Source: Acidobacteriaceae bacterium
GTDB lineage: Bacteria > Acidobacteriota > Terriglobia > Terriglobales > Acidobacteriaceae
Direction of reading: 5' to 3'
Length of the DNA: 64,000 bases
Assembly (NCBI GenBank): GCA_025361625.1
Contig: JANYKL010000166.1
Location: 1 to 64,000, forward strand
Shown here: piece after piece, positions 1 through 64,000 of the stretch
Layout: every line of letters starts with the position of its first letter
Position numbering within the stretch: position 1 is the first letter of the stretch
Program-made: the position numbers and the translations under genes
The notes under the pieces: generated by a model
Told to the model about the DNA's origin: nothing
The model's database searches: none
The model's input: the letters and a program-made list of their open reading frames with translations, nothing else

Positions 1-227
1 ATGATCCGTTCGTAAATCTGCCCTAGATCACGCTCAGAAAGCGGGCCGGGATTATTGCGCTGCACGTTGGTGATGACTTGACGCTCTCGATCCGGCTCGT
101 AAATCGGCAGACTCGTGTTTCGTTTCAACTTTCCGATTTCAATCGCCGCAGCGGCGCGTTCGTTCAGCAACGTCGTGAGTTTGCCATCAAGTTCGTCGAT
201 TTTCTTACGCCAGTCGCGAATATCCAT
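1..227 (-). CDS. Chorismate mutase (AroQ type), N-terminal part, cut by window edge
   Basis: Reading leftward from an ATG at 227, 75 residues of an AroQ-fold chorismate mutase are visible, opening MDIRDWRKKIDELDGKL with the family pattern of IDELD, then LLNERAAAAIEIGKLK, then YEPDRERQVI. The Arg, Lys and Glu residues of the all-helical active site lie in these segments. The enzyme turns chorismate into prephenate, the branch towards Phe and Tyr. The gene leaves the window, so I cannot tell a stand-alone mutase from a fused mutase/prephenate dehydratase (PheA). It starts 10 bases after the trpA stop on the same strand, so it is probably the last visible gene of the trpCFBA transcript. Confidence 0.85.
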   Translation of the reverse strand, partial: MDIRDWRKKIDELDGKLTTLLNERAAAAIEIGKLKRNTSLPIYEPDRERQVITNVQRNNPGPLSERDLGQIYERI

Positions 228-237
228 AGCAAAGCTT

Positions 238-1032
238 CTAGCTCTTAACTGCTAACTGGTAACTCCGGCGCCTCTCGCCCAGTAACCTAGTCACAAATTC
301 TGCCACAGTGGACGCTTCTCTCCCGGGATTCTTTTCAATCGCATGTACGATCGCGCTTCCCACGACCCCAGCTTCGGCGATCTCACCTACGGCGGCGAAC
401 TGTTCGGGGGTCGAGATTCCGAAACCGACTGCGATCGGTAACTTCGTATATTTGCGAAGGCGCTGCACTAACGTCTTTGCGTCTCCCGTCATCTCCTGAC
501 GAGCACCGGTTACACCTGTGCGCGAAATTGCGTAGATGAAACCTGTAGACACATCCGCGATTGATTTGAGTCGCTGATCGGTGCTGGTGGGGGCCGCGAG
601 AAAGATGGTGGCAAGATCGTTCTTACGGGCTTCGCGCAAATATTCTCCAGCCTCCTCGATCGGCAAGTCGGTGAGCAAGGTTCCGTCGACTCCAGCCATG
701 CGCGCCACTTGGCAGAATTTTGAGAGGCCCATTCGCAAGATGGGATTCAGATAGGAAAAAATCACAAGTCCAACGGATTGCGAGGTTTCGCGAATTTCGG
801 AAGCCAGGGTTAGCACATCTTGCAGCGTCACCCCATTCTTCAAGGCGCGCTCGCTTGCACGCTGAATCACGGGTCCATCTGCCAACGGATCGCTAAAGGG
901 CACGCCTAGTTCGATCACTCGAGCGCCCGCCTCAATGGCCGCCAGTATCACGTCGCGGGTCGTAGCCAAGTCCGGATCGCCGCATGTCAGGTAGACGACG
1001 AGCGCTGGCTTCTCTTCGAAGTGGAAAGGCAT
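238..1032 (-). CDS. trpA: Tryptophan synthase alpha subunit
   Basis: TrpA cleaves indole-3-glycerol phosphate to indole, which is channelled to TrpB in the alpha2-beta2 complex. The catalytic Glu sits in VIELGVPFSDPLADGP and the catalytic Asp follows in the same motif. Phosphate-binding glycines are seen in SRTGVTGAR and in GFGISTPEQ. I chose the ATG at 1032 (MPFHFEEKPALVVYLTCGDP) because it places the first strand at the usual distance. An in-frame ATG at 1056 would add eight residues, and neither has a convincing Shine-Dalgarno. The length of about 264 residues is normal. The gene lies 129 bases downstream of trpB, so it is still plausibly co-transcribed. Confidence 0.95.
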   Translation of the reverse strand: MPFHFEEKPALVVYLTCGDPDLATTRDVILAAIEAGARVIELGVPFSDPLADGPVIQRASERALKNGVTLQDVLTLASEIRETSQSVGLVIFSYLNPILRMGLSKFCQVARMAGVDGTLLTDLPIEEAGEYLREARKNDLATIFLAAPTSTDQRLKSIADVSTGFIYAISRTGVTGARQEMTGDAKTLVQRLRKYTKLPIAVGFGISTPEQFAAVGEIAEAGVVGSAIVHAIEKNPGREASTVAEFVTRLLGERRRSYQLAVKS

Positions 1033-1161
1033 GAGTGACTGATTGTAATAGCACATCCGGAACAGGTGCCGGATCGCAGATAAAGCGACTGCTGAAGCAA
1101 ACTAAATCCTAAGCGCTGATGAGCCTCGCAGCGTCAGGCGATTCACCGATCAGGCGGGTAG

Positions 1162-2391
1162 TTAGTCGAGCTTGAGATTCTCTCGCATAATTCCGATATC
1201 TTTATCGCCACGGCCAGAAATGTTGACGATCATGATTTCTGACTTCTTCATTTTTGGAGCACGCTTGATGGCCTCGGCGACGGCATGAGCGGACTCGAGC
1301 GCCGGAATAATACCCTCAGTTCGCGCCAGCAAAATGGTTGCGGCGAGCGCTTCCGCATCGGAAGCGGGAACATATTCGGCTCGGCCCGAGTCTTTCAACA
1401 TGGCGTGTTCCGGGCCAATCGACGGATAATCGAGCCCGGCAGATACGGAATGTGTGAGTGCGATTTGCCCGGCTTTGTCTTGCAGAACGTAAGAATAAGT
1501 TCCTTGCAGAACGCCGGGCGATCCTCCACGGAAGCGAGCTGCATGATCGCCTAAAGCTTCGCTACGGCCACCCGCCTCCACTCCGACTAACTGAACTTTT
1601 TTGTCTTTGAGAAATTCGTAGAAAATTCCGATTGCATTCGAGCCGCCACCAACACACGCGACAATCGCGGTTGGAAGCCTACCCTCAGCTTTTTGGATTT
1701 GCGCGCGAGCTTCGCTTCCCGTGACACGATGAAAATCACGAACCATCGTGGGATAAGGATGCGCCCCGAGCACGCTACCGAGCAGGTAGTGAGTGGTACG
1801 AACATTTGTGACCCAATCGCGCATGGCTTCATTGATCGCGTCTTTCAGAGTCTTAGAGCCCGAGTCGACGCCGCGGACTTCGGCTCCGAGTAAACGCATG
1901 CGAAAGACGTTGAGTTCCTGACGTCTCATGTCTTCGGTGCCCATATAGATGACACATTCAAAGCCGAGCAACGCACAGACTGTCGCGGTGGCGACTCCGT
2001 GCTGACCGGCACCGGTTTCAGCAATGACGCGGCGCTTCCCCATGCGCTCAACCAGCAGTCCCTGTCCGAGGCAATTATTTATCTTGTGGGCGCCGGTGTG
2101 GAGAAGATCTTCACGCTTCAAGTAAATTTTCGCACCGGCCAATTTCTCCGTCAGTCGGCGAGCAAAAAATAGCGGGGTGGGACGGCCGGCATAGGTGTGC
2201 AACAGCAGGTCGAGCCGCTCTTGAAACTTGCGATCGCGCTTAGCTTTTTCGTACTCCCGTTCAAGTTCATCGAGCGCAGCCATCAGCGTCTCAGGGACGT
2301 AGCGGCCGCCGTAGGCGCCGAAACGCCCGGCGATGTCCGATGTCGTTGAATTCTTTCTCGAGGGAGCTTTCGTTGTAGGAGCGCTTGCCAT
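1162..2391 (-). CDS. trpB: Tryptophan synthase beta subunit
   Basis: This PLP enzyme condenses indole with serine. The PLP lysine lies in [13 protein letters not shown] and the phosphate-binding glycine loop in [12 protein letters not shown]. The opening [15 protein letters not shown] is the TrpB1 signature. At 409 residues it is slightly longer than usual because of about 20 Ser/Thr/Lys-rich residues before the first conserved motif. The start is six bases after the trpF stop, which points to tight coupling. No key residue is missing. Confidence 0.97.
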
Positions 2392-2397
2392 ATTTGA

Positions 2398-3183
2398 TTA
2401 ACTTTCTTCCATGGCCCGCACAGCCTCGACGAACGCTCGGACCTTTCGAGAATCTTTCTTGCCAGGCTCTTTTTCTACGCCGGAGGAAACATCAACGCCC
2501 CACGGATGCAGGACATGAATCGCTTCCTGAACATTTCCGGGATGCAATCCCCCGGCGACAATCAACTTGCTGATGCTGTTGATCACGCCTGCCCACGGCT
2601 GGACGCGCTCCCAATCGAAAGTCTGTCCGGTACCTCCACGTGTCTCCCTGGTAGCCGAATCTAACAAAACCCCGGAAACAACGCCGCAGCGAAACCCGTG
2701 GGTTTCGAGGAACAGGTCGCCATTCTTGGATACATGAATCTTGTGAACTCGCTTGCCCTTGTACGCTTCATCAGGTTCAACCAGCCCCGCGGCTACAGGA
2801 TCCCAACCTACCGAATCTTGACCGGGATCGCCAAAAATCTTTGCCAGGTAGCAACGAAAGATCATGGGTCGCTTCGAGCCATTTCCATGGAATGAGGCGT
2901 AGAGCTCTCGACTGAATTCGGTGGTTTCGTCTCCGCTCAATTGCACCGCAGTCAGTCCGGCTTCTCGCACTGCGTTATATACCCGCGCAACCGTCTCGTT
3001 GACGAAAACGCCGACTTTTTCCATCTTCTTTGGCAGCTTCGAAATGATGGAAGCAGCCGTTTCGACCGTGACATGGCGCTTGCTGCGTTCGTAAAATACG
3101 AAGCCGACGCTGTCAGCGCCTGCTTCCGCCGACACTAGCGCGTCTTCCATGTTCGTGATTCCGCAGATTTTGACCCAAGTCAT
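2398..3183 (-). CDS. trpF: Phosphoribosylanthranilate isomerase, with an internal insertion
   Basis: TrpF isomerises phosphoribosylanthranilate in the tryptophan pathway. The general-base Cys is in VKICGITNMEDA at the N-terminus and the general-acid Asp in VLLDSATRE. The C-terminal phosphate site is IVAGGLHPGNV and GVDVSSGVE. I use the ATG at 3183 (MTWVKICGIT) rather than a TTG at 3198. The protein is 261 residues against about 205 usually. The surplus is a charged stretch of some 45-50 residues just before the catalytic Asp (around GWDPVAAGLVEPDEAYKGK to ETHGFRCG), so the barrel appears to carry an inserted loop. All catalytic motifs are present, so I expect it to be active. Confidence 0.93.
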   Translation of the reverse strand: MTWVKICGITNMEDALVSAEAGADSVGFVFYERSKRHVTVETAASIISKLPKKMEKVGVFVNETVARVYNAVREAGLTAVQLSGDETTEFSRELYASFHGNGSKRPMIFRCYLAKIFGDPGQDSVGWDPVAAGLVEPDEAYKGKRVHKIHVSKNGDLFLETHGFRCGVVSGVLLDSATRETRGGTGQTFDWERVQPWAGVINSISKLIVAGGLHPGNVQEAIHVLHPWGVDVSSGVEKEPGKKDSRKVRAFVEAVRAMEES

Positions 3184-3245
3184 TCTTTCGCCGTTCAACT
3201 TCTGCAGTTGGTCGATAAGTGATTATCTAGTAAGGCTGCTATTTA

Positions 3246-4070
3246 CTAAGTGCTGCTGTCTACTCTCTCACTTTTTGCTTCCTGGAGCAGCTTCTTCAGT
3301 TCCTCGCCAGGGTGCGCCGCACGCATCAGCGATTCACCAATCAAGAATGCGTCGTATCCTGCGTTTCGCAGGCGCGCCAGGTCCGCGCCCGATTGGATGC
3401 CACTCTCCGCCACTCGGAGACAATGAACCGGAATTTTTTCAGCCAACCGCAAAGCGGTATGAAGGGAAACGTTAAATGTCTGTAAGTTGCGGCTGTTGAC
3501 TCCGATCACCTCGCAGCCCGCGTCTATCGCCCGTTGAAGTTCCAGTTCGTCGTGGGTCTCGCAAAGAACGTCCAAGCCATGCGCCGCAGCAATACGAGCC
3601 AGACCTATAAGCTGCGGTTGTTCCAGAGCTGCGACAATCAAAAGGATGGCGTCTGCGTGGTTCGCCCTTGCCTCGATAATCTGCAGTTCGTCGATGATGA
3701 AGTCTTTGCGGAGGCAAGGCAGCGACGTGCTGACCGAGGCCTCACGAAGGTTGCGCAACGAACCTTGAAAAAAATCCTCATCCGTTAGCACGGACAGCGC
3801 CGCGGCTCCCGCTTGTTCGAGCTGACGCGCTAGTGCGGAGGGATCGAACTCCGCGCGTATCAATCCCTTTGAGGGCGACGCTTTTTTGAGTTCGGCAATA
3901 ATCGCGATTCCATCTTTGGCGACGCGGCGAAGCTGTTGTTGAAATCCTCTGGGCGAATATTCTGCCGCCGCTTGCTCCAGTTCTCGTTGCGCGGAGGATG
4001 GGCGGTACAATCCGCGCTCCAACAAACGTTGCCGGGTTGCGGCGACAATCGACTGCAGAGAGGCGGCCAT
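3246..4070 (-). CDS. trpC: Indole-3-glycerol phosphate synthase
   Basis: TrpC closes the indole ring from carboxyphenylamino-deoxyribulose phosphate. Visible motifs are IAELKKASPSKG (substrate and phosphate binding), LSVLTDEDFFQGS, CLRKDFIIDELQI with the catalytic Lys, IGVNSRNLQTF, and VAESGIQSGADL. The ATG at 4070 gives 274 residues, the normal size. The reading frame stays open upstream to about 4460 but that stretch has no family homology. This is the first gene of the leftward trpC-F-B-A unit. trpE, trpD and trpG are not in the window, so the pathway is split across the chromosome. Confidence 0.95.
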   Translation of the reverse strand: MAASLQSIVAATRQRLLERGLYRPSSAQRELEQAAAEYSPRGFQQQLRRVAKDGIAIIAELKKASPSKGLIRAEFDPSALARQLEQAGAAALSVLTDEDFFQGSLRNLREASVSTSLPCLRKDFIIDELQIIEARANHADAILLIVAALEQPQLIGLARIAAAHGLDVLCETHDELELQRAIDAGCEVIGVNSRNLQTFNVSLHTALRLAEKIPVHCLRVAESGIQSGADLARLRNAGYDAFLIGESLMRAAHPGEELKKLLQEAKSERVDSST

Positions 4071-4083
4071 GAGGGGAACTTTG

Positions 4084-4112
4084 ATTATACGGAAGCCTTT
4101 AAAGATGACGCT
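4084..4112 (-). promoter_or_regulatory. Possible promoter of the trpC operon
   Basis: On the minus strand a perfect TATAAT (4089 to 4084) lies 13 bases before the trpC ATG. The matching -35 region is weak. If this -10 is used the transcript would start only a few bases before the ATG and be nearly leaderless. No attenuator peptide or Trp-codon run is visible. Confidence 0.35.
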
Positions 4113-4216
4113 TGAGAACGACCAGGCGATTCCACGGTGAAGTTTTGCCGGAATGCAGGTTTTTGCAAGTGCTAATGACGCAACTTCGCTTGAGCGTTCC
4201 AGTATCGCAAGGATTA

Positions 4217-4246
4217 TTGACCCAACTTCCCGCAAGATGTTATAAA
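4217..4246 (+). promoter_or_regulatory. Probable sigma-70 promoter of hppA
   Basis: TTGACC at 4217-4222 is followed by TATAAA at 4241-4246, an 18-base spacer (17 if TTATAA at 4240 is read as the -10). This leaves a 5' leader of about 190 bases before the hppA start. Confidence 0.5.
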
Positions 4247-4445
4247 CAAATGCTTCGTGCTGGGGCACATTAAAGTACTGTACGCCGACGCACAAGTGTT
4301 TTCCGACGCGGCCAAATCGGCGCTCCTCATAATGATCTACCTTGCGGTGGAAGCGCGTTCGGAGCTGACATGACTCGGGCATGAATGAGTTTGCCTGAGC
4401 AAAACTCACTGGCTTCACCCCTTGAAGGACTTTAGGAGGATCTTG

Positions 4446-6923
4446 ATGCGCACTATTCACGCCAATCTTGCGTCTGTCGGACGCCGGTTCGCGAAAACTT
4501 CAGCCGCTGTCGTGACTCTACTCATGCTCTCGGGCTACGCGCTTGCTCAGCCGGTTGCCCAGACTGACGAGGCTGGAGGCGAAGCAGCGTTGAAGTTACC
4601 CGATCTTTCTTCAGTCTCGTTTCTCGGCATCGACGGGCATCGCCTGCTGATGATTGGCTTGTTGTTCTGCGTCTTCGGGCTCGGCTTCGGCATGGTGATC
4701 TTCATGCGTCTGAAAAATTTGCCTGTCCATCGCTCCATGCGCGAAATTTCCGAACTCATTTATGAGACCTGCAAGACGTATCTGCTCACACAGGGCAAGT
4801 TCCTGATGCTGCTGTGGGTATTCATCGCCGTTATTATCTCCGTGTACTTTGGATGGCTGAAACCGGTTCCCGGCAAGTCGGTCGCGCTGACCCTGCCGAT
4901 CATTCTTCTTTTCAGTATCGTCGGAATCGCCGGCAGCTACGGCGTGGCGTGGTTCGGAATTCGGGTGAACACGTTTGCCAACTCGCGTACCGCGTTTGCC
5001 TCGTTGCCTGGCAAGCCGTACCCCGTGTACCAGATTCCGCTTGAAGCAGGCATGTCGATTGGCATGATGTTGATCTCGGTCGAACTTTTGATCATGCTTC
5101 TGATCCTCCTGTTTATTCCCGGTGACTATGCCGGCCCTTGCTTTATAGGATTTGCGATCGGCGAATCGCTTGGTGCCGCTGCCCTGCGTATCGCGGGCGG
5201 CATCTTCACCAAGATTGCCGACATTGGGTCTGATTTGATGAAGATCGTCTTCAAGATTAAAGAAGACGATGCCCGCAACCCTGGCGTTATCGCCGATTGC
5301 ACGGGAGACAATGCCGGCGATTCCGTCGGCCCTTCCGCCGACGGGTTCGAAACCTACGGGGTCACCGGCGTCGCCCTCATCACTTTCATATTGCTGGGCG
5401 TAAAGGATTCGAACATCCAGGTGCAGTTGCTGGTCTGGATTTTCGTCATGCGCATCATGATGCTCGTCTCGAGCGCCCTGGCATATTTCATAAACAGTGC
5501 TGTGGCAAAAAGCCGCTATGGCAACGCCGACAAGATGAACTTTGAGACGCCGCTTACATCGCTGGTATGGCTGACGTCGATCGTCTCAATCGTCGCGACC
5601 TACATTGTTTCTTACTTCATCATCCCGAACCTTGGCGGCGACTCAACGCAGTGGTGGAAACTCGCCTCCATCATCTCTTGCGGAACCCTGGCCGGGGCAC
5701 TGATTCCTGAACTCGTAAAGGCTTTCACCTCTGTCGAATCACGCCACGTCGAAGAAGTAGTCACATCGTCAAAAGAAGGTGGCGCTTCGCTCGGCATTCT
5801 TTCAGGCCTAGTCGCGGGTAACTTTTCTGCTTACTGGCTCGGCCTCGCCATGGTCGCTTTGATGGCGGTGGCATACCTGTTCAGCGGGATGGGCCTGGCG
5901 GCCGCAGCCAACATGATTGCCGCGCCGGTCTTCGCGTTCGGGCTAGTAGCCTTCGGATTTCTTGGCATGGGCCCGGTTACGATCGCGGTCGATTCTTACG
6001 GCCCGGTTACGGACAACGCTCAGTCGGTATACGAACTCTCGCTAATCGAGCAGGTTCCGAACATTCAGGCTGAACTCAAAAGGGACTTCAACGTAAATGC
6101 CAACTTCGAACGCGCCAAAGATTTGCTGGAAGAAAACGATGGCGCGGGCAACACCTTCAAAGCTACCGCGAAACCGGTGCTGATTGGCACTGCCGTTGTT
6201 GGAGCGACCACGATGATCTTCTCCATCATCATGGCGCTAACCAACGGGCTAACGACGAACGTAGAAAAGCTGTCGCTGCTTCACGCGCCATTCTTCCTCG
6301 GCTTGATCACGGGCGGCGCAATGATCTACTGGTTCACCGGCGCATCCATGCAAGCAGTGACCACCGGAGCGTATCGCGCAGTTGAGTTCATCAAGGCAAA
6401 TATTCACCTGGAGAACTCGGAAAAGGCTTCAGTCGCCGACAGCAAGAAGGTTGTTGAAATCTGTACGAAATACGCGCAGAAGGGAATGTTCAACATCTTT
6501 CTCGCCGTCTTCTTCGGCACTTTGACCTTTGCCTTTATCGAACCTTTCTTCTTTATTGGATATTTGATCTCGATTGCTATCTTCGGTCTCTACCAGGCTA
6601 TCTTCATGGCTAACGCCGGAGCGGCGTGGGATAACGCGAAGAAAATTGTCGAGACAAAACTGAAGCAGAAAGGCACTCCGCTTCACGATGCCACGGTCAT
6701 AGGCGACACGGTGGGCGATCCTTTCAAAGACACGTCATCAGTGGCAATGAATCCGGTGATCAAGTTCACGACCCTGTTCGGATTGCTTGCGGTCGAGTTG
6801 GCGGTCTCGCTTACGCGGGATCAAGGAATTAACTTCACTCGCGGACTAGCGCTGGCCTTCTTCGCTGTGTCGGTGTTCTTTGTCTACCGGTCCTTCTACG
6901 GGATGCGAATCAGCTCGGAGTAA
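4446..6923 (+). CDS. hppA: Membrane pyrophosphatase, proton-pumping (V-type PPase)
   Basis: This inner-membrane enzyme couples pyrophosphate hydrolysis to ion export. The PPi/Mg site appears as EDDARNPGVIADCTGDNAG with DSVGPSADGFETYG, and again near the C-terminus as GDTVGDPFKDTS. About 16 membrane segments are visible. K572 in GNTFKAT occupies the position where Lys marks potassium-independent H+ pumps and Ala marks potassium-dependent ones. The ATG at 4446 has an AGGAGGA Shine-Dalgarno six bases upstream. The N-terminus looks like a cleavable signal peptide (hydrophobic stretch ending ALAQ), which the short bacterial forms often lack. At 825 residues it is long, and some otherwise fixed motif residues differ (ADGFETYG instead of ADLFETY). 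Confidence 0.95.
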   Translation: MRTIHANLASVGRRFAKTSAAVVTLLMLSGYALAQPVAQTDEAGGEAALKLPDLSSVSFLGIDGHRLLMIGLLFCVFGLGFGMVIFMRLKNLPVHRSMREISELIYETCKTYLLTQGKFLMLLWVFIAVIISVYFGWLKPVPGKSVALTLPIILLFSIVGIAGSYGVAWFGIRVNTFANSRTAFASLPGKPYPVYQIPLEAGMSIGMMLISVELLIMLLILLFIPGDYAGPCFIGFAIGESLGAAALRIAGGIFTKIADIGSDLMKIVFKIKEDDARNPGVIADCTGDNAGDSVGPSADGFETYGVTGVALITFILLGVKDSNIQVQLLVWIFVMRIMMLVSSALAYFINSAVAKSRYGNADKMNFETPLTSLVWLTSIVSIVATYIVSYFIIPNLGGDSTQWWKLASIISCGTLAGALIPELVKAFTSVESRHVEEVVTSSKEGGASLGILSGLVAGNFSAYWLGLAMVALMAVAYLFSGMGLAAAANMIAAPVFAFGLVAFGFLGMGPVTIAVDSYGPVTDNAQSVYELSLIEQVPNIQAELKRDFNVNANFERAKDLLEENDGAGNTFKATAKPVLIGTAVVGATTMIFSIIMALTNGLTTNVEKLSLLHAPFFLGLITGGAMIYWFTGASMQAVTTGAYRAVEFIKANIHLENSEKASVADSKKVVEICTKYAQKGMFNIFLAVFFGTLTFAFIEPFFFIGYLISIAIFGLYQAIFMANAGAAWDNAKKIVETKLKQKGTPLHDATVIGDTVGDPFKDTSSVAMNPVIKFTTLFGLLAVELAVSLTRDQGINFTRGLALAFFAVSVFFVYRSFYGMRISSE

Positions 6924-6950
6924 CAAAAGCTACTTCCGAAGCTGCTAACA

Positions 6951-6985
6951 GAATGCCGTCCGCAAAATGGACGGCATTCTTATTT
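6951..6985 (+). terminator. Rho-independent terminator after hppA
   Basis: A perfect 11-bp stem, GAATGCCGTCC paired with GGACGGCATTC around a 7-base loop (6951-6979), is followed by TTATTTG. It begins 27 bases after the hppA stop and separates it from ntrY. Confidence 0.85.
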
Positions 6986-7040
6986 GTATTGGCGGCGGGT
7001 CCTTATAAATGTCTGCGGGTCTAGCCGAGTTCTATAATGT

Positions 7041-9302
7041 GTGTTGTCCTTGTCCCCTTCAGATCCAACTCGTGATCGAAGCAGAACCTCCGGACGCAGG
7101 AAGGCCGTAATCACACTGGGGGCAGCCGCTTTCCTGTTGCTGGCGATCATGGTGTCGCAGGCTTCATTCAACTTAAAGTTCATAAGCCCCGACAGCAACG
7201 AACAGCTTCTGTTTTTTGCCGGGCTGAGCGGTCTGATCTTCTTCGCCTTCGTCGCTCTGACGGTTGTCCTCGGCCGCAACTTGTTGAAGCTGTACGCGGA
7301 GCGCCGGGAAGGTGTTGCGGGTTCCAAATTTCGCACTCGACTCGTCGTTGTAAGCCTTCTCTTATCTTTTCTCCCCGTTATCGCGATGTTTTGGTTCTCC
7401 TACGGGTTGATGAATCGCTCGATCGACAAGTGGTTCTCGCAGCCAGTCGAAGAGGTTCGGGCTGATACTGCGGCGATGTCGGCATTGCTGTATGACTACG
7501 CCGGGCAGAACGCGGCATCGGAAGCGCAATCCATCGTGCAGTCGCTTGATTTTCAACGAGCGTTTGCGCTCAAGAATTTCTCCGGGGTTGAATCCGAGTT
7601 TCGCGAACATATTCCGACGCTGCAGGGTGGTTTCGTTCTTGCGATGACCAACGGGACAACTGCGGTAAGTTTGAATGCGCCGGCTCGCTGGGCGCAAATG
7701 CAGGATAAGTTTCCGCTTGCGGCAGCGATGCGCGGCGAATATCCGCACTTTCAATGGGGAAAGACGGACTACATTCTTGCCGCTGCCACGCTCCCCGATG
7801 GCGAGGTGATCGTCGCGCTGCCCCTGCCGCCCAAGTTTGCGCAGACGGCCCAGCAGATACAAGATAGCCAGAAGCGGTATATCGAACTGGCTGCCAAGAG
7901 AAAGTTGTTCCGCAGAACCTATATTGGGTTTCTCATGCTGCTGACCGTTGTCGTCTTATTCGCGTCTACATGGCTGGCATTGCTGCTCTCGAAATTAGTG
8001 AATCGCCCCGTAGCCGCTCTAGCGGCCGGAACGGCGGCGATTGCGAAAGGCCAACTCGATTACCGAGTCGACATCCGCGCGACCGACGAGTTGGCTGAAC
8101 TGGTGCAATCATTCAACAGCATGGCAGAGCAACTGGAATCCAGCCGCTACCAGATCGAAACTTCGAGCCTTGAGGTTAGAGCGGCCAATGAAGCGCTCGA
8201 ACGCCGTAGACGGTATATAGAAACCGTTCTTGAAAGCCTGCCAACTGGTGTCATTTCGATTGATGCGTCACGGCGCGTGACACTGGCAAACGCTGCTTTT
8301 TCTCGATTGTTCTACGTGGAGAGAAGCGAACATCTCAGTCCTGCGGCGTTAATAAAGATGCCGCTAAGCGAGATCATGCCCGCGGAAGTTCTCGACGATC
8401 TGGAACCACTTTTACGTCGGGCAGATCGCATGGGGATGACGGCGGCCACTATGGAGCTTGTTTTGCCTGGAGCCAAGCTGAATGTGGCGGTTACTATCTC
8501 TGCACTTCGACATGCGGAAGAAGGCACGGGGTACGTCCTGGTCTTCGAGGACTTGTCGGAGTTGCTGCGCGCTCAAAAGCAGGCGGCGTGGCGCGAAGTT
8601 GCTCGGCGTGTGGCACATGAAATCAAAAATCCTCTGACGCCGATCGCCCTATCCGCCGAACGCATAGACCGTCATTTGGCGAGGGGGGGCGCTCCTGACG
8701 CGGCGTCGCTCGATATTATTCGCAGCTGCGCCGAGACGATCCGTAACGCTGTAGAGACGGTTCGCAACCTGGTCGATGAATTTTCCGTGCTGGCGCGATT
8801 CCCTGCTTCGCGGCCACAAACTGCCAGTTTGAACCAGTTGGTAGAAAGCGCCCTTACGATGTTCAACGGGAGGTTGGACGGGATCGACTTGCGCACGGAC
8901 TTGGCTCCGGATCTGCCGCCGGTGATGGCTGATCCAGAAGCCATCAAGCGAGCCGTTGCTAACCTCGTGGACAACGCCGCAGAAGCAATGCAAAACGCGG
9001 CACTGAAAGAGATTTCGATATCCACGTCGCTGACGTCAAGCCGCGATGCCGTCGAGTTGGTCGTATCCGATACCGGACAGGGCGTCTCCCGCGACGTGAA
9101 GGAACGCTTGTTCTTGCCGTATTTTTCCACGAAGCAACGTGGAACGGGATTGGGGCTAGCCATCGTGAGCAGGATTGTTGAAGACCATAGAGGCTCGATA
9201 CGAGTTGAAGAGAACAAGCCGATCGGCAGCCGGTTCGTGATCGAGTTGCCGGTCGTATCAGAAGCCATGAGCGCGCCCGTAAGCGCGATCGAAGCGAGTT
9301 AA
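7041..9302 (+). CDS. ntrY: NtrY-type sensor histidine kinase
   Basis: This is the membrane sensor of the NtrYX nitrogen/redox two-component pair. In order: two N-terminal membrane helices (residues about 22-42 and 55-75), a third near 105-125, an extracytoplasmic segment to about 290, a fourth helix (about 295-315), a HAMP domain (NRPVAALAAGTAAIAKGQLDYR), a PAS domain, then the kinase core. The phospho-acceptor is H526 in ARRVAHEIKNPLTP. The ATP site shows LVDNAAEAM, DTGQGVS and TKQRGTGLGLAIV. The first codon is a GTG at 7041, with TTG at 7044 as an alternative. The ntrX start follows nine bases after the stop, so the pair is one operon. The 753-residue size is typical. Confidence 0.92.
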   Translation: MLSLSPSDPTRDRSRTSGRRKAVITLGAAAFLLLAIMVSQASFNLKFISPDSNEQLLFFAGLSGLIFFAFVALTVVLGRNLLKLYAERREGVAGSKFRTRLVVVSLLLSFLPVIAMFWFSYGLMNRSIDKWFSQPVEEVRADTAAMSALLYDYAGQNAASEAQSIVQSLDFQRAFALKNFSGVESEFREHIPTLQGGFVLAMTNGTTAVSLNAPARWAQMQDKFPLAAAMRGEYPHFQWGKTDYILAAATLPDGEVIVALPLPPKFAQTAQQIQDSQKRYIELAAKRKLFRRTYIGFLMLLTVVVLFASTWLALLLSKLVNRPVAALAAGTAAIAKGQLDYRVDIRATDELAELVQSFNSMAEQLESSRYQIETSSLEVRAANEALERRRRYIETVLESLPTGVISIDASRRVTLANAAFSRLFYVERSEHLSPAALIKMPLSEIMPAEVLDDLEPLLRRADRMGMTAATMELVLPGAKLNVAVTISALRHAEEGTGYVLVFEDLSELLRAQKQAAWREVARRVAHEIKNPLTPIALSAERIDRHLARGGAPDAASLDIIRSCAETIRNAVETVRNLVDEFSVLARFPASRPQTASLNQLVESALTMFNGRLDGIDLRTDLAPDLPPVMADPEAIKRAVANLVDNAAEAMQNAALKEISISTSLTSSRDAVELVVSDTGQGVSRDVKERLFLPYFSTKQRGTGLGLAIVSRIVEDHRGSIRVEENKPIGSRFVIELPVVSEAMSAPVSAIEAS

Positions 9303-9311
9303 CTCTCAACC

Positions 9312-10667
9312 ATGCCGAATATTCTTATCGTCGATGATGAACCCGGAATCCGAGAGTCTTTGAGCGGAATACTCGATGACGAGGGATACAAGACAACCAT
9401 CAGTCAAAGTGGCGAGGATTGCCTCGAACTGCTACGCAAAACGACGTTTGACGTTGTATTGCTCGATGTCTGGCTAACCGGAATTGACGGGTTGGAGGTA
9501 TTGGAACGAATCCGCGGAATGGAAAATCCCCCCGAGGTCATCATGATTTCTGGGCATGGAACGATCGAAACTGCAGTTCGAGCAACCAAACTGGGGGCCT
9601 ACGATTTCGCGGAGAAGCCCCTCTCCCTGGACAAAACCCTGATCCTGGTTAAAAACGCCGCCGAAGCACGACGACTGAGGCATGAGAATCTCGATCTGCG
9701 AAAGCAATTGCAGACCAAAAGCGTGATTGTCGGGGATAGCGTTCCGATGAAAGCGCTGCGGCAGCAGATTTCGTTGATGGCGCCAACAAACGGCCGAGTA
9801 CTGATCTATGGCGAGTCGGGAACGGGCAAAGAATTAGTGGCGCACGCAATTCACACGGGGAGTCCGCGCAAAGACGAAATGTTCGTTGAGATGAACTGCG
9901 CCGCTATCCCGGAAGATTTGATCGATAGCGAGTTATTTGGACATCGAAAATCTTCATTTCCCGGAGCTGCGTCTGACAAGGAAGGCAAGTTTTTGAAAGC
10001 CGACCGAGGAACGCTGTTTCTCGATGAAGTCGGGGACATGAGCCTGAAAACACAATCAAAAGTTTTGCGCACTCTGGAACAGCAGCGGTTCGTGCCCGTA
10101 GGGAGTGATGATCCGGTAACCGTGGATGTACGAGTGATCGCTTCGACGAACAAAGATCTGGAAGAAGAAATCGCGAAAGGAAATTTTCGCGAAGATCTTT
10201 TCTATCGCTTGAACGTCGTTCCGTTTGTAGTGCCGCCGCTGCGCGAACGGAAGGAAGATATTCCTCTATTCGCCCGACATTTTCTGAAGGAGTTTGCCTC
10301 GGCCTACGGGCGGAGGCCTCGCGACATCGCCGATGACGCCATCGACGTGTTGATGCGCTATTCGTGGCCCGGAAATGTGCGCGAACTTCGCAACGTCATC
10401 GAGCGCATCGTAATAATGAACCCAACCACCACAAAGTTTGAACGCAAGCACCTGCCGCCACTGGTTCACCGTGACGGCAGTCGACGGGTAGCGGGCAGCG
10501 AGGGATCGACGCTTCATCAGGCGCGGGCCGCCTATGAACGAGACTACATTCTGAAAAAATTAGATGAGAATCACGGCAACGTAAGCCGCACTGCGGAAGT
10601 CCTAGGACTGGAACGCAGCCACCTCTACCGGAAGATGAAAAGTTTGGGTATCGCTGGTAAAGAATGA
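9312..10667 (+). CDS. ntrX: NtrX-type response regulator with altered GAFTGA loop
   Basis: Partner of NtrY. A receiver domain (phospho-acceptor D52 in VVLLDVWLTGIDG) is followed by a AAA+ sigma-54 interaction domain (Walker A GESGTGKELVAHAIH, Walker B GTLFLDEVGDMS, arginine-finger region FREDLFYRLNVVP). A C-terminal Fis-type helix-turn-helix ends the protein (GNVSRTAEVLGLERSHLYRK). The sigma-54 contact loop, normally GAFTGA, reads SSFPGA at residues 214-219, with G, A and T replaced by S, S and P. The ATPase motifs are intact. The gene therefore looks functional but may not remodel sigma-54 holoenzyme in the standard way. It ends two bases from the convergent anti-sigma gene. Confidence 0.93.
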   Translation: MPNILIVDDEPGIRESLSGILDDEGYKTTISQSGEDCLELLRKTTFDVVLLDVWLTGIDGLEVLERIRGMENPPEVIMISGHGTIETAVRATKLGAYDFAEKPLSLDKTLILVKNAAEARRLRHENLDLRKQLQTKSVIVGDSVPMKALRQQISLMAPTNGRVLIYGESGTGKELVAHAIHTGSPRKDEMFVEMNCAAIPEDLIDSELFGHRKSSFPGAASDKEGKFLKADRGTLFLDEVGDMSLKTQSKVLRTLEQQRFVPVGSDDPVTVDVRVIASTNKDLEEEIAKGNFREDLFYRLNVVPFVVPPLRERKEDIPLFARHFLKEFASAYGRRPRDIADDAIDVLMRYSWPGNVRELRNVIERIVIMNPTTTKFERKHLPPLVHRDGSRRVAGSEGSTLHQARAAYERDYILKKLDENHGNVSRTAEVLGLERSHLYRKMKSLGIAGKE

Positions 10668-10669
10668 GA

Positions 10670-11125
10670 TTATTTTTTTGCCATTCGGATCTCAGTCCCA
10701 TTTTTATGGAACTGCACTTCATCCATTAACTGATTGATCAAAAAAATTCCTCGTCCGTGATTAGAGTAGAGATTCTCGCCTTCACAAGGATTTGCAATCT
10801 TAGTTGGATCAAAGCCGGTGCCGGGATCGCGCACAACTATGATGACTCCCTTTTGATCGTCGCAGGCGACATCGCACTCGATCAATTTTGAAGGATCGCT
10901 TTTGGCGCCATGCACAACCGCGTTGGCAAGGGCTTCGGTGAGCGCCAGCTCGATATCATCTCCGCTTCCTGGAACGCACATTTCCCGAATCACATTCATC
11001 ACGCTTCCGACCACTGGATCGATCGCCTCTCGGTCGGCGAGAAACGTAACACTCAATCTCGAAGTCAACTTTTCGGCATCGATCGCTGACGCAGAATTCT
11101 CTGGAGGTAAGGGAGTATTGGCCAT
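10670..11125 (-). CDS. RsbW-like anti-sigma factor / serine kinase
   Basis: A 151-residue protein with a GHKL ATPase domain of the SpoIIAB/RsbW type. The N-box is LALTEALANAVVHGAK, the G1 box VRDPGTGFDP, and the G2 box NHGRGIFLINQLMD. Such proteins bind a sigma factor or phosphorylate an anti-anti-sigma protein in the cytoplasm. No STAS antagonist, sigma factor or PP2C phosphatase lies beside it, so the target is unknown. It is convergent with ntrX with almost no spacer and has no visible terminator of its own. A role in general-stress partner switching is the family default; other GHKL uses are possible. Confidence 0.85.
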   Translation of the reverse strand: MANTPLPPENSASAIDAEKLTSRLSVTFLADREAIDPVVGSVMNVIREMCVPGSGDDIELALTEALANAVVHGAKSDPSKLIECDVACDDQKGVIIVVRDPGTGFDPTKIANPCEGENLYSNHGRGIFLINQLMDEVQFHKNGTEIRMAKK

Positions 11126-11304
11126 TTAGGTGGAGCGCTTGATCCAAACGTTCTGCTTATAAGATGCAAACTAGCTGTCAGATTCTAGGGATTTACACGG
11201 TGGTATGCAAACTTTATTCGCTCCTCGGCTCGATCGTTGGTGAGAGCGGGCGGGTACTAAAGAAACATAGCCGATCTGAAGAATGGCAAAAGTGATGCTT
11301 GTGC

Positions 11305-12249
11305 TTACGACGATTTATCCGGTGAACCGCCGATCTGCTGCAGCTGCCGACGCCAGTCAAGCTCTTCGACAAAATTGTGCGAATCGCGCCACCCCGCTTT
11401 AATCTTCACAAAGAGCTCCAGAAATACTTTCGTTCCAACCATTTTCTCGATGTCGAGACGAGCGTCGGTTCCAATTTTCTTGAGCATCTGGCCACCTTTG
11501 CCCAACAGGATTGCCTTCTGTCCGTCGCGCTCGCAAAAGATCACGGCTGCAATACGAGTCAGCCTTGGGCTCTCTTCAAATTGCTCTATCAGCACAGACA
11601 CGGCGTGCGGCACCTCTTCATGCGTATGCATCAGCACGTGCTCGCGAATGAGCTCTGCAGCCATAAAGCGAACCGGTTGATCGGTAATCTGATCGTCAGG
11701 AAAATATTTTGGCCCTTTCGGCAGGGCCGCGAGCACACAGGCCAGCAATTCAACCAAACCCTTTTTCTTCAGCGCGGAGATTGGAACTATTTCCTTGAAA
11801 TCATGCAGGGTTTGAAACTGCGAAATCAACGGCAGCAACTTGCTCTTGTCGGCTAGGAGGTCGATTTTATTCAACAAAAGAAAGACTGGAGTACCCGCCT
11901 TCTTCGCCAATTCGAAAACGGAAGCGTCTTCTCGATCCCACTTTCTTTTGGCATCCACGATCAGAAGAATCAGCTCGCAGCCCTCGAGCGCCTCGCGCAC
12001 CTCAGACATCATTTTTCGCCCGAGTGATGAACCCGATTGGTGTACACCGGGAGTATCAATCAGAACGATTTGTCCCGCGTCTCGTCCTTTTTCTTTGGGG
12101 ACGTTAATAATCCCCAGAATTCGGTTTCGGGTGGTCTGCGGCTTCGGTGAGATAATTGCCAACTTCTCTCCCACCAAGGCGTTCAGCAATGTGCTCTTGC
12201 CAGCATTAGGGCGGCCGAGGATGCAGACGAATCCGGAATGAAAGGACAT
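11305..12249 (-). CDS. era: GTPase Era
   Basis: Era binds the 3' end of 16S rRNA and helps 30S assembly. The G1 loop is GRPNAGKSTLLNAL, the switch and G3 region PQTTRNRI and DTPGVHQ, and G4 NKIDLL. The C-terminal KH RNA-binding domain ends in KVFLELFVKIKAGWR. At 314 residues it is normal, with about 15 extra residues in the loop before the G3 box (INVPKEKGRDAGQ). ybeY, another 16S-processing gene, lies 2 kb away on the same strand. Confidence 0.96.
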   Translation of the reverse strand: MSFHSGFVCILGRPNAGKSTLLNALVGEKLAIISPKPQTTRNRILGIINVPKEKGRDAGQIVLIDTPGVHQSGSSLGRKMMSEVREALEGCELILLIVDAKRKWDREDASVFELAKKAGTPVFLLLNKIDLLADKSKLLPLISQFQTLHDFKEIVPISALKKKGLVELLACVLAALPKGPKYFPDDQITDQPVRFMAAELIREHVLMHTHEEVPHAVSVLIEQFEESPRLTRIAAVIFCERDGQKAILLGKGGQMLKKIGTDARLDIEKMVGTKVFLELFVKIKAGWRDSHNFVEELDWRRQLQQIGGSPDKSS

Positions 12250-12285
12250 ATTGTATAGGTTACTAGCTTTCAGGCGACCTCGACA

Positions 12286-12888
12286 TCAGTGCTTGGACCT
12301 ATTGGCTGTCATTTGGCGAGGGGGAACGATTGCGGTGTTCAGTGCGAGGCGGGCCTTGGTAAAGTCGCCAGTCTTGCTCCGCCAGTTTGAAGATAGTGTG
12401 CCGATCGACCAGAAAATCGAAAAGCCCAAAAGAATCGTGCCGTATGGGGTTCCTGACTTCCACGCATAAAGCGCGCCCAGGGTCGGAACAACGATCGAAG
12501 AAGTTACTCCCGCCGACCACATGGTAGCCTTTGCCTTTGCGCTCGCAATCTGCATTGAATTCTTTTCTGTCTGCACGCCAAAGAACGGGAGATGTTGGAA
12601 TATCCAGCGCAGCAGTCCTGGATAGCCTGCGGGGTTGGCAGTGCCTCCCACGGTGTAGTGGACCAAGCGAATTCCGACGACACGTCCAACCGCCCAGTGG
12701 GCGATTGCGTGGCAGAAAAAATAAAGGAGAATCCATGCCATCGCGCTCATGCCAAAGGCTAATGCTCGCGAATGCAACGAACTCGCCTCTGCGAGAGCGA
12801 CACAGGCCACGACGAGCCCTGCTGACTGAACAGCGTTGCCCGCGACGATCGAAAGACGGCCGAATGTGGCCCTTTGCGGCAAAGTCAT
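12286..12888 (-). CDS. Multi-pass membrane protein with HAIAH motif, function unknown
   Basis: A 200-residue protein with about four or five hydrophobic segments. Segment two carries FFCHAIAHWAVGRVVGI. This is spaced like the HExxH motif of site-2 (M50) proteases, but Ala replaces the catalytic Glu. A second conserved-looking stretch, HYTVGGTANPAGYPGL, would fit a loop after it. It could be an inactive relative of intramembrane metalloproteases or merely a coincidental His pair. It sits between era and the CNNM/CorC gene on the same strand. I do not assign a function. Confidence 0.55.
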   Translation of the reverse strand: MTLPQRATFGRLSIVAGNAVQSAGLVVACVALAEASSLHSRALAFGMSAMAWILLYFFCHAIAHWAVGRVVGIRLVHYTVGGTANPAGYPGLLRWIFQHLPFFGVQTEKNSMQIASAKAKATMWSAGVTSSIVVPTLGALYAWKSGTPYGTILLGFSIFWSIGTLSSNWRSKTGDFTKARLALNTAIVPPRQMTANRSKH

Positions 12889-12995
12889 TTCCTACTGAAT
12901 CACCTGAATGCGAGTACGGAGATCTGGATACCACACGCGTTCTGCGTTTATGCCGGAAGATGATGACAACACTGAAATCATGAAAGAGGAAAAAA

Positions 12996-14258
12996 CTATA
13001 TCAATTTCATCTGCTTCGGTTCGGCGGTTGAAATCCGGACTCGCTCGACTTTCCGGTCGGTTGACTCCAGAACCTCGAATTTAAATCCTTCCTCTTCAAT
13101 CACGTCGCCTTTTTTAGGAATGCGCCCTGCTAGTTCACTCACCAGTCCCGCGATAGTGGAAGACTCGTGGCCTTCGGGTCGCAAGCCGAAGAGTTCGTCA
13201 AGTCGATCGACGTCCATGTTTCCCGGAACTACGTAGGAGTGTTCACTCTCCCGCACGACTTCCGCTTTTTCGTGCTCGTCCCCAATTTCGCCGACAATTT
13301 CTTCGACCAGATCTTCGATTGTGACAAGGCCGGCGACCCCGCCGTATTCATCGACGACAATGGCCATGCGAACGTTGCTGCGTTGCATTTCTCGCAGTAG
13401 ATCGCTGACCAGTTTGCTCTCGGGGACGAAATAAACATCTTTGCGCATTAACGTCGCAACAGTTCGCGTGTGCGCTTCGGAGTCAGGAACCTGCAAAACG
13501 TCCTGGGTGTGGAGAATTCCCTTTATCTGATGGATCGTACCGTCATAAACCGGGACGCGCGAAAATGGCTTAACCCGCAACAGGTCGACGATCTGCTCGA
13601 CCGTATATTCAGAGGGAACGGCGACCATCTCGGGACGCGGTTTCATCGCTTCGCGAACCGTCTTGCCGCTGAACTCGACAACGGATTGAATCAGGTCGCG
13701 ATCGCCTTCCTGAATGATGCCCTCTTCCTGACCAGCTTCGATGAGGGCGTCAACCGCCTCCGCCGAGCTCTCGGGTTGCGCATCGGCGTGTTCGCGAGTA
13801 AGCGCTGTAACCGACTGGCAGAACCCGAGCACGAGGGTGACAGGCAGAACCAGATAAATCAGAACTCGCAGGGGGACAATGAAGTGACTGAGCCATCGCC
13901 CGTGGGTACGCGAGAAGAATACAAAAGGCAACAGGCGGTTGAACGTGATGACGATCAGGACGAGACTGAGGGTCGCCTCCAGCACTTCATAGAAGCCCCA
14001 CGCGCGATCACGAAAGACGGTGAATCCGACAATCATTGCGATGGCAGCGGTGACGAGTTGCGTCAGGATCGCCATCGAAAGCGAAGCGCGGGTGCGGGTG
14101 ACTTCCAGTCGGGGCTCAACAATTTTCTCGAATGCGTCGATGTTGTCTTGAAACTCGCGCGAAAGAAATTTTCCGATCTCCTGGTACAAACGGTCCACAT
14201 ATGACACGAGAGTCAGCAAAGCAAAGAGCAGCAGCAAAGCTATCCCAGGGCCGATCAT
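12996..14258 (-). CDS. CNNM/CorC-family membrane protein with CBS pair
   Basis: Four N-terminal membrane segments form a CNNM-like (DUF21-type) region (residues 1-130). A linker follows, then the acidic motif [19 protein letters not shown]. Two CBS domains (about 190-310) contain [11 protein letters not shown] and [20 protein letters not shown]. The C-terminal CorC/HlyC transporter-associated domain spans about 330-415. Members are linked to Mg2+/Co2+ efflux and are often mis-named hemolysins. The start codon overlaps the ybeY stop by four bases, so the two genes are coupled, as ybeY and corC are in many bacteria. Confidence 0.88.
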
Positions 14259-14779
14259 TGAGGAAGCTTCCTCGCCCTCTTAGGCGTGACGCTATTCTTC
14301 GGTGAACCGCGCCCGGGGGCCATGCTGCGCTCAATTAACCCGGTGGGAAGCCGAAACTGTGCGCGCAGCGCTCGCTCGCGTTCGGCCATCTGCCCTTTGT
14401 CTTGTTCGTGATCGAACCCTGCGAGATGCAATAGGCCGTGCAGCGTGAGAATTTTAATTTCCTCGGCAGGCGCGTGACCCAACAGTCGCGCGTTCCGTGA
14501 CGCAAGGTCCGATGAAATAGCGATCTCTCCAGCAATAGGTTGCGCACGAAAGTGGGACCCGGCGCGTCTCGCTGCGCCGATGTCGGCAGCAGGAAAGGAA
14601 AGGACATCCGTGGGCTTATCCTTTCCGCGAAACCGGCGGTTAAGGGAGCGCATTTCAGAACTGGAAGTAACGAGAACGTTCACAATTCCCTTCAAGCACG
14701 CAGCGCGGCGGGCGCGCGCCAAAAAGCGGTCGAGTGCCAGTTCGCTCATGCCTGCAACGCGCTTTTGAAAGATGACCAT
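14255..14779 (-). CDS. ybeY: Endoribonuclease YbeY
   Basis: YbeY is a zinc-dependent RNase needed for 16S rRNA 3' maturation and ribosome quality control. The metal site is HGLLHLAGFDHEQ, with its three His residues intact. The preceding strand motif is RGKDKPTDVLSFPA. It has 174 residues; the last 25 or so, rich in Arg and Lys, go beyond the usual length. The stop overlaps the next gene by four bases. phoH lies just upstream on the same strand, giving the common phoH-ybeY-corC order, although a 200-base gap with hairpins separates phoH. Confidence 0.93.
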   Translation of the reverse strand: MVIFQKRVAGMSELALDRFLARARRAACLKGIVNVLVTSSSEMRSLNRRFRGKDKPTDVLSFPAADIGAARRAGSHFRAQPIAGEIAISSDLASRNARLLGHAPAEEIKILTLHGLLHLAGFDHEQDKGQMAERERALRAQFRLPTGLIERSMAPGRGSPKNSVTPKRARKLPQ

Positions 14780-14858
14780 GCTCTTCCAAATATCATTGCA
14801 AGGATATCGGAGTCCAGGTGCAAAGCTACCATCAAGCTAAGGAACGACCTCTAAACAA

Positions 14859-14947
14859 CATCGTCATCTTTAACGATGTAAAGGGGCTGAGCCGCGAACC
14901 TTAAGGAAACTTACCGCCGGTAAAGGCATAGGCCCTTCGCCTAGCCC
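14859..14947 (-). terminator. Two stem-loops downstream of phoH
   Basis: Reading leftward from phoH, the first hairpin (14946-14925) pairs GGC/TAGGC with GCCTA/GCC around five loop bases and is followed by TTTACC. A second, perfect 7-bp hairpin (ACATCGT / ACGATGT, 14879-14859) is followed by TGTTTAG. Neither has a long T-run, so attenuation or mRNA-end stabilisation is as likely as termination. Confidence 0.35.
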
Positions 14948-14983
14948 AGGATGACAATTCTTGAGGGATGCGATTTCAGGTAG

Positions 14984-16015
14984 CTAATTTGGCATCTGCG
15001 GCTCTTCAACTGCCGGCGTGGGACGGGCGACAACCGGCTTTGGTTCAAGCAGCGACAATTGCTGCTCCGCCAGCCGTGACTTGTGCTCGTCATAGGCGCG
15101 GATGATTCGCTGCACCAGATGATGACGCACCACATCGCTCTCGTCGAAATGCACAAAGGCGAGCCCGTTCACGCCTTGCAGAATGTCTACCGCTTCAATC
15201 AACCCGCTGCGCCGCGCGTTGGGCAAGTCGATCTGCGTAACGTCTCCCGTAATGACGGCCTTAGAGTTGAACCCAAGCCGGGTTACGAACATCTTCATCT
15301 GTTCTGAAGTCGTGTTCTGGGCTTCGTCGAGAATTACGAAGGAGTCGTTCAAGGTTCGCCCGCGCATAAAGGCGATTGGAGCAATTTCAATAATATTTTT
15401 TTCGAGGTAACGTTCGACTCGCTCGGGATCGAGCATGTCAAAGAGCGCATCGTACAGCGGACGCAAATAAGGATCGATTTTTTCCTGCAACGTGCCCGGC
15501 AAGAAGCCGAGACGCTCGCCCGCCTCAACGGCTGGGCGCGCGAGGATGATGCGATTGACCTGTTTGTTCAAAAGCGCAGAAATCGCCATCGCCACGGCAA
15601 GGTAAGTCTTGCCAGTTCCGGCAGGTCCAACGCCGAAAACCATGTCATGTTGCTCGATCGCTTCCAGATAACGGCGCTGGTTGGGGCCTTTCGGCTGTAC
15701 CGTGCGGCGTCCAAAAGAACGCTGGCGGCCGGCCTCGGCAAGGCCGCGCAAGGTAGCGTTCGGATCTCCCACAACGACCCGCAACATGCTGCTCAGGTCG
15801 CCATTGACGAACTGATGGCCCGATTTTCGCAAGTGCTCGTAGTCCGCAAAAAGTTGTTCAGCGCGAGCCACATCGCGAGGAGCCCCCTCAACCTCAATGT
15901 GGTTCGAGCGGAGATCGATGTTGATGTTCAAACCATCTTCAAGCACATGCAGGTTTTCATCGCGAGTGCCGAAGAGAGTTTCGATATTAGGACTGAGCTC
16001 GATATTTTTTTTCAT
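14984..16015 (-). CDS. phoH: PhoH-family ATPase
   Basis: A cytoplasmic P-loop ATPase of the PhoH/PhoL type, linked to RNA metabolism and, by its neighbours, to ribosome maturation. Walker A is [17 protein letters not shown], Walker [14 protein letters not shown], and the sensor region [13 protein letters not shown]. The first 90 residues form the usual KH-like N-terminal domain ([16 protein letters not shown]). The C-terminus ends in a Pro/Glu-rich tail. The 343-residue length is normal. Confidence 0.94.
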
Positions 16016-16364
16016 ACTTGTTTGGATGAGTACGGGATGCCGCCTCCAGCAGTCGGTTCGGGCTTATGGTTCGATGTGGGCTATAGCGAAGAGGTTTTCG
16101 AGCGGTTGGCGGTTGTGCCGAAACACTTTTTTTGGCACGCAAGTAGCTGAACGGGAAAGAAGTGAGAAGCGAATTGCGCACCCCGATTACGGGGCGGTTA
16201 CCAACCATGTGAGAACAGCGTAGCGCGGTTCGTACGGGCCGTCAATGGCGGGAAATCCACGGAATTGAGACTTCGCTGCAACCTCCATGGCGCGTCTCAG
16301 CGCGGAATTGTAACTTTTGCCGGTCTCCGGAATCGAACCTACATATACCAAGGAAAGCAAACTC
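16016..16364. other. Divergent intergenic region phoH / msrA
   Basis: About 350 bases with no convincing gene. An 8-T run near 16126-16133 lies inside a loose GTGCC/GGCAC stem. A stretch near 16320-16345 superficially resembles a tRNA T-arm but does not fold into one. Promoters for both flanking genes must lie here, but I see no clear -35/-10 pair. Confidence 0.4.
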
Positions 16365-17069
16365 ATGAATTCTGAAACCCAGAATACAAGGTGGGGAATT
16401 GTAATTGTAACTATCGCCCTGATCGCGGTTCTAATTCTTGGCGCGGCCCTAGGCGGGCGCCGTGCCGTTGCCGCAACCGTAGGCCCGACGCTCCCTAACC
16501 CGACAGCCGATGCCCCCATCGCTGCAAAATCCGGCAGCGAAACCGCAGTTTTTGCGGGAGGGTGTTTCTGGGGAGTTCAAGCCGTTTTTCAGCACGTTCA
16601 CGGAGTGGAAAGCGCGACGTCAGGCTACTCCGGCGGCGTATCAGCTACCGCCCATTATGAGATCGTGAGCACCGGCCAGACCGGACATGCCGAGTCGGTA
16701 AAGGTCGTATTCGATCCCTCGCAGGTCACCTACGGCCAACTGCTCAAAGTGTTCTTCTCGGTCGGCCATGACCCGACTGAACTAAATCGCCAGGGCCCGG
16801 ATTCGGGCACGCAGTATCGCTCCGTAATTTTTTATTCGAACGATGACCAGAAGCGCGTCGCCGATGCCTACATCGCGCAACTCACGCAGGCGAAAGTTTT
16901 TCCTAGTCCGATTGTGACGCAGGTCATGCCGCTCCGGTCGTTCTATCCGGCAGAGGATTATCACCAGAATTACGCGACGCTCCATCCGGACAACCCCTAC
17001 ATCGCGATCAACGACGCGCCGAAAGTGAATCATCTTCGCGAGCAGTTGCCGGAGTTATACAAGAAGTAG
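16365..17069 (+). CDS. msrA: Peptide-methionine (S)-S-oxide reductase, membrane anchored
   Basis: MsrA repairs the S-epimer of oxidised methionine. The catalytic Cys is in FAGGCFWGVQAVF; VESATSGYSGG and HAESVKVVFDP are family motifs; the YHQNY segment lies near the end. The ATG at 16365 follows an AAGGAA Shine-Dalgarno. The N-terminus holds one strongly hydrophobic helix (about residues 11-31) with a basic residue before it, so the enzyme is probably exported or anchored facing the periplasm, rather than cytoplasmic as in the short MsrA forms. No fused MsrB domain is present. Confidence 0.93.
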   Translation: MNSETQNTRWGIVIVTIALIAVLILGAALGGRRAVAATVGPTLPNPTADAPIAAKSGSETAVFAGGCFWGVQAVFQHVHGVESATSGYSGGVSATAHYEIVSTGQTGHAESVKVVFDPSQVTYGQLLKVFFSVGHDPTELNRQGPDSGTQYRSVIFYSNDDQKRVADAYIAQLTQAKVFPSPIVTQVMPLRSFYPAEDYHQNYATLHPDNPYIAINDAPKVNHLREQLPELYKK

Positions 17070-17084
17070 TTCGCCGTTTCGAGG

Positions 17085-17303
17085 CTAGCTGTCTTTGCGG
17101 TAAAGCAGGTTCCGCATTGCCTCGCGGCGAGCTTCGGTTGCCCCTTTGTCGCCCTTAAGGGCATCGGCCGCAGCGCCCTTGGTCGCGGCTTGGTCTTCCT
17201 CCGAAGCGCTGCAATCCGGGCAGCGATTGGCGAAGCCGGGCTTATTGGGCTTCAGTTCGAATTCCTCCGAGCAAATTGCGCAAATTTTGATGGGGAATGC
17301 CAT
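17085..17303 (-). CDS. Small zinc-ribbon protein
   Basis: A 72-residue protein beginning MAFPIKICAICSEEFEL, with CAIC and CPDC pairs 20 residues apart, an evident four-Cys zinc ribbon. The second half is a charged, Ala-rich helix. The frame is open upstream to 17423 but that part has no plausible protein character, so I use the ATG at 17303. Similar small ribbons are common in acidobacteria and have no known job. It converges on msrA. Confidence 0.7.
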   Translation of the reverse strand: MAFPIKICAICSEEFELKPNKPGFANRCPDCSASEEDQAATKGAAADALKGDKGATEARREAMRNLLYRKDS

Positions 17304-17444
17304 TTGCAGATCGACGATAAAGATCCATGATAAATCGAAGCCAGTCGAGTTAGAAAGTCGGCTGTTTGCCATTCGAAGGACGCTCCGCCGCTCGTCCTTA
17401 CGCTCACGTTCGAGCAGAGCCATTCGGATAAAAAGGACGGGCGT

Positions 17445-19019
17445 TTAGGTACTAGCCCAGACCGCCCGATTTTTTGCCCATGCTCGCAACTCGGCAATCT
17501 CCTCCGCCCGAGTTACGGATAACGCAACCGTCGACGTCAGCGCCTTTAGCAGGTCATCAATTCGCAGGTCATCGTTGCCGAGTTCGTGGCCGAGTTCCTG
17601 CTTGCGCGCGAAGGCGGCGTAGAGCGCGGACTGCACCGCTGATTCGATTTCTGCTCCGGAGAATCCTTTGGCGGCTGCCGCTATCCGATCAAGGTCGAAT
17701 TTTTTTGGATCGCGTTTGCGCTTGGTTAATTGAATGGCTACAACCTGCTTGCGTTCCGCTTCGTTTGGAAGGTCGACGAAGAAAAGTTCATCGAAGCGCC
17801 CCTTGCGAATCAGTTCGGGAGGCAGCACGGTGACGTTATTGCATGTGGCGGCGACGAAGACGGCAGGCTTGCGCTCCTGCATCCATGAGAGGAACGACGC
17901 CAGGAGACGCGATGAGACGCCGGCATCGGCAGAGGCAGAATCGGGGCCGCTGCCGGCAAAAACTTTTTCCAGCTCGTCAATCCACAGCACGCACGGCGCA
18001 AGGCCCTCGGCGACGCGAAACACCTTTTGAATACGCTTCTCGGTTTCGCCAATAAATTTATCGTAGACGGCAGCAGTGTCGAATTTCACAAGCGGCAGCT
18101 TCCACTCTCCGGCAACGGCGCGCGCACAGAGACTTTTGCCGCAGCCCTGTACGCCGAGAATGATTACCCCCTTCGGAGGATCGAGGCCAAATTCGACGGC
18201 GCCGCCATCCCACGCCTCACGCCGCTGGGCGAGCCAATGCTTAAGATTATCGAGGCCGCCAACGCTTGACATGGTATCGGTCGAGTCCACGAACTCGAGC
18301 ATCTCCGAACGCTTAAGCACGGCTTTCTTCGCATCAAGCACATCGGCGATGCAGTCGGCGGAGAGCGCCGCTCGCCCGACAATCGTCTGCGAGATGGCGC
18401 GCTCGGCGGATTCTTCGGTCAATCCGCTGAGATTCGCTGCCATGGCATCGACGCCGTTCGAATCGAGTTGCAGTTTGAGGGTGTGCGTTCCGGCCATGCG
18501 CGTGTAGGTCTCGCGAATAATCTCGCGCAGGCGGCCGCGATCGGGCAGCGGAAGATCGAGGAATTCGACGAGGCTCGCGAGTTCCTGCGGCATCTCGATG
18601 GCAGGAGCGGTCAGAATAACGGTACGCCGGTTGGCGGAAAATTTTTGTCCCACATCGCGCAGGCGGCGCACGATCACGGGACTATCCATGTGGCGGTGAA
18701 AGTCTTTCAGAACAAACACAGCCTCGAGAGTCATGGTTTCGAGATTGGCAAGAGCCTGGGCTGGGTCGGTCGTGTTGTACATGGCGCTTCGCGGGGCGCT
18801 CGCTGTATCGCCGAGCGCTGCCGCGATGGTTCGTGGCGGAGTCGGAGGGCTGCCGGACCGGACGAGGCCGTCCGCGATCGTCCATTCAAAAATTGGAAGA
18901 CGGAGGTCGCCGCAGGCCTGGCGGATGAGTGAAAGCGCACGCGCCTCCTCAATCGTCTCCATGATGACGATGGGAGTCGAGGAGTTGATCAGGATTTTCA
19001 GGCGATCGAGTGAGTTCAT
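17445..19019 (-). CDS. Ycf46-like AAA ATPase
   Basis: A 524-residue protein starting at the ATG at 19019 (MNSLDRLKILINSSTPI). The N-terminal half (to about 230) is the degenerate P-loop-like domain seen in Ycf46 proteins. The C-terminal half is a full AAA module: Walker A LGVQGCGKSLCARAVAG, Walker B CVLWIDELEKVFAG, and an arginine-finger segment GRFDELFFVDLPN. Ycf46 proteins of cyanobacteria and chloroplasts are linked to carbon and stress physiology, but the molecular role is unknown. The open frame extends to 19334 without homology. Confidence 0.85.
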   Translation of the reverse strand: MNSLDRLKILINSSTPIVIMETIEEARALSLIRQACGDLRLPIFEWTIADGLVRSGSPPTPPRTIAAALGDTASAPRSAMYNTTDPAQALANLETMTLEAVFVLKDFHRHMDSPVIVRRLRDVGQKFSANRRTVILTAPAIEMPQELASLVEFLDLPLPDRGRLREIIRETYTRMAGTHTLKLQLDSNGVDAMAANLSGLTEESAERAISQTIVGRAALSADCIADVLDAKKAVLKRSEMLEFVDSTDTMSSVGGLDNLKHWLAQRREAWDGGAVEFGLDPPKGVIILGVQGCGKSLCARAVAGEWKLPLVKFDTAAVYDKFIGETEKRIQKVFRVAEGLAPCVLWIDELEKVFAGSGPDSASADAGVSSRLLASFLSWMQERKPAVFVAATCNNVTVLPPELIRKGRFDELFFVDLPNEAERKQVVAIQLTKRKRDPKKFDLDRIAAAAKGFSGAEIESAVQSALYAAFARKQELGHELGNDDLRIDDLLKALTSTVALSVTRAEEIAELRAWAKNRAVWAST

Positions 19020-19130
19020 AGCGGGCTCATATCCATTTGACCCGGCTTGACTTGCTCCCGTAGAATACAGGTTCGGTTCCCACCCGAACATCTTCCTGGG
19101 TAGTCCGGGACAACAAAGGTAATCAGCCAC

Positions 19131-19394
19131 ATGGCAAACCATTTTTCGGCGCTGAAGCGCGCCCGTCAGACCACGAAGCGAACCGCCCGCAACCGGGCCA
19201 ATGCGTCGACTTTGCGCACCGCTCTCCGCTCTTTGCGGGAGGGACTGGCGAAGGGCGACAAGACTGCCGCGGAGCAGACTTACCGCGAAACAGTTTCGGC
19301 CCTGGATAAGGGCGTCCAAAAGGGCGTGTTGCACAAGAATACGGCTTCGCGCTACAAGTCGCGGTTATCGGCGCGACTGACTGCACTGAAATAG
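19131..19394 (+). CDS. rpsT: 30S ribosomal protein S20
   Basis: An 87-residue basic helical protein starting [21 protein letters not shown], the S20 signature, with the C-terminal motif [19 protein letters not shown]. It binds 16S rRNA in the 30S body. It is divergent from the AAA ATPase gene with a 111-base spacer. Confidence 0.97.
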
Positions 19395-19555
19395 CAAGGT
19401 GAAAGCTGGCGGTTACGCAGCACTTCTTGCGGCTCTGACAATTGCTGCCCTAGACGCTGCTTCGCAACGCCGTTTAAGCCGTCCGGGACAAGCCTTCGTT
19501 GGTCTGTAAAGGGATACCCAAAAAGTCAGTTATCATCCATAGGGCGAATTTGTCC

Positions 19556-19583
19556 TTGACCGGAACCAACCCTTTGTTATACT
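19556..19583 (+). promoter_or_regulatory. Sigma-70 promoter for the rpoZ-rho unit
   Basis: TTGACC (19556-19561) and TATACT (19578-19583) are separated by 16 bases. This is the strongest -35/-10 pair I found in the window. Transcription would begin near 19590. Confidence 0.65.
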
Positions 19584-19704
19584 TAGGCGTTCTTCTGGAC
19601 ACGTGAACATACCTGAGAGTCCTATTGAAGTCCCGCTTGTTTTGTTGCAAGTCCTTAAGAATTAAGCAACTTTCGGGTTGAGTGGGGCATCTATTTCAGT
19701 ATTC

Positions 19705-19747
19705 TGGCCAATCCCAAATTGCATCTAGCCCGAATTGATGCTGGCCA
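19705..19747 (+). other. Stem-loop in the rpoZ leader
   Basis: The outer arms TGGCCA (19705-19710) and TGGCCA (19742-19747) pair, as do inner arms GCATC (19721-19725) and GATGC (19737-19741). A 10-base bulge lies on one side and an 11-base loop at the top. It matches no riboswitch consensus I know. Confidence 0.3.
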
Positions 19748-19819
19748 TCCGGTTGGCAAAACCCCGTGGGGCGGGGGCGGGATAAAGCCTAAATATACCT
19801 TTGAAGGAGACTCACCCAA

Positions 19820-20035
19820 ATGCGTTCTGATCGTGTTTTTGACGCGCTTCATACCTTGCGTAACCGCTATATGCTTTGCCAGCTTGCCTCGAAGGCAACG
19901 CGCAAGTTTCACAAGCCGAATACCCGTATTCAGGAAACGATGAACCAGGTTCTTGACAAAATTGCGGTTGCGGAACGTCATGACATCCTGAGTGAACCCG
20001 AAAACTTTGCCGAAGCACAACGGCGAGCTGCTTAA
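19820..20035 (+). CDS. rpoZ: RNA polymerase omega subunit-like protein
   Basis: A 71-residue protein, MRSDRVFDALHTLRNRYMLC, with the segment QLASKATRKFHKPNTRI. The pattern of a short N-terminal helix, NRY/F, then L-ASK-AR/TR corresponds to the omega core (NRFELVLLASKRARQL in proteobacteria). Omega binds the beta' C-terminus and aids RNA polymerase assembly. The body matches omega only loosely, so the assignment rests on this one motif, the size and the neighbourhood of rho. Confidence 0.6.
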   Translation: MRSDRVFDALHTLRNRYMLCQLASKATRKFHKPNTRIQETMNQVLDKIAVAERHDILSEPENFAEAQRRAA

Positions 20036-20042
20036 AACAGCT

Positions 20043-20064
20043 CCGCCGTGTGCCCGCACGGCGG
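20043..20064 (+). other. GC-rich hairpin between rpoZ and rho
   Basis: A perfect 8-bp stem, CCGCCGTG / CACGGCGG with a 6-base loop, begins eight bases after the rpoZ stop. No T-tract follows, so it may be an mRNA-stability or attenuation element rather than a strong terminator. Confidence 0.45.
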
Positions 20065-20123
20065 CAAAGCAATCCATCCCGAGAGAATCCCTCCCGAAGA
20101 AAACCAATTCCACGTAGGTACCT

Positions 20124-21374
20124 ATGACCATTGCTGAACTGAAGGAAAAGAACATCACCGAGTTGACCAAGATCGCCCGATCCTTGGAGCTTCCCGGTGC
20201 AAGCGGATTGCGCAAACAGGATTTGATCTTCAAGATCCTGCAGGCGCAGAGCGAAAAAGAAGGACACATTTTTGCCGAGGGCGTGCTTGAAATTTTGCCT
20301 GACGGCTACGGCTTCCTGCGCTCTCCCGATTACAACTACCTGCCCGGCCCAGACGACATCTACGTCTCGCCCTCTCAAATCCGAAAATTCGACCTGAAGA
20401 CCGGAGATACCATCAGCGGCCAGGTTCGTCCGCCGCATGAAGGCGAAAAGTACTTTGCGCTCGTCAAGATTGAGGCGGTTAACTTCGAGTCTCCCGACGA
20501 AGCCCGCAACAAGATTCTGTTCGATAACCTGACGCCGCTGTATCCGCAGGAGCGACTCAAGCTCGAAACTGTGCGCGAAAATATCAGCGCCCGCGTCATG
20601 GATTTGCTTACCCCGCTCGGCAAAGGCCAGCGCGGGTTGATCGTCTCCCCGCCACGCGCCGGTAAAACCATGTTGTTGCAGAACGTGGCCAATTCGATTA
20701 CTACGAATCATCCGGAAGTCGTACTCATGGTGCTGCTCATCGACGAGCGCCCGGAAGAAGTCACCGACATGCAGCGTTCAGTGAAAGGCGAAGTGATCTC
20801 GTCGACGTTCGACGAGCCCGCTGCCCGTCACGTCCAAGTCGCCGAGATGGTGATCGAGAAAGCGAAGAGGCTCGTCGAGCACAAGCGCGACGTCGTTATT
20901 TTGCTCGATTCGATTACGCGTCTCGCTCGCGCTTATAACACCATCGTTCCGCCCTCGGGCAAGGTGCTGTCGGGCGGCGTCGATTCAAACGCATTGCAGC
21001 GTCCGAAACGTTTTTTCGGATCGGCCCGCAATATCGAGGAAGGCGGGTCATTGACGATTATTGCAACTGCCTTGATCGACACCGGTTCGCGCATGGACGA
21101 CGTCATCTTCGAGGAATTTAAGGGCACCGGTAACTCAGAAATCATCCTCGACCGCAAACTGGTCGACAAGCGCACCTTTCCCGCGATCGACATTCAACGC
21201 TCCGGTACCCGAAAAGAAGAGCTGCTGATTCCAAAAGAAGATTTGCAGCGCATCTGGGTTCTCAGAAAAGTGTTGAACCCGCTGTCTCCGGTTGAAGCGA
21301 TGGAATTGCTGATTGAACGTCTGGCCAAAGCCGGCTCGAACAGCGAATTTTTAGCCAAAATGAGCCAGTTGTAA
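20124..21374 (+). CDS. rho: Transcription termination factor Rho
   Basis: A hexameric RNA helicase that ends transcription. The N-terminal helix bundle ([20 protein letters not shown]) and the cold-shock-type RNA-binding domain ([20 protein letters not shown]) are followed by the ATPase with Walker [13 protein letters not shown], Walker [17 protein letters not shown], the Q-loop and R-loop ([21 protein letters not shown]), and a standard C-terminus. At 416 residues it lacks the large insertion domain found in some phyla. Confidence 0.97.
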
Positions 21375-21521
21375 CGAACGCAAGCGCGTCTGCACAGCCA
21401 AGGCGGGCAAAGATTTTGTCGCCGGATATAGAAAGTCTTGGATGCTCCACCTCTGTTCCGGGTTCCTCGGGCGGTTACCCTATCAGGGCATGATGGTTCC
21501 TCTGCCTGTGTAAACTGAATC

Positions 21522-21980
21522 ATGCCCTCGAGTTCCTCCGGCTCAAAAAAATTGTTCTCTGCTCCCCCTCCACTCGATGCTCACACAGCCCACGTCGACG
21601 GCGGCGCGCGCGGCAATCCTGGGCCTTCGGGGTATGGAGTTTCAATTCAGGATCCGTCAGGCAAGCCGGTCGCGGAACTGAGTGAATACCTGGGACTTCA
21701 CACCAACAACTATGCTGAGTATCAGGGGCTTATCGCGTCGCTTCGTTACGCCGCAGACAAGCAAATCACCGCGTTGAAGGTCGTCAGCGATTCGGAGCTG
21801 ATGGTCCGGCAGATGAAGGGGATTTATAAAGTGCGGCATCCGGAGTTGAGAAAACTCTATGACGAGGCGCAACAACTCGTCCGCAAATTGCAGTATTTCG
21901 AGATTCGGCATGCCATGCGCGAAGACAACCAGATAGCGGATCGACTGGCGAACGAGGCGATGGATAAAGGACGACGGTAG
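21522..21980 (+). CDS. rnhA: Ribonuclease HI-type protein
   Basis: Hydrolyses the RNA strand of RNA-DNA hybrids. The four acidic catalytic residues are seen in AHVDGGARGNPGPSG (D), NNYAEYQGL (E), VVSDSELMVRQ (D) and NQIADRLANEA (D). The protein is 152 residues with about 22 Ser/Pro-rich residues in front. The GARGNPG form with no basic-protrusion loop resembles the short bacterial/archaeal subtype more than E. coli RnhA, so the housekeeping symbol is given by function. Confidence 0.88.
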   Translation: MPSSSSGSKKLFSAPPPLDAHTAHVDGGARGNPGPSGYGVSIQDPSGKPVAELSEYLGLHTNNYAEYQGLIASLRYAADKQITALKVVSDSELMVRQMKGIYKVRHPELRKLYDEAQQLVRKLQYFEIRHAMREDNQIADRLANEAMDKGRR

Positions 21981-22008
21981 GCCGAATTTTTTCTTGAACG
22001 TTGCGGAC

Positions 22009-22455
22009 CTACTCACCAGCCGACTGGTCGTGGACAACCTTCCAGCCTTCGGGAAGCTTGCGAAAGATCAGCGTAAACAATCCGCGAGGCTTTTTTCCAT
22101 CCGACATTGTAAGTTTAAATTCTCCGCGAACGAAGGCCGCATTGGACCCTAGCATCTCGATCCGCAGGTTCGAGAATTCAAGGTGTCCCATTTCGTGCCC
22201 TGTGCCCTGATAGTTTTTTCTGTAGCGATCGATAGCAGCGTCCCATCCCTTCGATTCGCGGGCGCCTGAGAAAAAGGTCAGTGCTGGAGAATTCCAATAA
22301 CCAGACATGAACCCTTCTAAATCTTTCCGGTTCCACGCTGCCTGCTGGTCCTGGATTACCTTGTTAATCGCAGCCTTGCCGGAATCGTCACCGCCTTTTG
22401 CAGTGAATATCGTTAAAGATGCGATCACGCCGGCAAGCAGAATTAGATCTCGCAT
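22009..22455 (-). CDS. Secreted SnoaL-like (NTF2 fold) protein
   Basis: A 148-residue protein with an N-terminal hydrophobic signal (MRDLILLAGVIASLTIFTA). The body has the DUF4440/SnoaL pattern: an AINKVIQDQQAAWNRKDLEGFMSGYW helix, then GWDAAIDRYRKNY, and the C-terminal strand GLFTLIFRKLPEGWKVVHD. The fold forms a conical cavity used by small hydrolases, cyclases and binding proteins. No catalytic residue can be named. It is divergent from the next gene. Confidence 0.75.
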   Translation of the reverse strand: MRDLILLAGVIASLTIFTAKGGDDSGKAAINKVIQDQQAAWNRKDLEGFMSGYWNSPALTFFSGARESKGWDAAIDRYRKNYQGTGHEMGHLEFSNLRIEMLGSNAAFVRGEFKLTMSDGKKPRGLFTLIFRKLPEGWKVVHDQSAGE

Positions 22456-22602
22456 AAGTCCCCTTTTTATTGTTACTGGCTATGTTGATTATTGCCGAAA
22501 CGTTGCTCACAATAACCCTTCACTATCGTCTATGTTTCAGCTGCATGTTGAGCCGAATTCTGGATTCTAAAATACATCCAACCTGCATCTCTGGAGAGAT
22601 TT

Positions 22603-23532
22603 GTGAGATCGTGCACTGCTTGCCTGTTTCTGGTTTTCACGGCTGCGGCCGCTTTTGCTTCGCAAAACCCGTCGGGATCAACGTCGGGATTAACGATGAC
22701 GCCCGCTCACGATCGCGAATTTTGGCGGGCTGTCGCGAAAGGAAAGTTTGCAGTCCCTGAGGGCCAAGCGGTCTACCCTTTATTGAAGGAACTGAGCGGG
22801 TATTTTGCTTCGAAAGATCCGGAGCTTCGAGACACACTGGCTTACTCCATCACAACCGTCTGCATCAAGCACCAGACAGCCATTACGTCGGCGGAATTGA
22901 ACAGCTTGGCTGACGAGTGGCTGCATAATTTAAGCGAGGGTGTTGGAGAAGCAGGGACAGACTCTGTTCTAAAGCGGTCGTTCTCAGCACTGTGCCTCGT
23001 TGCCCTCGCCGAGCGCGATTTGAAGATGCCTTTTCTCGGCGAGCAACGCTTCCGCATGTTGCTCATCAGCGGGCTCAGTTATTTGAAAGAGGAACGCGAT
23101 TTGCGCGGATTCGATCCAGTCCTGGGATGGATACACGCCACCGCCCACACCGCCGACTTGTTGGCCGCGTTAGCCGAGAATTCTTTGCTTCATGTTGAGG
23201 ATCAAGCGCGCTTGTTAGAGGCGATCACGCTACGCCTCAACTCGGCTCACGAAATTTTCGCGTATGGCGAACAAGACAGGCTGGCTCGACTAGCGGCCAC
23301 GATTGCGCTTCGCAAGGATTGCGATACTGCGGCCTTCGAGCGCTGGCTGGCCGCAATGGACGAGTCGGACAACCGCGTATGGAGAGATACTCCGCCAAAG
23401 ATCGACCTGCTGCAAGGGTTCGAAAACGACACATGTATGCTGCGAGGTTTGGGTTTGTATCTTTGGACGACGCCCGGGAGCGGCAGGATTTCAACCCGCG
23501 ATGCAATAACGAAGATTCTTCGTGAGCGTTAA
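22603..23532 (+). CDS. Secreted DUF2785-family protein
   Basis: A 309-residue protein with a signal peptide (MRSCTACLFLVFTAAAAFA) and a GTG start. The body carries the DUF2785 pattern: GVGEAGTDSVLKRSFSAL, DLRGFDPVLGWIHATAHTADLL, and a helical-repeat layout. The His residues in GWIHATAH suggest a metal or active site, but no function is known for the family. It shares a divergent region with the SnoaL-like gene. Confidence 0.75.
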   Translation: MRSCTACLFLVFTAAAAFASQNPSGSTSGLTMTPAHDREFWRAVAKGKFAVPEGQAVYPLLKELSGYFASKDPELRDTLAYSITTVCIKHQTAITSAELNSLADEWLHNLSEGVGEAGTDSVLKRSFSALCLVALAERDLKMPFLGEQRFRMLLISGLSYLKEERDLRGFDPVLGWIHATAHTADLLAALAENSLLHVEDQARLLEAITLRLNSAHEIFAYGEQDRLARLAATIALRKDCDTAAFERWLAAMDESDNRVWRDTPPKIDLLQGFENDTCMLRGLGLYLWTTPGSGRISTRDAITKILRER

Positions 23533-23580
23533 AGTGGCGGAATCTTCCTTCGAAGCGAAGCAATGTAACTAAAGCCTCGT

Positions 23581-24063
23581 CTAGGAACGCGCTTTTTTAG
23601 CCGCGGTTGCTGCTTTTGCTTTGACTGTTTCCCAGGGTCGCTTCGGACGATCGACCTCAGGCTTGTCGCGATTTTCAACACGATCGTACTGGTACGACTC
23701 GCTGACCGTTCCAAGCGATTCGTTATAAAGGCTCGGCAAATTCAAAGCTTCTTTGAGCTCTTCAGAAAATTGCTGCAGCGCTTTGAGATGATCAGCCGTG
23801 GCCGGCAATTCAGTCTTTGTCGTTTTTAAAAATTGCTGATAACCCTTGTTGACCAGTTTCGAGATCTCGCTGCCAATCATGTATCCCGGGTACGCGAAGA
23901 TCTTTGCTCCACCATCGTCAGTTTTCTGAATCGCCGCGGAGCAGTTAAATTTCCGCATAAACACCCGTGTCTGAGTGCCTGGAGCTTCAATGATGTCGAA
24001 GCCATGATCGCGTAGCCAAGAGACTGCGTCTTCATATGTGCGTTGTTCGATTTTCGCTGTCAT
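23581..24063 (-). CDS. Conserved-looking protein of unknown function
   Basis: A 160-residue soluble protein. The first 90 residues read like a compact alpha/beta domain (YEDAVSWLRDHGFDIIEAPG, VFMRKFNCSAAIQ, AKIFAYPGYMIGSEISKLV), followed by a helical segment (ADHLKALQQFSEELKEALN). A basic Ala/Lys tail (KAKAATAAKKARS) suggests nucleic-acid contact. I recognise no family. It is divergent from cysM with about 180 bases between them, where a promoter pair must lie. Confidence 0.6.
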   Translation of the reverse strand: MTAKIEQRTYEDAVSWLRDHGFDIIEAPGTQTRVFMRKFNCSAAIQKTDDGGAKIFAYPGYMIGSEISKLVNKGYQQFLKTTKTELPATADHLKALQQFSEELKEALNLPSLYNESLGTVSESYQYDRVENRDKPEVDRPKRPWETVKAKAATAAKKARS

Positions 24064-24243
24064 CTATTCACTCAATTCTTGTCGCATAGTTTTAGATGCC
24101 GCAATCGAACAACCAATGGAACCAAAGTCCCGTGCGGCGAATCTAATCACTCTGACTACAGCAACGTTAGTATAGATATACCCTTTGAAGATTATGGGCA
24201 CATTACTCTAGTCACCCAAAAATATATAGGACATCACCGAAGA

Positions 24244-25221
24244 ATGACTGTTGCCGCTACCGATTCTGCTCGATCTCCGCATCGTCCTAATGCCAATCGT
24301 ATCCATGGCCGGGGAGATGCTGTGCTTGCCCAAATCGGTAACACCCCCCTCTTATCGCTGGACAGCTTAGTAGGGGACTTCCTTGGGGTTGAGTTGCTCG
24401 GGAAGGCGGAGTGGCATAATCCAGGCGGATCGGTCAAGGATCGTGCCGCCGCTAATATTGTGCGCGAGGCCAGTCGCTGCGGACTGCTTGGTCCGGGGAA
24501 AATCTTGCTTGATTCCACCAGCGGAAACACCGGCATTGCTTACGCCATGCTGGGAGCTGCCCTGGGGTTTCGGGTAACGCTGTGCGTTCCGGAAAACGTT
24601 TCTCCCGAACGCAAAAAAATTTTGCAAGCTTATGGAGCGAACATCATTTTCACTGATCCCGCTGAAGGCTCAGACGGTGCAATCAAAATCGCACGTGAGT
24701 TGGTTGCTGGCGACCCCGATTTATATTTCTACGCCAATCAATACTCCAACGACGCCAATTGGCGCGCGCACTACGAAACTACGGCGAACGAAATCTGGCT
24801 GCAAACCCAAGGGCGCATCACGCATTTCGTGTCGATGATGGGGACTACAGGAACATTCGTCGGAGCCACGCGACGCCTCAAAGAACTGAATCCGGCGATT
24901 CAATGCATCTCCCTGCAACCTAATTCCGCCTTCCACGGTATCGAGGGCGCGAAGCATTTGCCTTCGGCCATAGTGCCCGCAATTTATGATCCATTGCTCG
25001 CCGACGAGAATATCGAGATTTCGACCGAAGAGGCGCACGCGATGGCTCGGCGACTTGCGCGCGAACAGGGCTTGCTGGTCGGGGTCTCCGCTGCCGCGGC
25101 CGTCGTCGGGAGTCTGCAGGTAGCGGCGCGCATCAAGCACAATCAGCGCGCCACGATCGTGACCATCTTATGCGATTCCGGCGAAAAATATTTGAGCGAA
25201 AGATTCTGGCAGCAAGAATAA
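24244..25221 (+). CDS. cysM: Cysteine synthase, CysM-like
   Basis: A fold-type II PLP enzyme. The PLP lysine is in NPGGSVKDRAAANIV, the substrate loop in STSGNTGIAYAM, and the phosphate-binding glycines in MMGTTGTFVGATRRL. I use the ATG at 24244 (MTVAATDSA), giving 325 residues; the frame is open upstream without homology. The next gene encodes a JAMM peptidase of the Mec type, and its frame overlaps the end of this one. That pairing recalls the mycobacterial cysM-cysO-mec route, in which sulfur comes from a thiocarboxylated carrier protein. No carrier gene is seen here. Confidence 0.87.
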   Translation: MTVAATDSARSPHRPNANRIHGRGDAVLAQIGNTPLLSLDSLVGDFLGVELLGKAEWHNPGGSVKDRAAANIVREASRCGLLGPGKILLDSTSGNTGIAYAMLGAALGFRVTLCVPENVSPERKKILQAYGANIIFTDPAEGSDGAIKIARELVAGDPDLYFYANQYSNDANWRAHYETTANEIWLQTQGRITHFVSMMGTTGTFVGATRRLKELNPAIQCISLQPNSAFHGIEGAKHLPSAIVPAIYDPLLADENIEISTEEAHAMARRLAREQGLLVGVSAAAAVVGSLQVAARIKHNQRATIVTILCDSGEKYLSERFWQQE

Positions 25222-25268
25222 TTGTAGCGTCAGCGGGTTATCGCAGAAAAGGCTTTATCGCAAAACAA

Positions 25269-25706
25269 GTGCTGAAGATTTCTCAATCCGATTACGATGC
25301 GCTGCGTCAGCATGGCGAAGAGACCTATCCTCACGAATGCTGTGGAGTGCTGCTCGGCAACTTCGTAGATGAAAACGCCAAGACGGTGTCGAGAATCGCG
25401 CGCTGTGCTAACACCAGGGAAGACTCGCCGCATAATCGTTATCACATCGATCCGAAAGAGCTGATCCGCATTCAGCGCGAAGGCCGCGAGCGCGGGGAAG
25501 ACATTGTCGGCTTCTATCACTCCCACCCCGACCACCCCGCGCGCTGGTCAACCACCGACCTCGCCGAAGCTCATTGGTTCGGGTGTTCGTACGTGATTAC
25601 CAGCGTTGAGAAAGGCAAGGCGATGATTAGCAATTCGTTTGCACTGGTGGGCCTTGAAGAGAGGGACAAAGAGTTTATGGATGAACCGCTTCAAATTTCC
25701 ATATAA
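25269..25706 (+). CDS. JAMM/MPN+ metalloprotease, Mec-like
   Basis: A zinc peptidase with the full JAMM motif: the Glu in YPHECCGVLL, then FYHSHPDHPARWSTTDL (HxHP, Ser, Asp). Such enzymes remove cysteine or peptides from ubiquitin-like sulfur carriers. The GTG at 25269 (LKISQSDYDALRQHGEE follows) gives 145 residues, the family size. An ATG at 25170 would add a basic 33-residue stretch overlapping cysM. Translational coupling to cysM is likely. Confidence 0.85.
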   Translation: MLKISQSDYDALRQHGEETYPHECCGVLLGNFVDENAKTVSRIARCANTREDSPHNRYHIDPKELIRIQREGRERGEDIVGFYHSHPDHPARWSTTDLAEAHWFGCSYVITSVEKGKAMISNSFALVGLEERDKEFMDEPLQISI

Positions 25707-25865
25707 ACCTGCTCCCCGGAGAGGCCGATAGACGCTGCCTGAACGTGATTCCTTCATCTCGAAGACTGCAAATGCCACAAAAGCTCTGAACGAACGTCGT
25801 ACCAAAAAAACGAATCCTGCTCAAAAATCCACTGCACTGCCGGAATCGCTTACAATTCCATTCGG

Positions 25866-26870
25866 ATGACGGTATTGGTTCGCTCCTTTGCCAAGATCAA
25901 TTTCGGGCTCTACATCGGCCTTCTGCGAGCAGATGGATTTCATGACTTGCGTACCGTTTACCAGACCATTTCACTCTACGATTTGATTCGGGTCAGCGTG
26001 GGGCGCGGCAGTGGGATTGAGATTCGTTGCACGAATAATGAACCGCGGGTGCCGCTTGATTCTTCGAATACGTGCTATCGCATAACAGAACTTGTGCTCT
26101 GCGAATTAGGAATTAAGTGCAAGGTCTCGATCGAAATTGATAAGCGACTGCCGGTGCAGGGAGGGATGGGCGCTGCGTCTTCGAACGCAGTCTCCACGAT
26201 GATTGGCCTTGAGCGGGCGCTGAAAAAGCGGCTCCCGCCTGATGTCCGGCTGCGGATTGCTGGTGAAGTGGGCTCTGATTTGCCTTTGTTTCTCGTTGGA
26301 GGCACAGCCTTGGGAGTGGGGCGGGGGGAGGAGGTTTATCCTTTGCCGGACCTGCCTTCTTTGCCGCTGGTTGTCGTGATTCCGGAGGTGGGGGTCTCTA
26401 CTCCGCGGGCTTTTGCGGAATGGGACGCGCTTGAAACACCGCCTCCCAGCAAATCGACACGGTTGACGACCTCTGACGCCTCCGATAGACTAATTCAGGT
26501 TGGCTGGCTGCTGTCTGGATGGCTGACTGGTTCATGTTTTAGTGGTTCACCCAACACCGGTGCTCCTGCAAAGGGTGGGAGCCGGGCCGGGAATTTGCTT
26601 TCCGACCTAGTCCGTACCGGGATTGAAAACGACTTCGAAAAGGTCGTCTTTCCTAAGTATCCCGAATTGCGAGACATTAAAGGTGCGCTGGAACGTGTGG
26701 GCTCGAAATTCGCCTCGCTCTCCGGCTCCGGGTCAACCCTGTATGGAGTTTTTGGGTCGCTAGCCGAGGCCGACAGAGCGGCATCGCGCCTACAAAAGCA
26801 GGGAATGAAGGCGGTCGCGACCAGCACATTGACGCGCCACAACTACTGGAAAAGAATTTTTGATTGCTAA
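25866..26870 (+). CDS. ispE: 4-diphosphocytidyl-2-C-methyl-D-erythritol kinase
   Basis: A GHMP kinase of the MEP isoprenoid pathway. The N-terminal AKINFGLYIGLLRADGFHDL, the ATP loop LPVQGGMGAASSNAVST and the C-terminal LSGSGSTLYGVF are all present. At 334 residues it exceeds the usual 280-300. A Pro/Ser/Gly-rich stretch around residues 190-245 (near TPPPSKSTRLTTSD and SGSPNTGAPAKGG) appears to be an insertion. A TACAAT lies ten bases before the ATG, so the transcript may be almost leaderless. Confidence 0.93.
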   Translation: MTVLVRSFAKINFGLYIGLLRADGFHDLRTVYQTISLYDLIRVSVGRGSGIEIRCTNNEPRVPLDSSNTCYRITELVLCELGIKCKVSIEIDKRLPVQGGMGAASSNAVSTMIGLERALKKRLPPDVRLRIAGEVGSDLPLFLVGGTALGVGRGEEVYPLPDLPSLPLVVVIPEVGVSTPRAFAEWDALETPPPSKSTRLTTSDASDRLIQVGWLLSGWLTGSCFSGSPNTGAPAKGGSRAGNLLSDLVRTGIENDFEKVVFPKYPELRDIKGALERVGSKFASLSGSGSTLYGVFGSLAEADRAASRLQKQGMKAVATSTLTRHNYWKRIFDC

Positions 26871-27041
26871 ATTTTGGGGCTAAATTTTTGGATTGTTGAA
26901 CTGTTCCGGTTGAAGCACAATGGGTTGAAAACAATCCACGGAGCTAAAGCTTCACCGGCCGTCGCGGTGGCAAAACCTTCTAAATGGAAGACCAGGGGTT
27001 TTGCGGAGACAAGACACACGGTTCGGCTGACCGATCGAAAT

Positions 27042-27115
27042 TGGGCCGTCGACTAATGGTAGGTCAAGTGCCTTTGGAGCACTTTGTCTAGGTTCGAATC
27101 CTAGCGGCCCAGCCA
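27042..27115 (+). tRNA. tRNA-Gln (anticodon UUG)
   Basis: The acceptor arms TGGGCCG (27042-27048) and CGGCCCA (27105-27111) pair perfectly, followed by the discriminator G and an encoded CCA. The anticodon arm AGTGC-CTTTGGA-GCACT gives anticodon TTG. The T-arm is CTAGG-TTCGAAT-CCTAG. The intact glnS at 41.3 kb would charge it. Confidence 0.96.
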
Positions 27116-27207
27116 CAACAAAGTTCTCAGTTGCCAGATTTCGGTTCTCAGTGGAGAATCTGGTGTTCGAAAAAATTGAGAATTGAGCCACGGTACTGAG
27201 AGCGCTT

Positions 27208-28272
27208 ATGTCCACTGTTGCGACGACTGCCGAAAAAACGATTGTCGAAAAAACAACTGTCTTTCAACCGGTCGCGGAAAAAAAGCCGCATCCGGACGAG
27301 AAGACCGAACGCAAGGCGCAACGCGCCCGAGTCGATGACCGGTTCAAAGTTTTTTGCGGCACCGCCAACGAAGCGCTGTGCGACGAGGTCTGTAATTTTC
27401 TCGGACTGACACGCGGCTTGGCCCAGGTGACGCGCTTTAAGGACGGCGAAGCCTACGTTCAGATTCAGGAGAATGTCCGCGGTGCCGATGTATTCGTTAT
27501 GCAGCCCACTTGTCAGCCCGTGGATATGCATCTGATGGAACTGCTGCTGATGATGGATGCGTTGAAGAGGGCGTCGGCTCGACGCATCACGGCGGTGATT
27601 CCGTACTTTGGATATGCGCGACAGGATCGCAAAGACAAGCCGCGGGTTCCGATTTCCTCGAAACTGGTCGCCGATTTGCTGACGACCGCGGGCGCCGATC
27701 GCGCGCTCGTCGTCGATCTGCATGCGCCGCAGTTGCAGGGATTTTTTAATATTCCGGTGGATCACTTGTTCGCGTCCCCGGTGCTGGTGGATTACTTCAA
27801 GAAGTTAAATCTGCCGGATCTGACAGTTGTTTCGCCGGATGCGGGCGGCGTGGAGCGCGCTCGCTTCTTCGCGAAGAAGATGGATGCGGCGCTGGCCATC
27901 GTTGATAAGCGGCGTGTCGAGATGAACGTTGCGGAAGTGATGAACGTGATCGGCGACGTGCAAGGCCGAACTTGTCTCATCATCGACGACTTGATCGATA
28001 CGGCTGGCACGCTGGTGAAAGTTGCGCAGGCCCTTGTGACTGCGGGCGCGAATACGGTATTTGCGTGCTGCACGCACGCGGTTCTTTCCGGGCCAGCGGT
28101 TGAGAATCTGGTTGATTCTCCGATCACGGAGTTGGTGGTGACTGACACCATTCCGCTGAGCGAAGCGGCACGGCAGGTTTCGAAGATTAAGGTTCGTTCG
28201 ATTGCAGGGCTGATCGGGCGGGCGATTCAGTCGATTCACGAGGAGACCTCGGTCAGCCGGCTCTTCATTTAG
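27208..28272 (+). CDS. prs: Ribose-phosphate pyrophosphokinase
   Basis: Makes PRPP from ribose 5-phosphate and ATP, feeding purine, pyrimidine, histidine and tryptophan synthesis. Visible are the ATP flexible loop region PYFGYARQDRKDKPR, the Asp/His site LVVDLHAPQLQGFF, VVSPDAGGVERARFFA, and the PRPP loop IIDDLIDTAGTL. The core starts near residue 45. The first 44 residues form a Lys/Glu/Thr-rich extension not usual in the family. tRNA-Gln lies 92 bases upstream and rplY follows, the common prs-rplY-pth order. Confidence 0.95.
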   Translation: MSTVATTAEKTIVEKTTVFQPVAEKKPHPDEKTERKAQRARVDDRFKVFCGTANEALCDEVCNFLGLTRGLAQVTRFKDGEAYVQIQENVRGADVFVMQPTCQPVDMHLMELLLMMDALKRASARRITAVIPYFGYARQDRKDKPRVPISSKLVADLLTTAGADRALVVDLHAPQLQGFFNIPVDHLFASPVLVDYFKKLNLPDLTVVSPDAGGVERARFFAKKMDAALAIVDKRRVEMNVAEVMNVIGDVQGRTCLIIDDLIDTAGTLVKVAQALVTAGANTVFACCTHAVLSGPAVENLVDSPITELVVTDTIPLSEAARQVSKIKVRSIAGLIGRAIQSIHEETSVSRLFI

Positions 28273-28410
28273 TTAAACGCCTTGCGCAAGCGCGAATGCG
28301 TTTGAGCGGCGGGCGAGTTGTTCGCTTCGATCGAGTGACCGATGTACGACTTTCATAGAGTTGGGAAGCGATCGACTTCAGAAAAATACTGAGAAGGACG
28401 GACCAGCATT

Positions 28411-29151
28411 ATGGCTACAGCAACAGACATCAGCATTTTGGAAGCGCAAAAGCGCGAACCGGGCACCAAGGGCGCCGCGCGGCGGGTGCGCGTTGGCGGG
28501 AAAATTCCAGCGGTTATTTATGGCGCGGGTTCGGTAGCCTCATCGGTCGCAGTTGATCCCCGTCAGGTTCTGCGCATTCTCAAATCGGAAACCGGTCACA
28601 ACACGATTTTCGATCTCGCGCTCGATAGCAACAAAGTGAAGGCCATGATCGTCGACTGGCAGTTCGAGCCCATCAAGGGCACGCTGCTCCATGTCGATCT
28701 GCAGCGCATCGCCATGGACAAGAAGCTCACGGTTACGATTCCCGTCGTGCTCAAGGGTGAAGCGATTGGCGTGAAGACGGAGGGCGGAATTCTTGAACAG
28801 CTTACGCGCGAAATTGAGATCGAGTGCCTTCCGGCAGACATCCCGAAAAATATCGAAGTCGATATCAGCAACCTCGTGTTCGGCGTGGAAGTTCGAGTGA
28901 AGGATCTTCCCCACAATCCGAAGCTGAAGTTCCTGACCGACGAAGATCAGATGATCGCGCACATCACTACCGTGAAGGAAGAGGTAGTCGAAACACCTGA
29001 AGCGGCGGCCGATGCGACGGCTACGGCGGCTGAGCCCGAAGTTATCAAGAAGGGCAAGCAGGATGCTGAAGGTGACGCAGCCGACGGCGATGCCAAGGGT
29101 AAGGCGAAACCCGAGAAGGCTGAGAAGGCTGAGAAAAAAGATAAGAAATAG
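28411..29151 (+). CDS. rplY: 50S ribosomal protein L25, long CTC form
   Basis: Binds 5S rRNA. The N-terminal L25 domain (REPGTKGAARRVRVGGKIPAVIYG, VDWQFEPIKGTLLHVDLQRI) is followed by the TL5/CTC C-terminal domain (ECLPADIPKNIEVDISNL). An Ala/Lys/Glu tail of about 50 residues ends in a run of KAEK-like units. At 246 residues it is at the long end of the CTC family. The second domain is unaffected by the tail. Confidence 0.95.
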   Translation: MATATDISILEAQKREPGTKGAARRVRVGGKIPAVIYGAGSVASSVAVDPRQVLRILKSETGHNTIFDLALDSNKVKAMIVDWQFEPIKGTLLHVDLQRIAMDKKLTVTIPVVLKGEAIGVKTEGGILEQLTREIEIECLPADIPKNIEVDISNLVFGVEVRVKDLPHNPKLKFLTDEDQMIAHITTVKEEVVETPEAAADATATAAEPEVIKKGKQDAEGDAADGDAKGKAKPEKAEKAEKKDKK

Positions 29152-29222
29152 TTTCTCGCAGGCCATTCGTTGCGACCGGAACTTCAAGAATGGCTGGGAG
29201 CTAGAAGCTAAGAGCGGATGGC

Positions 29223-29822
29223 GTGAAACTGATCGTCGGTTTGGGTAATCCAGGAATCGAATACCAGTTCACGCCGCACAACCTGGGGTTTCTGGCGATT
29301 GATCGAATCGCAAACGATCTCGGAATTGAAGTCCGAAATCGCCAGTGCCGGGCGCTGACCTCGCGAGCCACGATGGCCGGGGAAGCGGTGGTTTTAGCCA
29401 AGCCTGAAACGTTCATGAACCTCAGCGGACTTTCAGTGCGGGAGTTAGTGGCGGAGCATCAAGTTGACGTTTCGCGCGATCTGATTGTGATTTACGACGA
29501 ACTGGATTTGCCCCTAGGTACGATTCGCGTCCGGCAGCGGGGAAGTTCGGCGGGGCACAACGGGTTAGAGTCAATTCTCGGGGCTCTAGGAACGAACGAA
29601 TTTTTGCGGATTAGGCTGGGTATCGCTCCTGGCCGCAAACTGAGAGACACCGTGAAGTACGTGCTCGCGCCCTTTCGCAAAGCGCAAGAAGTTTTGGTGG
29701 ATGAAGTTCTCGACAGGGCGGCGCAAGCGGTTGAGGTCATCCTGAAAGAAGGACCTGCAGCGGCGATGACCCGGTTCAATCGCAAGAACGAGGCCGGAGA
29801 AGAACCGCAGGCAACAAAGTAG
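29223..29822 (+). CDS. pth: Peptidyl-tRNA hydrolase
   Basis: Releases peptides from drop-off peptidyl-tRNA. The family motifs are all present: IVGLGNPGIEYQFTPHNLGF with the catalytic His, KPETFMNLSG with the conserved Asn, IYDELDLPLGTIR with the Asp, and GSSAGHNGLESI. It uses a GTG start at 29223 and has 199 residues, a standard size. Confidence 0.95.
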   Translation: MKLIVGLGNPGIEYQFTPHNLGFLAIDRIANDLGIEVRNRQCRALTSRATMAGEAVVLAKPETFMNLSGLSVRELVAEHQVDVSRDLIVIYDELDLPLGTIRVRQRGSSAGHNGLESILGALGTNEFLRIRLGIAPGRKLRDTVKYVLAPFRKAQEVLVDEVLDRAAQAVEVILKEGPAAAMTRFNRKNEAGEEPQATK

Positions 29823-29881
29823 TGGCCGCATTTTAGGGCAGAAGGCCAGCCCGCCCGCGGCGGAAGATTTGGAGATAACGA

Positions 29882-30295
29882 ATGGATCGCAAATACGAAG
29901 TCATGTTCATTGTCCGGCCCGACATGGTCGAAGAAGAGTTGAATAAATTGGTTTCCACGCTGGAGTCAGTAGTGACTTCGGCCAACGGAACTACCAAGAC
30001 CGAAGTCTGGGGCAAGCGCCGTCTCGCATATCGGGTCGGCAAATTCAATGACGGCATCTTTGTGCTGATGGTGATTGAGGCGCCCGGATCGACCATCCAC
30101 GAGGTTGAACGCCGTCTGCGGGTGACGGAACCGGTGATCAAGTTCATCACCGTCCGCACCGATGAAGAGCTGAAGCGCATCGATAAGCTTAAAAAGTTGC
30201 GGGATGCCAAGAAGAAAGTCAGCGCACAGCCCGCCCCGGCACCGATAACTCCGGCGACCACGGAAGCCGAAGCACCGGCACCGGCGACGGCATAG
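29882..30295 (+). CDS. rpsF: 30S ribosomal protein S6
   Basis: It starts MDRKYEVMFIVRPDMVEEEL, the S6 pattern, with WGKRRLAYRVGKFNDGIFVLM and a VTEPVIKFITVR strand. S6 pairs with S18 on the 30S platform. A Pro/Ala-rich tail of about 30 residues extends the usual 95-110. rpsR and rplI follow; ssb, often placed between rpsF and rpsR, is absent. Confidence 0.96.
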   Translation: MDRKYEVMFIVRPDMVEEELNKLVSTLESVVTSANGTTKTEVWGKRRLAYRVGKFNDGIFVLMVIEAPGSTIHEVERRLRVTEPVIKFITVRTDEELKRIDKLKKLRDAKKKVSAQPAPAPITPATTEAEAPAPATA

Positions 30296-30375
30296 TCGTC
30301 GCATGACTTTCCAGCTTGACTTTGATAGCGGGCTGAGCTGGTTTCCTATCAGTTGCAGCATTGGCAGCACGCGGC

Positions 30376-30425
30376 TATCGCTTTAGCGATACCGAATCGG
30401 CCAAATGAAATTGCCCCTTCGGGGC
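30376..30425 (+). other. Paired hairpins before rpsR
   Basis: Two perfect small hairpins lie in the 177-base rpsF-rpsR gap: TATCGC-TTTA-GCGATA (30376-30391) and GCCCC-TTC-GGGGC (30413-30425). They may stabilise or regulate the rpsR-rplI part of the mRNA. They do not show a clear S6:S18-binding motif. Confidence 0.4.
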
Positions 30426-30472
30426 TGCGGACGGGAATTCCGCGAACGATTTGAAGAGAAGACAGGAGCAAT

Positions 30473-30820
30473 ATGGCAGAAGAAACACGCACACCAAGCT
30501 CGCATAGTTCAGGCGGAGGCGATCGTCCTGACCGCAGTGGTCCGCCCCGCGGACCGCGTCCCGGCGGAGGCCCAGGCGGCTCCCGTGAAGGTGGTCGAAA
30601 ATATTTCCGGCGCAAGAAAGTTTGCAAGTTCTGCACCGAAAAGATTGAAGCCGTCAACTACAAAGATGTTCGCCTACTAGCGCAGTTCGTGGCGGAGAGC
30701 GGCAAAATCACTCCGCGCCGCCTGACCGGCGTTTGCACGCCGCACCAGCGCCGTCTATCACGAGCGATTAAGCAGGCTCGCAACATCGCGCTGTTGCCGT
30801 TCGCTGGCCGCGCACTGTAA
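30473..30820 (+). CDS. rpsR: 30S ribosomal protein S18
   Basis: The S18 core is clear: [22 protein letters not shown], then [19 protein letters not shown] and the basic end LPFAGRAL. It carries an N-terminal Gly/Pro/Arg-rich extension of about 40 residues not found in most S18 proteins. Cysteines in CKFC and GVC may bind zinc. The ATG at 30473 follows an ACAGGAG Shine-Dalgarno. Confidence 0.96.
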
Positions 30821-30870
30821 TAACTCCCGCAGAGTACGCGGGCTTACAGGTTAATTTACGAAACGGAGCC

Positions 30871-31332
30871 ATGATCATGGAAGTCATTCTGAAAGAAGAC
30901 GTGCCCTCATTGGGCAGTCGCGGTGAAGTTGTGAAAGTTGCCGAGGGCTACGGGCGAAATTTTTTGCTGCCCAAAAAGCTCGCCATTCAAGCAACCGCGG
31001 CCAACAAAACCGTGATCGAGCAGATGAAGGCTGCATCGGTTCGTCGCTCCGCCAAAGAGAAGACGGAAGCCGAAGCACTGGCCAGGCAGTTCGATGGACT
31101 GGAAGTGAAGTTCCTGCGCAAGTCAGGCGAAGGCGATCATCTTTTCGGATCCGTCACTGCCGGAGACATCGCGGAAGGCCTCGAGAAGAAAGGTTTTCAC
31201 ATCGATCGGCGCAAGATTCAACTCCACGAGCCGCTTAAGACGATCGGCGAATTCAGCATTCCCGTGAAGCTGCATAAAGACGTAACCACCCACCTCAAGG
31301 TGCTCGTCGACAAAGAAGCTGCTGCAGAGTAG
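30871..31332 (+). CDS. rplI: 50S ribosomal protein L9
   Basis: The N-terminal L9 domain (MEVILKEDVPSLGSRGEVV, KVAEGYGRNFLLPKKLAI) is joined by a long helix to the C-terminal domain (KSGEGDHLFGSVTAGDIAEGL). Two ATG codons lie six bases apart, at 30871 and 30877. The second gives the conventional MEVIL start. A strong terminator follows, closing the block. Confidence 0.96.
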   Translation: MIMEVILKEDVPSLGSRGEVVKVAEGYGRNFLLPKKLAIQATAANKTVIEQMKAASVRRSAKEKTEAEALARQFDGLEVKFLRKSGEGDHLFGSVTAGDIAEGLEKKGFHIDRRKIQLHEPLKTIGEFSIPVKLHKDVTTHLKVLVDKEAAAE

Positions 31333-31359
31333 CTGAGCTGGCACGTTCAGAAATTAAAG

Positions 31360-31407
31360 AAGCGAAGGGATCGTCTTTGAAACTCTGGAGACGGTCCCTT
31401 CGCTTTT
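31360..31407 (+). terminator. Rho-independent terminator after rplI
   Basis: A long stem pairs AGCGAAGGGAtCGTCT with AGACGGTCCCTTCGCT, with one bulged base and about 12 loop bases, followed by TTTT. It ends the rplI unit and faces the ferritin-like gene. Confidence 0.85.
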
Positions 31408-31430
31408 GGGGAGAGCAAATTCTTTTATTG

Positions 31431-32558
31431 TTAGTGAGCGCCGCGTTGCGCGGAGTCCGCATCTTCGGCAAGGTCACGCATCATCTCGAAAAATGCGGGC
31501 GATTGGCCTATGAACAATCCGGAAGCAGCAAGAAACTTAACCGCACCCATTGCCGCCCCTCTAGTAGCCGTTGGCCGAACGATCGAGCATTTTGGCAGGC
31601 TTCGGCTAAGGAAAATAGTGGGCTCCGGCATGATCAGGTTCGTCTGGAATAGCTGTCCGCCAAACGGTGGCGCGTTTAAATTAGGGAAGATCAGCGATGG
31701 ATCTTTCGGATCCGTGAGCGGCGGGGCATTGCCGGCCTTATCCGCCCAGGTCTGGAAGTGCATCGCTTCCGTCGGCCCTATGCTTAACACGATGCGCAAC
31801 ACTTCCGCGTTCGTCACGCGCTGCGCCAGTTGCGGATACAGACTGGTCCCGCCCTGTTCAATGGTTCCGAAGTGAAATCCGGCGGTGTTCGCAATCGCCT
31901 GAATGTGTTTGTGCGGAGTCAGGTCGTCGTCATTTCTTGGGATGGCCGGATGCTGGCCCACAGCCAAACTCGGCACGGCTTGCGGGAGTGTGTCGCCGAA
32001 ATCCGGATTCTTGCTGAAGCTGCGATACCGCGTCCACCACGTAGTGTCGACGCTCAGTTGCATCAGATTCGTCAGCCTTCCAATCTGCTGCGCGCCGGTT
32101 GCCTGGCTGCTAGGCAACGTTCGGAACTGATCCAGATTGACGGTGTCCGCCCCTTTCGATGCTAAGTAAGCGTTGATAAAAACTTCGTGTGACATCTCGT
32201 CTTCGGTGTTGTCGTGGATATACTGCGCCATGTCAGCATCCAGAACCGCGATCGCGGCCGTATAAATTGAATTTCCGCTGCCTCCCGGAACTTCGCTATC
32301 TTGAATTCCGCCAAGCTCGTTGTACTGCTGCCACAAGTCAGTCTCTAATATTTCGGCCGCAGCCAGAAAGCGCAATATGGCTGCATCCCCCCTGTCTAAG
32401 CTGCCACTGCCTTCCTCGGGATGTTCTTCGGCGAACGCAGCGCTTCCATGCGATAACACGGCTGCTCCCATCGTCACAGCACCCGCCGCCGTCAGGCTCT
32501 TCTTGACGAAAGAGCGCCTGTCGATCGACTTTTTTGAGTCTTGCGATAAATCTTTCAT
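31431..32558 (-). CDS. Tat-exported ferritin-like protein
   Basis: A 375-residue protein starting at the ATG at 32558 behind a GGAGG Shine-Dalgarno. The N-terminus has a twin-arginine signal, DRRSFVKKSLTAAGAVTMG, then a hydrophobic stretch ending near AAFAEE. The body has ferritin-like helices with candidate di-iron ligands: EILETDLWQQYNE, NTEDEMSHEVFINAYL and GPTEAMHFQTW. Related proteins are named ferritin-like domain (DUF4439/Dps-like) proteins, exported folded. The substrate is unknown. Oxidative-stress or iron handling in the periplasm is inferred only. Confidence 0.78.
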   Translation of the reverse strand: MKDLSQDSKKSIDRRSFVKKSLTAAGAVTMGAAVLSHGSAAFAEEHPEEGSGSLDRGDAAILRFLAAAEILETDLWQQYNELGGIQDSEVPGGSGNSIYTAAIAVLDADMAQYIHDNTEDEMSHEVFINAYLASKGADTVNLDQFRTLPSSQATGAQQIGRLTNLMQLSVDTTWWTRYRSFSKNPDFGDTLPQAVPSLAVGQHPAIPRNDDDLTPHKHIQAIANTAGFHFGTIEQGGTSLYPQLAQRVTNAEVLRIVLSIGPTEAMHFQTWADKAGNAPPLTDPKDPSLIFPNLNAPPFGGQLFQTNLIMPEPTIFLSRSLPKCSIVRPTATRGAAMGAVKFLAASGLFIGQSPAFFEMMRDLAEDADSAQRGAH

Positions 32559-32755
32559 GACAATTCCTCCGACGAGAATATTGATCTCGTTCCAAGCTCC
32601 AGTTGTCATGAAGGTGTAAAAGATGTGTCAAGCCTTGACCACCGTGAAAGGCGGAGCATGGCTCCCGGGACGCCATCGAGTAGCCGGCAACGTCCAGTCC
32701 CCTGGCTCGAGAAGTCCTCTCTTTTTAGATCGATCTGAACCGCTACAATAGCGGC

Positions 32756-33505
32756 GTGAGTTCGACTTCCGGGAGCGTGAGATCGGAGCTGCCGCCTGTT
32801 CAAGCGCGGCCATTCTCGCTGCGCCAGAAAATTCTCTTATGGCTCATCACTCGGGCCGCCTATCTGGCGATCTCCTTCATCGGCCCAACCCTGCGCTACT
32901 CGATCTCTTGGGAAGAAGAGCCGTCCGACTTAGGCGCACTTTATGAAAAATCGGTGATTTACTCCTTTTGGCACCGCGCCGTGTTTGCTGCCGCCTATAT
33001 GTGGCGACACTCCGGCATCGCGGTCATGGTGAGCCGCAGCTTCGATGGAGAGTACATCGCACGCACCATCGAGATGCTTGGATTTTCCGCGGTAAGGGGA
33101 TCAAGCAGCCGCGGCGGCGCAGTCGCTTTGCTTGGGCTCCGAAAATTCCTAGACGCCGGTTTTCCTGCTGCCTTCACGATCGACGGCCCGCGCGGTCCTA
33201 AGTACGTGGCAAAGCCCGGCCCGGTCCTTCTTGCGCGCGAAACGGGGCTGCCCATGGCCGCGTTTTACGTTGCATTGAGTCATGCGTGGGTGCTCACAAC
33301 ATGGGACCAGATGATGATTCCGAAGCCGTTCGCTAAAGTCCTCGTGCGTGCGAGCGTCAATATGTTTGTCCCGAAGGAGGCCAGTGATGCCGAGATGGCA
33401 GACCATCAGGCCAAACTGCAAAAAGCTTTGGAGCGGGTGACGAGGTTTGCGGAAGAGAATGTTGGGCAAGTCGGTTCGGCCGAGTTTCCAATCGTTAAGC
33501 GTTAG
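32756..33505 (+). CDS. Lysophospholipid-acyltransferase-like protein (DUF374)
   Basis: A 249-residue protein with one N-terminal membrane helix (about 28-45). The DUF374 motifs are SFWHRAVFAAAYMWR (with the catalytic-type His), MVSRSFDGEYIARTI, and FTIDGPRGPKYVAKPG. The family resembles acyltransferases that modify lipid A or phospholipids at the inner membrane. It uses a GTG start. No lipid A gene lies beside it. Confidence 0.82.
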   Translation: MSSTSGSVRSELPPVQARPFSLRQKILLWLITRAAYLAISFIGPTLRYSISWEEEPSDLGALYEKSVIYSFWHRAVFAAAYMWRHSGIAVMVSRSFDGEYIARTIEMLGFSAVRGSSSRGGAVALLGLRKFLDAGFPAAFTIDGPRGPKYVAKPGPVLLARETGLPMAAFYVALSHAWVLTTWDQMMIPKPFAKVLVRASVNMFVPKEASDAEMADHQAKLQKALERVTRFAEENVGQVGSAEFPIVKR

Positions 33506-33565
33506 TCAGGGCGGAAGTTGCCGTCATTTGCGGTATCCTGAATAGACGACACTCTAGGGACGACT

Positions 33566-33925
33566 ATGTTCATTGACTTCAAAGCGACGGATCGTTGGAC
33601 GAAAAAGTCTGTCCATTGCGTCTACCAGGCGTTGATCGTTGCGATTGCAACCCGCCATGCCGACGCGGTTGACATTGAATTTCTTGTCGACGGTAGAACC
33701 GTGTGGGTCGCGCTGCCTCATCCTGCATGGGTGGAATATAAAAAACGAAGCGGCAAAGCGATCACCGACGCCTTGGCCAAAGAGATTGCGGGTCACTTTT
33801 TGAAGACTTCTCTTGAGGCTGGTGAAGGATTGGGGCGCGAAATGTATTCGCTAACAATCGAGCAGACGCTTAAACATTTAGCTGCCGTCGTCGGAGACAT
33901 CGATCCCGTACCCGCAATTCGCTAG
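33566..33925 (+). CDS. Small protein of unknown function
   Basis: A 119-residue soluble protein with balanced composition and a credible start (ATG at 33566, upstream AGGGACG). It has an alpha/beta layout (VDIEFLVDGRTVWVALPHPAW, then ITDALAKEIAGHFLKTSL). I do not recognise a family. The next small gene follows 25 bases later on the same strand, so they are probably one unit. Confidence 0.55.
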   Translation: MFIDFKATDRWTKKSVHCVYQALIVAIATRHADAVDIEFLVDGRTVWVALPHPAWVEYKKRSGKAITDALAKEIAGHFLKTSLEAGEGLGREMYSLTIEQTLKHLAAVVGDIDPVPAIR

Positions 33926-33950
33926 TCAGAATTCTCCCAGGCAATCGACG

Positions 33951-34208
33951 ATGTTCGCTCGTAAAATCCACGTGGAATATGAGCATGAGGGACGAGTCGA
34001 TCCTTGCCCCATGAAGTGGCTTGATAACTTCAGCATGCGGAATTTTACGAATGCTTCCATCTTCGACGACACGCTTCCGCTAAGTGATGGCAAGCTTGAG
34101 GTGGGAACGAAGGTTCCGCTCGATCAATTGCGTGATGCGTTGGAAGACTGGTTTCGCCGCAAGAGTTATTTGCCTAAGGATTCGAAGCTCATCGTCACGG
34201 AGATGTGA
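33951..34208 (+). CDS. Small protein of unknown function
   Basis: An 85-residue acidic-to-neutral protein. Features are a CPMKW segment, MRNFTNASIFDDTL, and a C-terminal helix (LDQLRDALEDWFRRKSYL). No family is recognised. It converges on the GGDEF/HD-GYP gene. Confidence 0.5.
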   Translation: MFARKIHVEYEHEGRVDPCPMKWLDNFSMRNFTNASIFDDTLPLSDGKLEVGTKVPLDQLRDALEDWFRRKSYLPKDSKLIVTEM

Positions 34209-34239
34209 TCGTCGGATGCGTGCCGCTCCCACATCAGGC

Positions 34240-37200
34240 TTAGGAGTTGCCGCCCATGCTCGCTCTCTGCTCCATCTTCAACAGCCGAACAAAGAGTCGC
34301 ACGATCATCCCGTCGAAATGGGTACCACTCATCTTGCCCAATTCCGTCAGAGCCTGATCGTTGTTTTTTGGAGCTGCGAAGGCTCGTTCGCTCGTCATGT
34401 TGGCGTAGGCGTCGGCAACGGCAATAATTCGCGCAAACAACGGGATGTCTTCCCCCTTCAATCCGAAGGGGTAACCGCCGCCGTCGAAAGCTTCGTGATG
34501 AGCCTCAACTGCCTCCGCGACCCGGCCAATCTGTGGAATTGTCCTCAGAACCTCGGCACCCACCTGCGGATGCGTCTTGATGACCCCGAATTCGCCGTCA
34601 GTAAGCGCTCCGGCCTTATTCAGGATTCGATCGGGGACGAAGAGTTTACCCAAATCGTGTACCCGCCCGGCAAAGATCAATTCGTCAACCTCGGAGGGGG
34701 AGAGATTTAATCCTCGAGCGATGAGTCCGGCAAAGTGACCGCATTGCTCGCCATGCCCGGCGGCGCTGTGCTCTCGCAATTCTGCGGCGCGAGACAAGGC
34801 TTCTAAAGCCTCTCTCATGGCGCGCTGGTCGGAGTCTGGCTCGCGGCCGCATAGTTTCTTGAGCGTGTTCACAAGCTCTGCGAGGTGATCCGGGCCATTG
34901 TGCTCGCGCTGAAGGAAGCCCTCGATGTAACCCGAAACTAACTGCCGCTGCGAGGCCGAGCCGTCCCCGAAAGCGTCAGAACTTGATACCGAATTTCCAC
35001 CTGCTTTCTTCGCTACGTACATCCCGGCATCGGCCACTCGGATGAGATCCTCAATTGAGAAAGCGTGAACCGGAAAGCTTGCCACTCCGAAACTCCCTGT
35101 GATGTGGTGCTCTTCCAGCGTCGGATCCGTGGCCACCCAGACGCGAAGCCTTTCCGCCAAAGCCTGCGCCTGCTCGATGCCGGTCTCAGGCATAAGGATA
35201 ATGAATTCGTCTCCGCCGTAGCGAGCTACGACATTCGACTGGCGGCACTTTTGTTCGAGCAATCGGCCAACCCGCGCGAGAACTAGATCGCCTTCAAGGT
35301 GGCCGAGCGAATCATTGACCTCCTTGAATTTATCGAGATCGATCAGGACTACCGAGAACGGACGGCCTGACCGCGAGGCTCGCTTCCATTCCGAACTGAG
35401 CGCTTCCCAGAAGAAACGGCGCGTCTTGATTCCGGTAAGTCCATCGGTGATCGATTGTTGCTGCAGCTTCTGAAAAACAAAGGAGTTGTGCAAAGCCGTC
35501 GCCAGAAGATCAGCGAGCGTATTCAGAATCAAGACGTCCTGCGGAGCGAAAGCATTTTCATCGACGCTCTCGATGTTGAGCACGCCGAGCAGAGTTTCGC
35601 CGTAGCTGATAGGCAGGCAAAGCACTGCCCGGGATTCGGGCAGAACCCCAGCCAGTTGCCCAGGCCCAGCATTCTGTACGAGGGCGCTAACTCCGGTCCG
35701 AGCCACTTTCCCCAGCACGCCGCTGCCAATCGAGACTCTTCTGCCCAAGGTCTGCGAGGTTGTTCCCGCCTCGGCCTTGATTTCGATATCTTTCGTGATG
35801 TAGTCCATGATGCCGATGCCGATGTGGTCATAACGGAAATTTTTCTGGATTTCACGCACGATGTCCGCCATCATCTGTTCCGCATCTTCGCTCGAAATCG
35901 CAAGCTTTGAGATGGTATTCAGAAAAGCCAAGTGCCTCGCCCGGCGCTGCTCTTCGGTGAAGAGGCGCGCATTTTCAACGGCCACGCCTAATTGTCCGGC
36001 AGCGGTTTGCATAACTTCCGAGTCGCGAGCCTGGAAAACGAATTCTTTTTCCGTGCTCATTGCAGCCATCATGCCCAAAGCCTTGCCGCCGAGAAAGATG
36101 GGGACTGCACAAAAGGAGCGCGGCTTTTGGGGGAGCTTTAAATCGATCCCAAGCTTTGCTCGCACATCTTCCAGATTGCTTTCAATCAGCAAGGGCTGGC
36201 CCGTGCGAATTACATATTCCGTGAATCCATTGCCCACTTTTCTCGAACGCTTCGGAAGAAGTACTCCTTTTTCCACTTCGAGTTCAAAGAGAATCTCGTC
36301 TTCTTCCAGAAAAGCCACGTAAAAATTGCTGGTATCGAATGTCTTTCCAAGCTCGACTTGCACCGTGCGCAAAACGTCGTCCTGATCGAGATGCGAACTG
36401 ATTGCTTGCCCGATCTCGGTCAAAAGCTCATATTCCTTCGTCCGACGATGGGCCTGATGAGTGATCACGTAGTTTTCGAGGGTGAGAGCAATCTGCAGCG
36501 CGAGGCCGATCAGCAAGCGCAGGTTGGACGATCCAAACATGTGCCGCTCGGCGTGTGGGAATAGCAACACTCCGAAATTATGCTCTCGAGTCTGCAGGCT
36601 GACCGCCATCAGGTCCTGGACGCCTTCCGCGAGCAAAGTCTGCTTGCAAACTTCAAACCTTGCCCCGGGAAGCGCTGGCAGAGGCTCTTCCAGTTCGGAG
36701 ATTTTCCGCAGAGTCACAAATCCGCCGCGCTTGTAAGCCAGCTCGGCGATGTAGTCCCCGCTCTGAGTTCTTTGTAGCTTGTCAAGAAAATCGGCCGAGA
36801 AGCCCTTTTGCACCGACGGCAATGTGCTGCGCCACTGGTCCGCGACAAAAAATATCGCGCGGCGAGACGGCAGGGGCGAAACTAATCTTTCTACAAACGC
36901 TTGTAATGCCGGCACGAGATCGGACGCAGAAAGTAGGCGACGTGGGTCAACTCCTAAGGTCGAGAATGCCAGGGCATTCTCCTGCACCGCGTTCCGCTCG
37001 TTTTCAAACAGGACCATCACCATCGCGATGGCCAAGAGCATTTGCGGGATGGGCCCGAGAAAACTTCCTGACTGCCCAACAACCCCCATGAAAGGCTGAT
37101 AGAACTGCCCTCCGTACATGAGCGCCGCCCATAATGCCAACGAGAAGGCGAGGGTCCGAAACGCGACCGAATTCCGCCGGTGTGCGTAGCTGTAGAAATG

Positions 37201-37638
37201 AAATGAACAGTACAGTAGAGCCGCAGCCAGCCAGACTTCCAACCGCAAATAAAAAGGAAGAGGCGCTGCGTATTCAGCGAATCCGCCGCTAGCGAGATGC
37301 GGCCGCAAGTTGATGTACGCCAGCACAAAGCCAAATCCAGAAAGCGCTACGTCATACCATTTGCGCTGAAACGGATCTCGCATCAGCCGGGTTGAAACCA
37401 AAATGCAAATTGCCATCCCCACCAAAAGAATTGAACTCAGGAAAAAAAGAGGTGCGTTGGACCCCAGAAAAAACTCGACGGCCTTGACCGCAAAGTGAAT
37501 CGTGTATGCCGCCCACGCCATTTGCCATGCCCGGAAATAAGCGTGGCGATTCTGCTCGTACAGATAAGTAAAGACGAGCAGAACCAGGAGAGCTACCGCT
37601 CCCGGAATGAGCACGATGCCTATGGCGATGTTGATCAT
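34240..37638 (-). CDS. Membrane GAF-GGDEF-HD-GYP c-di-GMP regulator
   Basis: A 1132-residue protein. In order: about seven N-terminal membrane helices (residues 1-215), three GAF domains (about 240-395, 410-570, 585-740), a GGDEF diguanylate cyclase (RYGGDEFIILMPETG) and an HD-GYP phosphodiesterase (VHDLGKLFVPDRIL, HHEAFDGGGYPFG). The catalytic GGDEF residues are intact. The upstream inhibitory site, usually RxxD, reads RQSN and is probably non-functional. Such bifunctional proteins make and degrade c-di-GMP according to a signal. The membrane helices and three GAFs suggest several inputs. It could act as either enzyme. Confidence 0.88.
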   Translation of the reverse strand: MINIAIGIVLIPGAVALLVLLVFTYLYEQNRHAYFRAWQMAWAAYTIHFAVKAVEFFLGSNAPLFFLSSILLVGMAICILVSTRLMRDPFQRKWYDVALSGFGFVLAYINLRPHLASGGFAEYAAPLPFYLRLEVWLAAALLYCSFHFYSYAHRRNSVAFRTLAFSLALWAALMYGGQFYQPFMGVVGQSGSFLGPIPQMLLAIAMVMVLFENERNAVQENALAFSTLGVDPRRLLSASDLVPALQAFVERLVSPLPSRRAIFFVADQWRSTLPSVQKGFSADFLDKLQRTQSGDYIAELAYKRGGFVTLRKISELEEPLPALPGARFEVCKQTLLAEGVQDLMAVSLQTREHNFGVLLFPHAERHMFGSSNLRLLIGLALQIALTLENYVITHQAHRRTKEYELLTEIGQAISSHLDQDDVLRTVQVELGKTFDTSNFYVAFLEEDEILFELEVEKGVLLPKRSRKVGNGFTEYVIRTGQPLLIESNLEDVRAKLGIDLKLPQKPRSFCAVPIFLGGKALGMMAAMSTEKEFVFQARDSEVMQTAAGQLGVAVENARLFTEEQRRARHLAFLNTISKLAISSEDAEQMMADIVREIQKNFRYDHIGIGIMDYITKDIEIKAEAGTTSQTLGRRVSIGSGVLGKVARTGVSALVQNAGPGQLAGVLPESRAVLCLPISYGETLLGVLNIESVDENAFAPQDVLILNTLADLLATALHNSFVFQKLQQQSITDGLTGIKTRRFFWEALSSEWKRASRSGRPFSVVLIDLDKFKEVNDSLGHLEGDLVLARVGRLLEQKCRQSNVVARYGGDEFIILMPETGIEQAQALAERLRVWVATDPTLEEHHITGSFGVASFPVHAFSIEDLIRVADAGMYVAKKAGGNSVSSSDAFGDGSASQRQLVSGYIEGFLQREHNGPDHLAELVNTLKKLCGREPDSDQRAMREALEALSRAAELREHSAAGHGEQCGHFAGLIARGLNLSPSEVDELIFAGRVHDLGKLFVPDRILNKAGALTDGEFGVIKTHPQVGAEVLRTIPQIGRVAEAVEAHHEAFDGGGYPFGLKGEDIPLFARIIAVADAYANMTSERAFAAPKNNDQALTELGKMSGTHFDGMIVRLFVRLLKMEQRASMGGNS

Positions 37639-37881
37639 GGATGTCGAACTTTGAAAATAAGCGCTACCTTCCTAAGAACTTCTCCCATCTTCATTGGTCA
37701 ACTGGAGGCATCAAGACAGCGAGTGTCTAGTGCAAAATTCAATCCTCAAAGACCTATCTTCTTATTATCTGATGATCCGGTGCTACAAACCTGACGAATT
37801 TGAGAGTACCTTGGTAACCTGTCGGTAACCAAAATGGTAGTTGAAAACCCTTTGGCCCCGCGTATCCCGCAAGACAAACTT

Positions 37882-38685
37882 CTAATTTTTGAGGATCTTT
37901 CCTAAAATTTCCTTTACAAGCTTTGCAGCTACCGCGGCAGAGATTCCGCGAGGATCGCGGGCAGGATTCAGCTCGACGACATCTGCGCCGACAATTTTAC
38001 CTTTTATCGCGTGCAAGTGAGAGATCGCCTCTCTGACCGACATTCCGCCCGGCTCCCAATGCGAGACGCCCGGCGCGAAAGCAGGATCGAGTACATCCAT
38101 ATCGAACGAAACGTAAATCGGACCGGGATCCTTAATGAAGTTGTACGCCGGCAACGCAGCCATCGGCACTATCTCGACCCCAAACTTTTGGGCTTGCTTA
38201 TGCTGGTGATCGTTTAATGTGCGAATTCCGATCTGAACAAGTTTCTTGGCTAATTTCTCTTCCATAATTCTGGCGAATGGACATGCATGCGAAAGCCCAT
38301 TGCCCTCAAATTCGTCATAGAGATCGGGATGAGCATCGAAGTGAATCATCGTTAGATCAGGGAAGTGGGAGTTAAAAGCACGAATAACGGGGTAAGTTAC
38401 AGAATGGTCGCCTCCAAGTGAAAGCGGAGTTTTTCCCTTAAATAATGAGTCGTTGATAGCGGCTGAAATCGCGCGGAAATCCTCATCAACGGTTTCCAGG
38501 GTGTTCCCTAAATTTAGATCCCCGGAATCTTCAAATGCCCCCTCGACGCAGACCCCCAACTCAGACCATTGGTTGGAAGCATTGCTAGCCAGCGCCTCAC
38601 GAATTTTGGCGGGGGCATCCGCCGGTCCTCGTAAGTAGGACGAATTAACATCGAGCGGGATTCCGAGAAGAACAGGCGCTTGCAT
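37882..38685 (-). CDS. Agmatinase/arginase-family ureohydrolase
   Basis: A binuclear-manganese hydrolase that releases urea from agmatine, arginine or a related guanidino compound. Metal motifs are LGGDHSVTYP, HFDAHPDLYDEFEG and SFDMDVLDPAFAPG. The start at 38685 (MQAPVLLGIPLDVNSSYLRG) gives 267 residues. The loop GNGLSHACPFARIMEE is closer to agmatinase-type sequences than to classical arginases. The substrate cannot be fixed by eye, so no symbol is given. Confidence 0.85.
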   Translation of the reverse strand: MQAPVLLGIPLDVNSSYLRGPADAPAKIREALASNASNQWSELGVCVEGAFEDSGDLNLGNTLETVDEDFRAISAAINDSLFKGKTPLSLGGDHSVTYPVIRAFNSHFPDLTMIHFDAHPDLYDEFEGNGLSHACPFARIMEEKLAKKLVQIGIRTLNDHQHKQAQKFGVEIVPMAALPAYNFIKDPGPIYVSFDMDVLDPAFAPGVSHWEPGGMSVREAISHLHAIKGKIVGADVVELNPARDPRGISAAVAAKLVKEILGKILKN

Positions 38686-38804
38686 AAACACTGCTTTTGA
38701 GAGGCAGTCTACCGCGAAAGACAGCACGAAGCCATGATTGTTTCGAAGTCGGAGAGAGATAAGGCAATGGAGCCGAATCCCCAATGTCGATATACTCAAA
38801 CGCT

Positions 38805-40271
38805 ATGCTTCGTGTTCGTTTTGCGCCCTCGCCGACGGGATTTCTGCACGTAGGCAGCGCCCGCACTTTTATCTTCAATTGGCTTTACGCGCGGCGCAAC
38901 GGCGGTACCATGATTCTCCGCCTTGATGACACCGACGTTGAACGCAATACCGAGGCTTCAGAAAGTTCAATTTTCGAGGGTTTGCGCTGGTTGAATCTTG
39001 GGTGGGACGAGGAATATAAGCAATCCGAAAGGCTGGCCTTGCACCGTCAGATAGCGGAGGCCATCTTCCAGAAAGATCTGGCCTATCGAGACTTTACTCC
39101 GGCCCATGTCGGTCAAACGGAGAAGTCTGGGGCGAATCAGACCTGGCTTTTTAATCCCGGCATGCGCGAACTCACACGAGCCGAGAGCGACCGAAGGGCA
39201 TCTGCAGGCGAAACCTATGCTCTGCGATACCGCGTCCCACGTGGTCGGGGCGAAGTGGTGCGTTTTGCCGACGCCGTCTACGGTGACCAGTCCAAGCTGG
39301 CCGACGACATTGAAGACTTCGCGCTTCTCCGTTCAGATGGCATGCCCACTTACCACCTCGCTTCGTGCGCGGACGACATCGATCTGCGAATCAGTCACAT
39401 CATCCGCGGTCAAGACCATCTCTCTAATACCTATAAACACGCATTGATCTTCTCCGCCGCAGGTTCGAGCGTTCCTCGCTTCGCGCATCTGCCACTTCTA
39501 GTTGCGCCGGATGGCTCAAAACTTTCCAAGCGTCGCCATGGCCCAGTGGTGAGCGTGACCACCTATCGAGATGCGGGATTTCTTGCTGAGGCTTTTATCA
39601 ATTTTCTTTGCCTTTTGGGTTGGTCGCCAAAGGATGATCGAGAAAATATGACCCAGCAAGAACTAATCGACGCTTTTAGTCTCGAGGGCATCAATCGGTC
39701 GAACGCAGTCATAAATTTCAAAGAGCTGGCTGCGTCACCAGACGATACATTTGATCCGAAATCTCTTTGGTTAAATGCGGAACATATTCGGGCCCTTCCG
39801 GTCGAGGAACTGAGCGAGCGGCTTTCGCCCTTCATCCGAGCCGCCGGCTTCAACCCCTCACCGCAGAAAATAAATGCGATCACTCCGCTGATTCGTGAAC
39901 GTATCAAGCTGCTAAGGGATGTACTTTCAGCGGCGGATTTTTTCTTCGTCGCTGAACTGCCCCCCTACGATGCAGCCGAACTGATTCCGCAAAAGGGGGA
40001 CACTGCAATGGCGCAAAAAGCCCTCGACCGAGCGCGCGAAGTTTTGCCGCAAGTGGAGTTTGAACATGATCCGCTCGATCAGGCTCTTCGCAATGCAGCG
40101 AACGAAATTGGCGTGAAAGCAGGGCAGATGTTCCAGCCGATTCGTGTCGCTGTCTGCGGACGCAAGAATGCGCCGCCGCTGTTCGAAACTTTGCAGGTAT
40201 TGGGAAAGCAAACTACATTAGCAAGGATCGATCAGGCGATCGACAAACTGCGGGGTTACCGACATGTCTGA
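38805..40271 (+). CDS. gltX: Glutamyl-tRNA synthetase
   Basis: A class I synthetase with the HIGH motif as HVGS in [17 protein letters not shown] and the KMSKS motif as KLSKRRHGP. The 488-residue length is standard with an anticodon-binding C-terminal domain ([21 protein letters not shown]). I use the ATG at 38805, although one at 38784 is in frame. The last 59 bases overlap the convergent rhomboid gene. Confidence 0.95.
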
Positions 40272-41139
40272 TGCTTGGCCAGATAAACTGCCCAAGTTGC
40301 CGGTGAAACCCGGAGCGTGCTGATCTCTGCAGATAGACCGCTCCGCAGTAAGCCAACAGCAACCCAAAAAGCAAAATCGCAATTCGCCGGCCGACCGCAT
40401 CTTGCTGAGGAGCGAGTTTCGCGATCAGAGCACCCATGATGAGCCCCATCAACAGGCCACCTACATGCGCGGCGTTGTCCGTGCGAGCGACGATAGCGCC
40501 AAAGAAAAGGTTGTAACCGACGAACAACATGACGCTACGCAGCATCCCGCTCATTGCAGCACGCGGCAGCGAAAATTCGCCCAAATAGAATGCTGCGATC
40601 AAAGCGCCGGCGATGCCAAAAATCGCGCCGGAAGCGCCCACACTCAAGGTGAACGGATTCCAAAAGATGCTTGCGAGACTCGAGGTGAGCCCGGTTATGA
40701 GATAAACAGCGGCGAACATGAGATGACCGTAGATAGACTCGGCCAACCGACCCAAATCCCATAGGCACCACATATTGAAAGCGATGTGCAGCAGTCCACC
40801 ATGTATGAAGACGCAGCTGAGAAGTCGCCACCATTGCCCGCTTAACGTATACGGACCAAAGTTTGCCCCGAATCGAACCAGATCTTCTCCCGAAGGATTG
40901 CCCAGCATCTGAACGCCCGCAACTAACATACCCACAAAAACGGCGGCGTTAATTCCAACAATCACTTGGGTAAAAAGCATCGAAGTGTTTTGCCGCCGCA
41001 TCCAGTCTGGCGTCTCGATTCGCTGGATGGGCGAGGCCTCTCCGCGCTGCGCGGCCTGATGTTGCACGCACCACTGGCACTGCTTTTTCCCGAATGAAAA
41101 AGCCGGAAGCTTACGACCGCATTGAACGCAATTTGCCAT
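40213..41139 (-). CDS. Rhomboid-family intramembrane protease with zinc-ribbon N-terminus
   Basis: A six-helix rhomboid protease. The catalytic Ser is in [14 protein letters not shown] and the His in [11 protein letters not shown]; the conserved loop motif is [14 protein letters not shown]. The first 30 residues form a four-Cys ribbon ([16 protein letters not shown]). Rhomboids cleave membrane substrates in the plane of the bilayer; the target here is unknown. The last 20 or so residues are read antisense to gltX, so the gene may have acquired a new stop. Confidence 0.88.
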
Positions 41140-41331
41140 GCTTTATAAATTCCCGAATCAGCAATCCGCAGAACGCAGATTATCATGCGGATTAAACTCA
41201 CGAGCGCAAACGTTTTTGTGGTAGCGCTTATTTCCCTGTGGCCAACGAGCCACCCACATCCATCGTCGTCGGATGCCCACTGAGTTGAGCGTTACCGGAA
41301 CAGATAATTCGCCTATAAAATATGAAACAGT

Positions 41332-43032
41332 ATGAGCAATGGAAATAACTCAGAGTCCGGCGAGTCGCGCCCCTCAAACTTCATTCGCGATGCGGTCATC
41401 GACGATCTCAAAACCAAAAAATTCGGCGAAGCAACAATTCAGACTCGCTTCCCTCCCGAGCCCAATGGCTACCTTCATATCGGCCACGCTAAGTCCATTT
41501 GCTTGAACTTCGGGCTGGCCGCGGAATTCGGCGGTAAGACAAATTTGCGGTTCGACGATACGAACCCAGAAAAAGAAGAGCAAGAGTACGTCGACTCCAT
41601 CACACAAGACGTTCATTGGCTGGGTTTCAACTGGGACGGCCTTCACTATGCCTCTGACTATTTCGATCAACTTTGCGACTGGGCGGTCAAACTGATCGGA
41701 GACGGAAAAGCCTACGTCGACGACTTAAGCGCGGATGAAATTCGTAAACACCGGGGGACCCTGACCGAACCAGGGAAAGACAGCCCTTTTCGCAATCGCG
41801 ACGCTAAAGAAAACCTAAATCTCTTTGAACGCATGCGCAAAGGCGAGTTTCCGGATGGCTCGCGAGTCCTGCGCGCCAAGATTGACATGGCGTCGCCAAA
41901 CCTGAACATGCGCGATCCCGTTATGTATCGAATCTTGCGCGCTGATCATCATCGCACAGGAAGCAAATGGTGCATTTATCCCATGTACGATTTCGCACAT
42001 GGCCAATCCGACTCCATCGAACGTGTTACGCACTCTGTCTGCACGTTGGAGTTTGAAGACCATCGACCATTGTATAACTGGTTCATCCAGCAACTTGGCA
42101 TCTTTCCATCGCAGCAGATGGAGTTCGATCGCCTGAACCTGACCTTTACACTGTTGAGCAAACGCAAACTTCTCAAGCTAGTTCAAGAGAAATATGTAAG
42201 TGGGTGGGACGATCCGAGAATGCCGACTCTGTCCGGAGTTCGGCGAAGGGGTTACACCCCACAATCGATACGCAATTTTTGCGGAGCAATTGGGGTTTCG
42301 AAGACCAATGGCACTCTCGATCTCGCTATGCTCGAACATTTTGTTCGTGAAGATTTGAATAAACGGGCACCGCGAGTGATGGCCGTGTTGCGGCCACTAA
42401 AAGTGGTTATCGATAATTTTCCAGACGCAGAAGTCGACCAGGTCGATGCGATCAATAATCCGGAAGATGAGAGCGCAGGCAAGCGAACAGTACCTTTCTC
42501 GAAGGTGCTCTACATTGAACAAGATGATTTCCGCGAAGTTCCTCCGAAACAGTACTACCGCCTGTCGCCGGGCCGCGAAGTTCGGCTTCGCTATGGGTAC
42601 TTCATCACGGCTCAATCAGTCGTAAAAAATGAGAAAGGCGATGTCGTCGAAGTGCACTGTACCTACGACCCCGCGACACGCGGCGGAAACTCGCCCGATG
42701 GACGAAAAGTGAAATCGACCATTCACTGGGTGTCATCCGCACACGCAGTGGATGCCGAGGTCCGCCTGTACGACAAGCTTTTTACAGTCGAAGATCCGGA
42801 CCGAACCGAGGAAGGGCATGACTTCACAGCAAACCTTAATCCAAATTCGCTTGAAGTGATTAGCCAGGCAAAGTTGGAGCCTTCTCTGGCAAGTGCTATG
42901 AATGGGGAAAAATATCAGTTCGAGCGTCTTGGCTATTTTTGTGTGGATCCGGATTCGAAAGTGGGGAACTTGGTCTTCAACCGCACCGTCGCCTTGAAAG
43001 ACTCCTGGGCAAGAGTTCAAAAGCGATCCTAA
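41332..43032 (+). CDS. glnS: Glutaminyl-tRNA synthetase
   Basis: A class I synthetase charging tRNA-Gln directly. The HIGH motif is HIGHAK in [17 protein letters not shown] and the KMSKS motif is LLSKRKL. Other landmarks are the acceptor-binding segment [20 protein letters not shown] and the C-terminal barrel [13 protein letters not shown]. The 566-residue size is normal. Its presence implies the organism need not rely on GatCAB for Gln-tRNA, matching the tRNA-Gln at 27.0 kb. The last host gene before the virion cluster. Confidence 0.96.
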
Positions 43033-43048
43033 ACGACTTCAAAATAAA

Positions 43049-43091
43049 GTGAGCGTCGCCACACGATACTGTTGACGCGGACGCCGCTCAC
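43049..43091. other. Inverted repeat between glnS and the lysis-side genes
   Basis: GTGAGCG (43049-43055) is repeated inverted as CGCTCAC (43085-43091), with inner GCGTC/GACGC arms that can extend the stem. It sits between two convergent genes and may act as a weak bidirectional terminator. Confidence 0.3.
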
Positions 43092-43126
43092 ATCTTATCC
43101 GCTAGGACAGTGCCGCACGTCTACGC

Positions 43127-43750
43127 CTAACGAAGCTTACCGAACGTAGCGATCCGGATAATCGGCGAGTGACGGTGCAGCGTAAGTTCAGGGGTAACGG
43201 CATCCACAGCATCGTTTCCGGTACGGGCGACAAGAACCTTATTATAATCTTGCACGAACGAGTTGACGTGGAACGGCGAAGCAAGACTTTGAACGCTAGG
43301 CGCAGCGACGTTTTTGCAAGATGGAATCGCTGCCGAAATTGCGGTGACTGTTCCAGCCACTAAGTCAACCAGCCCGGTAATTTTGGTCTGTGTTCTAGGG
43401 TCACTAACCTGCGCTGCTTGCAGCACCAACTCCTGATCGCCCGCGTAAACACCGATCGCAGCTTGCAGTTGTTGGCAAACTCCCGGCGTTGCACCAGATG
43501 AAGCTTTGGCGAAATCGGCGGCCAACGTTTTTAAAACGGCAGCGTCAGAATTGATTTTAGTTACCAGGCTAGTGTTCAACGGTACCCCTTGAGCTACGGC
43601 CACGATCTGCAGAATATTGACTAAGGCAGGCGCTGCAGCCGCGAGAATAGAATCAAGAGTCACGATCCACGCCGTTGAACATCCACTGCAGACCATTGCG
43701 AGCATAAGCGCGATAGAGACGGTTAATTCGTTAGGCAGAACTTTCCTCAT
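43127..43750 (-). CDS. Putative secreted/lipoprotein in the lysis module, function unknown
   Basis: A 207-residue protein with an N-terminal hydrophobic stretch (SIALMLAMVCSGCSTAW) that resembles a lipoprotein signal with a weak lipobox. The rest is Ala/Val-rich helix, with two lone Cys residues (GVCQQL, PSCKN). Location after the endolysin and holin genes suggests a spanin or lysis accessory role, but nothing in the sequence confirms this. Start codon ATG at 43750. Confidence 0.5.
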   Translation of the reverse strand: MRKVLPNELTVSIALMLAMVCSGCSTAWIVTLDSILAAAAPALVNILQIVAVAQGVPLNTSLVTKINSDAAVLKTLAADFAKASSGATPGVCQQLQAAIGVYAGDQELVLQAAQVSDPRTQTKITGLVDLVAGTVTAISAAIPSCKNVAAPSVQSLASPFHVNSFVQDYNKVLVARTGNDAVDAVTPELTLHRHSPIIRIATFGKLR

Positions 43751-43784
43751 AAATACTCCTTATTGTTTTAAAAGTGGATTTACT

Positions 43785-44141
43785 TCAAGTGTTAGGAGAC
43801 TTGCGCGCGCCTTCCAAACTCGCCATCCGCATGGCTCGATTGCGCAGGATATGCAGTTCGCCCTGAACAACCACAAGCTGAGCTTGATTTCCCCTGACCG
43901 TAGCCGCATTACTGTTACTCACCGCCTGAAGCGCAGCGATCGCCACATCGCGAAGATTAGCTTGGGCACAATGTTCTTTCTTCCATTCCTGATCGGAGAG
44001 ATATTGCTGTTCCCGCTGCCCTGCCGTTCGTTGAGCCGCTCCGTAAGCAAGAAGCCCATGGATAAGAAATCCAACGAATGCCGTAGTGACCGCGCCATAA
44101 GTGTTCCAGATAGCCGGCTGTATTTCCGCCAGCATCCTCAT
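43785..44141 (-). CDS. Small membrane protein with coiled coil, lysis-type
   Basis: A 118-residue protein with one N-terminal membrane helix (about 12-32, AVTTAFVGFLIHGLLAYGA) followed by a long polar helix. This layout fits an i-spanin or a second holin. Its ATG overlaps the stop of the holin-like gene by four bases (ATGA), so the two are translationally coupled. Confidence 0.55.
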   Translation of the reverse strand: MRMLAEIQPAIWNTYGAVTTAFVGFLIHGLLAYGAAQRTAGQREQQYLSDQEWKKEHCAQANLRDVAIAALQAVSNSNAATVRGNQAQLVVVQGELHILRNRAMRMASLEGARKSPNT

Positions 44142-44344
44142 TGCGGTCCCGCTCTTTCATTTGGCTCTGGCCTTCCCCCGGTTGGCGATGGAAGCCAATG
44201 GGCCAAAATGATAGCTAGCGGCGCCAGAACAACCGCCGCGCTAGCGTGGCTAGCCCAGAAGGCGGTGACCGCCGGAGTTGCAGCGCTGCCGAGCGCTGAT
44301 AGCAACAGGATGATCGTTGGCAAGTATGGTTTAACGTTTTTCAA
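44138..44344 (-). CDS. Putative holin-like protein (two membrane helices)
   Basis: A 68-residue protein beginning at a TTG (44344) preceded by an excellent GGAGGT Shine-Dalgarno eight bases away. Two hydrophobic segments (PTIILLLSALGSAATPAVTA and HASAAVVLAPLAIILAHWL) are separated by a short loop, ending in a polar tail. Size, layout and the endolysin upstream fit a small class II holin. The frame stays open upstream, but only this downstream part has protein character. The TTG start makes it easy to overlook. Confidence 0.6.
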   Translation of the reverse strand: MKNVKPYLPTIILLLSALGSAATPAVTAFWASHASAAVVLAPLAIILAHWLPSPTGGRPEPNERAGPQ

Positions 44345-44390
44345 CTGTAAACACCTCCACCGCGAGATATAACGGCTGCGCAAGTTAAGC

Positions 44391-44837
44391 TTAGGAGCGG
44401 ATTCCAGTCTCGTATGCAGATTTCGCCGAGGCCTTCGTGAGGCTTTCATTGCGAAGTTGACCGCCCTCTGGCGACAAGCCGACATGCACCCATCCATACT
44501 CAAGAATGAGTTGGTCAAACTGGATTTGTGATTCGACGATTTTCGCGGCCACAACCGCCGGTCTCCCAAAAGACGAACACGTGAAATCGCAAGCCAAACC
44601 TAAACAGTGCGCGCTCGTCGCTACGCCACCAACCGCCCGGTTAACTGCGGTCGAGCGATACCCGCTATGCACCTCTATCGGGTAATCGTCGACCAGATGT
44701 CGAATCGTTTCCATCAAACCAGCCAGTCGTTTGAGATTTAATAATTGCCCGTCGTCCGGAGAGTTATCAACTCCCAAAAGGCGAGCTGCCTCAGAGAACG
44801 TAAGTTCTTCGAATGTGAAATGTTCCGAGAGCTTCAT
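44391..44837 (-). CDS. M15-family peptidase, probable endolysin
   Basis: A 148-residue zinc D-Ala-D-Ala peptidase of the M15A/M15_3 type, cutting peptidoglycan cross-links. The substrate motif is HSGYRSTAVNRAVGG, the zinc ligands SAHCLGLACDFTC and WVHVG. The absence of a signal peptide suits holin-dependent release. The holin-like gene follows about 45 bases downstream. Confidence 0.85.
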   Translation of the reverse strand: MKLSEHFTFEELTFSEAARLLGVDNSPDDGQLLNLKRLAGLMETIRHLVDDYPIEVHSGYRSTAVNRAVGGVATSAHCLGLACDFTCSSFGRPAVVAAKIVESQIQFDQLILEYGWVHVGLSPEGGQLRNESLTKASAKSAYETGIRS

Positions 44838-44856
44838 TGGTTAGATAGGTCCAAGA

Positions 44857-47829
44857 TTAGATATGTCCAAGGTTGACTGCAAAAACATCCCCACGCTGAG
44901 TCTGTGGTCCAATGTCTTGCCAAACAGTTCCACCGGGGCAACTCGTCGAGTAAGGAAGCACTGGATTCGAGCTCGACCCAGAGGCGCTGTCGCAGATCGT
45001 ATTTCCCGCAGCCGACGTTGTCGGTCCAACTGATGTGCTGAAGTAGGAGTTCGGCAACGCCGGGCCGGGCTGTGCAACTCCCGTCGGGCCGCCAACGAAG
45101 ACTGCCTGAAACACATCATCCACCGCGCCCGAACCTGTCGTTCCTTCAATAGGATTAATCATGTTCCCAGCTATGTAAGTAGTGCTTGGCGCCCAAGGCA
45201 GACCGCAAACGCTTGATGGGGTGGCAGGTACAGCAGTGACGACCAACATGCCGACGTGCGTACCTGAAGACCACACCGTCGGTGCTACTCCTGTGGTCGA
45301 TCCATTGTGACAATTCCAATCACTCGACCAGAATAACCAGTTCGCATCCTGCGAATATTCACTAATCTGGAATTGCGTAGAAAATGTCGCACTAGTGCCC
45401 GTGGCGAACGTGTGCGTAAACTGCCATACACTTCCCGCGCTCGTGGCGGGTAGAGCGGAACTGTCGTACGTCGGAGATGTTTGGTAGCAAGTTTCCATAT
45501 TCTGCCAGGCATTAAACCCCGGGCCGAGAGTCGCGTAATTAAACGATGTTCCGCACGCCGGAAATGTATCCGTCCCAGGGTCGCCAACCCAGCTCAAATG
45601 CGAGTCAAGAACCTCCGATAAATTGCAATCAGGATTCTGGATCGAACTGGTACTCACATAACAGCCGGACGGAAGCGCTTGTGAGATTCCAGAGCCGGCA
45701 TTTCCTAGCGGTTTGAGATACACGCTAAACTTCGGGATGGTATTAGCCGTCGAGGCGCTGTAAATGCTGGTGAACATTCCAGCCGTATAACCAAAAGCAG
45801 AGCCATTGAACGCCACCATTTTATTAGTGCCTATCGCCCAATGATTCATTCCGGCATATGTAAACTGAAGCGAGCTGAGTGAATTGAATGAAGAACTCGT
45901 CGTCTGCCACATCAGAAAATTCTGCAATGAATTGCAAGCCGGATAGACGTCGGATTGGCTCGTGATCTGGCCAAACAACCCGTTAGTACTGAGTTTGAGA
46001 TTGTGAACATAAAAAGGACATTCCTGCGCCGGCGTCGTATTCATAGGATTCGAAATTGCGTTCAACGTTCCTACGGTTACAGAGTTCCATGTCCCCGCTG
46101 AACAGACAGAATCCGTGCCACTTGAGCACGTCCAATCTGTCCAAATGCCTGTCAGTGTGTTCAAGAGGTGATAGACATTGCTGATGTGGTCATACTCTTC
46201 AAGCCATGCCCCCGACCCTTGGTCAGCTGTATATTTCGAGTAAGTTGGCGCAAGGCCATATGAATTGGTAGAAATCGCTATCCCATATTTGGACGACAAT
46301 CCGCCATAGGCAGTATCTCGACCAATGCCGCCGATAGCGTGCCATAGCTGATTACCGTTAGCTACTGGGTAACTCGGTCCCACATTAACCCACACAATCC
46401 CATGGGCGTCTCCGACTGTGGATGACATGATGTCGGGATGTCCGGTAAGCGCAACTGTTGCTCCAGACGTGCCAACGGTCTGCAAGCCCGGAGTCGCCAG
46501 GATAACTTGGCCGCTATTCTGAAAAGTAAGAATCGTAGTGTAGAGCGTGCCGGTACCGCCCGCGTTGCCTGCTCCACTGACAGAAATTGCCTGCCCTACC
46601 ATACCAGCGTTAAAAGGACTGCTAGACGAAGTGAGGACCGCGCTGGCCGCAACCATCGCCCCATTCGTTGCGACTGGCGAACCCACGGCAACCCAACGGA
46701 ATGCCGCAGTGGCAGAAACGCCCGCTGCCCCCATATTCTGATAGATAAACTGAGGTCCGCTGTTTGTCCCTCGCCATTGCAAACTGGATGGAGCAGCTTC
46801 TTTTACAATGTTGTTTTGGCATGGCGCTGTAGAATTGAACGCGCTTGCGCTAAGTAGCGTCGCGTTGGTAGCTCCCTCTACAATGGCACGGTACATGCAT
46901 GCCCCGCCAAAGGGCACGATAATATCTCCCGCGCTGTAGGCGGTTGTAACCGAGTAATTCAAATATTCGGGGAAGCTGGAACCGGGCGCCCCAAGGACGT
47001 GTGTCACATAGCTGCCATAAGGATAAGTTGTTCCGGTCGTCCAATTGTGCGAATTTGGTCCCATAGGCAGCCCGTACTGAAAATCTACAATTGGAGCTCC
47101 GACGCTATATGCTCCGTTATTAGAATTCAAGGTGTAAGGTGTAACTGTCAGCGGCGTTGAGATGTCAAAACTATCGTTCCCGAATGTGTACACGACACTC
47201 GGGTCCGTTAGCGAGAAACTCAACGACCCGAAGTCATTAGCTGGGCAGCTAGTGGTGCAACTTCCCCCAGTTAGTTGCCCTGTGGTTATGAATACTCCCG
47301 AGGCTGGTGCGGTGCCACTCCATCCTGCCGGCGGAGTCCCACAATGCCCGCGATTCGACCCGCTAGTAGCAAAGACACAAATCAGCCCGTTAGTACTTTG
47401 ATCGATACGCACTAATGTTGTGTTCGTATTCGTCAGAGTGAAAGCGCCAGAACCGCCCGCCCCCGCCGTAAAGTTGACGTTGGCTTTGCCCACGGCGCTG
47501 ACCGAATCAGTCAACCTTGTAACCGAACTCAAGAGCGATGAATTGTTGAAGGTGGTTACCCCGTCTCCGTTCAAATGACCCAAAAAGGAAGTGTCGACGA
47601 CCGTCGCCCCGTTGTTCGTTGCGCCGCCAAGATTCGGTACCGTGCCCCAAGGAACGACGTCAATGCCGGTGAAGGCACAAAAGTTTGGCGCTGCACAGCC
47701 GCTCCCTGACACCGAAAGCAATTCCTTTCCAGTGTCCGACCCGCCGCCTGTGTAGGCAGCTTGCCCCCAGCTAAGCGGACAGTGCAATGTGAGCAGGCTC
47801 ATGATCAAGGCTGCTGCAGCAGATTTCAT
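44857..47829 (-). CDS. Large secreted, beta-rich fibre-like protein
   Basis: A 990-residue protein from the ATG at 47829 (GGAG nine bases before). It has a signal peptide (MKSAAAALIMSLLTLHCPLSW) and a Ser/Thr/Gly/Asn-rich body. Repeats of the form Y-AGD/N-x-I/V followed by Y/F (near TAYSAGDIIVPFGGACMYRA and APSTTYIAGNMINPIEGT) resemble chitin/cell-wall-binding CBM5/12 modules. The middle looks like a beta-propeller (WLEEYDHISNVYHLLN, DANWLFWSSDW). Being exported by signal peptide is odd for a tail fibre. It may be host-type cargo sited between tail and lysis genes. Confidence 0.55.
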   Translation of the reverse strand: MKSAAAALIMSLLTLHCPLSWGQAAYTGGGSDTGKELLSVSGSGCAAPNFCAFTGIDVVPWGTVPNLGGATNNGATVVDTSFLGHLNGDGVTTFNNSSLLSSVTRLTDSVSAVGKANVNFTAGAGGSGAFTLTNTNTTLVRIDQSTNGLICVFATSGSNRGHCGTPPAGWSGTAPASGVFITTGQLTGGSCTTSCPANDFGSLSFSLTDPSVVYTFGNDSFDISTPLTVTPYTLNSNNGAYSVGAPIVDFQYGLPMGPNSHNWTTGTTYPYGSYVTHVLGAPGSSFPEYLNYSVTTAYSAGDIIVPFGGACMYRAIVEGATNATLLSASAFNSTAPCQNNIVKEAAPSSLQWRGTNSGPQFIYQNMGAAGVSATAAFRWVAVGSPVATNGAMVAASAVLTSSSSPFNAGMVGQAISVSGAGNAGGTGTLYTTILTFQNSGQVILATPGLQTVGTSGATVALTGHPDIMSSTVGDAHGIVWVNVGPSYPVANGNQLWHAIGGIGRDTAYGGLSSKYGIAISTNSYGLAPTYSKYTADQGSGAWLEEYDHISNVYHLLNTLTGIWTDWTCSSGTDSVCSAGTWNSVTVGTLNAISNPMNTTPAQECPFYVHNLKLSTNGLFGQITSQSDVYPACNSLQNFLMWQTTSSSFNSLSSLQFTYAGMNHWAIGTNKMVAFNGSAFGYTAGMFTSIYSASTANTIPKFSVYLKPLGNAGSGISQALPSGCYVSTSSIQNPDCNLSEVLDSHLSWVGDPGTDTFPACGTSFNYATLGPGFNAWQNMETCYQTSPTYDSSALPATSAGSVWQFTHTFATGTSATFSTQFQISEYSQDANWLFWSSDWNCHNGSTTGVAPTVWSSGTHVGMLVVTAVPATPSSVCGLPWAPSTTYIAGNMINPIEGTTGSGAVDDVFQAVFVGGPTGVAQPGPALPNSYFSTSVGPTTSAAGNTICDSASGSSSNPVLPYSTSCPGGTVWQDIGPQTQRGDVFAVNLGHI

Positions 47830-47937
47830 ATCTATCGCTCCAAAAAAGTTTTGCGTGGCTCCCAAATCTTGCATCAACTCCAACGCACACCTCTTCAACG
47901 AATGAGTCGCCCGCCAAGAGGGACGAGCCGAAACCTC

Positions 47938-47967
47938 GGACGAATCTGTGGGCGGCTTCGATATAAT
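47938..47967 (+). promoter_or_regulatory. Possible promoter of the E2 gene
   Basis: A perfect TATAAT at 47962-47967 lies 48 bases before the E2 ATG; the -35 region (GACGAA near 47939) is weak. The divergent secreted-protein gene starts 109 bases to the left. Confidence 0.4.
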
Positions 47968-48015
47968 GTTTCTTCGGTGTCTTCACACTGCGCGGTCTTG
48001 ATTTGAAAGGGAGCT

Positions 48016-49311
48016 ATGCCGACTGACGTTGTAATGCCTCAAATGGGGGAGTCAATCTTCGAAGGAACCATCACCAAGTGGCTCAAGAAAGCCGGTGAAA
48101 AAGTTCAACGCGACGAACCCCTCTTCGAGATCTCCACCGACAAGGTTGACGCTGAAATTCCCGCTCCCGCGAGCGGCGTTCTACAGGAAATTAAGGTGTC
48201 AGAGGGCAACACGGTCCAGGTCAATACGATCGTCGGCATCATCGGTGATGGGACTTCAAACGCCTCGACAAGTGCCAGCGCCCCATCCACAGCAGTTGCT
48301 CCGACGCCCCTTAACAGAGAGGCTAGTGCGCCTCCTCCTCAGCAACTCGCGGCCCAGGCCCCAGCGTCCGAAGAAGACGATTCGGATGTCCGTTCTTCTC
48401 CGCTAGTCCGAAAGTTGGCTCGAGAGCACAACGTGGACTTGGCAAAGTTGAGCGGCACAGGAACCGGAGGCCGGGTCACCAAACAAGACGTCCTTGACTT
48501 CGTGGACAATCGCAAGACCACATCAATTCAGCCAACCGAGGCCTCGGTTGAACGCTCAGCCTCGCCCTCTGCGCCACGTGCAACACCCCCCGCCTCGTCA
48601 ATGGTTACTGGCGACCTTGTCCCGATGTCCCAAATGCGCAAAATCATCGCTCAGCGCATGATCGAATCGCGTCGCACCAGCGCTCATGTTCACTGCATGT
48701 TTGAAGTGGATATGACCCGGATCGTCAATCTGCGAAACAAACTGAAAACTGGCTTCGAACAGCGCCACGGCGTTCGTCTGACCTTCATGCCATTTTTCGT
48801 GCGCGCCGCGATCATTGCACTTCAGCAATACCCAATCGTCAACGCTTCGCTCGACGGGGACAGCGTTCGCTATCACAAGCAAATCAACGCTGGCATCGCC
48901 GTGGCGCTGGATTGGGGCTTGATCGTCCCGGTTTTAAGGAACGCCGGAGATTTAAACTTTCTCGGCCTCCAGCGCGGCATCACCGACTTAGGCGAGCGAT
49001 CTAGAACCAAGAAGTTGATGCCTGCCGACGTCGAAGGCGCAACCTTCACCATTACTAACCCTGGCCAGTTTGGCGCAGTCTTCGGGTTGCCCATCATTAA
49101 TCAGCCCAACGTGGCAATCATGGGCGTCGGCGGAATCGCCAAGCAACCGATGGTAATCACTGACCAGGACGGTGCCGACTCCATCGCGATCCGTTCAGTG
49201 GTCCATCTAACTCTCGGCTACGATCACCGGATTATCGATGGCGCACTCGCCGATAAATTTATGCTCGCCGTTAAAAAGTCCATGGAAAACTGGAGCGAGG
49301 AGATCGGCTAA
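48016..49311 (+). CDS. Dihydrolipoamide acyltransferase (E2 component)
   Basis: A 431-residue core enzyme of a 2-oxo-acid dehydrogenase complex. In order: a lipoyl domain with the lipoylated lysine K43 in FEISTDKVDAEIP, an Ala/Pro/Ser linker, the E3-binding domain (SSPLVRKLAREHNVDLAKL) and the catalytic domain with H404 in LGYDHRIIDGALADKF. It is complete and looks fully functional. Whether it serves 2-oxoglutarate, pyruvate or branched-chain acids cannot be told. It is flanked on both sides by virion genes on the other strand, 12 bases from the hub gene's stop. No E1 or E3 lies near. Confidence 0.9.
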   Translation: MPTDVVMPQMGESIFEGTITKWLKKAGEKVQRDEPLFEISTDKVDAEIPAPASGVLQEIKVSEGNTVQVNTIVGIIGDGTSNASTSASAPSTAVAPTPLNREASAPPPQQLAAQAPASEEDDSDVRSSPLVRKLAREHNVDLAKLSGTGTGGRVTKQDVLDFVDNRKTTSIQPTEASVERSASPSAPRATPPASSMVTGDLVPMSQMRKIIAQRMIESRRTSAHVHCMFEVDMTRIVNLRNKLKTGFEQRHGVRLTFMPFFVRAAIIALQQYPIVNASLDGDSVRYHKQINAGIAVALDWGLIVPVLRNAGDLNFLGLQRGITDLGERSRTKKLMPADVEGATFTITNPGQFGAVFGLPIINQPNVAIMGVGGIAKQPMVITDQDGADSIAIRSVVHLTLGYDHRIIDGALADKFMLAVKKSMENWSEEIG

Positions 49312-49323
49312 CTTGTTCGATAC

Positions 49324-50652
49324 CTAGAACGGATAGTCAACACGCAGTGCCGCCGAATATCTGGAGTATTTCGGTGGCACACTATTGTCAAAGCTCTTCA
49401 GAAAGTAAACTTGAGATCTTGCATATCGCGTAAGCGAAAACGCGCCGCTCGTGAAGCGCCCAATCAAATTGCGGTTATTAGTAACTCCCCATCCCGCGTC
49501 CGAATTCCTCACCTCGATCCCGCCACCAGCCACTGGCGTCACGCCTGCATCGATAGTTACCGTGGTCGATCCTATATTAGTGAAATCGGCATTTGTTAAA
49601 TCATCTAGATAAGCATTTCCAACCTGCGTCAGTTCGACTGGAACTAAGGCCTGCCTTTGCTTCACTAGTGCCGTTAAAAATGCGAAGTCCAAAGAAGGAT
49701 CGCCCGCATCTACAAACCGGAGAGTGTATCGGCTGTTCTCACCCCCCAAATCTGCCAGTGACACTTTGACTTCGACAACGATCGCATTAAAAATTGCCCC
49801 CCGTGAAGGAACATTGATCGCCAGTCCATCCCCTGGAAAGATGTCGCTTGCCCCACCTGGCAAATAAGCTGACCACGCCTGATATTCGCCCGCCCACCCC
49901 TGCGTCGCATCATCCAGCAACGCCAGTGCGGCATTTTCGCAACCAATCGAGGTGCGCGGAACAGGTAAGCCAACCTGCCGAATATTCCCCCGCACACCAT
50001 CATCTCTGCCGTTGCTCAAGGCAGAAATACCGGCCGAGTTCACAATGCGCGCCGCAGCATGGCCCTCACCTCGATAACTCACCTCAATCAGTTGATTTGC
50101 CGCTGGGATATATTCCGGGTAAAACTCCACGGCGAGCGCGGAAGAAATCCGGCATTGCGCACCCTCAAGCAACGATCCGGTTAGCACGGTAATCGTGGTC
50201 GCACCAGGAATAGTGCTTCGCACCAATGCATCGAACGGTAGAGCGATATAAGTGAACGCGATTGCGGCATGAATCGCGCCCGCGTTAACGAGCGCGTAGT
50301 TGCAAAAGTCCGGCGCATTCGTTACTAGTCCGTCATAAAGAACGGTCGCAGGGGCAACCTGCGTTGCCGGATTTCCCGGATTAATATCCTGGACCTGCAA
50401 CACAATTCGAACGTTACATCCTATCGATTTACCGCCCAAAGCGTTGCCGATCCCATGCACTGAAGAATGAAAGACTTGTTGCGATCGATAAGCTTCAGCG
50501 GGATACAGTTGAGTGGAGAACACATAGTGGTGCCCCACCTGAGTGACTATCTGCGTACCTGCGACCGATCCCCCAACTAATGCCTGAATTGAGGTGTCAG
50601 ATCCTAAACGAGTAACTCGAAACCCGGCAATACATCCTTCGATGGATGGGCG
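49324..50652 (-). CDS. Baseplate/hub protein, C-terminal part (after a frameshift)
   Basis: The longer part of a gene split by a single-base shift near 50645-50652. From that point, SIEGCIAGFRVTRLGSDTS onwards, the protein reads through about 440 residues of structural-protein character, with beta-rich Val/Ala/Thr runs and no stop. It carries fragments such as IEVKVSLADLGGENSRYTLRF and ends LRVDYPF. The upstream continuation in the same frame is Arg/His-rich and unlike protein, supporting the split. The most likely role is the tail-tip or hub protein, from its position after the tail protein. Confidence 0.6.
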   Translation of the reverse strand, partial: RPSIEGCIAGFRVTRLGSDTSIQALVGGSVAGTQIVTQVGHHYVFSTQLYPAEAYRSQQVFHSSVHGIGNALGGKSIGCNVRIVLQVQDINPGNPATQVAPATVLYDGLVTNAPDFCNYALVNAGAIHAAIAFTYIALPFDALVRSTIPGATTITVLTGSLLEGAQCRISSALAVEFYPEYIPAANQLIEVSYRGEGHAAARIVNSAGISALSNGRDDGVRGNIRQVGLPVPRTSIGCENAALALLDDATQGWAGEYQAWSAYLPGGASDIFPGDGLAINVPSRGAIFNAIVVEVKVSLADLGGENSRYTLRFVDAGDPSLDFAFLTALVKQRQALVPVELTQVGNAYLDDLTNADFTNIGSTTVTIDAGVTPVAGGGIEVRNSDAGWGVTNNRNLIGRFTSGAFSLTRYARSQVYFLKSFDNSVPPKYSRYSAALRVDYPF

Positions 50653-51406
50653 TCCCGCGTATAATCGGTTTTTGTGACAGGTGGAATTTCGTCGTGTGTC
50701 CGTCCCCGACAAAGAAGTCTTTCACGTGTGCCGCAGGCTCTAGCTCTCCTAGGATTGTTAGATCATTCACGACACGGTCTACGCTCTGCAATCGCAGTCC
50801 GGCCGGAGAGAATGAAGCATCCTGTTCCGTCATTGCATAAGCACTCGCCCCAAGGGGCGCGAGGAACAGCTTCCCGTCTAGGTCACGATAAGAACAGCGA
50901 CCAGCAACTGCAATTTCCGCGGCAAGTTCCGTCCACTTCTTCGCCGGATCGACGTTGAAGTAGGGACAGGTGTCCCCCAGTTCAACGCCGCTTAGGTCGA
51001 AAAAGTTGGGAAGCGCGTCTTGAGTCAATTGCGTGAAGGCATCGCCAGTTCTCCGGTTTACGAAAGCAGGATGAGGTGGTGGCGCCTTCTCATCCATCAA
51101 GGTGACATCGCTGAGTGCATTTACTTCGTACCGATAGACTGAGCCGCGATCTCCCCATCCAACATACGTGCCCGCTGGTGGTTGGGCGGTATACCCCGTA
51201 AACAAATGCATCCCGCTATCGGCAATCAGTATCACGCGAGCGTGGTGCGCAGGCACTACGAAAGGTCCTGGCCCTGGCACCAAGCCGAACTTCATTTCTG
51301 CCGGCCGGTTAAGTCTGCGCACTAGTGTCGCAGGCTGCACCGGATCCAGAACAGACGTATGATCTTGCAGCCCGAGACCGTCCGAATTGTCGATCAGCAA
51401 TTTCAT
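50597..51406 (-). CDS. Baseplate/hub protein, N-terminal part (before a frameshift)
   Basis: The start at 51406 (MKLLIDNSDGLGLQDHT) is chosen over an in-frame ATG at 51442. The frame runs well to HLSQKPIIRGTP and then degrades to an Arg/Ser-rich end. At the same bases the alternate frame continues SIEGCIAGF. One extra base in the CCC run at about 50648 would explain the split. The joined protein would be about 700 residues. It could be a true mutation, a sequencing error, or less likely programmed frameshifting. Confidence 0.6.
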   Translation of the reverse strand: MKLLIDNSDGLGLQDHTSVLDPVQPATLVRRLNRPAEMKFGLVPGPGPFVVPAHHARVILIADSGMHLFTGYTAQPPAGTYVGWGDRGSVYRYEVNALSDVTLMDEKAPPPHPAFVNRRTGDAFTQLTQDALPNFFDLSGVELGDTCPYFNVDPAKKWTELAAEIAVAGRCSYRDLDGKLFLAPLGASAYAMTEQDASFSPAGLRLQSVDRVVNDLTILGELEPAAHVKDFFVGDGHTTKFHLSQKPIIRGTPIHRRMYCRVSSYSFRI

Positions 51407-51477
51407 AAGCTTCGTGGTATGGCTTTCACAGGACTGCTGCACCTGCAGGGTGTTGTCTGCCTTGGAGCCGCGGTTTG

Positions 51478-52455
51478 TCAGTAAACTGGCGAACCGCTGG
51501 CGGGAAAGTAACTCCTATAACTGAGAACGAGGGCCGCGTCGTTGCCGTCAGTAGTCGGAAGAGAAATGAAGGCGGCATGTAACGCCATCTGTCCGAGAGG
51601 TTTCTGTATTTCGGCAAGGCTTTCTCTTACCCAGTCGCTCTTAACGGTACAGGGACTCAAAATCGGATAATAAAAACAAACTCTACCGCCCGATTCGTCC
51701 TCCGCCACAAACAACGCAGTCCACTGCTGAAGAAATGTCCCGCCTTCACGGTCCACAAACGCAGTTACTCTCTGCACCGAAGCCCCCGCGAGGGGCGGGC
51801 CCCCAGGTAGTGCCTGGGCAAGCACCAAGGACCCAGGCGTTGTAAATGCCACCCGCCCAACGTTGAATGTCACCCGCCGAACGTAGTTGGTATCTTGCCT
51901 GACGTTGGCGGAGCTCTTGACATAGGCCGCCGCTACGCCGCTACCCACGTACCCAACCTGCTGCGCATAATCCACGTCGCAGGCGATTAAGTCGCCCGTC
52001 CGAAAACCGCCGGCCGAGCCAGTTCCCAACAAAAGTTCGGTAGCTGAGGAGCCTGGGAGCAATGGAACCGCCGCCAGCGCCGTTCCTCCAGATCCAGCCC
52101 GATTTGCGCTTGGGTCGCTCGCAAGCACATTCATGTGCTCCGCTCCACCAGCGAGCGCCATCTGCAATTTACCCCAATCGCGAAACTCAAACTCCACCCG
52201 CGCGCCCAAGGCGTGGCGTGCCTGTCTAGCAACTGCTCCTGCAGCACCTGCACTCAGCTCTTCAATTTGAGAAGTAGTGGTCCTCTTAAAATTTTCTATC
52301 CACCCCAAATCAATCCAGGGTGCTGGCGGCGCATCCAGTTGAAATCCGCTATCCTTCGACGGATCGAAGATAGTCATAGGTCCATTTACTCGGTCAACCG
52401 CAGCGAAGTATGCTCGCGTCTGTCGTGATATCGGTCGTAGCCCGGCGCGGCTCAC
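51478..52455 (-). CDS. Putative major tail protein
   Basis: A 325-residue beta-rich protein with no signal peptide. The segment APWIDLGWIENFKRTTT followed by ALGARVEFEFRDWGKLQMAL is like tail-tube proteins. The start overlaps the preceding gene by four bases (ATGA). It lies in the place of a tail-tube gene between neck and hub. No chaperone or tape-measure gene follows, which is odd for a long-tailed phage. Confidence 0.55.
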   Translation of the reverse strand: MSRAGLRPISRQTRAYFAAVDRVNGPMTIFDPSKDSGFQLDAPPAPWIDLGWIENFKRTTTSQIEELSAGAAGAVARQARHALGARVEFEFRDWGKLQMALAGGAEHMNVLASDPSANRAGSGGTALAAVPLLPGSSATELLLGTGSAGGFRTGDLIACDVDYAQQVGYVGSGVAAAYVKSSANVRQDTNYVRRVTFNVGRVAFTTPGSLVLAQALPGGPPLAGASVQRVTAFVDREGGTFLQQWTALFVAEDESGGRVCFYYPILSPCTVKSDWVRESLAEIQKPLGQMALHAAFISLPTTDGNDAALVLSYRSYFPASGSPVY

Positions 52456-52970
52456 GCCTCAACCTCAGGTAAGAAAAAGTAAATCCGCAGCTGAGCCTGA
52501 CGACTTACGCGTCCTCTCCCCGCACTCCATTGTTGTTTTTCAACCGCGCGGCCTTCGAGCACATTGTTCATCTCTGGCACCGTCCAGAAAATTCCCGATC
52601 CAAGGTTCGCAATCGGAGTCTGGCTGTAGTCAAACATTGCTGCATGGGGCGGATCACACATGCCTAACAGTTCTCCATCCATTTCCGCGAGCATCCTTCC
52701 CCGATCCACGCCCGTCCCCCCGCTACCCTCACTCGCATACCAAATCTTGCAGTCGATTCCAAGCATTGGACGCGAACTTTCCGCAATTAGAATTTCACCA
52801 AAGTCCAAAAAAAACGCTCCCGCTTGCGCTTCAACAAATCGCGGCTCCATATTTTCCCGTACAACGATTGCCGGAACTGTTACGCCGTCAATCACCATAG
52901 TGCGCGAAGGATTAAGCCCCACCAATCGTTCCCTTAAGGCAACATAAAAACTATCTTTGGCTGCTTGCAT
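52452..52970 (-). CDS. Neck/tail-completion protein, putative
   Basis: A 172-residue protein (MQAAKDSFYVALRERLVGLNP) with an alpha/beta layout. Position between the connector and the tail protein, and the length, fit a tail-terminator or neck protein. No motif is decisive. It is coupled to the tail gene by a four-base overlap. Confidence 0.45.
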   Translation of the reverse strand: MQAAKDSFYVALRERLVGLNPSRTMVIDGVTVPAIVVRENMEPRFVEAQAGAFFLDFGEILIAESSRPMLGIDCKIWYASEGSGGTGVDRGRMLAEMDGELLGMCDPPHAAMFDYSQTPIANLGSGIFWTVPEMNNVLEGRAVEKQQWSAGRGRVSRQAQLRIYFFLPEVEA

Positions 52971-53039
52971 ACCTCTCCCATCAGAACCAGGGCGCGTGCA
53001 CCATGTGTCCAGGTTGCGAAGTTGTCTGTTTGATCTTTC

Positions 53040-53444
53040 CTAGGAAACTGCAACCACCCGATAGAGGTAACTCACCCCTCCAAGCCTTTCGACCACGAAA
53101 CCTTCTATGTGGAACATCTCGCCGAAGTACACTAAACCCAACGCCGTCTCGAAGAGCACATCGCCCGAAGCGACATTTCGCTGGCTGATTGACTCCGCCA
53201 AAGCCGCATGGCTCGCCAGTACTTCCAACCGCCTTCGGGGGCCGCTAATCTCTGTGGTTATTTCACTAACTATCACCGGCGAGATCGCAACCAGCACTAC
53301 TCCAGGGTCGATCAAACCGAGTTGAGCATTCGCACCCCCGGGGTGTCCTGCTGCCGCAAAGACCAACGCTATTTGGGCCCCGCCAAGAGTCTGTAGCATC
53401 GCATCAGCTGCACGCGCTGCTGCCGTTCCAGAAATCCCAGTCAT
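53040..53444 (-). CDS. Head-tail joining protein, putative
   Basis: A 134-residue protein, Ala/Val/Gly-rich, with the segment GDVLFETALGLVYFGEMFHIEGF. Position just after the gp6-like connector suggests a head-closure or joining role. No family motif is seen. The start is six bases after the upstream stop. Confidence 0.45.
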   Translation of the reverse strand: MTGISGTAAARAADAMLQTLGGAQIALVFAAAGHPGGANAQLGLIDPGVVLVAISPVIVSEITTEISGPRRRLEVLASHAALAESISQRNVASGDVLFETALGLVYFGEMFHIEGFVVERLGGVSYLYRVVAVS

Positions 53445-53450
53445 TCTCCG

Positions 53451-54080
53451 TCACCCAACCTTCCGCGCTACGTAAGGCGCCAGCAATGACTGCACCGTCG
53501 CATCCATCAATGAATCAGAGAAGTACATCAACTGCATTCGGTCAGGCAGCACGTTCCGCTTCACATTGAGCGCCGGAGTTGCCTGCGCATTTCTGACAAT
53601 CTGCGCGCACGCCACTTTCACCACGTCAGGAAACGTGGCAAGACCTGCCGTATACACAATTTCGATCTCAGTGAACGTCCAGCCAAGAGCGTTGATTGGA
53701 AGCGTAATTTCTCCGGTAACGGAAAAATAGTCCAGATCCGCAACATTTAGCCTTACCCACGTGCCGGGAATCCCGAACACAATCGCCGCATCCCAAACAA
53801 TCGAGTCATATTCCATTTCTCCACGCCGCGGCGTTGAGTACCGTGCTTGGGCCGAAACAATTGGAAAGGTGGCCGGATCTACCGCACTGAGAGGCAAATA
53901 AGTAAGGCGCAGCGGGCGATGGCGATTCTCCGTTCGGAGTCTCTCGGTATATGTCGCAATTCCAAGCGTCGTTCTACTGCAATGAGCGTCGATAATCGCC
54001 GACGCTGCCGTCACCCACGATAGAGCTGTTGTAGGTTCGAGTCCGTATAGCTCGTATTCTGATGGTTGCAGGTAATTCAT
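53451..54080 (-). CDS. Head-tail connector (gp6-like adaptor), putative
   Basis: A 209-residue protein whose start YLQPSEYELYGLEPTTALSW and helices (AASAIIDAHCSRTTLG, VVKVACAQIVRNAQATP) match the small adaptors that sit under the portal in HK97-like phages. Gene order, capsid upstream and joining proteins downstream, supports this. Confidence 0.55.
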   Translation of the reverse strand: MNYLQPSEYELYGLEPTTALSWVTAASAIIDAHCSRTTLGIATYTERLRTENRHRPLRLTYLPLSAVDPATFPIVSAQARYSTPRRGEMEYDSIVWDAAIVFGIPGTWVRLNVADLDYFSVTGEITLPINALGWTFTEIEIVYTAGLATFPDVVKVACAQIVRNAQATPALNVKRNVLPDRMQLMYFSDSLMDATVQSLLAPYVARKVG

Positions 54081-54170
54081 GTTGAGGTCCAGATCCGAGA
54101 CGCGTGCGGGCGCTCCACGACTGCGGCTTGATGCCGCAACGCAATTGCGCCCGCTTCCGCACCTCTACGA

Positions 54171-55139
54171 CTACCGGTTTACCTTCACTTCGTAATGGGC
54201 ATAATTCGCCCCCTTGACCACAACACCGCCAAATTTAACGACGACGCTTTCTGTGAGCAGCGAGTTCGGCAATCCCAGTTTGAATACTCGTGGATTAGGG
54301 TCCGTCAGCCAGTGATACTCAATCATGTCTTCACTGATGATGTACGCCGGTAGAACGCTGCCCGCCCCGCCCGTTCCCGTGTAAGGCAAAGTCCATTCGG
54401 GAATAAGCGGCAGATCACCGGCCTGCGTGCTCAACATCTTTACCGTTATTCCTCCTGTGATTTGGGATGTTGAAAGAACAACGTTGAACTCCGCCTTCAT
54501 CTCGCGATCAATCAGATCGAGTAAGACGGGATTCGCATAAATAGCCGTAGGCCTGACTTCGTACGACGACGCCGATACCATCTGTGCGATCGTGCTCTTC
54601 AGTCCGTCAACGATGCTGGCCCCCGCCGCAACAGTAGTGGTGTTACCACCCGCCTCAATCTGCCCGATGGCGCCGAAATATTGGGAAGTGGTCGAAGCCG
54701 TCAAAGACGTGTCATTACCGTTCCATAGCGCGACATCGTGCGTGCGCATAAGTCCGGTCACCGCATCGGCCAGGTCTTTAGCTTGCAGATATGCAAACTG
54801 GCTCTGCTGCATCCCGACTTCGGTGTCGAACAAGCTGTAGTTGATCTGAGAAACAAGAGCCTTCAACGGAACGCTACGTTCCACTCGAGTTGGCGCCTGC
54901 GTCGTGGGCACAATTGCCCTTGGATCAACGAATGCCTGAGCCGCACTTGGGGAGGCAATCGCGGTCTGCTCAAAGAACTGAGACGGATGTCCCGTTGCTG
55001 GCACTTGCTTTATGCGCAGTCCGAACGCGCCTCTCCGGCGAACAATGTCGGTGATCTCTGACTGATACCTCGGAACTTCCACCGCACCCGGCCCCAGAAA
55101 GTCCGCAGCAGCGTGTAAATCCAAAAAATTCGCCTTCAT
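54171..55139 (-). CDS. Major capsid protein, HK97-fold type
   Basis: A 322-residue protein starting at 55139 behind a TAGGAG Shine-Dalgarno (MKANFLDLHAAADFLGPGAV). It has the usual capsid layout: an N-terminal arm (ITDIVRRRGAFGLRIKQVPA), a spine helix region (AFVDPRAIVPTTQAP), and an A-domain segment with TAIYANPVLLDLIDREMKAE. It follows a protease gene and a scaffold-like coiled coil. Identified by layout and order rather than by sequence match. Confidence 0.7.
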   Translation of the reverse strand: MKANFLDLHAAADFLGPGAVEVPRYQSEITDIVRRRGAFGLRIKQVPATGHPSQFFEQTAIASPSAAQAFVDPRAIVPTTQAPTRVERSVPLKALVSQINYSLFDTEVGMQQSQFAYLQAKDLADAVTGLMRTHDVALWNGNDTSLTASTTSQYFGAIGQIEAGGNTTTVAAGASIVDGLKSTIAQMVSASSYEVRPTAIYANPVLLDLIDREMKAEFNVVLSTSQITGGITVKMLSTQAGDLPLIPEWTLPYTGTGGAGSVLPAYIISEDMIEYHWLTDPNPRVFKLGLPNSLLTESVVVKFGGVVVKGANYAHYEVKVNR

Positions 55140-55296
55140 GTTTTCTCCTAAATTAAGATTTCGTTCCAAATCCGCAGCAAAATCTTCAGATCGTTCCGCT
55201 CTTCTAATTGCTGTTGATTCACAATAAGAAGTCGCAATAAAAAAAGGTGCGACTAAGCCGCACCCATCGCACTCGAAACGTCGTAATTGTGAACAA

Positions 55297-55725
55297 TTAG
55301 TCGATCATTCCCGCCCTTGCCAATTCTGCCTTCACTGCGATACGTTGCTCGACGCTAAGTGTCGACAACGTCTTGTTGAGCATGCCCTCATCAAATCGCT
55401 CACTATCGATGGCGTTTTTCCCAATAAGGGCAGACACGACGGGAGACAAAGTTTTACGCACCATCCGCGAAGCCTGGGCTTTTAATTCAGCATTGGATTT
55501 CTCCAATTGATCCACGCGTTTCTGGACTTCGGTGCCTTCCGCCCCACTGCTCTGTTTGTCAAACTGAGAAATGCTTTCCTCGACAGCAGCCACTATTCGA
55601 TCCACTTTTGCGTTGAGAACTTCTTGTTGTGCATCGAGTTTTCCCAATACGCGATCTAGTGTCTCGCTTGCCGCAGCCAACCGTTCGGCCGCGATCACCA
55701 TTTGCTGGACGATTTCTTCACTCAT
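55297..55725 (-). CDS. Coiled-coil scaffold-like protein
   Basis: A 142-residue, highly helical, charged protein. Heptad-like runs are seen in LAAASETLDRVLGKLDAQQE and KRVDQLEKSNAELKAQASRM. No hydrophobic core motif or signal peptide is visible. Position between the protease and capsid genes is where a scaffolding protein is expected. Confidence 0.5.
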   Translation of the reverse strand: MSEEIVQQMVIAAERLAAASETLDRVLGKLDAQQEVLNAKVDRIVAAVEESISQFDKQSSGAEGTEVQKRVDQLEKSNAELKAQASRMVRKTLSPVVSALIGKNAIDSERFDEGMLNKTLSTLSVEQRIAVKAELARAGMID

Positions 55726-55789
55726 TTACATCCTCCCTAAACTATTTCTGCCTATTTGTTTACAGCTGACTTACAACTCCTCGGTCTGC

Positions 55790-56353
55790 CTATGCAAGTT
55801 CAATCCAAGTCGAACCATAGGCTGCCTTATCTCGCCTCAGTACAGCCGCGCCAGTGAACGTAACCCGGTTCAAAACCCACACGCTAGCCTTGATGTCTTC
55901 TACCAGCGCATCAGTGATCTCGTAAGACATGCCAAGCTCCGCGCCCGACATGCTTTCTGCCTTCCCGCCAGTCTGGGGCGCCGCCGAGATCGTCTCATTC
56001 CGTAGTCGAGACCTTCCTATCTCCTTCACTATCTCCGGAAAATCCCTCGCATATAGAAAACCGCCAACTTCGATTGCTCGTCCCACAATCTCCGCCCGGG
56101 TGATTACTCCAATTTTCCTGCGAGCATCGTGCCGGTCCAGCCCAGGCGAGTAATCAAGCCCCATTCCCATAAGCGAGGGAATGGCTGCCTCGGCGGCGCT
56201 GCGAGTCAGCAGCACGCGATGGCCTCGTGCGCCAGACGGAGACTTGTCTGACGCAGCATCCACGCTAGTCAGCACTCCCCGAAATCCGGCCCGATTCGGG
56301 TGCCCGAATACCGTCGGCATGTGTATCGCCATCGATTCCAAAGACAATCCCAT
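55790..56353 (-). CDS. Putative prohead protease
   Basis: A 187-residue protein between portal and scaffold genes. It opens MGLSLESMAIHMPTVFGHP, with a HDARRKIGVITRAEIVGRAIEVGGFLYA segment. This resembles the small HK97-type head-maturation proteases. I cannot point to a definite Ser-His pair, so the call rests on order, size and general shape. Confidence 0.5.
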   Translation of the reverse strand: MGLSLESMAIHMPTVFGHPNRAGFRGVLTSVDAASDKSPSGARGHRVLLTRSAAEAAIPSLMGMGLDYSPGLDRHDARRKIGVITRAEIVGRAIEVGGFLYARDFPEIVKEIGRSRLRNETISAAPQTGGKAESMSGAELGMSYEITDALVEDIKASVWVLNRVTFTGAAVLRRDKAAYGSTWIELA

Positions 56354-56402
56354 CTACTTATCTCCTGGTATGACCTGTTTCATTACTCACACTGAGTTCT
56401 GA

Positions 56403-57698
56403 TTACGATGATCCGATGATCTCTGCCAGTCCTCGCGCCCGTCGTACTTCATTCACAGTAACCACGCCGTTGCGGAGCAGGATTTCATCGATTTGAGCTT
56501 GTTCCATTTCGTCCTGCGCATCGACGTCGGTGAACACAAATTCCAGATCAGACCATCCCAGCCTTTTGCAAATCACATCTCGCGTAAGCGACTCGGCAAT
56601 TAAGCGTGCCGTTGGCACGATTGCCGAGCGAAATGCCATCTCCGTCATCTCCGCGGCCGTAGACCGATTCACATCCTGTTCGAGCCCGAGGAATACCGCC
56701 GGCAGGTCAAAGGCATTTGCGATGATACGAATTAGAAATTCCTGCCAGGCCAGCCTTAGATCAGCGTCCGTTCCCGCCCCGAATCGCAACACTTCCGGTT
56801 TAGACTCCGCGGAGATAATCGGTACCCGCCCCGTTCCTTCAATCTCGTCCTGCCACCATCGGATCAAGCGCTCATGGTGAGCGGGAGTCAAACCCTGGAG
56901 CCAAATCGCATACTGCACCACTGAATTCGTTGCAAGCTGTCCTGCGTAGCGGTACGCGCCCAGGAAAGCGCTGATGGTTTCAAACGCAACTTCTACTCGC
57001 CCCAATCCAAAGGGCGTGTGCGATCGTGGATTCAGCCGGATATAACTAAGTTCGTTATCATCGAGAACGACCTGCCCCTCCGCGCCGTAAAGCCCTGTAA
57101 CCTGCGCATACCTCGGTGAATCCGGATTCCCATTCCAATCCGTCATGATGCGTATCGTCGCCCCGTCCACCGGCCACATCACTAAAGGCAGCGAGTGGAT
57201 TGCCGAGCTATGTTCGGTCACGGCATGATCGCTTAGTCCTATTTCAATCGCTCCGAATCCACCCACGATCACATCTTCCAGAACTTGCTCGAGCAAAGAC
57301 CGGAATGAATCGTCAGGATTAGGCGCTTCAAAATTCTCCGTGAGCAACTGAATTCGATATGCACCATCCGGAATTTGCTCGATGGTTCGTCCTCGCCGAG
57401 GCTGAATGCGCCAGCGCATACCCACGATCCGGTCCTTAATCACATTGATCGCGCGGCGAGCCACCGGAGTTTCCGCGAATTTACGCAAATTAGCCGGCGT
57501 TGGCTTCAGGGCTAGATTCTGTGACGTAGGAGCGCCCGCCCGCGCAAAAGCCGGAGAATATAACGGGGCCAGGTTCGACCCCGCTCCCACTGTCCGCCGC
57601 CCGTACATACCGGCGTCAGAACCTGCGGAAAACAAACCTTGCAAAGACATTGTTCCTACTCGGCGAATTACTTCGCGAACTTTTTCCTGAATTTTCAT
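56403..57698 (-). CDS. Phage portal protein
   Basis: A 431-residue portal with the DUF935/HK97-type layout: KPTPANLRKFAETPVARRAIN, EQVLEDVIVGGFGAIEIGL, LNPRSHTPFGLGRVEVAFET, and the helix IIANAFDLPAVFLGLEQDVNRST. It forms the ring through which DNA enters the capsid. In a standard cluster terL would lie immediately upstream, but here the HipA/DUF3037 cassette and a terminator come between. Confidence 0.85.
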   Translation of the reverse strand: MKIQEKVREVIRRVGTMSLQGLFSAGSDAGMYGRRTVGAGSNLAPLYSPAFARAGAPTSQNLALKPTPANLRKFAETPVARRAINVIKDRIVGMRWRIQPRRGRTIEQIPDGAYRIQLLTENFEAPNPDDSFRSLLEQVLEDVIVGGFGAIEIGLSDHAVTEHSSAIHSLPLVMWPVDGATIRIMTDWNGNPDSPRYAQVTGLYGAEGQVVLDDNELSYIRLNPRSHTPFGLGRVEVAFETISAFLGAYRYAGQLATNSVVQYAIWLQGLTPAHHERLIRWWQDEIEGTGRVPIISAESKPEVLRFGAGTDADLRLAWQEFLIRIIANAFDLPAVFLGLEQDVNRSTAAEMTEMAFRSAIVPTARLIAESLTRDVICKRLGWSDLEFVFTDVDAQDEMEQAQIDEILLRNGVVTVNEVRRARGLAEIIGSS

Positions 57699-57845
57699 GA
57701 TTGCCTCGTAGTGCTGATCCCATCCAGTGCGGGAAGGGAGTCTCGGCTGTCAATAGCGAGCCACATTTGCTTGATCGGCCCTTATTCTCCAGATCAAGCT
57801 GCCTCTTTTTTAAAAAACGGTGAGCGTCCTGATGGTTTGCCGCAC

Positions 57846-57875
57846 GCAAAAACGGCATGGCTCTCGCCATGCCGT
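57846..57875 (-). terminator. Rho-independent terminator after the DUF3037 gene
   Basis: A perfect 10-bp stem, ACGGCATGGC paired with GCCATGCCGT around a 4-base loop (57852-57875), is followed on the minus strand by TTTTTGCG. It ends the HipA/DUF3037 unit before the portal gene. Confidence 0.85.
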
Positions 57876-57918
57876 CGTCATATACAAATATTGCCTTACG
57901 AACGCTCTGTCCCGTCAC

Positions 57919-58746
57919 TCATGGTAGCTGCCAGGAACTCCGGGCTAGAGTCGCATCTCCATCCGTATTCCCGACGCAATCCCTTCGATATCCCCCAGAG
58001 TTTTCACAATCACTCCGCTTTGTACCCATGGTGTCGATCGCAAACTGATTGCGCTCTTCCTTTACCGCAGGCCGATGTTCCAATATCGCCGTAAATGAAG
58101 GCTGGAGCTGTTCCTGCCGCATCATCTGTTCGATCCGGGAATATCGATAGGCCAGCGCCAATGCCTGGTCCACATTGACAGCAACTGACACACCGTGAAA
58201 CATCTTCAATGTCGCCCCCGTCCGGTATCCAAAATCGATCCGAAACGGATCTCCGACACCCATGTATCTTCCCATGTCCAAATCAGTTTGCATGAGCTTA
58301 AGCACCCCGGCTTTCGAAAACGCCTCGGACATCTGGTACACGATCGCCTTTCGACCAGCCCGGTGCGGCTCATCTCCCCGGCTACTAGCTGCTAAATGAA
58401 TAGCAGTCAGAGTTTCCATCTCTTTCGCGGGATTATCTGCCAGTATCCCCTTCACCGGCGCGACATCGAAAGTGGAACCGAATGTAACTTCGATGAGCCG
58501 CCTGACATCTTCATGATTCTGTACGAATTGCAATTGGTCGCGAATTTCTCGTTCCGCCGCTTCCAGCCACTCCAGTTCCATCTCAGGGGCAATACAACGC
58601 AACAGGTGCCAGTCCCGCGTGAAGCGCATATCTTTAAACCAGCCGTTATCCTCCAACAGGGTGAATCCGATAGTGATGAAATCGTCTCGCCCTGTAAACG
58701 GTAAGAACCGCAAAAGAGAAAGCTCAAATTGTCGTCTCTCGGTCAT
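57919..58746 (-). CDS. DUF3037-family protein, C-terminus frameshifted
   Basis: A 275-residue protein. MTERRQFELSLLRFLPFTG opens it, and the body (APVKGILADNPAKEMETLTA, FGYRTGATLKMFHGVSVAV) matches the DUF3037 pattern as I know it from acidobacteria, next to a HipA-like kinase. The last residues after about 240 (TKRSDCENSGGYRRDCVG) look like wrong-frame sequence. The neighbouring frame reads VIVKTLGDIEGIASGI and stops at 57945. A single extra base near 58025-58031, in a GGG run, would restore a normal end. Function of the family is unknown. Confidence 0.7.
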   Translation of the reverse strand: MTERRQFELSLLRFLPFTGRDDFITIGFTLLEDNGWFKDMRFTRDWHLLRCIAPEMELEWLEAAEREIRDQLQFVQNHEDVRRLIEVTFGSTFDVAPVKGILADNPAKEMETLTAIHLAASSRGDEPHRAGRKAIVYQMSEAFSKAGVLKLMQTDLDMGRYMGVGDPFRIDFGYRTGATLKMFHGVSVAVNVDQALALAYRYSRIEQMMRQEQLQPSFTAILEHRPAVKEERNQFAIDTMGTKRSDCENSGGYRRDCVGNTDGDATLARSSWQLP

Positions 58747-58776
58747 GGAGATTTATTCAGTCATTCACTCGCAGCA

Positions 58777-59582
58777 TCAAGACTCATACGGCCACTGCGG
58801 AAACGGCCTTCGGGGCGATCCGCGAAAAGCTAGTATTAACTCACGGACTACAGATTTCCGCTCGATTAAGTGTTTCACCAACAACTCCAGTTCATCCCAT
58901 AAACCGCCGTACCAAGCGGGTGGTATCTCTCCTGCCACACGCCAAATCGCCTCGTCGCTCAACTTCTCAACCCGCGATAACCAGGGCTCGAAAGACTCCC
59001 ACCCATTCACGCGCGCGTATACTTCATTTCTCGGGTACACTCCCCTGAGCGGGAAGTCCGGAAACGTCCATTCCCCGGCATTGAAGCAATATCCTTGGTC
59101 GATGAAGGTCGCAGAAAATTTTTTCTCTCGTGACTTTTTCCAGAAAGCCGCTTGCCGCCCATCCGCATTACAGGTCCACTTATCTATCGCAAGCATCCCC
59201 GCGAACGTCTCAATATTCCTTACTCTATTGAGAAGGTCAGCGTCCAGGAATTCGCACATATTCCCGTCGACGGGCTGACCACATATCGCGAGCCAAACTG
59301 CAGTCCCGACTCGACTTTTATTTCTCGTCCACTAAGTAAAATGGAAAGTTCAGCTGTATTCTCCACCAACCACGGCTTCACTTCGATGACTTCAACTACA
59401 GGCACCGGTAAACCAACAATTCCTGCCAATCTTGTGGCAAGAAATTCATTTGCCAGTACTCGTTCATGTTGCGGGTTGTTACGAAACTTTACGACATAGT
59501 AATGAGCGTCATCACATCGCATTAGATGACTCTGTGATCCTCCACGCATTCTTCTCAGATGTTGGACCGCTTGGGTGGTCAT
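58777..59582 (-). pseudogene. HipA-like kinase gene split by a frameshift
   Basis: The first part (59582 to about 59262) holds RGGSQSHLMRCDDAHYYVVKF, with the ATP lysine, and the helix HERVLANEFLATRLAGIVG. The second part (from about 59259 to 58777) holds DKWTCNADGRQAAFWKK (catalytic D and N) and ATFIDQGYCFNAGEWTF. The two frames overlap near 59258-59268 at GGAATATG, where a one-base loss moves one into the other. Joined, the protein would be some 265 residues. HipA-type kinases are serine kinases of toxin-antitoxin and related systems. The DUF3037 gene follows. The real state may be a sequencing error. Confidence 0.7.
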
Positions 59583-59678
59583 AGCTTCACAAGCGTGTCA
59601 TCACCTTCGTACTCGTTGCTAAGTGAAAGAGAACCAATCCGAGACACCGACGGACGATACTCCGCGCTGGCCTATTCC

Positions 59679-59698
59679 AGTGTGACGACCGTCACACT
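59679..59698 (-). promoter_or_regulatory. Palindromic operator candidate before the HipA-like gene
   Basis: A 20-base palindrome, AGTGTGACG-AC-CGTCACACT, with perfect 9-bp arms. It starts just past the terL stop and lies about 100 bases upstream of the HipA-like start. Dimeric repressor binding is inferred; a hairpin terminator is unlikely because no T-run follows on either strand. Confidence 0.5.
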
Positions 59699-59706
59699 TC
59701 ATATGG

Positions 59707-61176
59707 TTAGCTATTGGATAGCGCGTCCCATCGAGGCCCGGAACGCGTCCGGCCAGCTTCCGTTCTTCTCACCTCCCACGCAATCGCTAGTGCCATAACG
59801 CAATCGTCGTGGGTTCCCGCCGCCGCCCCGGTATTTCCATCTGCTCCCCGAACAAATGTGCGGCACTCGTTCAAGAGCCGCAAGCTTCGAAACTTTGCAG
59901 GATCTTCCGCCAGCGCTAACGCCAGATTCTCAATCATCACCGGCCTGCTAACCGCCGACGTCAGCCACCCATCTTGTCCTTTTTGCACGTATATATTTGA
60001 ATAATCCAATGTATGTAGAAGGGCCAGCACTGCGTGTCCATGGTTGTTGCGTTCTACCGCAATCAAACCGCAGTTGTATTCTCTTCCCAGCTCCACCAAC
60101 TTCCGGGCGAATTCGCGCGGAGGATAATGCCCGCGCAACTCCGCACACTGGGCGCCCATCTCACGATCGATTACTTCCGCGCATGAATAATCTCCTTCCG
60201 CGCCGCCCCCCGCTGGGTCCACGCCAATGACATATTCTCGTCCAGGCCTCGCCGGCAACCAGGTCATAAACCGACCATTATCACGGCTCTCCAAAGGTTC
60301 CGTCGCAAAACTCAAGGCCCGTTCCACAGCTTCTAGGTCGAAGACACAATCGCCGGACGCCAGAAAGCACGAGACATCATCCTCCCCAAACTCTTGCCCA
60401 GTGAACTTCCGCAATAGACTTCGTTGTTTCCGGCGCCATGAAAGCTGACGATGATCGATACCGTGATTCTTAACTAATTCGATCTCATCTTCTGCCAGCG
60501 GAAACATGTCGCTCCCCGGCTCCATCCTGTAACTGGGTTCGAACCACCACGGGAAAAAATGCTTCTCATACCCAGTTTCGTTCGCCCTCTGCCACTCGTC
60601 GTAGAACAGGCCCCCCGCGCCATTAGGCGTGGACTCCATCACAATCTCACCCCCCGGAACTACCGCAGCTCGCAAAGATGCCAGCACTTCTTCGCCACCC
60701 CGTCCCCATCGGGCAACTTCAGAACAGTGCAAATTTTGAATCGTTATTCCCCTACCCGCGTTCTCGGCGGCCGATGCAACCAAGTACTCACTGTCAAGGT
60801 GCGGAAACGCTAATTGCCGCGCGTTGCTGCGGGACGTTGCTAAGGTCCCATTCCGGCAGTCTTCCGGTAATCCATCCCAAAATCGATGAACAATTCGAAA
60901 AATATCCTCGGCCGATTCTCGGTCTTGGGCGACCTGCAAAGTTACAGTTCCTCCCTTGGTGATTGTCTCCAAAAAAAATCGAGCCGCAACGTATGTCGTA
61001 ACTCCTAATTGCCGGGCCTTGAGAACAATGTTTTTCTTTCCGCACCGCCGTGAATATTCACGTTGCGCCCGGTTTAATCTGAAGCTTGTTTCCTGGGAGG
61101 TCTTGCCACGTATGTTAAGCCAGCGCTCGATCAGCACATCTCTCAGAGTAGGAGTCCACAAGCCCTCTTCCTCCAT
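59707..61176 (-). CDS. Terminase large subunit
   Basis: The packaging ATPase/nuclease. Read from the ATG at 61176 it has 489 residues. Walker A is NIVLKARQLGVTTYVAARFF; the Walker B/coupling region is IQNLHCSEVARWGRGGEEV and MESTPNGAGG; the nuclease acids lie in VIGVDPAGGGAEGDYS and GTHDDCVMALAIAWEV. All key residues are present. The frame is continuous with the upstream secreted-protein fragment to 62364, with no stop, so the annotated product may be an 885-residue fusion. No small terminase is adjacent. Confidence 0.85.
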   Translation of the reverse strand: MEEEGLWTPTLRDVLIERWLNIRGKTSQETSFRLNRAQREYSRRCGKKNIVLKARQLGVTTYVAARFFLETITKGGTVTLQVAQDRESAEDIFRIVHRFWDGLPEDCRNGTLATSRSNARQLAFPHLDSEYLVASAAENAGRGITIQNLHCSEVARWGRGGEEVLASLRAAVVPGGEIVMESTPNGAGGLFYDEWQRANETGYEKHFFPWWFEPSYRMEPGSDMFPLAEDEIELVKNHGIDHRQLSWRRKQRSLLRKFTGQEFGEDDVSCFLASGDCVFDLEAVERALSFATEPLESRDNGRFMTWLPARPGREYVIGVDPAGGGAEGDYSCAEVIDREMGAQCAELRGHYPPREFARKLVELGREYNCGLIAVERNNHGHAVLALLHTLDYSNIYVQKGQDGWLTSAVSRPVMIENLALALAEDPAKFRSLRLLNECRTFVRGADGNTGAAAGTHDDCVMALAIAWEVRRTEAGRTRSGPRWDALSNS

Positions 61177-62364
61177 ACGCTCGTAGCTCTTTGAAACCGT
61201 CACTCCATTCGAGGTGTTCGCCGTGATCGACGAATCCCGCAACGTAATCACCGGAGCAATCTGCTGCGCCTGATTGCCCGCGGAAAAGACAAAAGATCCA
61301 GTCCAGTTCGCATTCCCGTTCAAACTGATCGCGTTGTTGTTGAAGTGCGTAATCGTAACGTTCTCGTCATCCCACAAATCAAAAAAGTTATTGAACTTCC
61401 CATTCTCCCCGACCTTGTCGTAAGAGATATCCGCAAGATTGGTATTTACTGCGTTATCGAGGATCGCCACATAGGCCAGGGCAACAACCCCCGGCGTCGT
61501 CTGCGCCGCCAGATCCGCCCCCGCGTGCGCATACTGAAATGTGGTTGCATTCGGCACTGCCGTGACGATCGCATCTCCCCAATACGCGCTGGAGTCGGTG
61601 AACAGAATCGTCACCATATCTCCAACCCGAAAACCGTGTGCGGAGCCGGTACTCACCGTCACCACCTGCGAGGTTCGCTGCGTCTGCGCAATTGCGACGC
61701 CGGCAAACGACGGATTCGTCGACAAATCCACCGGAGCGCGAAAACTCAATCCCAACACCGTCGTATTCGTATAATCGTTTGAATTCTTTAAATCTCCCAC
61801 CTGCAAGCAAGCCCCGCGCCCCAAACAGTTCAACGACACCCCATAGCCATTCAATACCGACTGATTCGCATGCAAATAAATCGTCCCATACACGTTGTAC
61901 GTGTTGAGCGAAGATTTGTGCTCCTTGCCCGAGGCGGGACCGTCGGGAGGGACCGCGACATTACAGTGAGTATTGAGGTAGGTAGTTTTGTCGATGCCAC
62001 AGGCTAAATTGATCGCTTCTTGTATTCCTGTAGAAGCAGATCCTATCGCTGCGCCGCTAGCATAGGAAAAAAAAGGAACGACGGCGATTGTGCCCGATGC
62101 GGCACCGGAAACACAGCTTCCGGAAACCACCCTGGCGGCCTCGCTCTTGCCGCCGCCTGAAATAAAAATGTCGTACCCAGCCCGGCTCGTCGTATCAATG
62201 CCCGCCGGACAGGGAGTTAACCGGATCGTGGCCAGTTTTCCAGCGGCGATCGGGAGAGAAGATGTTTGCTTCCAGTCCAGGGCTGCAATGCCGGTTTCGG
62301 ACGCCGCCGAACCACTTATGATGAGGGACAAAGCGAAGGTCGCAGCAAATTTTAGACGTGCCAT
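61177..62364 (-). pseudogene. Truncated secreted beta-helix protein fused to terL
   Basis: From the ATG at 62364, 396 residues with a signal peptide (MARLKFAATFALSLIISGSA) and a parallel beta-helix-like body. Landmarks are STGIQEAINLACGIDKTT, TYNVYGTIYLHANQSVLNGYG and DDENVTITHFNNNAISLNGN. It ends VTLRDSSITANTSNGVTVSK with no stop and then passes directly into the terminase frame. Proteins of this kind are far longer, so the 3' half is missing. The junction is a deletion or recombination scar. Confidence 0.65.
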
Positions 62365-62850
62365 ATCGCCTCTGGATTTAGCGTGCGTTGATTCGTTGAC
62401 AAAACGTTGATTTTGACAGGAAATTGGTTTTGACAGGAGATTGGAAAACGACATGCTTATTGAGAAACTTTTGAGTGAAAGACATCTAAGCACACGCGAT
62501 TTAGAAGGGCTCACTTGCTTTGAGGAAAATGAAGGCCCCTCGCTTGGCCTGTGCTTGGCGCAAATACAAGTCGGGAATCATTGCAGAGCGAGGCGTCGCA
62601 GCGATAGTGAATAGCCGCTGATTTAGGCCGCAAATCTGCTACCAATCTTCCGCATCCACCCCCGCATCAACATCTTCTTAGAGTACACGGTGGCGCGGCA
62701 GCGAACGGAACAACAATTCAAACAAACTTGACCGGACCATCCGCTCCGCTTGATCCCTTTTAGTTTATCTTCGGTTGCTAACGGTCGTTCCATCCAAGCA
62801 AGATTGTGCAAGAACCGAGTACTTGAGAATTTAGATTTGATAGGAGCGGA
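62365..62850. other. Intergenic region before the GNAT gene
   Basis: About 486 bases without a supported gene. It has a 17-base tandem repeat (62411-62444). A 53-codon open frame from 62453 has poor coding character. It separates the phage-derived side from the normal genes at the right end. Confidence 0.4.
62411..62444 (+). repeat. Two-copy 17-bp tandem repeat
   Basis: TTTTGACAGGAAATTGG at 62411-62427 is followed directly by TTTTGACAGGAGATTGG at 62428-62444, with one mismatch. Each copy contains a TTGACA hexamer, so it may be an operator or overlapping -35 elements. Confidence 0.7.
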
Positions 62851-63327
62851 TTGGTGCAGACCGTGGTAATCCGGCACGTATCGAGCCCCGAAGATTTGGC
62901 TATTATAAGGATCTTGTTCAAAGAATATTGGGCGTCGCTTGGCTTTGGCCGCGAGACACTCGGCTTTGGAGAGGAGTTCGACAATCTTCCGGGAGACTAC
63001 AAGCGCCCCTCGGGCCGTTTGGCATTGGCCATGGCCTCGGGCAAAGCTGTCGGGTGCGCGGCCTTGCGCAGACTGGACGAAACATCGTGTGAGATGAAAC
63101 GGCTCTACGTGCGCCAAGATCAGCGAGGCAAAAAAGTCGCCGTCGCCTTACTCGAGTGGCTTGTTTCGCAAGCGAGAGTTGAGGGATACACGAGAATGAT
63201 GGCGGATACTCTACCTACGATGGAGGCGGCGCTCCAACTTTACGCACGAGTTGGATTCAAAGAGAGTGGGCCGTACTCCGAGAAACCAACGCCTGGCGCT
63301 ATCTACTTGATGAAGGATTTGCACTGA
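62851..63327 (+). CDS. GNAT-family N-acetyltransferase
   Basis: A 158-residue acetyl-CoA-dependent transferase. The acetyl-CoA loop region is EMKRLYVRQDQRGKKVAVAL; the beta4/beta5 core is SGKAVGCAALRRLD and the end LYARVGFKESGPY. Start: TTG at 62851 with TAGGAG six bases before, or GTG at 62854. The substrate is unknown. An ATP-grasp gene follows on the same strand. Confidence 0.85.
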   Translation: MVQTVVIRHVSSPEDLAIIRILFKEYWASLGFGRETLGFGEEFDNLPGDYKRPSGRLALAMASGKAVGCAALRRLDETSCEMKRLYVRQDQRGKKVAVALLEWLVSQARVEGYTRMMADTLPTMEAALQLYARVGFKESGPYSEKPTPGAIYLMKDLH

Positions 63328-63372
63328 ATTCGAAGTGAGGCCGATTCGCAGATCGCGCAACACGATTCAGCG

Positions 63373-64000
63373 ATGCGTCAAGGGCGAGGAGAACGTACGA
63401 GGAAAAGAAAAGGGCGTCAAGTTGCGTTCGTCACTTACAAGAAGCATCCCCAGATCACGGATGATGACTTGTTGGCAGCGAACGCGTTGGCGCAATTGGG
63501 GATTGAGGCAGTTGGAATTCCATGGGACGGGGCAGGCGTGGACTGGTCTCAATTTGATGCAGTCGTACTCCGGTCATGCTGGGACTATTTCCATCATCCA
63601 AGAGAGTTTTTTTTATGGATCGATTCGCTCAACAACCAAGGCGTCAATCTTCTGAATGACCACTCTACCGTGCGCTGGAACGCGGAAAAGACATACCTGG
63701 CTGATTTGATGGCGGCGGGAGTGAGGATTATTCCAACTGTCTATGCAGAGCAATATTCAAATGCATCCATACGCGGAATTCTTAGCGCCCAAGGTTGGGA
63801 ACGAGCGGCGATGAAGCCGACGATTTCGGGAACATCTCTGCACACGTGGGTCAGTGGCCCGATGGACGCGAGGACTTCGTTGCGTGATGATCAACAAAAA
63901 CTCGATTCACTTCTTAGGGAACGAAGCATGATGCTGCAAGAGTACGTGCCCGAGATAGAGACCCTTGGCGAGTTATCGCTGATTTATTTTGGCGGAGAGT
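63373..64000 (+). CDS. ATP-grasp family ligase-like protein, cut by window edge
   Basis: An open frame from an ATG at 63373 runs off the window with about 209 residues and no stop. After a basic start it reads VAFVTYKKHPQITDDDLLAA, then IPWDGAGVDWSQFDAVVLRS, CWDYFHHPREFFLWIDSL, DHSTVRWNAEKTYLADL and RAAMKPTISGTSL. This is the pattern of the RimK-related/cycloserine-ligase-like ATP-grasp proteins. Start choice is uncertain because of the Arg/Lys-rich beginning. The substrate is unknown. Confidence 0.75.
   Translation, partial: MRQGRGERTRKRKGRQVAFVTYKKHPQITDDDLLAANALAQLGIEAVGIPWDGAGVDWSQFDAVVLRSCWDYFHHPREFFLWIDSLNNQGVNLLNDHSTVRWNAEKTYLADLMAAGVRIIPTVYAEQYSNASIRGILSAQGWERAAMKPTISGTSLHTWVSGPMDARTSLRDDQQKLDSLLRERSMMLQEYVPEIETLGELSLIYFGGE

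Follow-up and report, generated by a model that had tools for sequence, protein, structure and literature searches.

The closest described relatives of the gene pair considered here come from work on bacterial anti-phage defence. A HipA-family kinase with an adjacent DUF3037 protein, PDC-M66 in PADLOC, was assayed as part of Retron-Sda1, where deletion of HipA abolished defence and deletion of DUF3037 was toxic (PMC12548924). The system, also described as DS-6 and since renamed HipAD, loses its defence activity when the kinase carries a catalytic mutation (PMC13092281), and its occurrence in E. coli prophages is credited there to an earlier report (reference 35 in PMC13092281). For the phage genes that surround the pair, the appropriate reference is the gene transfer agents, which are known to depend on sigma-like activators, and in the case of the Caulobacter agent also on a repressor and on anti-termination (PMC9638019, PMC11150451). 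Within the phylum itself, Eichorst et al. 2018 described a ‘Cluster 153’ of acidobacterial prophages, for which the relevant part of their paper gives a Koribacter interval of 5.15-5.19 Mb (PMC5900883).

In the window, i.e. the whole stretch of 64,000 nucleotides that was analysed, the genes for TerL and portal (56403-57698, minus strand; PF04860, E=6e-43) are separated, as the original prediction had stated, by two minus-strand genes, one for a HipA-like protein (PF20613, E=4e-10) and the other for a DUF3037 protein (PF11236, E=8e-8), although hipA is not a single gene in the window. Judged by sequence, the pair belongs to the HipA-DUF3037 toxin-antitoxin system already described as anti-phage (PADLOC PDC-M66 or DS-6, now HipAD). 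The family assignments of the original prediction are borne out by these two Pfam matches and by intact relatives, which match the PDC-M66A and PDC-M66B profiles with E=5e-10 and 6e-10, respectively; the HipA part of the window gives a weak PDC-M66A match (2e-4), and its DUF3037 part gave no match to the PDC-M66B profile. Residues D134, N139 and D162 of HipA, which we read from their motifs as the catalytic residues, are invariant in 28 relatives and are kept in the window, albeit in a split gene. HipA has TerL and DUF3037 as its only neighbours, with no HipB-type HTH antitoxin beside it. A sequence-based search for solved HipA structures returned nothing useful, and a weak resemblance of the C-terminal half of DUF3037 to PD-(D/E)XK folds was not used as an argument. 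The suspected anti-phage context of the pair agrees with the defence role published elsewhere for HipAD (PMC12548924, PMC13092281). The statement that no role is known for DUF3037 no longer holds, as DUF3037 neutralises the toxicity of HipA in a published system; by analogy with other bacteria, from which these functions are taken, HipA would be the toxin and DUF3037 its neutraliser here as well.

The window copy is, on the evidence of its reading frames, decayed, with three frameshifted cluster genes and a fused TerL. The N-terminal part of the broken hipA (59220-59582, minus strand), the N-lobe carrying the PF20613 match, aligns with the first ~100 residues of the single ORF of about 268 aa present in relatives; the C-terminal, catalytic part lies in another frame (58777-59259, minus strand) and retains the kinase motifs DKWTCN and IDQG, the two ORFs being offset by the loss of one base near 59272 relative to these homologues. 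Programmed frameshifting in hipA was rejected because no slippery site was seen at about 59272 and the gene occupies one frame in all relatives compared. An exact 36-mer across the frameshift junction had no match in IMG/VR. The DUF3037 gene (57919-58746, minus strand) loses its family frame near 58019-58027, and the family C-terminus, ending in ...SGVIVKTLGDIEGIASGIRMEMRL*, runs on in another frame with a stop at 57945. Both genes of the pair are thus frameshifted and neither is intact in this genome; as a consequence, the superinfection exclusion once proposed is not to be expected from the window copy.

The remaining genes, all on the minus strand, form a recognisable phage-derived cluster. 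TerL (59707-61173; phrog_2, E=2e-28), which has 519 aa in relatives, lacks about 33 N-terminal codons in the window, where it is fused in frame to a truncated beta-helix/fibre ORF (61174-62514) so as to give a composite reading frame of 59707-62514. Elsewhere, the beta-helix/fibre ORFs upstream of TerL are huge and variable, with 800-2000 aa (L051:2080-4644, L064:14319-19256, L067:3-6149). Downstream of portal follow a probable prohead protease (55790-56353) and a probable scaffold (55297-55725), both assigned by position in a conserved order, the former having no family match, and the major capsid protein (54171-55169), with 79% mean column identity across 28 genomes. Two of these 28 capsids match SU10_MCP; the structure model is poor (pLDDT 50), and its top PDB fold matches, among them HK97-fold capsids and an encapsulin, are weak. 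A head-tail adaptor (53451-54080; phrog_442, E=2e-10) is followed by three genes whose order is conserved in relatives (53040-53444, 52452-52970 and 51478-52455, the last possibly a tail gene) and by a tail gene of ~780 aa, which is split in the window into a 5' part (50597-51442) and a 3' part (49324-50712) and is one 781-aa ORF in L051. No tape-measure gene was found in the cluster, and no integrase or replication genes were noticed among those flanking ORFs that were scanned. The usual neighbour, a sucB-like host gene (48016-49311, plus strand), separates the cluster from an endolysin gene (44391-44837, minus strand; phrog_894, E=2e-33), which forms a module, likely the lysis module of the cluster, with a fibre ORF at 44857-47898 and a small ORF at 43127-43750. 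This region (43127-47898) lies between sucB and GlnRS, and the same layout is seen in L148 and L149. The host ORFs next to the window cluster are long and uninterrupted.

Maps of about 40 loci gave a common order of fibre ORF, TerL, HipA, DUF3037, portal, protease, scaffold, capsid, adaptor, small genes and ~780-aa tail protein, an order that spans about 30 genera, with sucB often next after the tail gene and pointing back; sucB and portal lay no more than ~13 kb apart in 26 genomes. Intact copies of the pair occupy the same position in dozens of soil Acidobacteria. A search of relatives with the portal found a single copy in nearly all carriers, all from the family of the window, and a class-wide search with the capsid found exactly one match in each of 84 out of 399 genomes, 81 from the same family and three from a second family of the Terriglobia (f7); a phylum-wide sample contained no capsid outside the class. 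In the three f7 loci (L144-L146) HipA-DUF3037 lies 5' of portal, with TerL seen in two, and a small contig (L125, G023:C152) with an f7-type TerL-HipA-DUF3037 arrangement in a family f1 assembly is probably contamination. In genus g50 the head genes are relocated and the pair is still with TerL. Some members of the window family are without the whole cluster, and the pair is also found alone elsewhere in chromosomes. In G078 (L062) the cluster has unrelated ORFs instead of HipA-DUF3037 between TerL and portal, and in G055 (f7; L138:8970-12225) HipA-DUF3037 alone stands directly beside sucB, as if the phage genes had been deleted around it. The portal of G078 is located at 5.171 Mb and would, if G078 is Koribacter, as seems likely, fall inside the Koribacter interval of Cluster 153. 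The cluster of G292, presumably T. saanensis, at 0.09 Mb does not match the Cluster 153 interval at 3.78 Mb, and for this reason the identity of Cluster 153 with the present cluster is tentative.

The cluster is a mostly vertically inherited, single-copy chromosomal locus, with some conflicts. Distances between its core proteins follow those of RpoB with a Spearman coefficient of 0.85, compared to 0.78 for HipA and 0.59 for DUF3037 (Mantel 0/500 each). In trees built with FastTree, 7 of 23 RpoB splits are shared with the element tree, vs 0.27 at random, and 4 of 9 strongly supported RpoB splits conflict with it, which implies a degree of exchange or of tree error. The 36 element HipAs all group in one clade, together with three others, one of them beside TerL. 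Element HipAs of families f7 and f1 are not clearly sisters, hence more than one entry or replacement of the pair is conceivable. Same-genus dN/dS values of 0.085 (HipA), 0.09 (capsid), 0.14 (portal), 0.27 (TerL) and 0.27 (DUF3037) place the cluster genes under purifying selection, bearing in mind that a mean dN/dS does not separate defence from another function.

The comparative data support hipA-DUF3037 as a putative autonomous transcription unit, as had been proposed, with promoter/operator and terminator signals conserved across genera. The operator-like inverted repeat between terL and hipA (59679-59698) is not a perfect palindrome of 20 bases, as was first described, and consists of 9 bp, 2 nt and 9 bp, AGTGTGACG-AC-CGTCACACT; its equivalent in relatives is a TGTG-N-TCACA motif. 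Of 33 genomes, 8 carry TGTG-N5-9-[GC]TCACA upstream of hipA (mean 0.0, maximum 1 in shuffles), 13 carry GTCACA (1.0 in shuffles) and 19 a -10-like hexamer (2.1 in shuffles), enrichments that are partly post hoc because the motifs were selected after inspection of the alignments. The strong terminator of the original prediction, an intrinsic one 3' of DUF3037 (57847-57875, minus strand), has a perfect 10-bp stem with a GAGA loop (57852-57875) followed by a T run, and recurs at this position in the gaps of 19 of 31 relatives, against 0.7 expected from shuffles. Upstream of the fibre ORF, in f7 too, there is a Cro/C1-type HTH gene together with a protein of ~150 aa weakly similar to sigma-70 region 4; the two are divergent in L156:17902-19745, L158:18046-19914 and L157:14063-15926, and the C-terminal part of the HTH protein appears S24-like by eye. 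The sigma-region-4-like gene lay on the contig of the cluster in all 12 carriers tested; the window genome and G055 lack it. By analogy only, the regulation of the acidobacterial cluster may resemble that of known gene transfer agents.

An additional ORF separates HipA from DUF3037 in five species from the genus of the window (G002, G004, G008, G017, G021) and in one IMG/VR contig that is almost identical to G008; it joins the N-terminal part of DUF3037 to a Peptidase_S24 domain (E=8e-31). In this DUF3037-LexA chimera (L051:7397-8173, and likewise in the G002, G004, G017, G021 and V47 loci) the Peptidase_S24 domain is about 90% identical to the C-terminus of the host's own LexA-like protein. 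In the sequences inspected the domain retains the AG cleavage site as well as the Ser and Lys positions, and dN/dS values of 0.14-0.28 indicate purifying selection on it. A reasonable inference from its sequence is that it may serve as an SOS-cleavable antitoxin.

Taken together, the window pair is probably an inactivated HipAD whose home is the terL-portal gap of a phage-derived cluster that is passed down as one chromosomal locus in the Acidobacteriaceae and part of a second family, and that most likely encodes a gene transfer agent or a similar domesticated particle. Of the features by which gene transfer agents are recognised, the cluster displays vertical inheritance, a single copy at a conserved site, and purifying selection on the structural genes, and it has the appearance of a gene transfer agent not described before. 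In intact relatives, hipA-DUF3037 would be transcribed from its own promoter and halted at its own terminator, so that the pair could be active when the capsid genes are silent; DUF3037 would bind and restrain HipA, and phage attack would free the kinase, which would then stop growth. Where the chimera is present, DNA damage might release HipA, and the cluster itself would be activated by the upstream sigma-region-4-like regulator, itself under the Cro/C1-type regulator. Particle production, gene transfer, SOS control and the direction of regulation are what we infer from this arrangement. A bolder version is conceivable, though we would not bet on it: the Acidobacteriota may possess a lineage of gene transfer agents that is ancient and so far undescribed, with an anti-phage kinase toxin-antitoxin pair in its packaging module; in one genus, duplication of the antitoxin and its fusion to the host's own LexA protease domain would have put the toxin under direct control of DNA damage.

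The original prediction had taken the pair for a defence or superinfection-exclusion moron, which would imply an ordinary temperate prophage whose relatives integrate repeatedly near sucB. Phage genes do surround the pair, and both the report of HipAD from E. coli prophages and the prophage label given to such acidobacterial loci in 2018 point the same way. We nevertheless regard this as improbable in view of one copy per genome, RpoB-like inheritance, sucB as a fixed neighbour, regulators linked to the cluster and, among the flanking ORFs scanned, no integrase noticed; nor was there a close relative of the portal among 50,697 phage records, the best identity being about 25-27%. The promoter and terminator expected of a moron seem to be there by sequence, but mobile carriage with variable presence is not, the pair being fixed in a locus that is single-copy and mostly vertical across about 30 genera. 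A common chromosomal pair with no mobile association, the counter-case named at the outset, holds by half: the pair is common and chromosomal, yet associated with phage genes. Assembly errors might in principle account for the frameshifts and conceal an intact window pair. There is only one assembly, and the second frame preserves the kinase motifs; on the other hand, the damage affects three genes within one cluster, next to long and uninterrupted host ORFs, TerL is fused as well and the sigma-like regulator is missing, which leaves little room for this explanation.

Two further explanations concern what the intact pair does, and both appear unlikely to us. It might be an addiction module that persists because its loss kills and thereby stabilises the cluster, without any role in defence, for which one can cite the G055 pair that stayed beside sucB without phage genes and the toxicity published for a relative devoid of DUF3037 (PMC12548924). 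Yet G078 and other genomes do without the pair or without everything, the window lineage broke both genes, and the published relatives do defend. Alternatively, HipA might halt growth or protein synthesis in particle-producing cells, with the timing set by DUF3037 or by the LexA chimera. Such a role would suit the fixed position within the packaging module, the strong selection, and the chimera found in five species and an IMG/VR contig, but not so well the separate transcription unit of the pair, its solitary occurrence elsewhere in chromosomes, or the cluster that G078 retains without it.

Our verdict is that a known anti-phage toxin-antitoxin pair has become fixed in an old cluster resembling a gene transfer agent and is decaying in the window genome, with gene transfer as a putative function of this cluster. 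If so, gene transfer agents, so far recorded from few bacteria, would extend to a phylum dominant in soil, and a new anti-phage system is tied to a domesticated phage maintained by vertical descent. The chimera would offer a testable link from SOS to toxin release, and the conserved terminator between toxin unit and capsid genes would predict anti-termination, as in CcGTA (PMC11150451). A literature search returned no relevant paper on gene transfer agents of Acidobacteria or on a toxin-antitoxin pair within one.

Compared with the described systems, the pair shares with HipBA and HipBST a HipA-family Ser/Thr kinase and an antitoxin partner, but the partner in the window lineage is DUF3037, without a HipB-type HTH antitoxin or HipS. 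With HipAD (DS-6, PDC-M66) it shares the kinase adjacent to a DUF3037 protein in one unit and, in intact relatives, the kinase residues, whereas the window copy is broken, the copies of this lineage reside within a vertically inherited phage-derived cluster, and some come with a DUF3037-LexA chimera. The members of Cluster 153 are described as prophages, and the relevant part of that account makes no mention of vertical inheritance, HipAD or the regulators (PMC5900883). Unlike RcGTA and CcGTA, the acidobacterial cluster, for which no homology is claimed, has a toxin-antitoxin module between terL and portal and no visible tape measure. Like them, however, it is a capsid/portal/terminase cluster that is present in a single copy, inherited vertically and kept under purifying selection, and the sigma-like and HTH regulators linked to it recall GafA, GafYZ and RogA.
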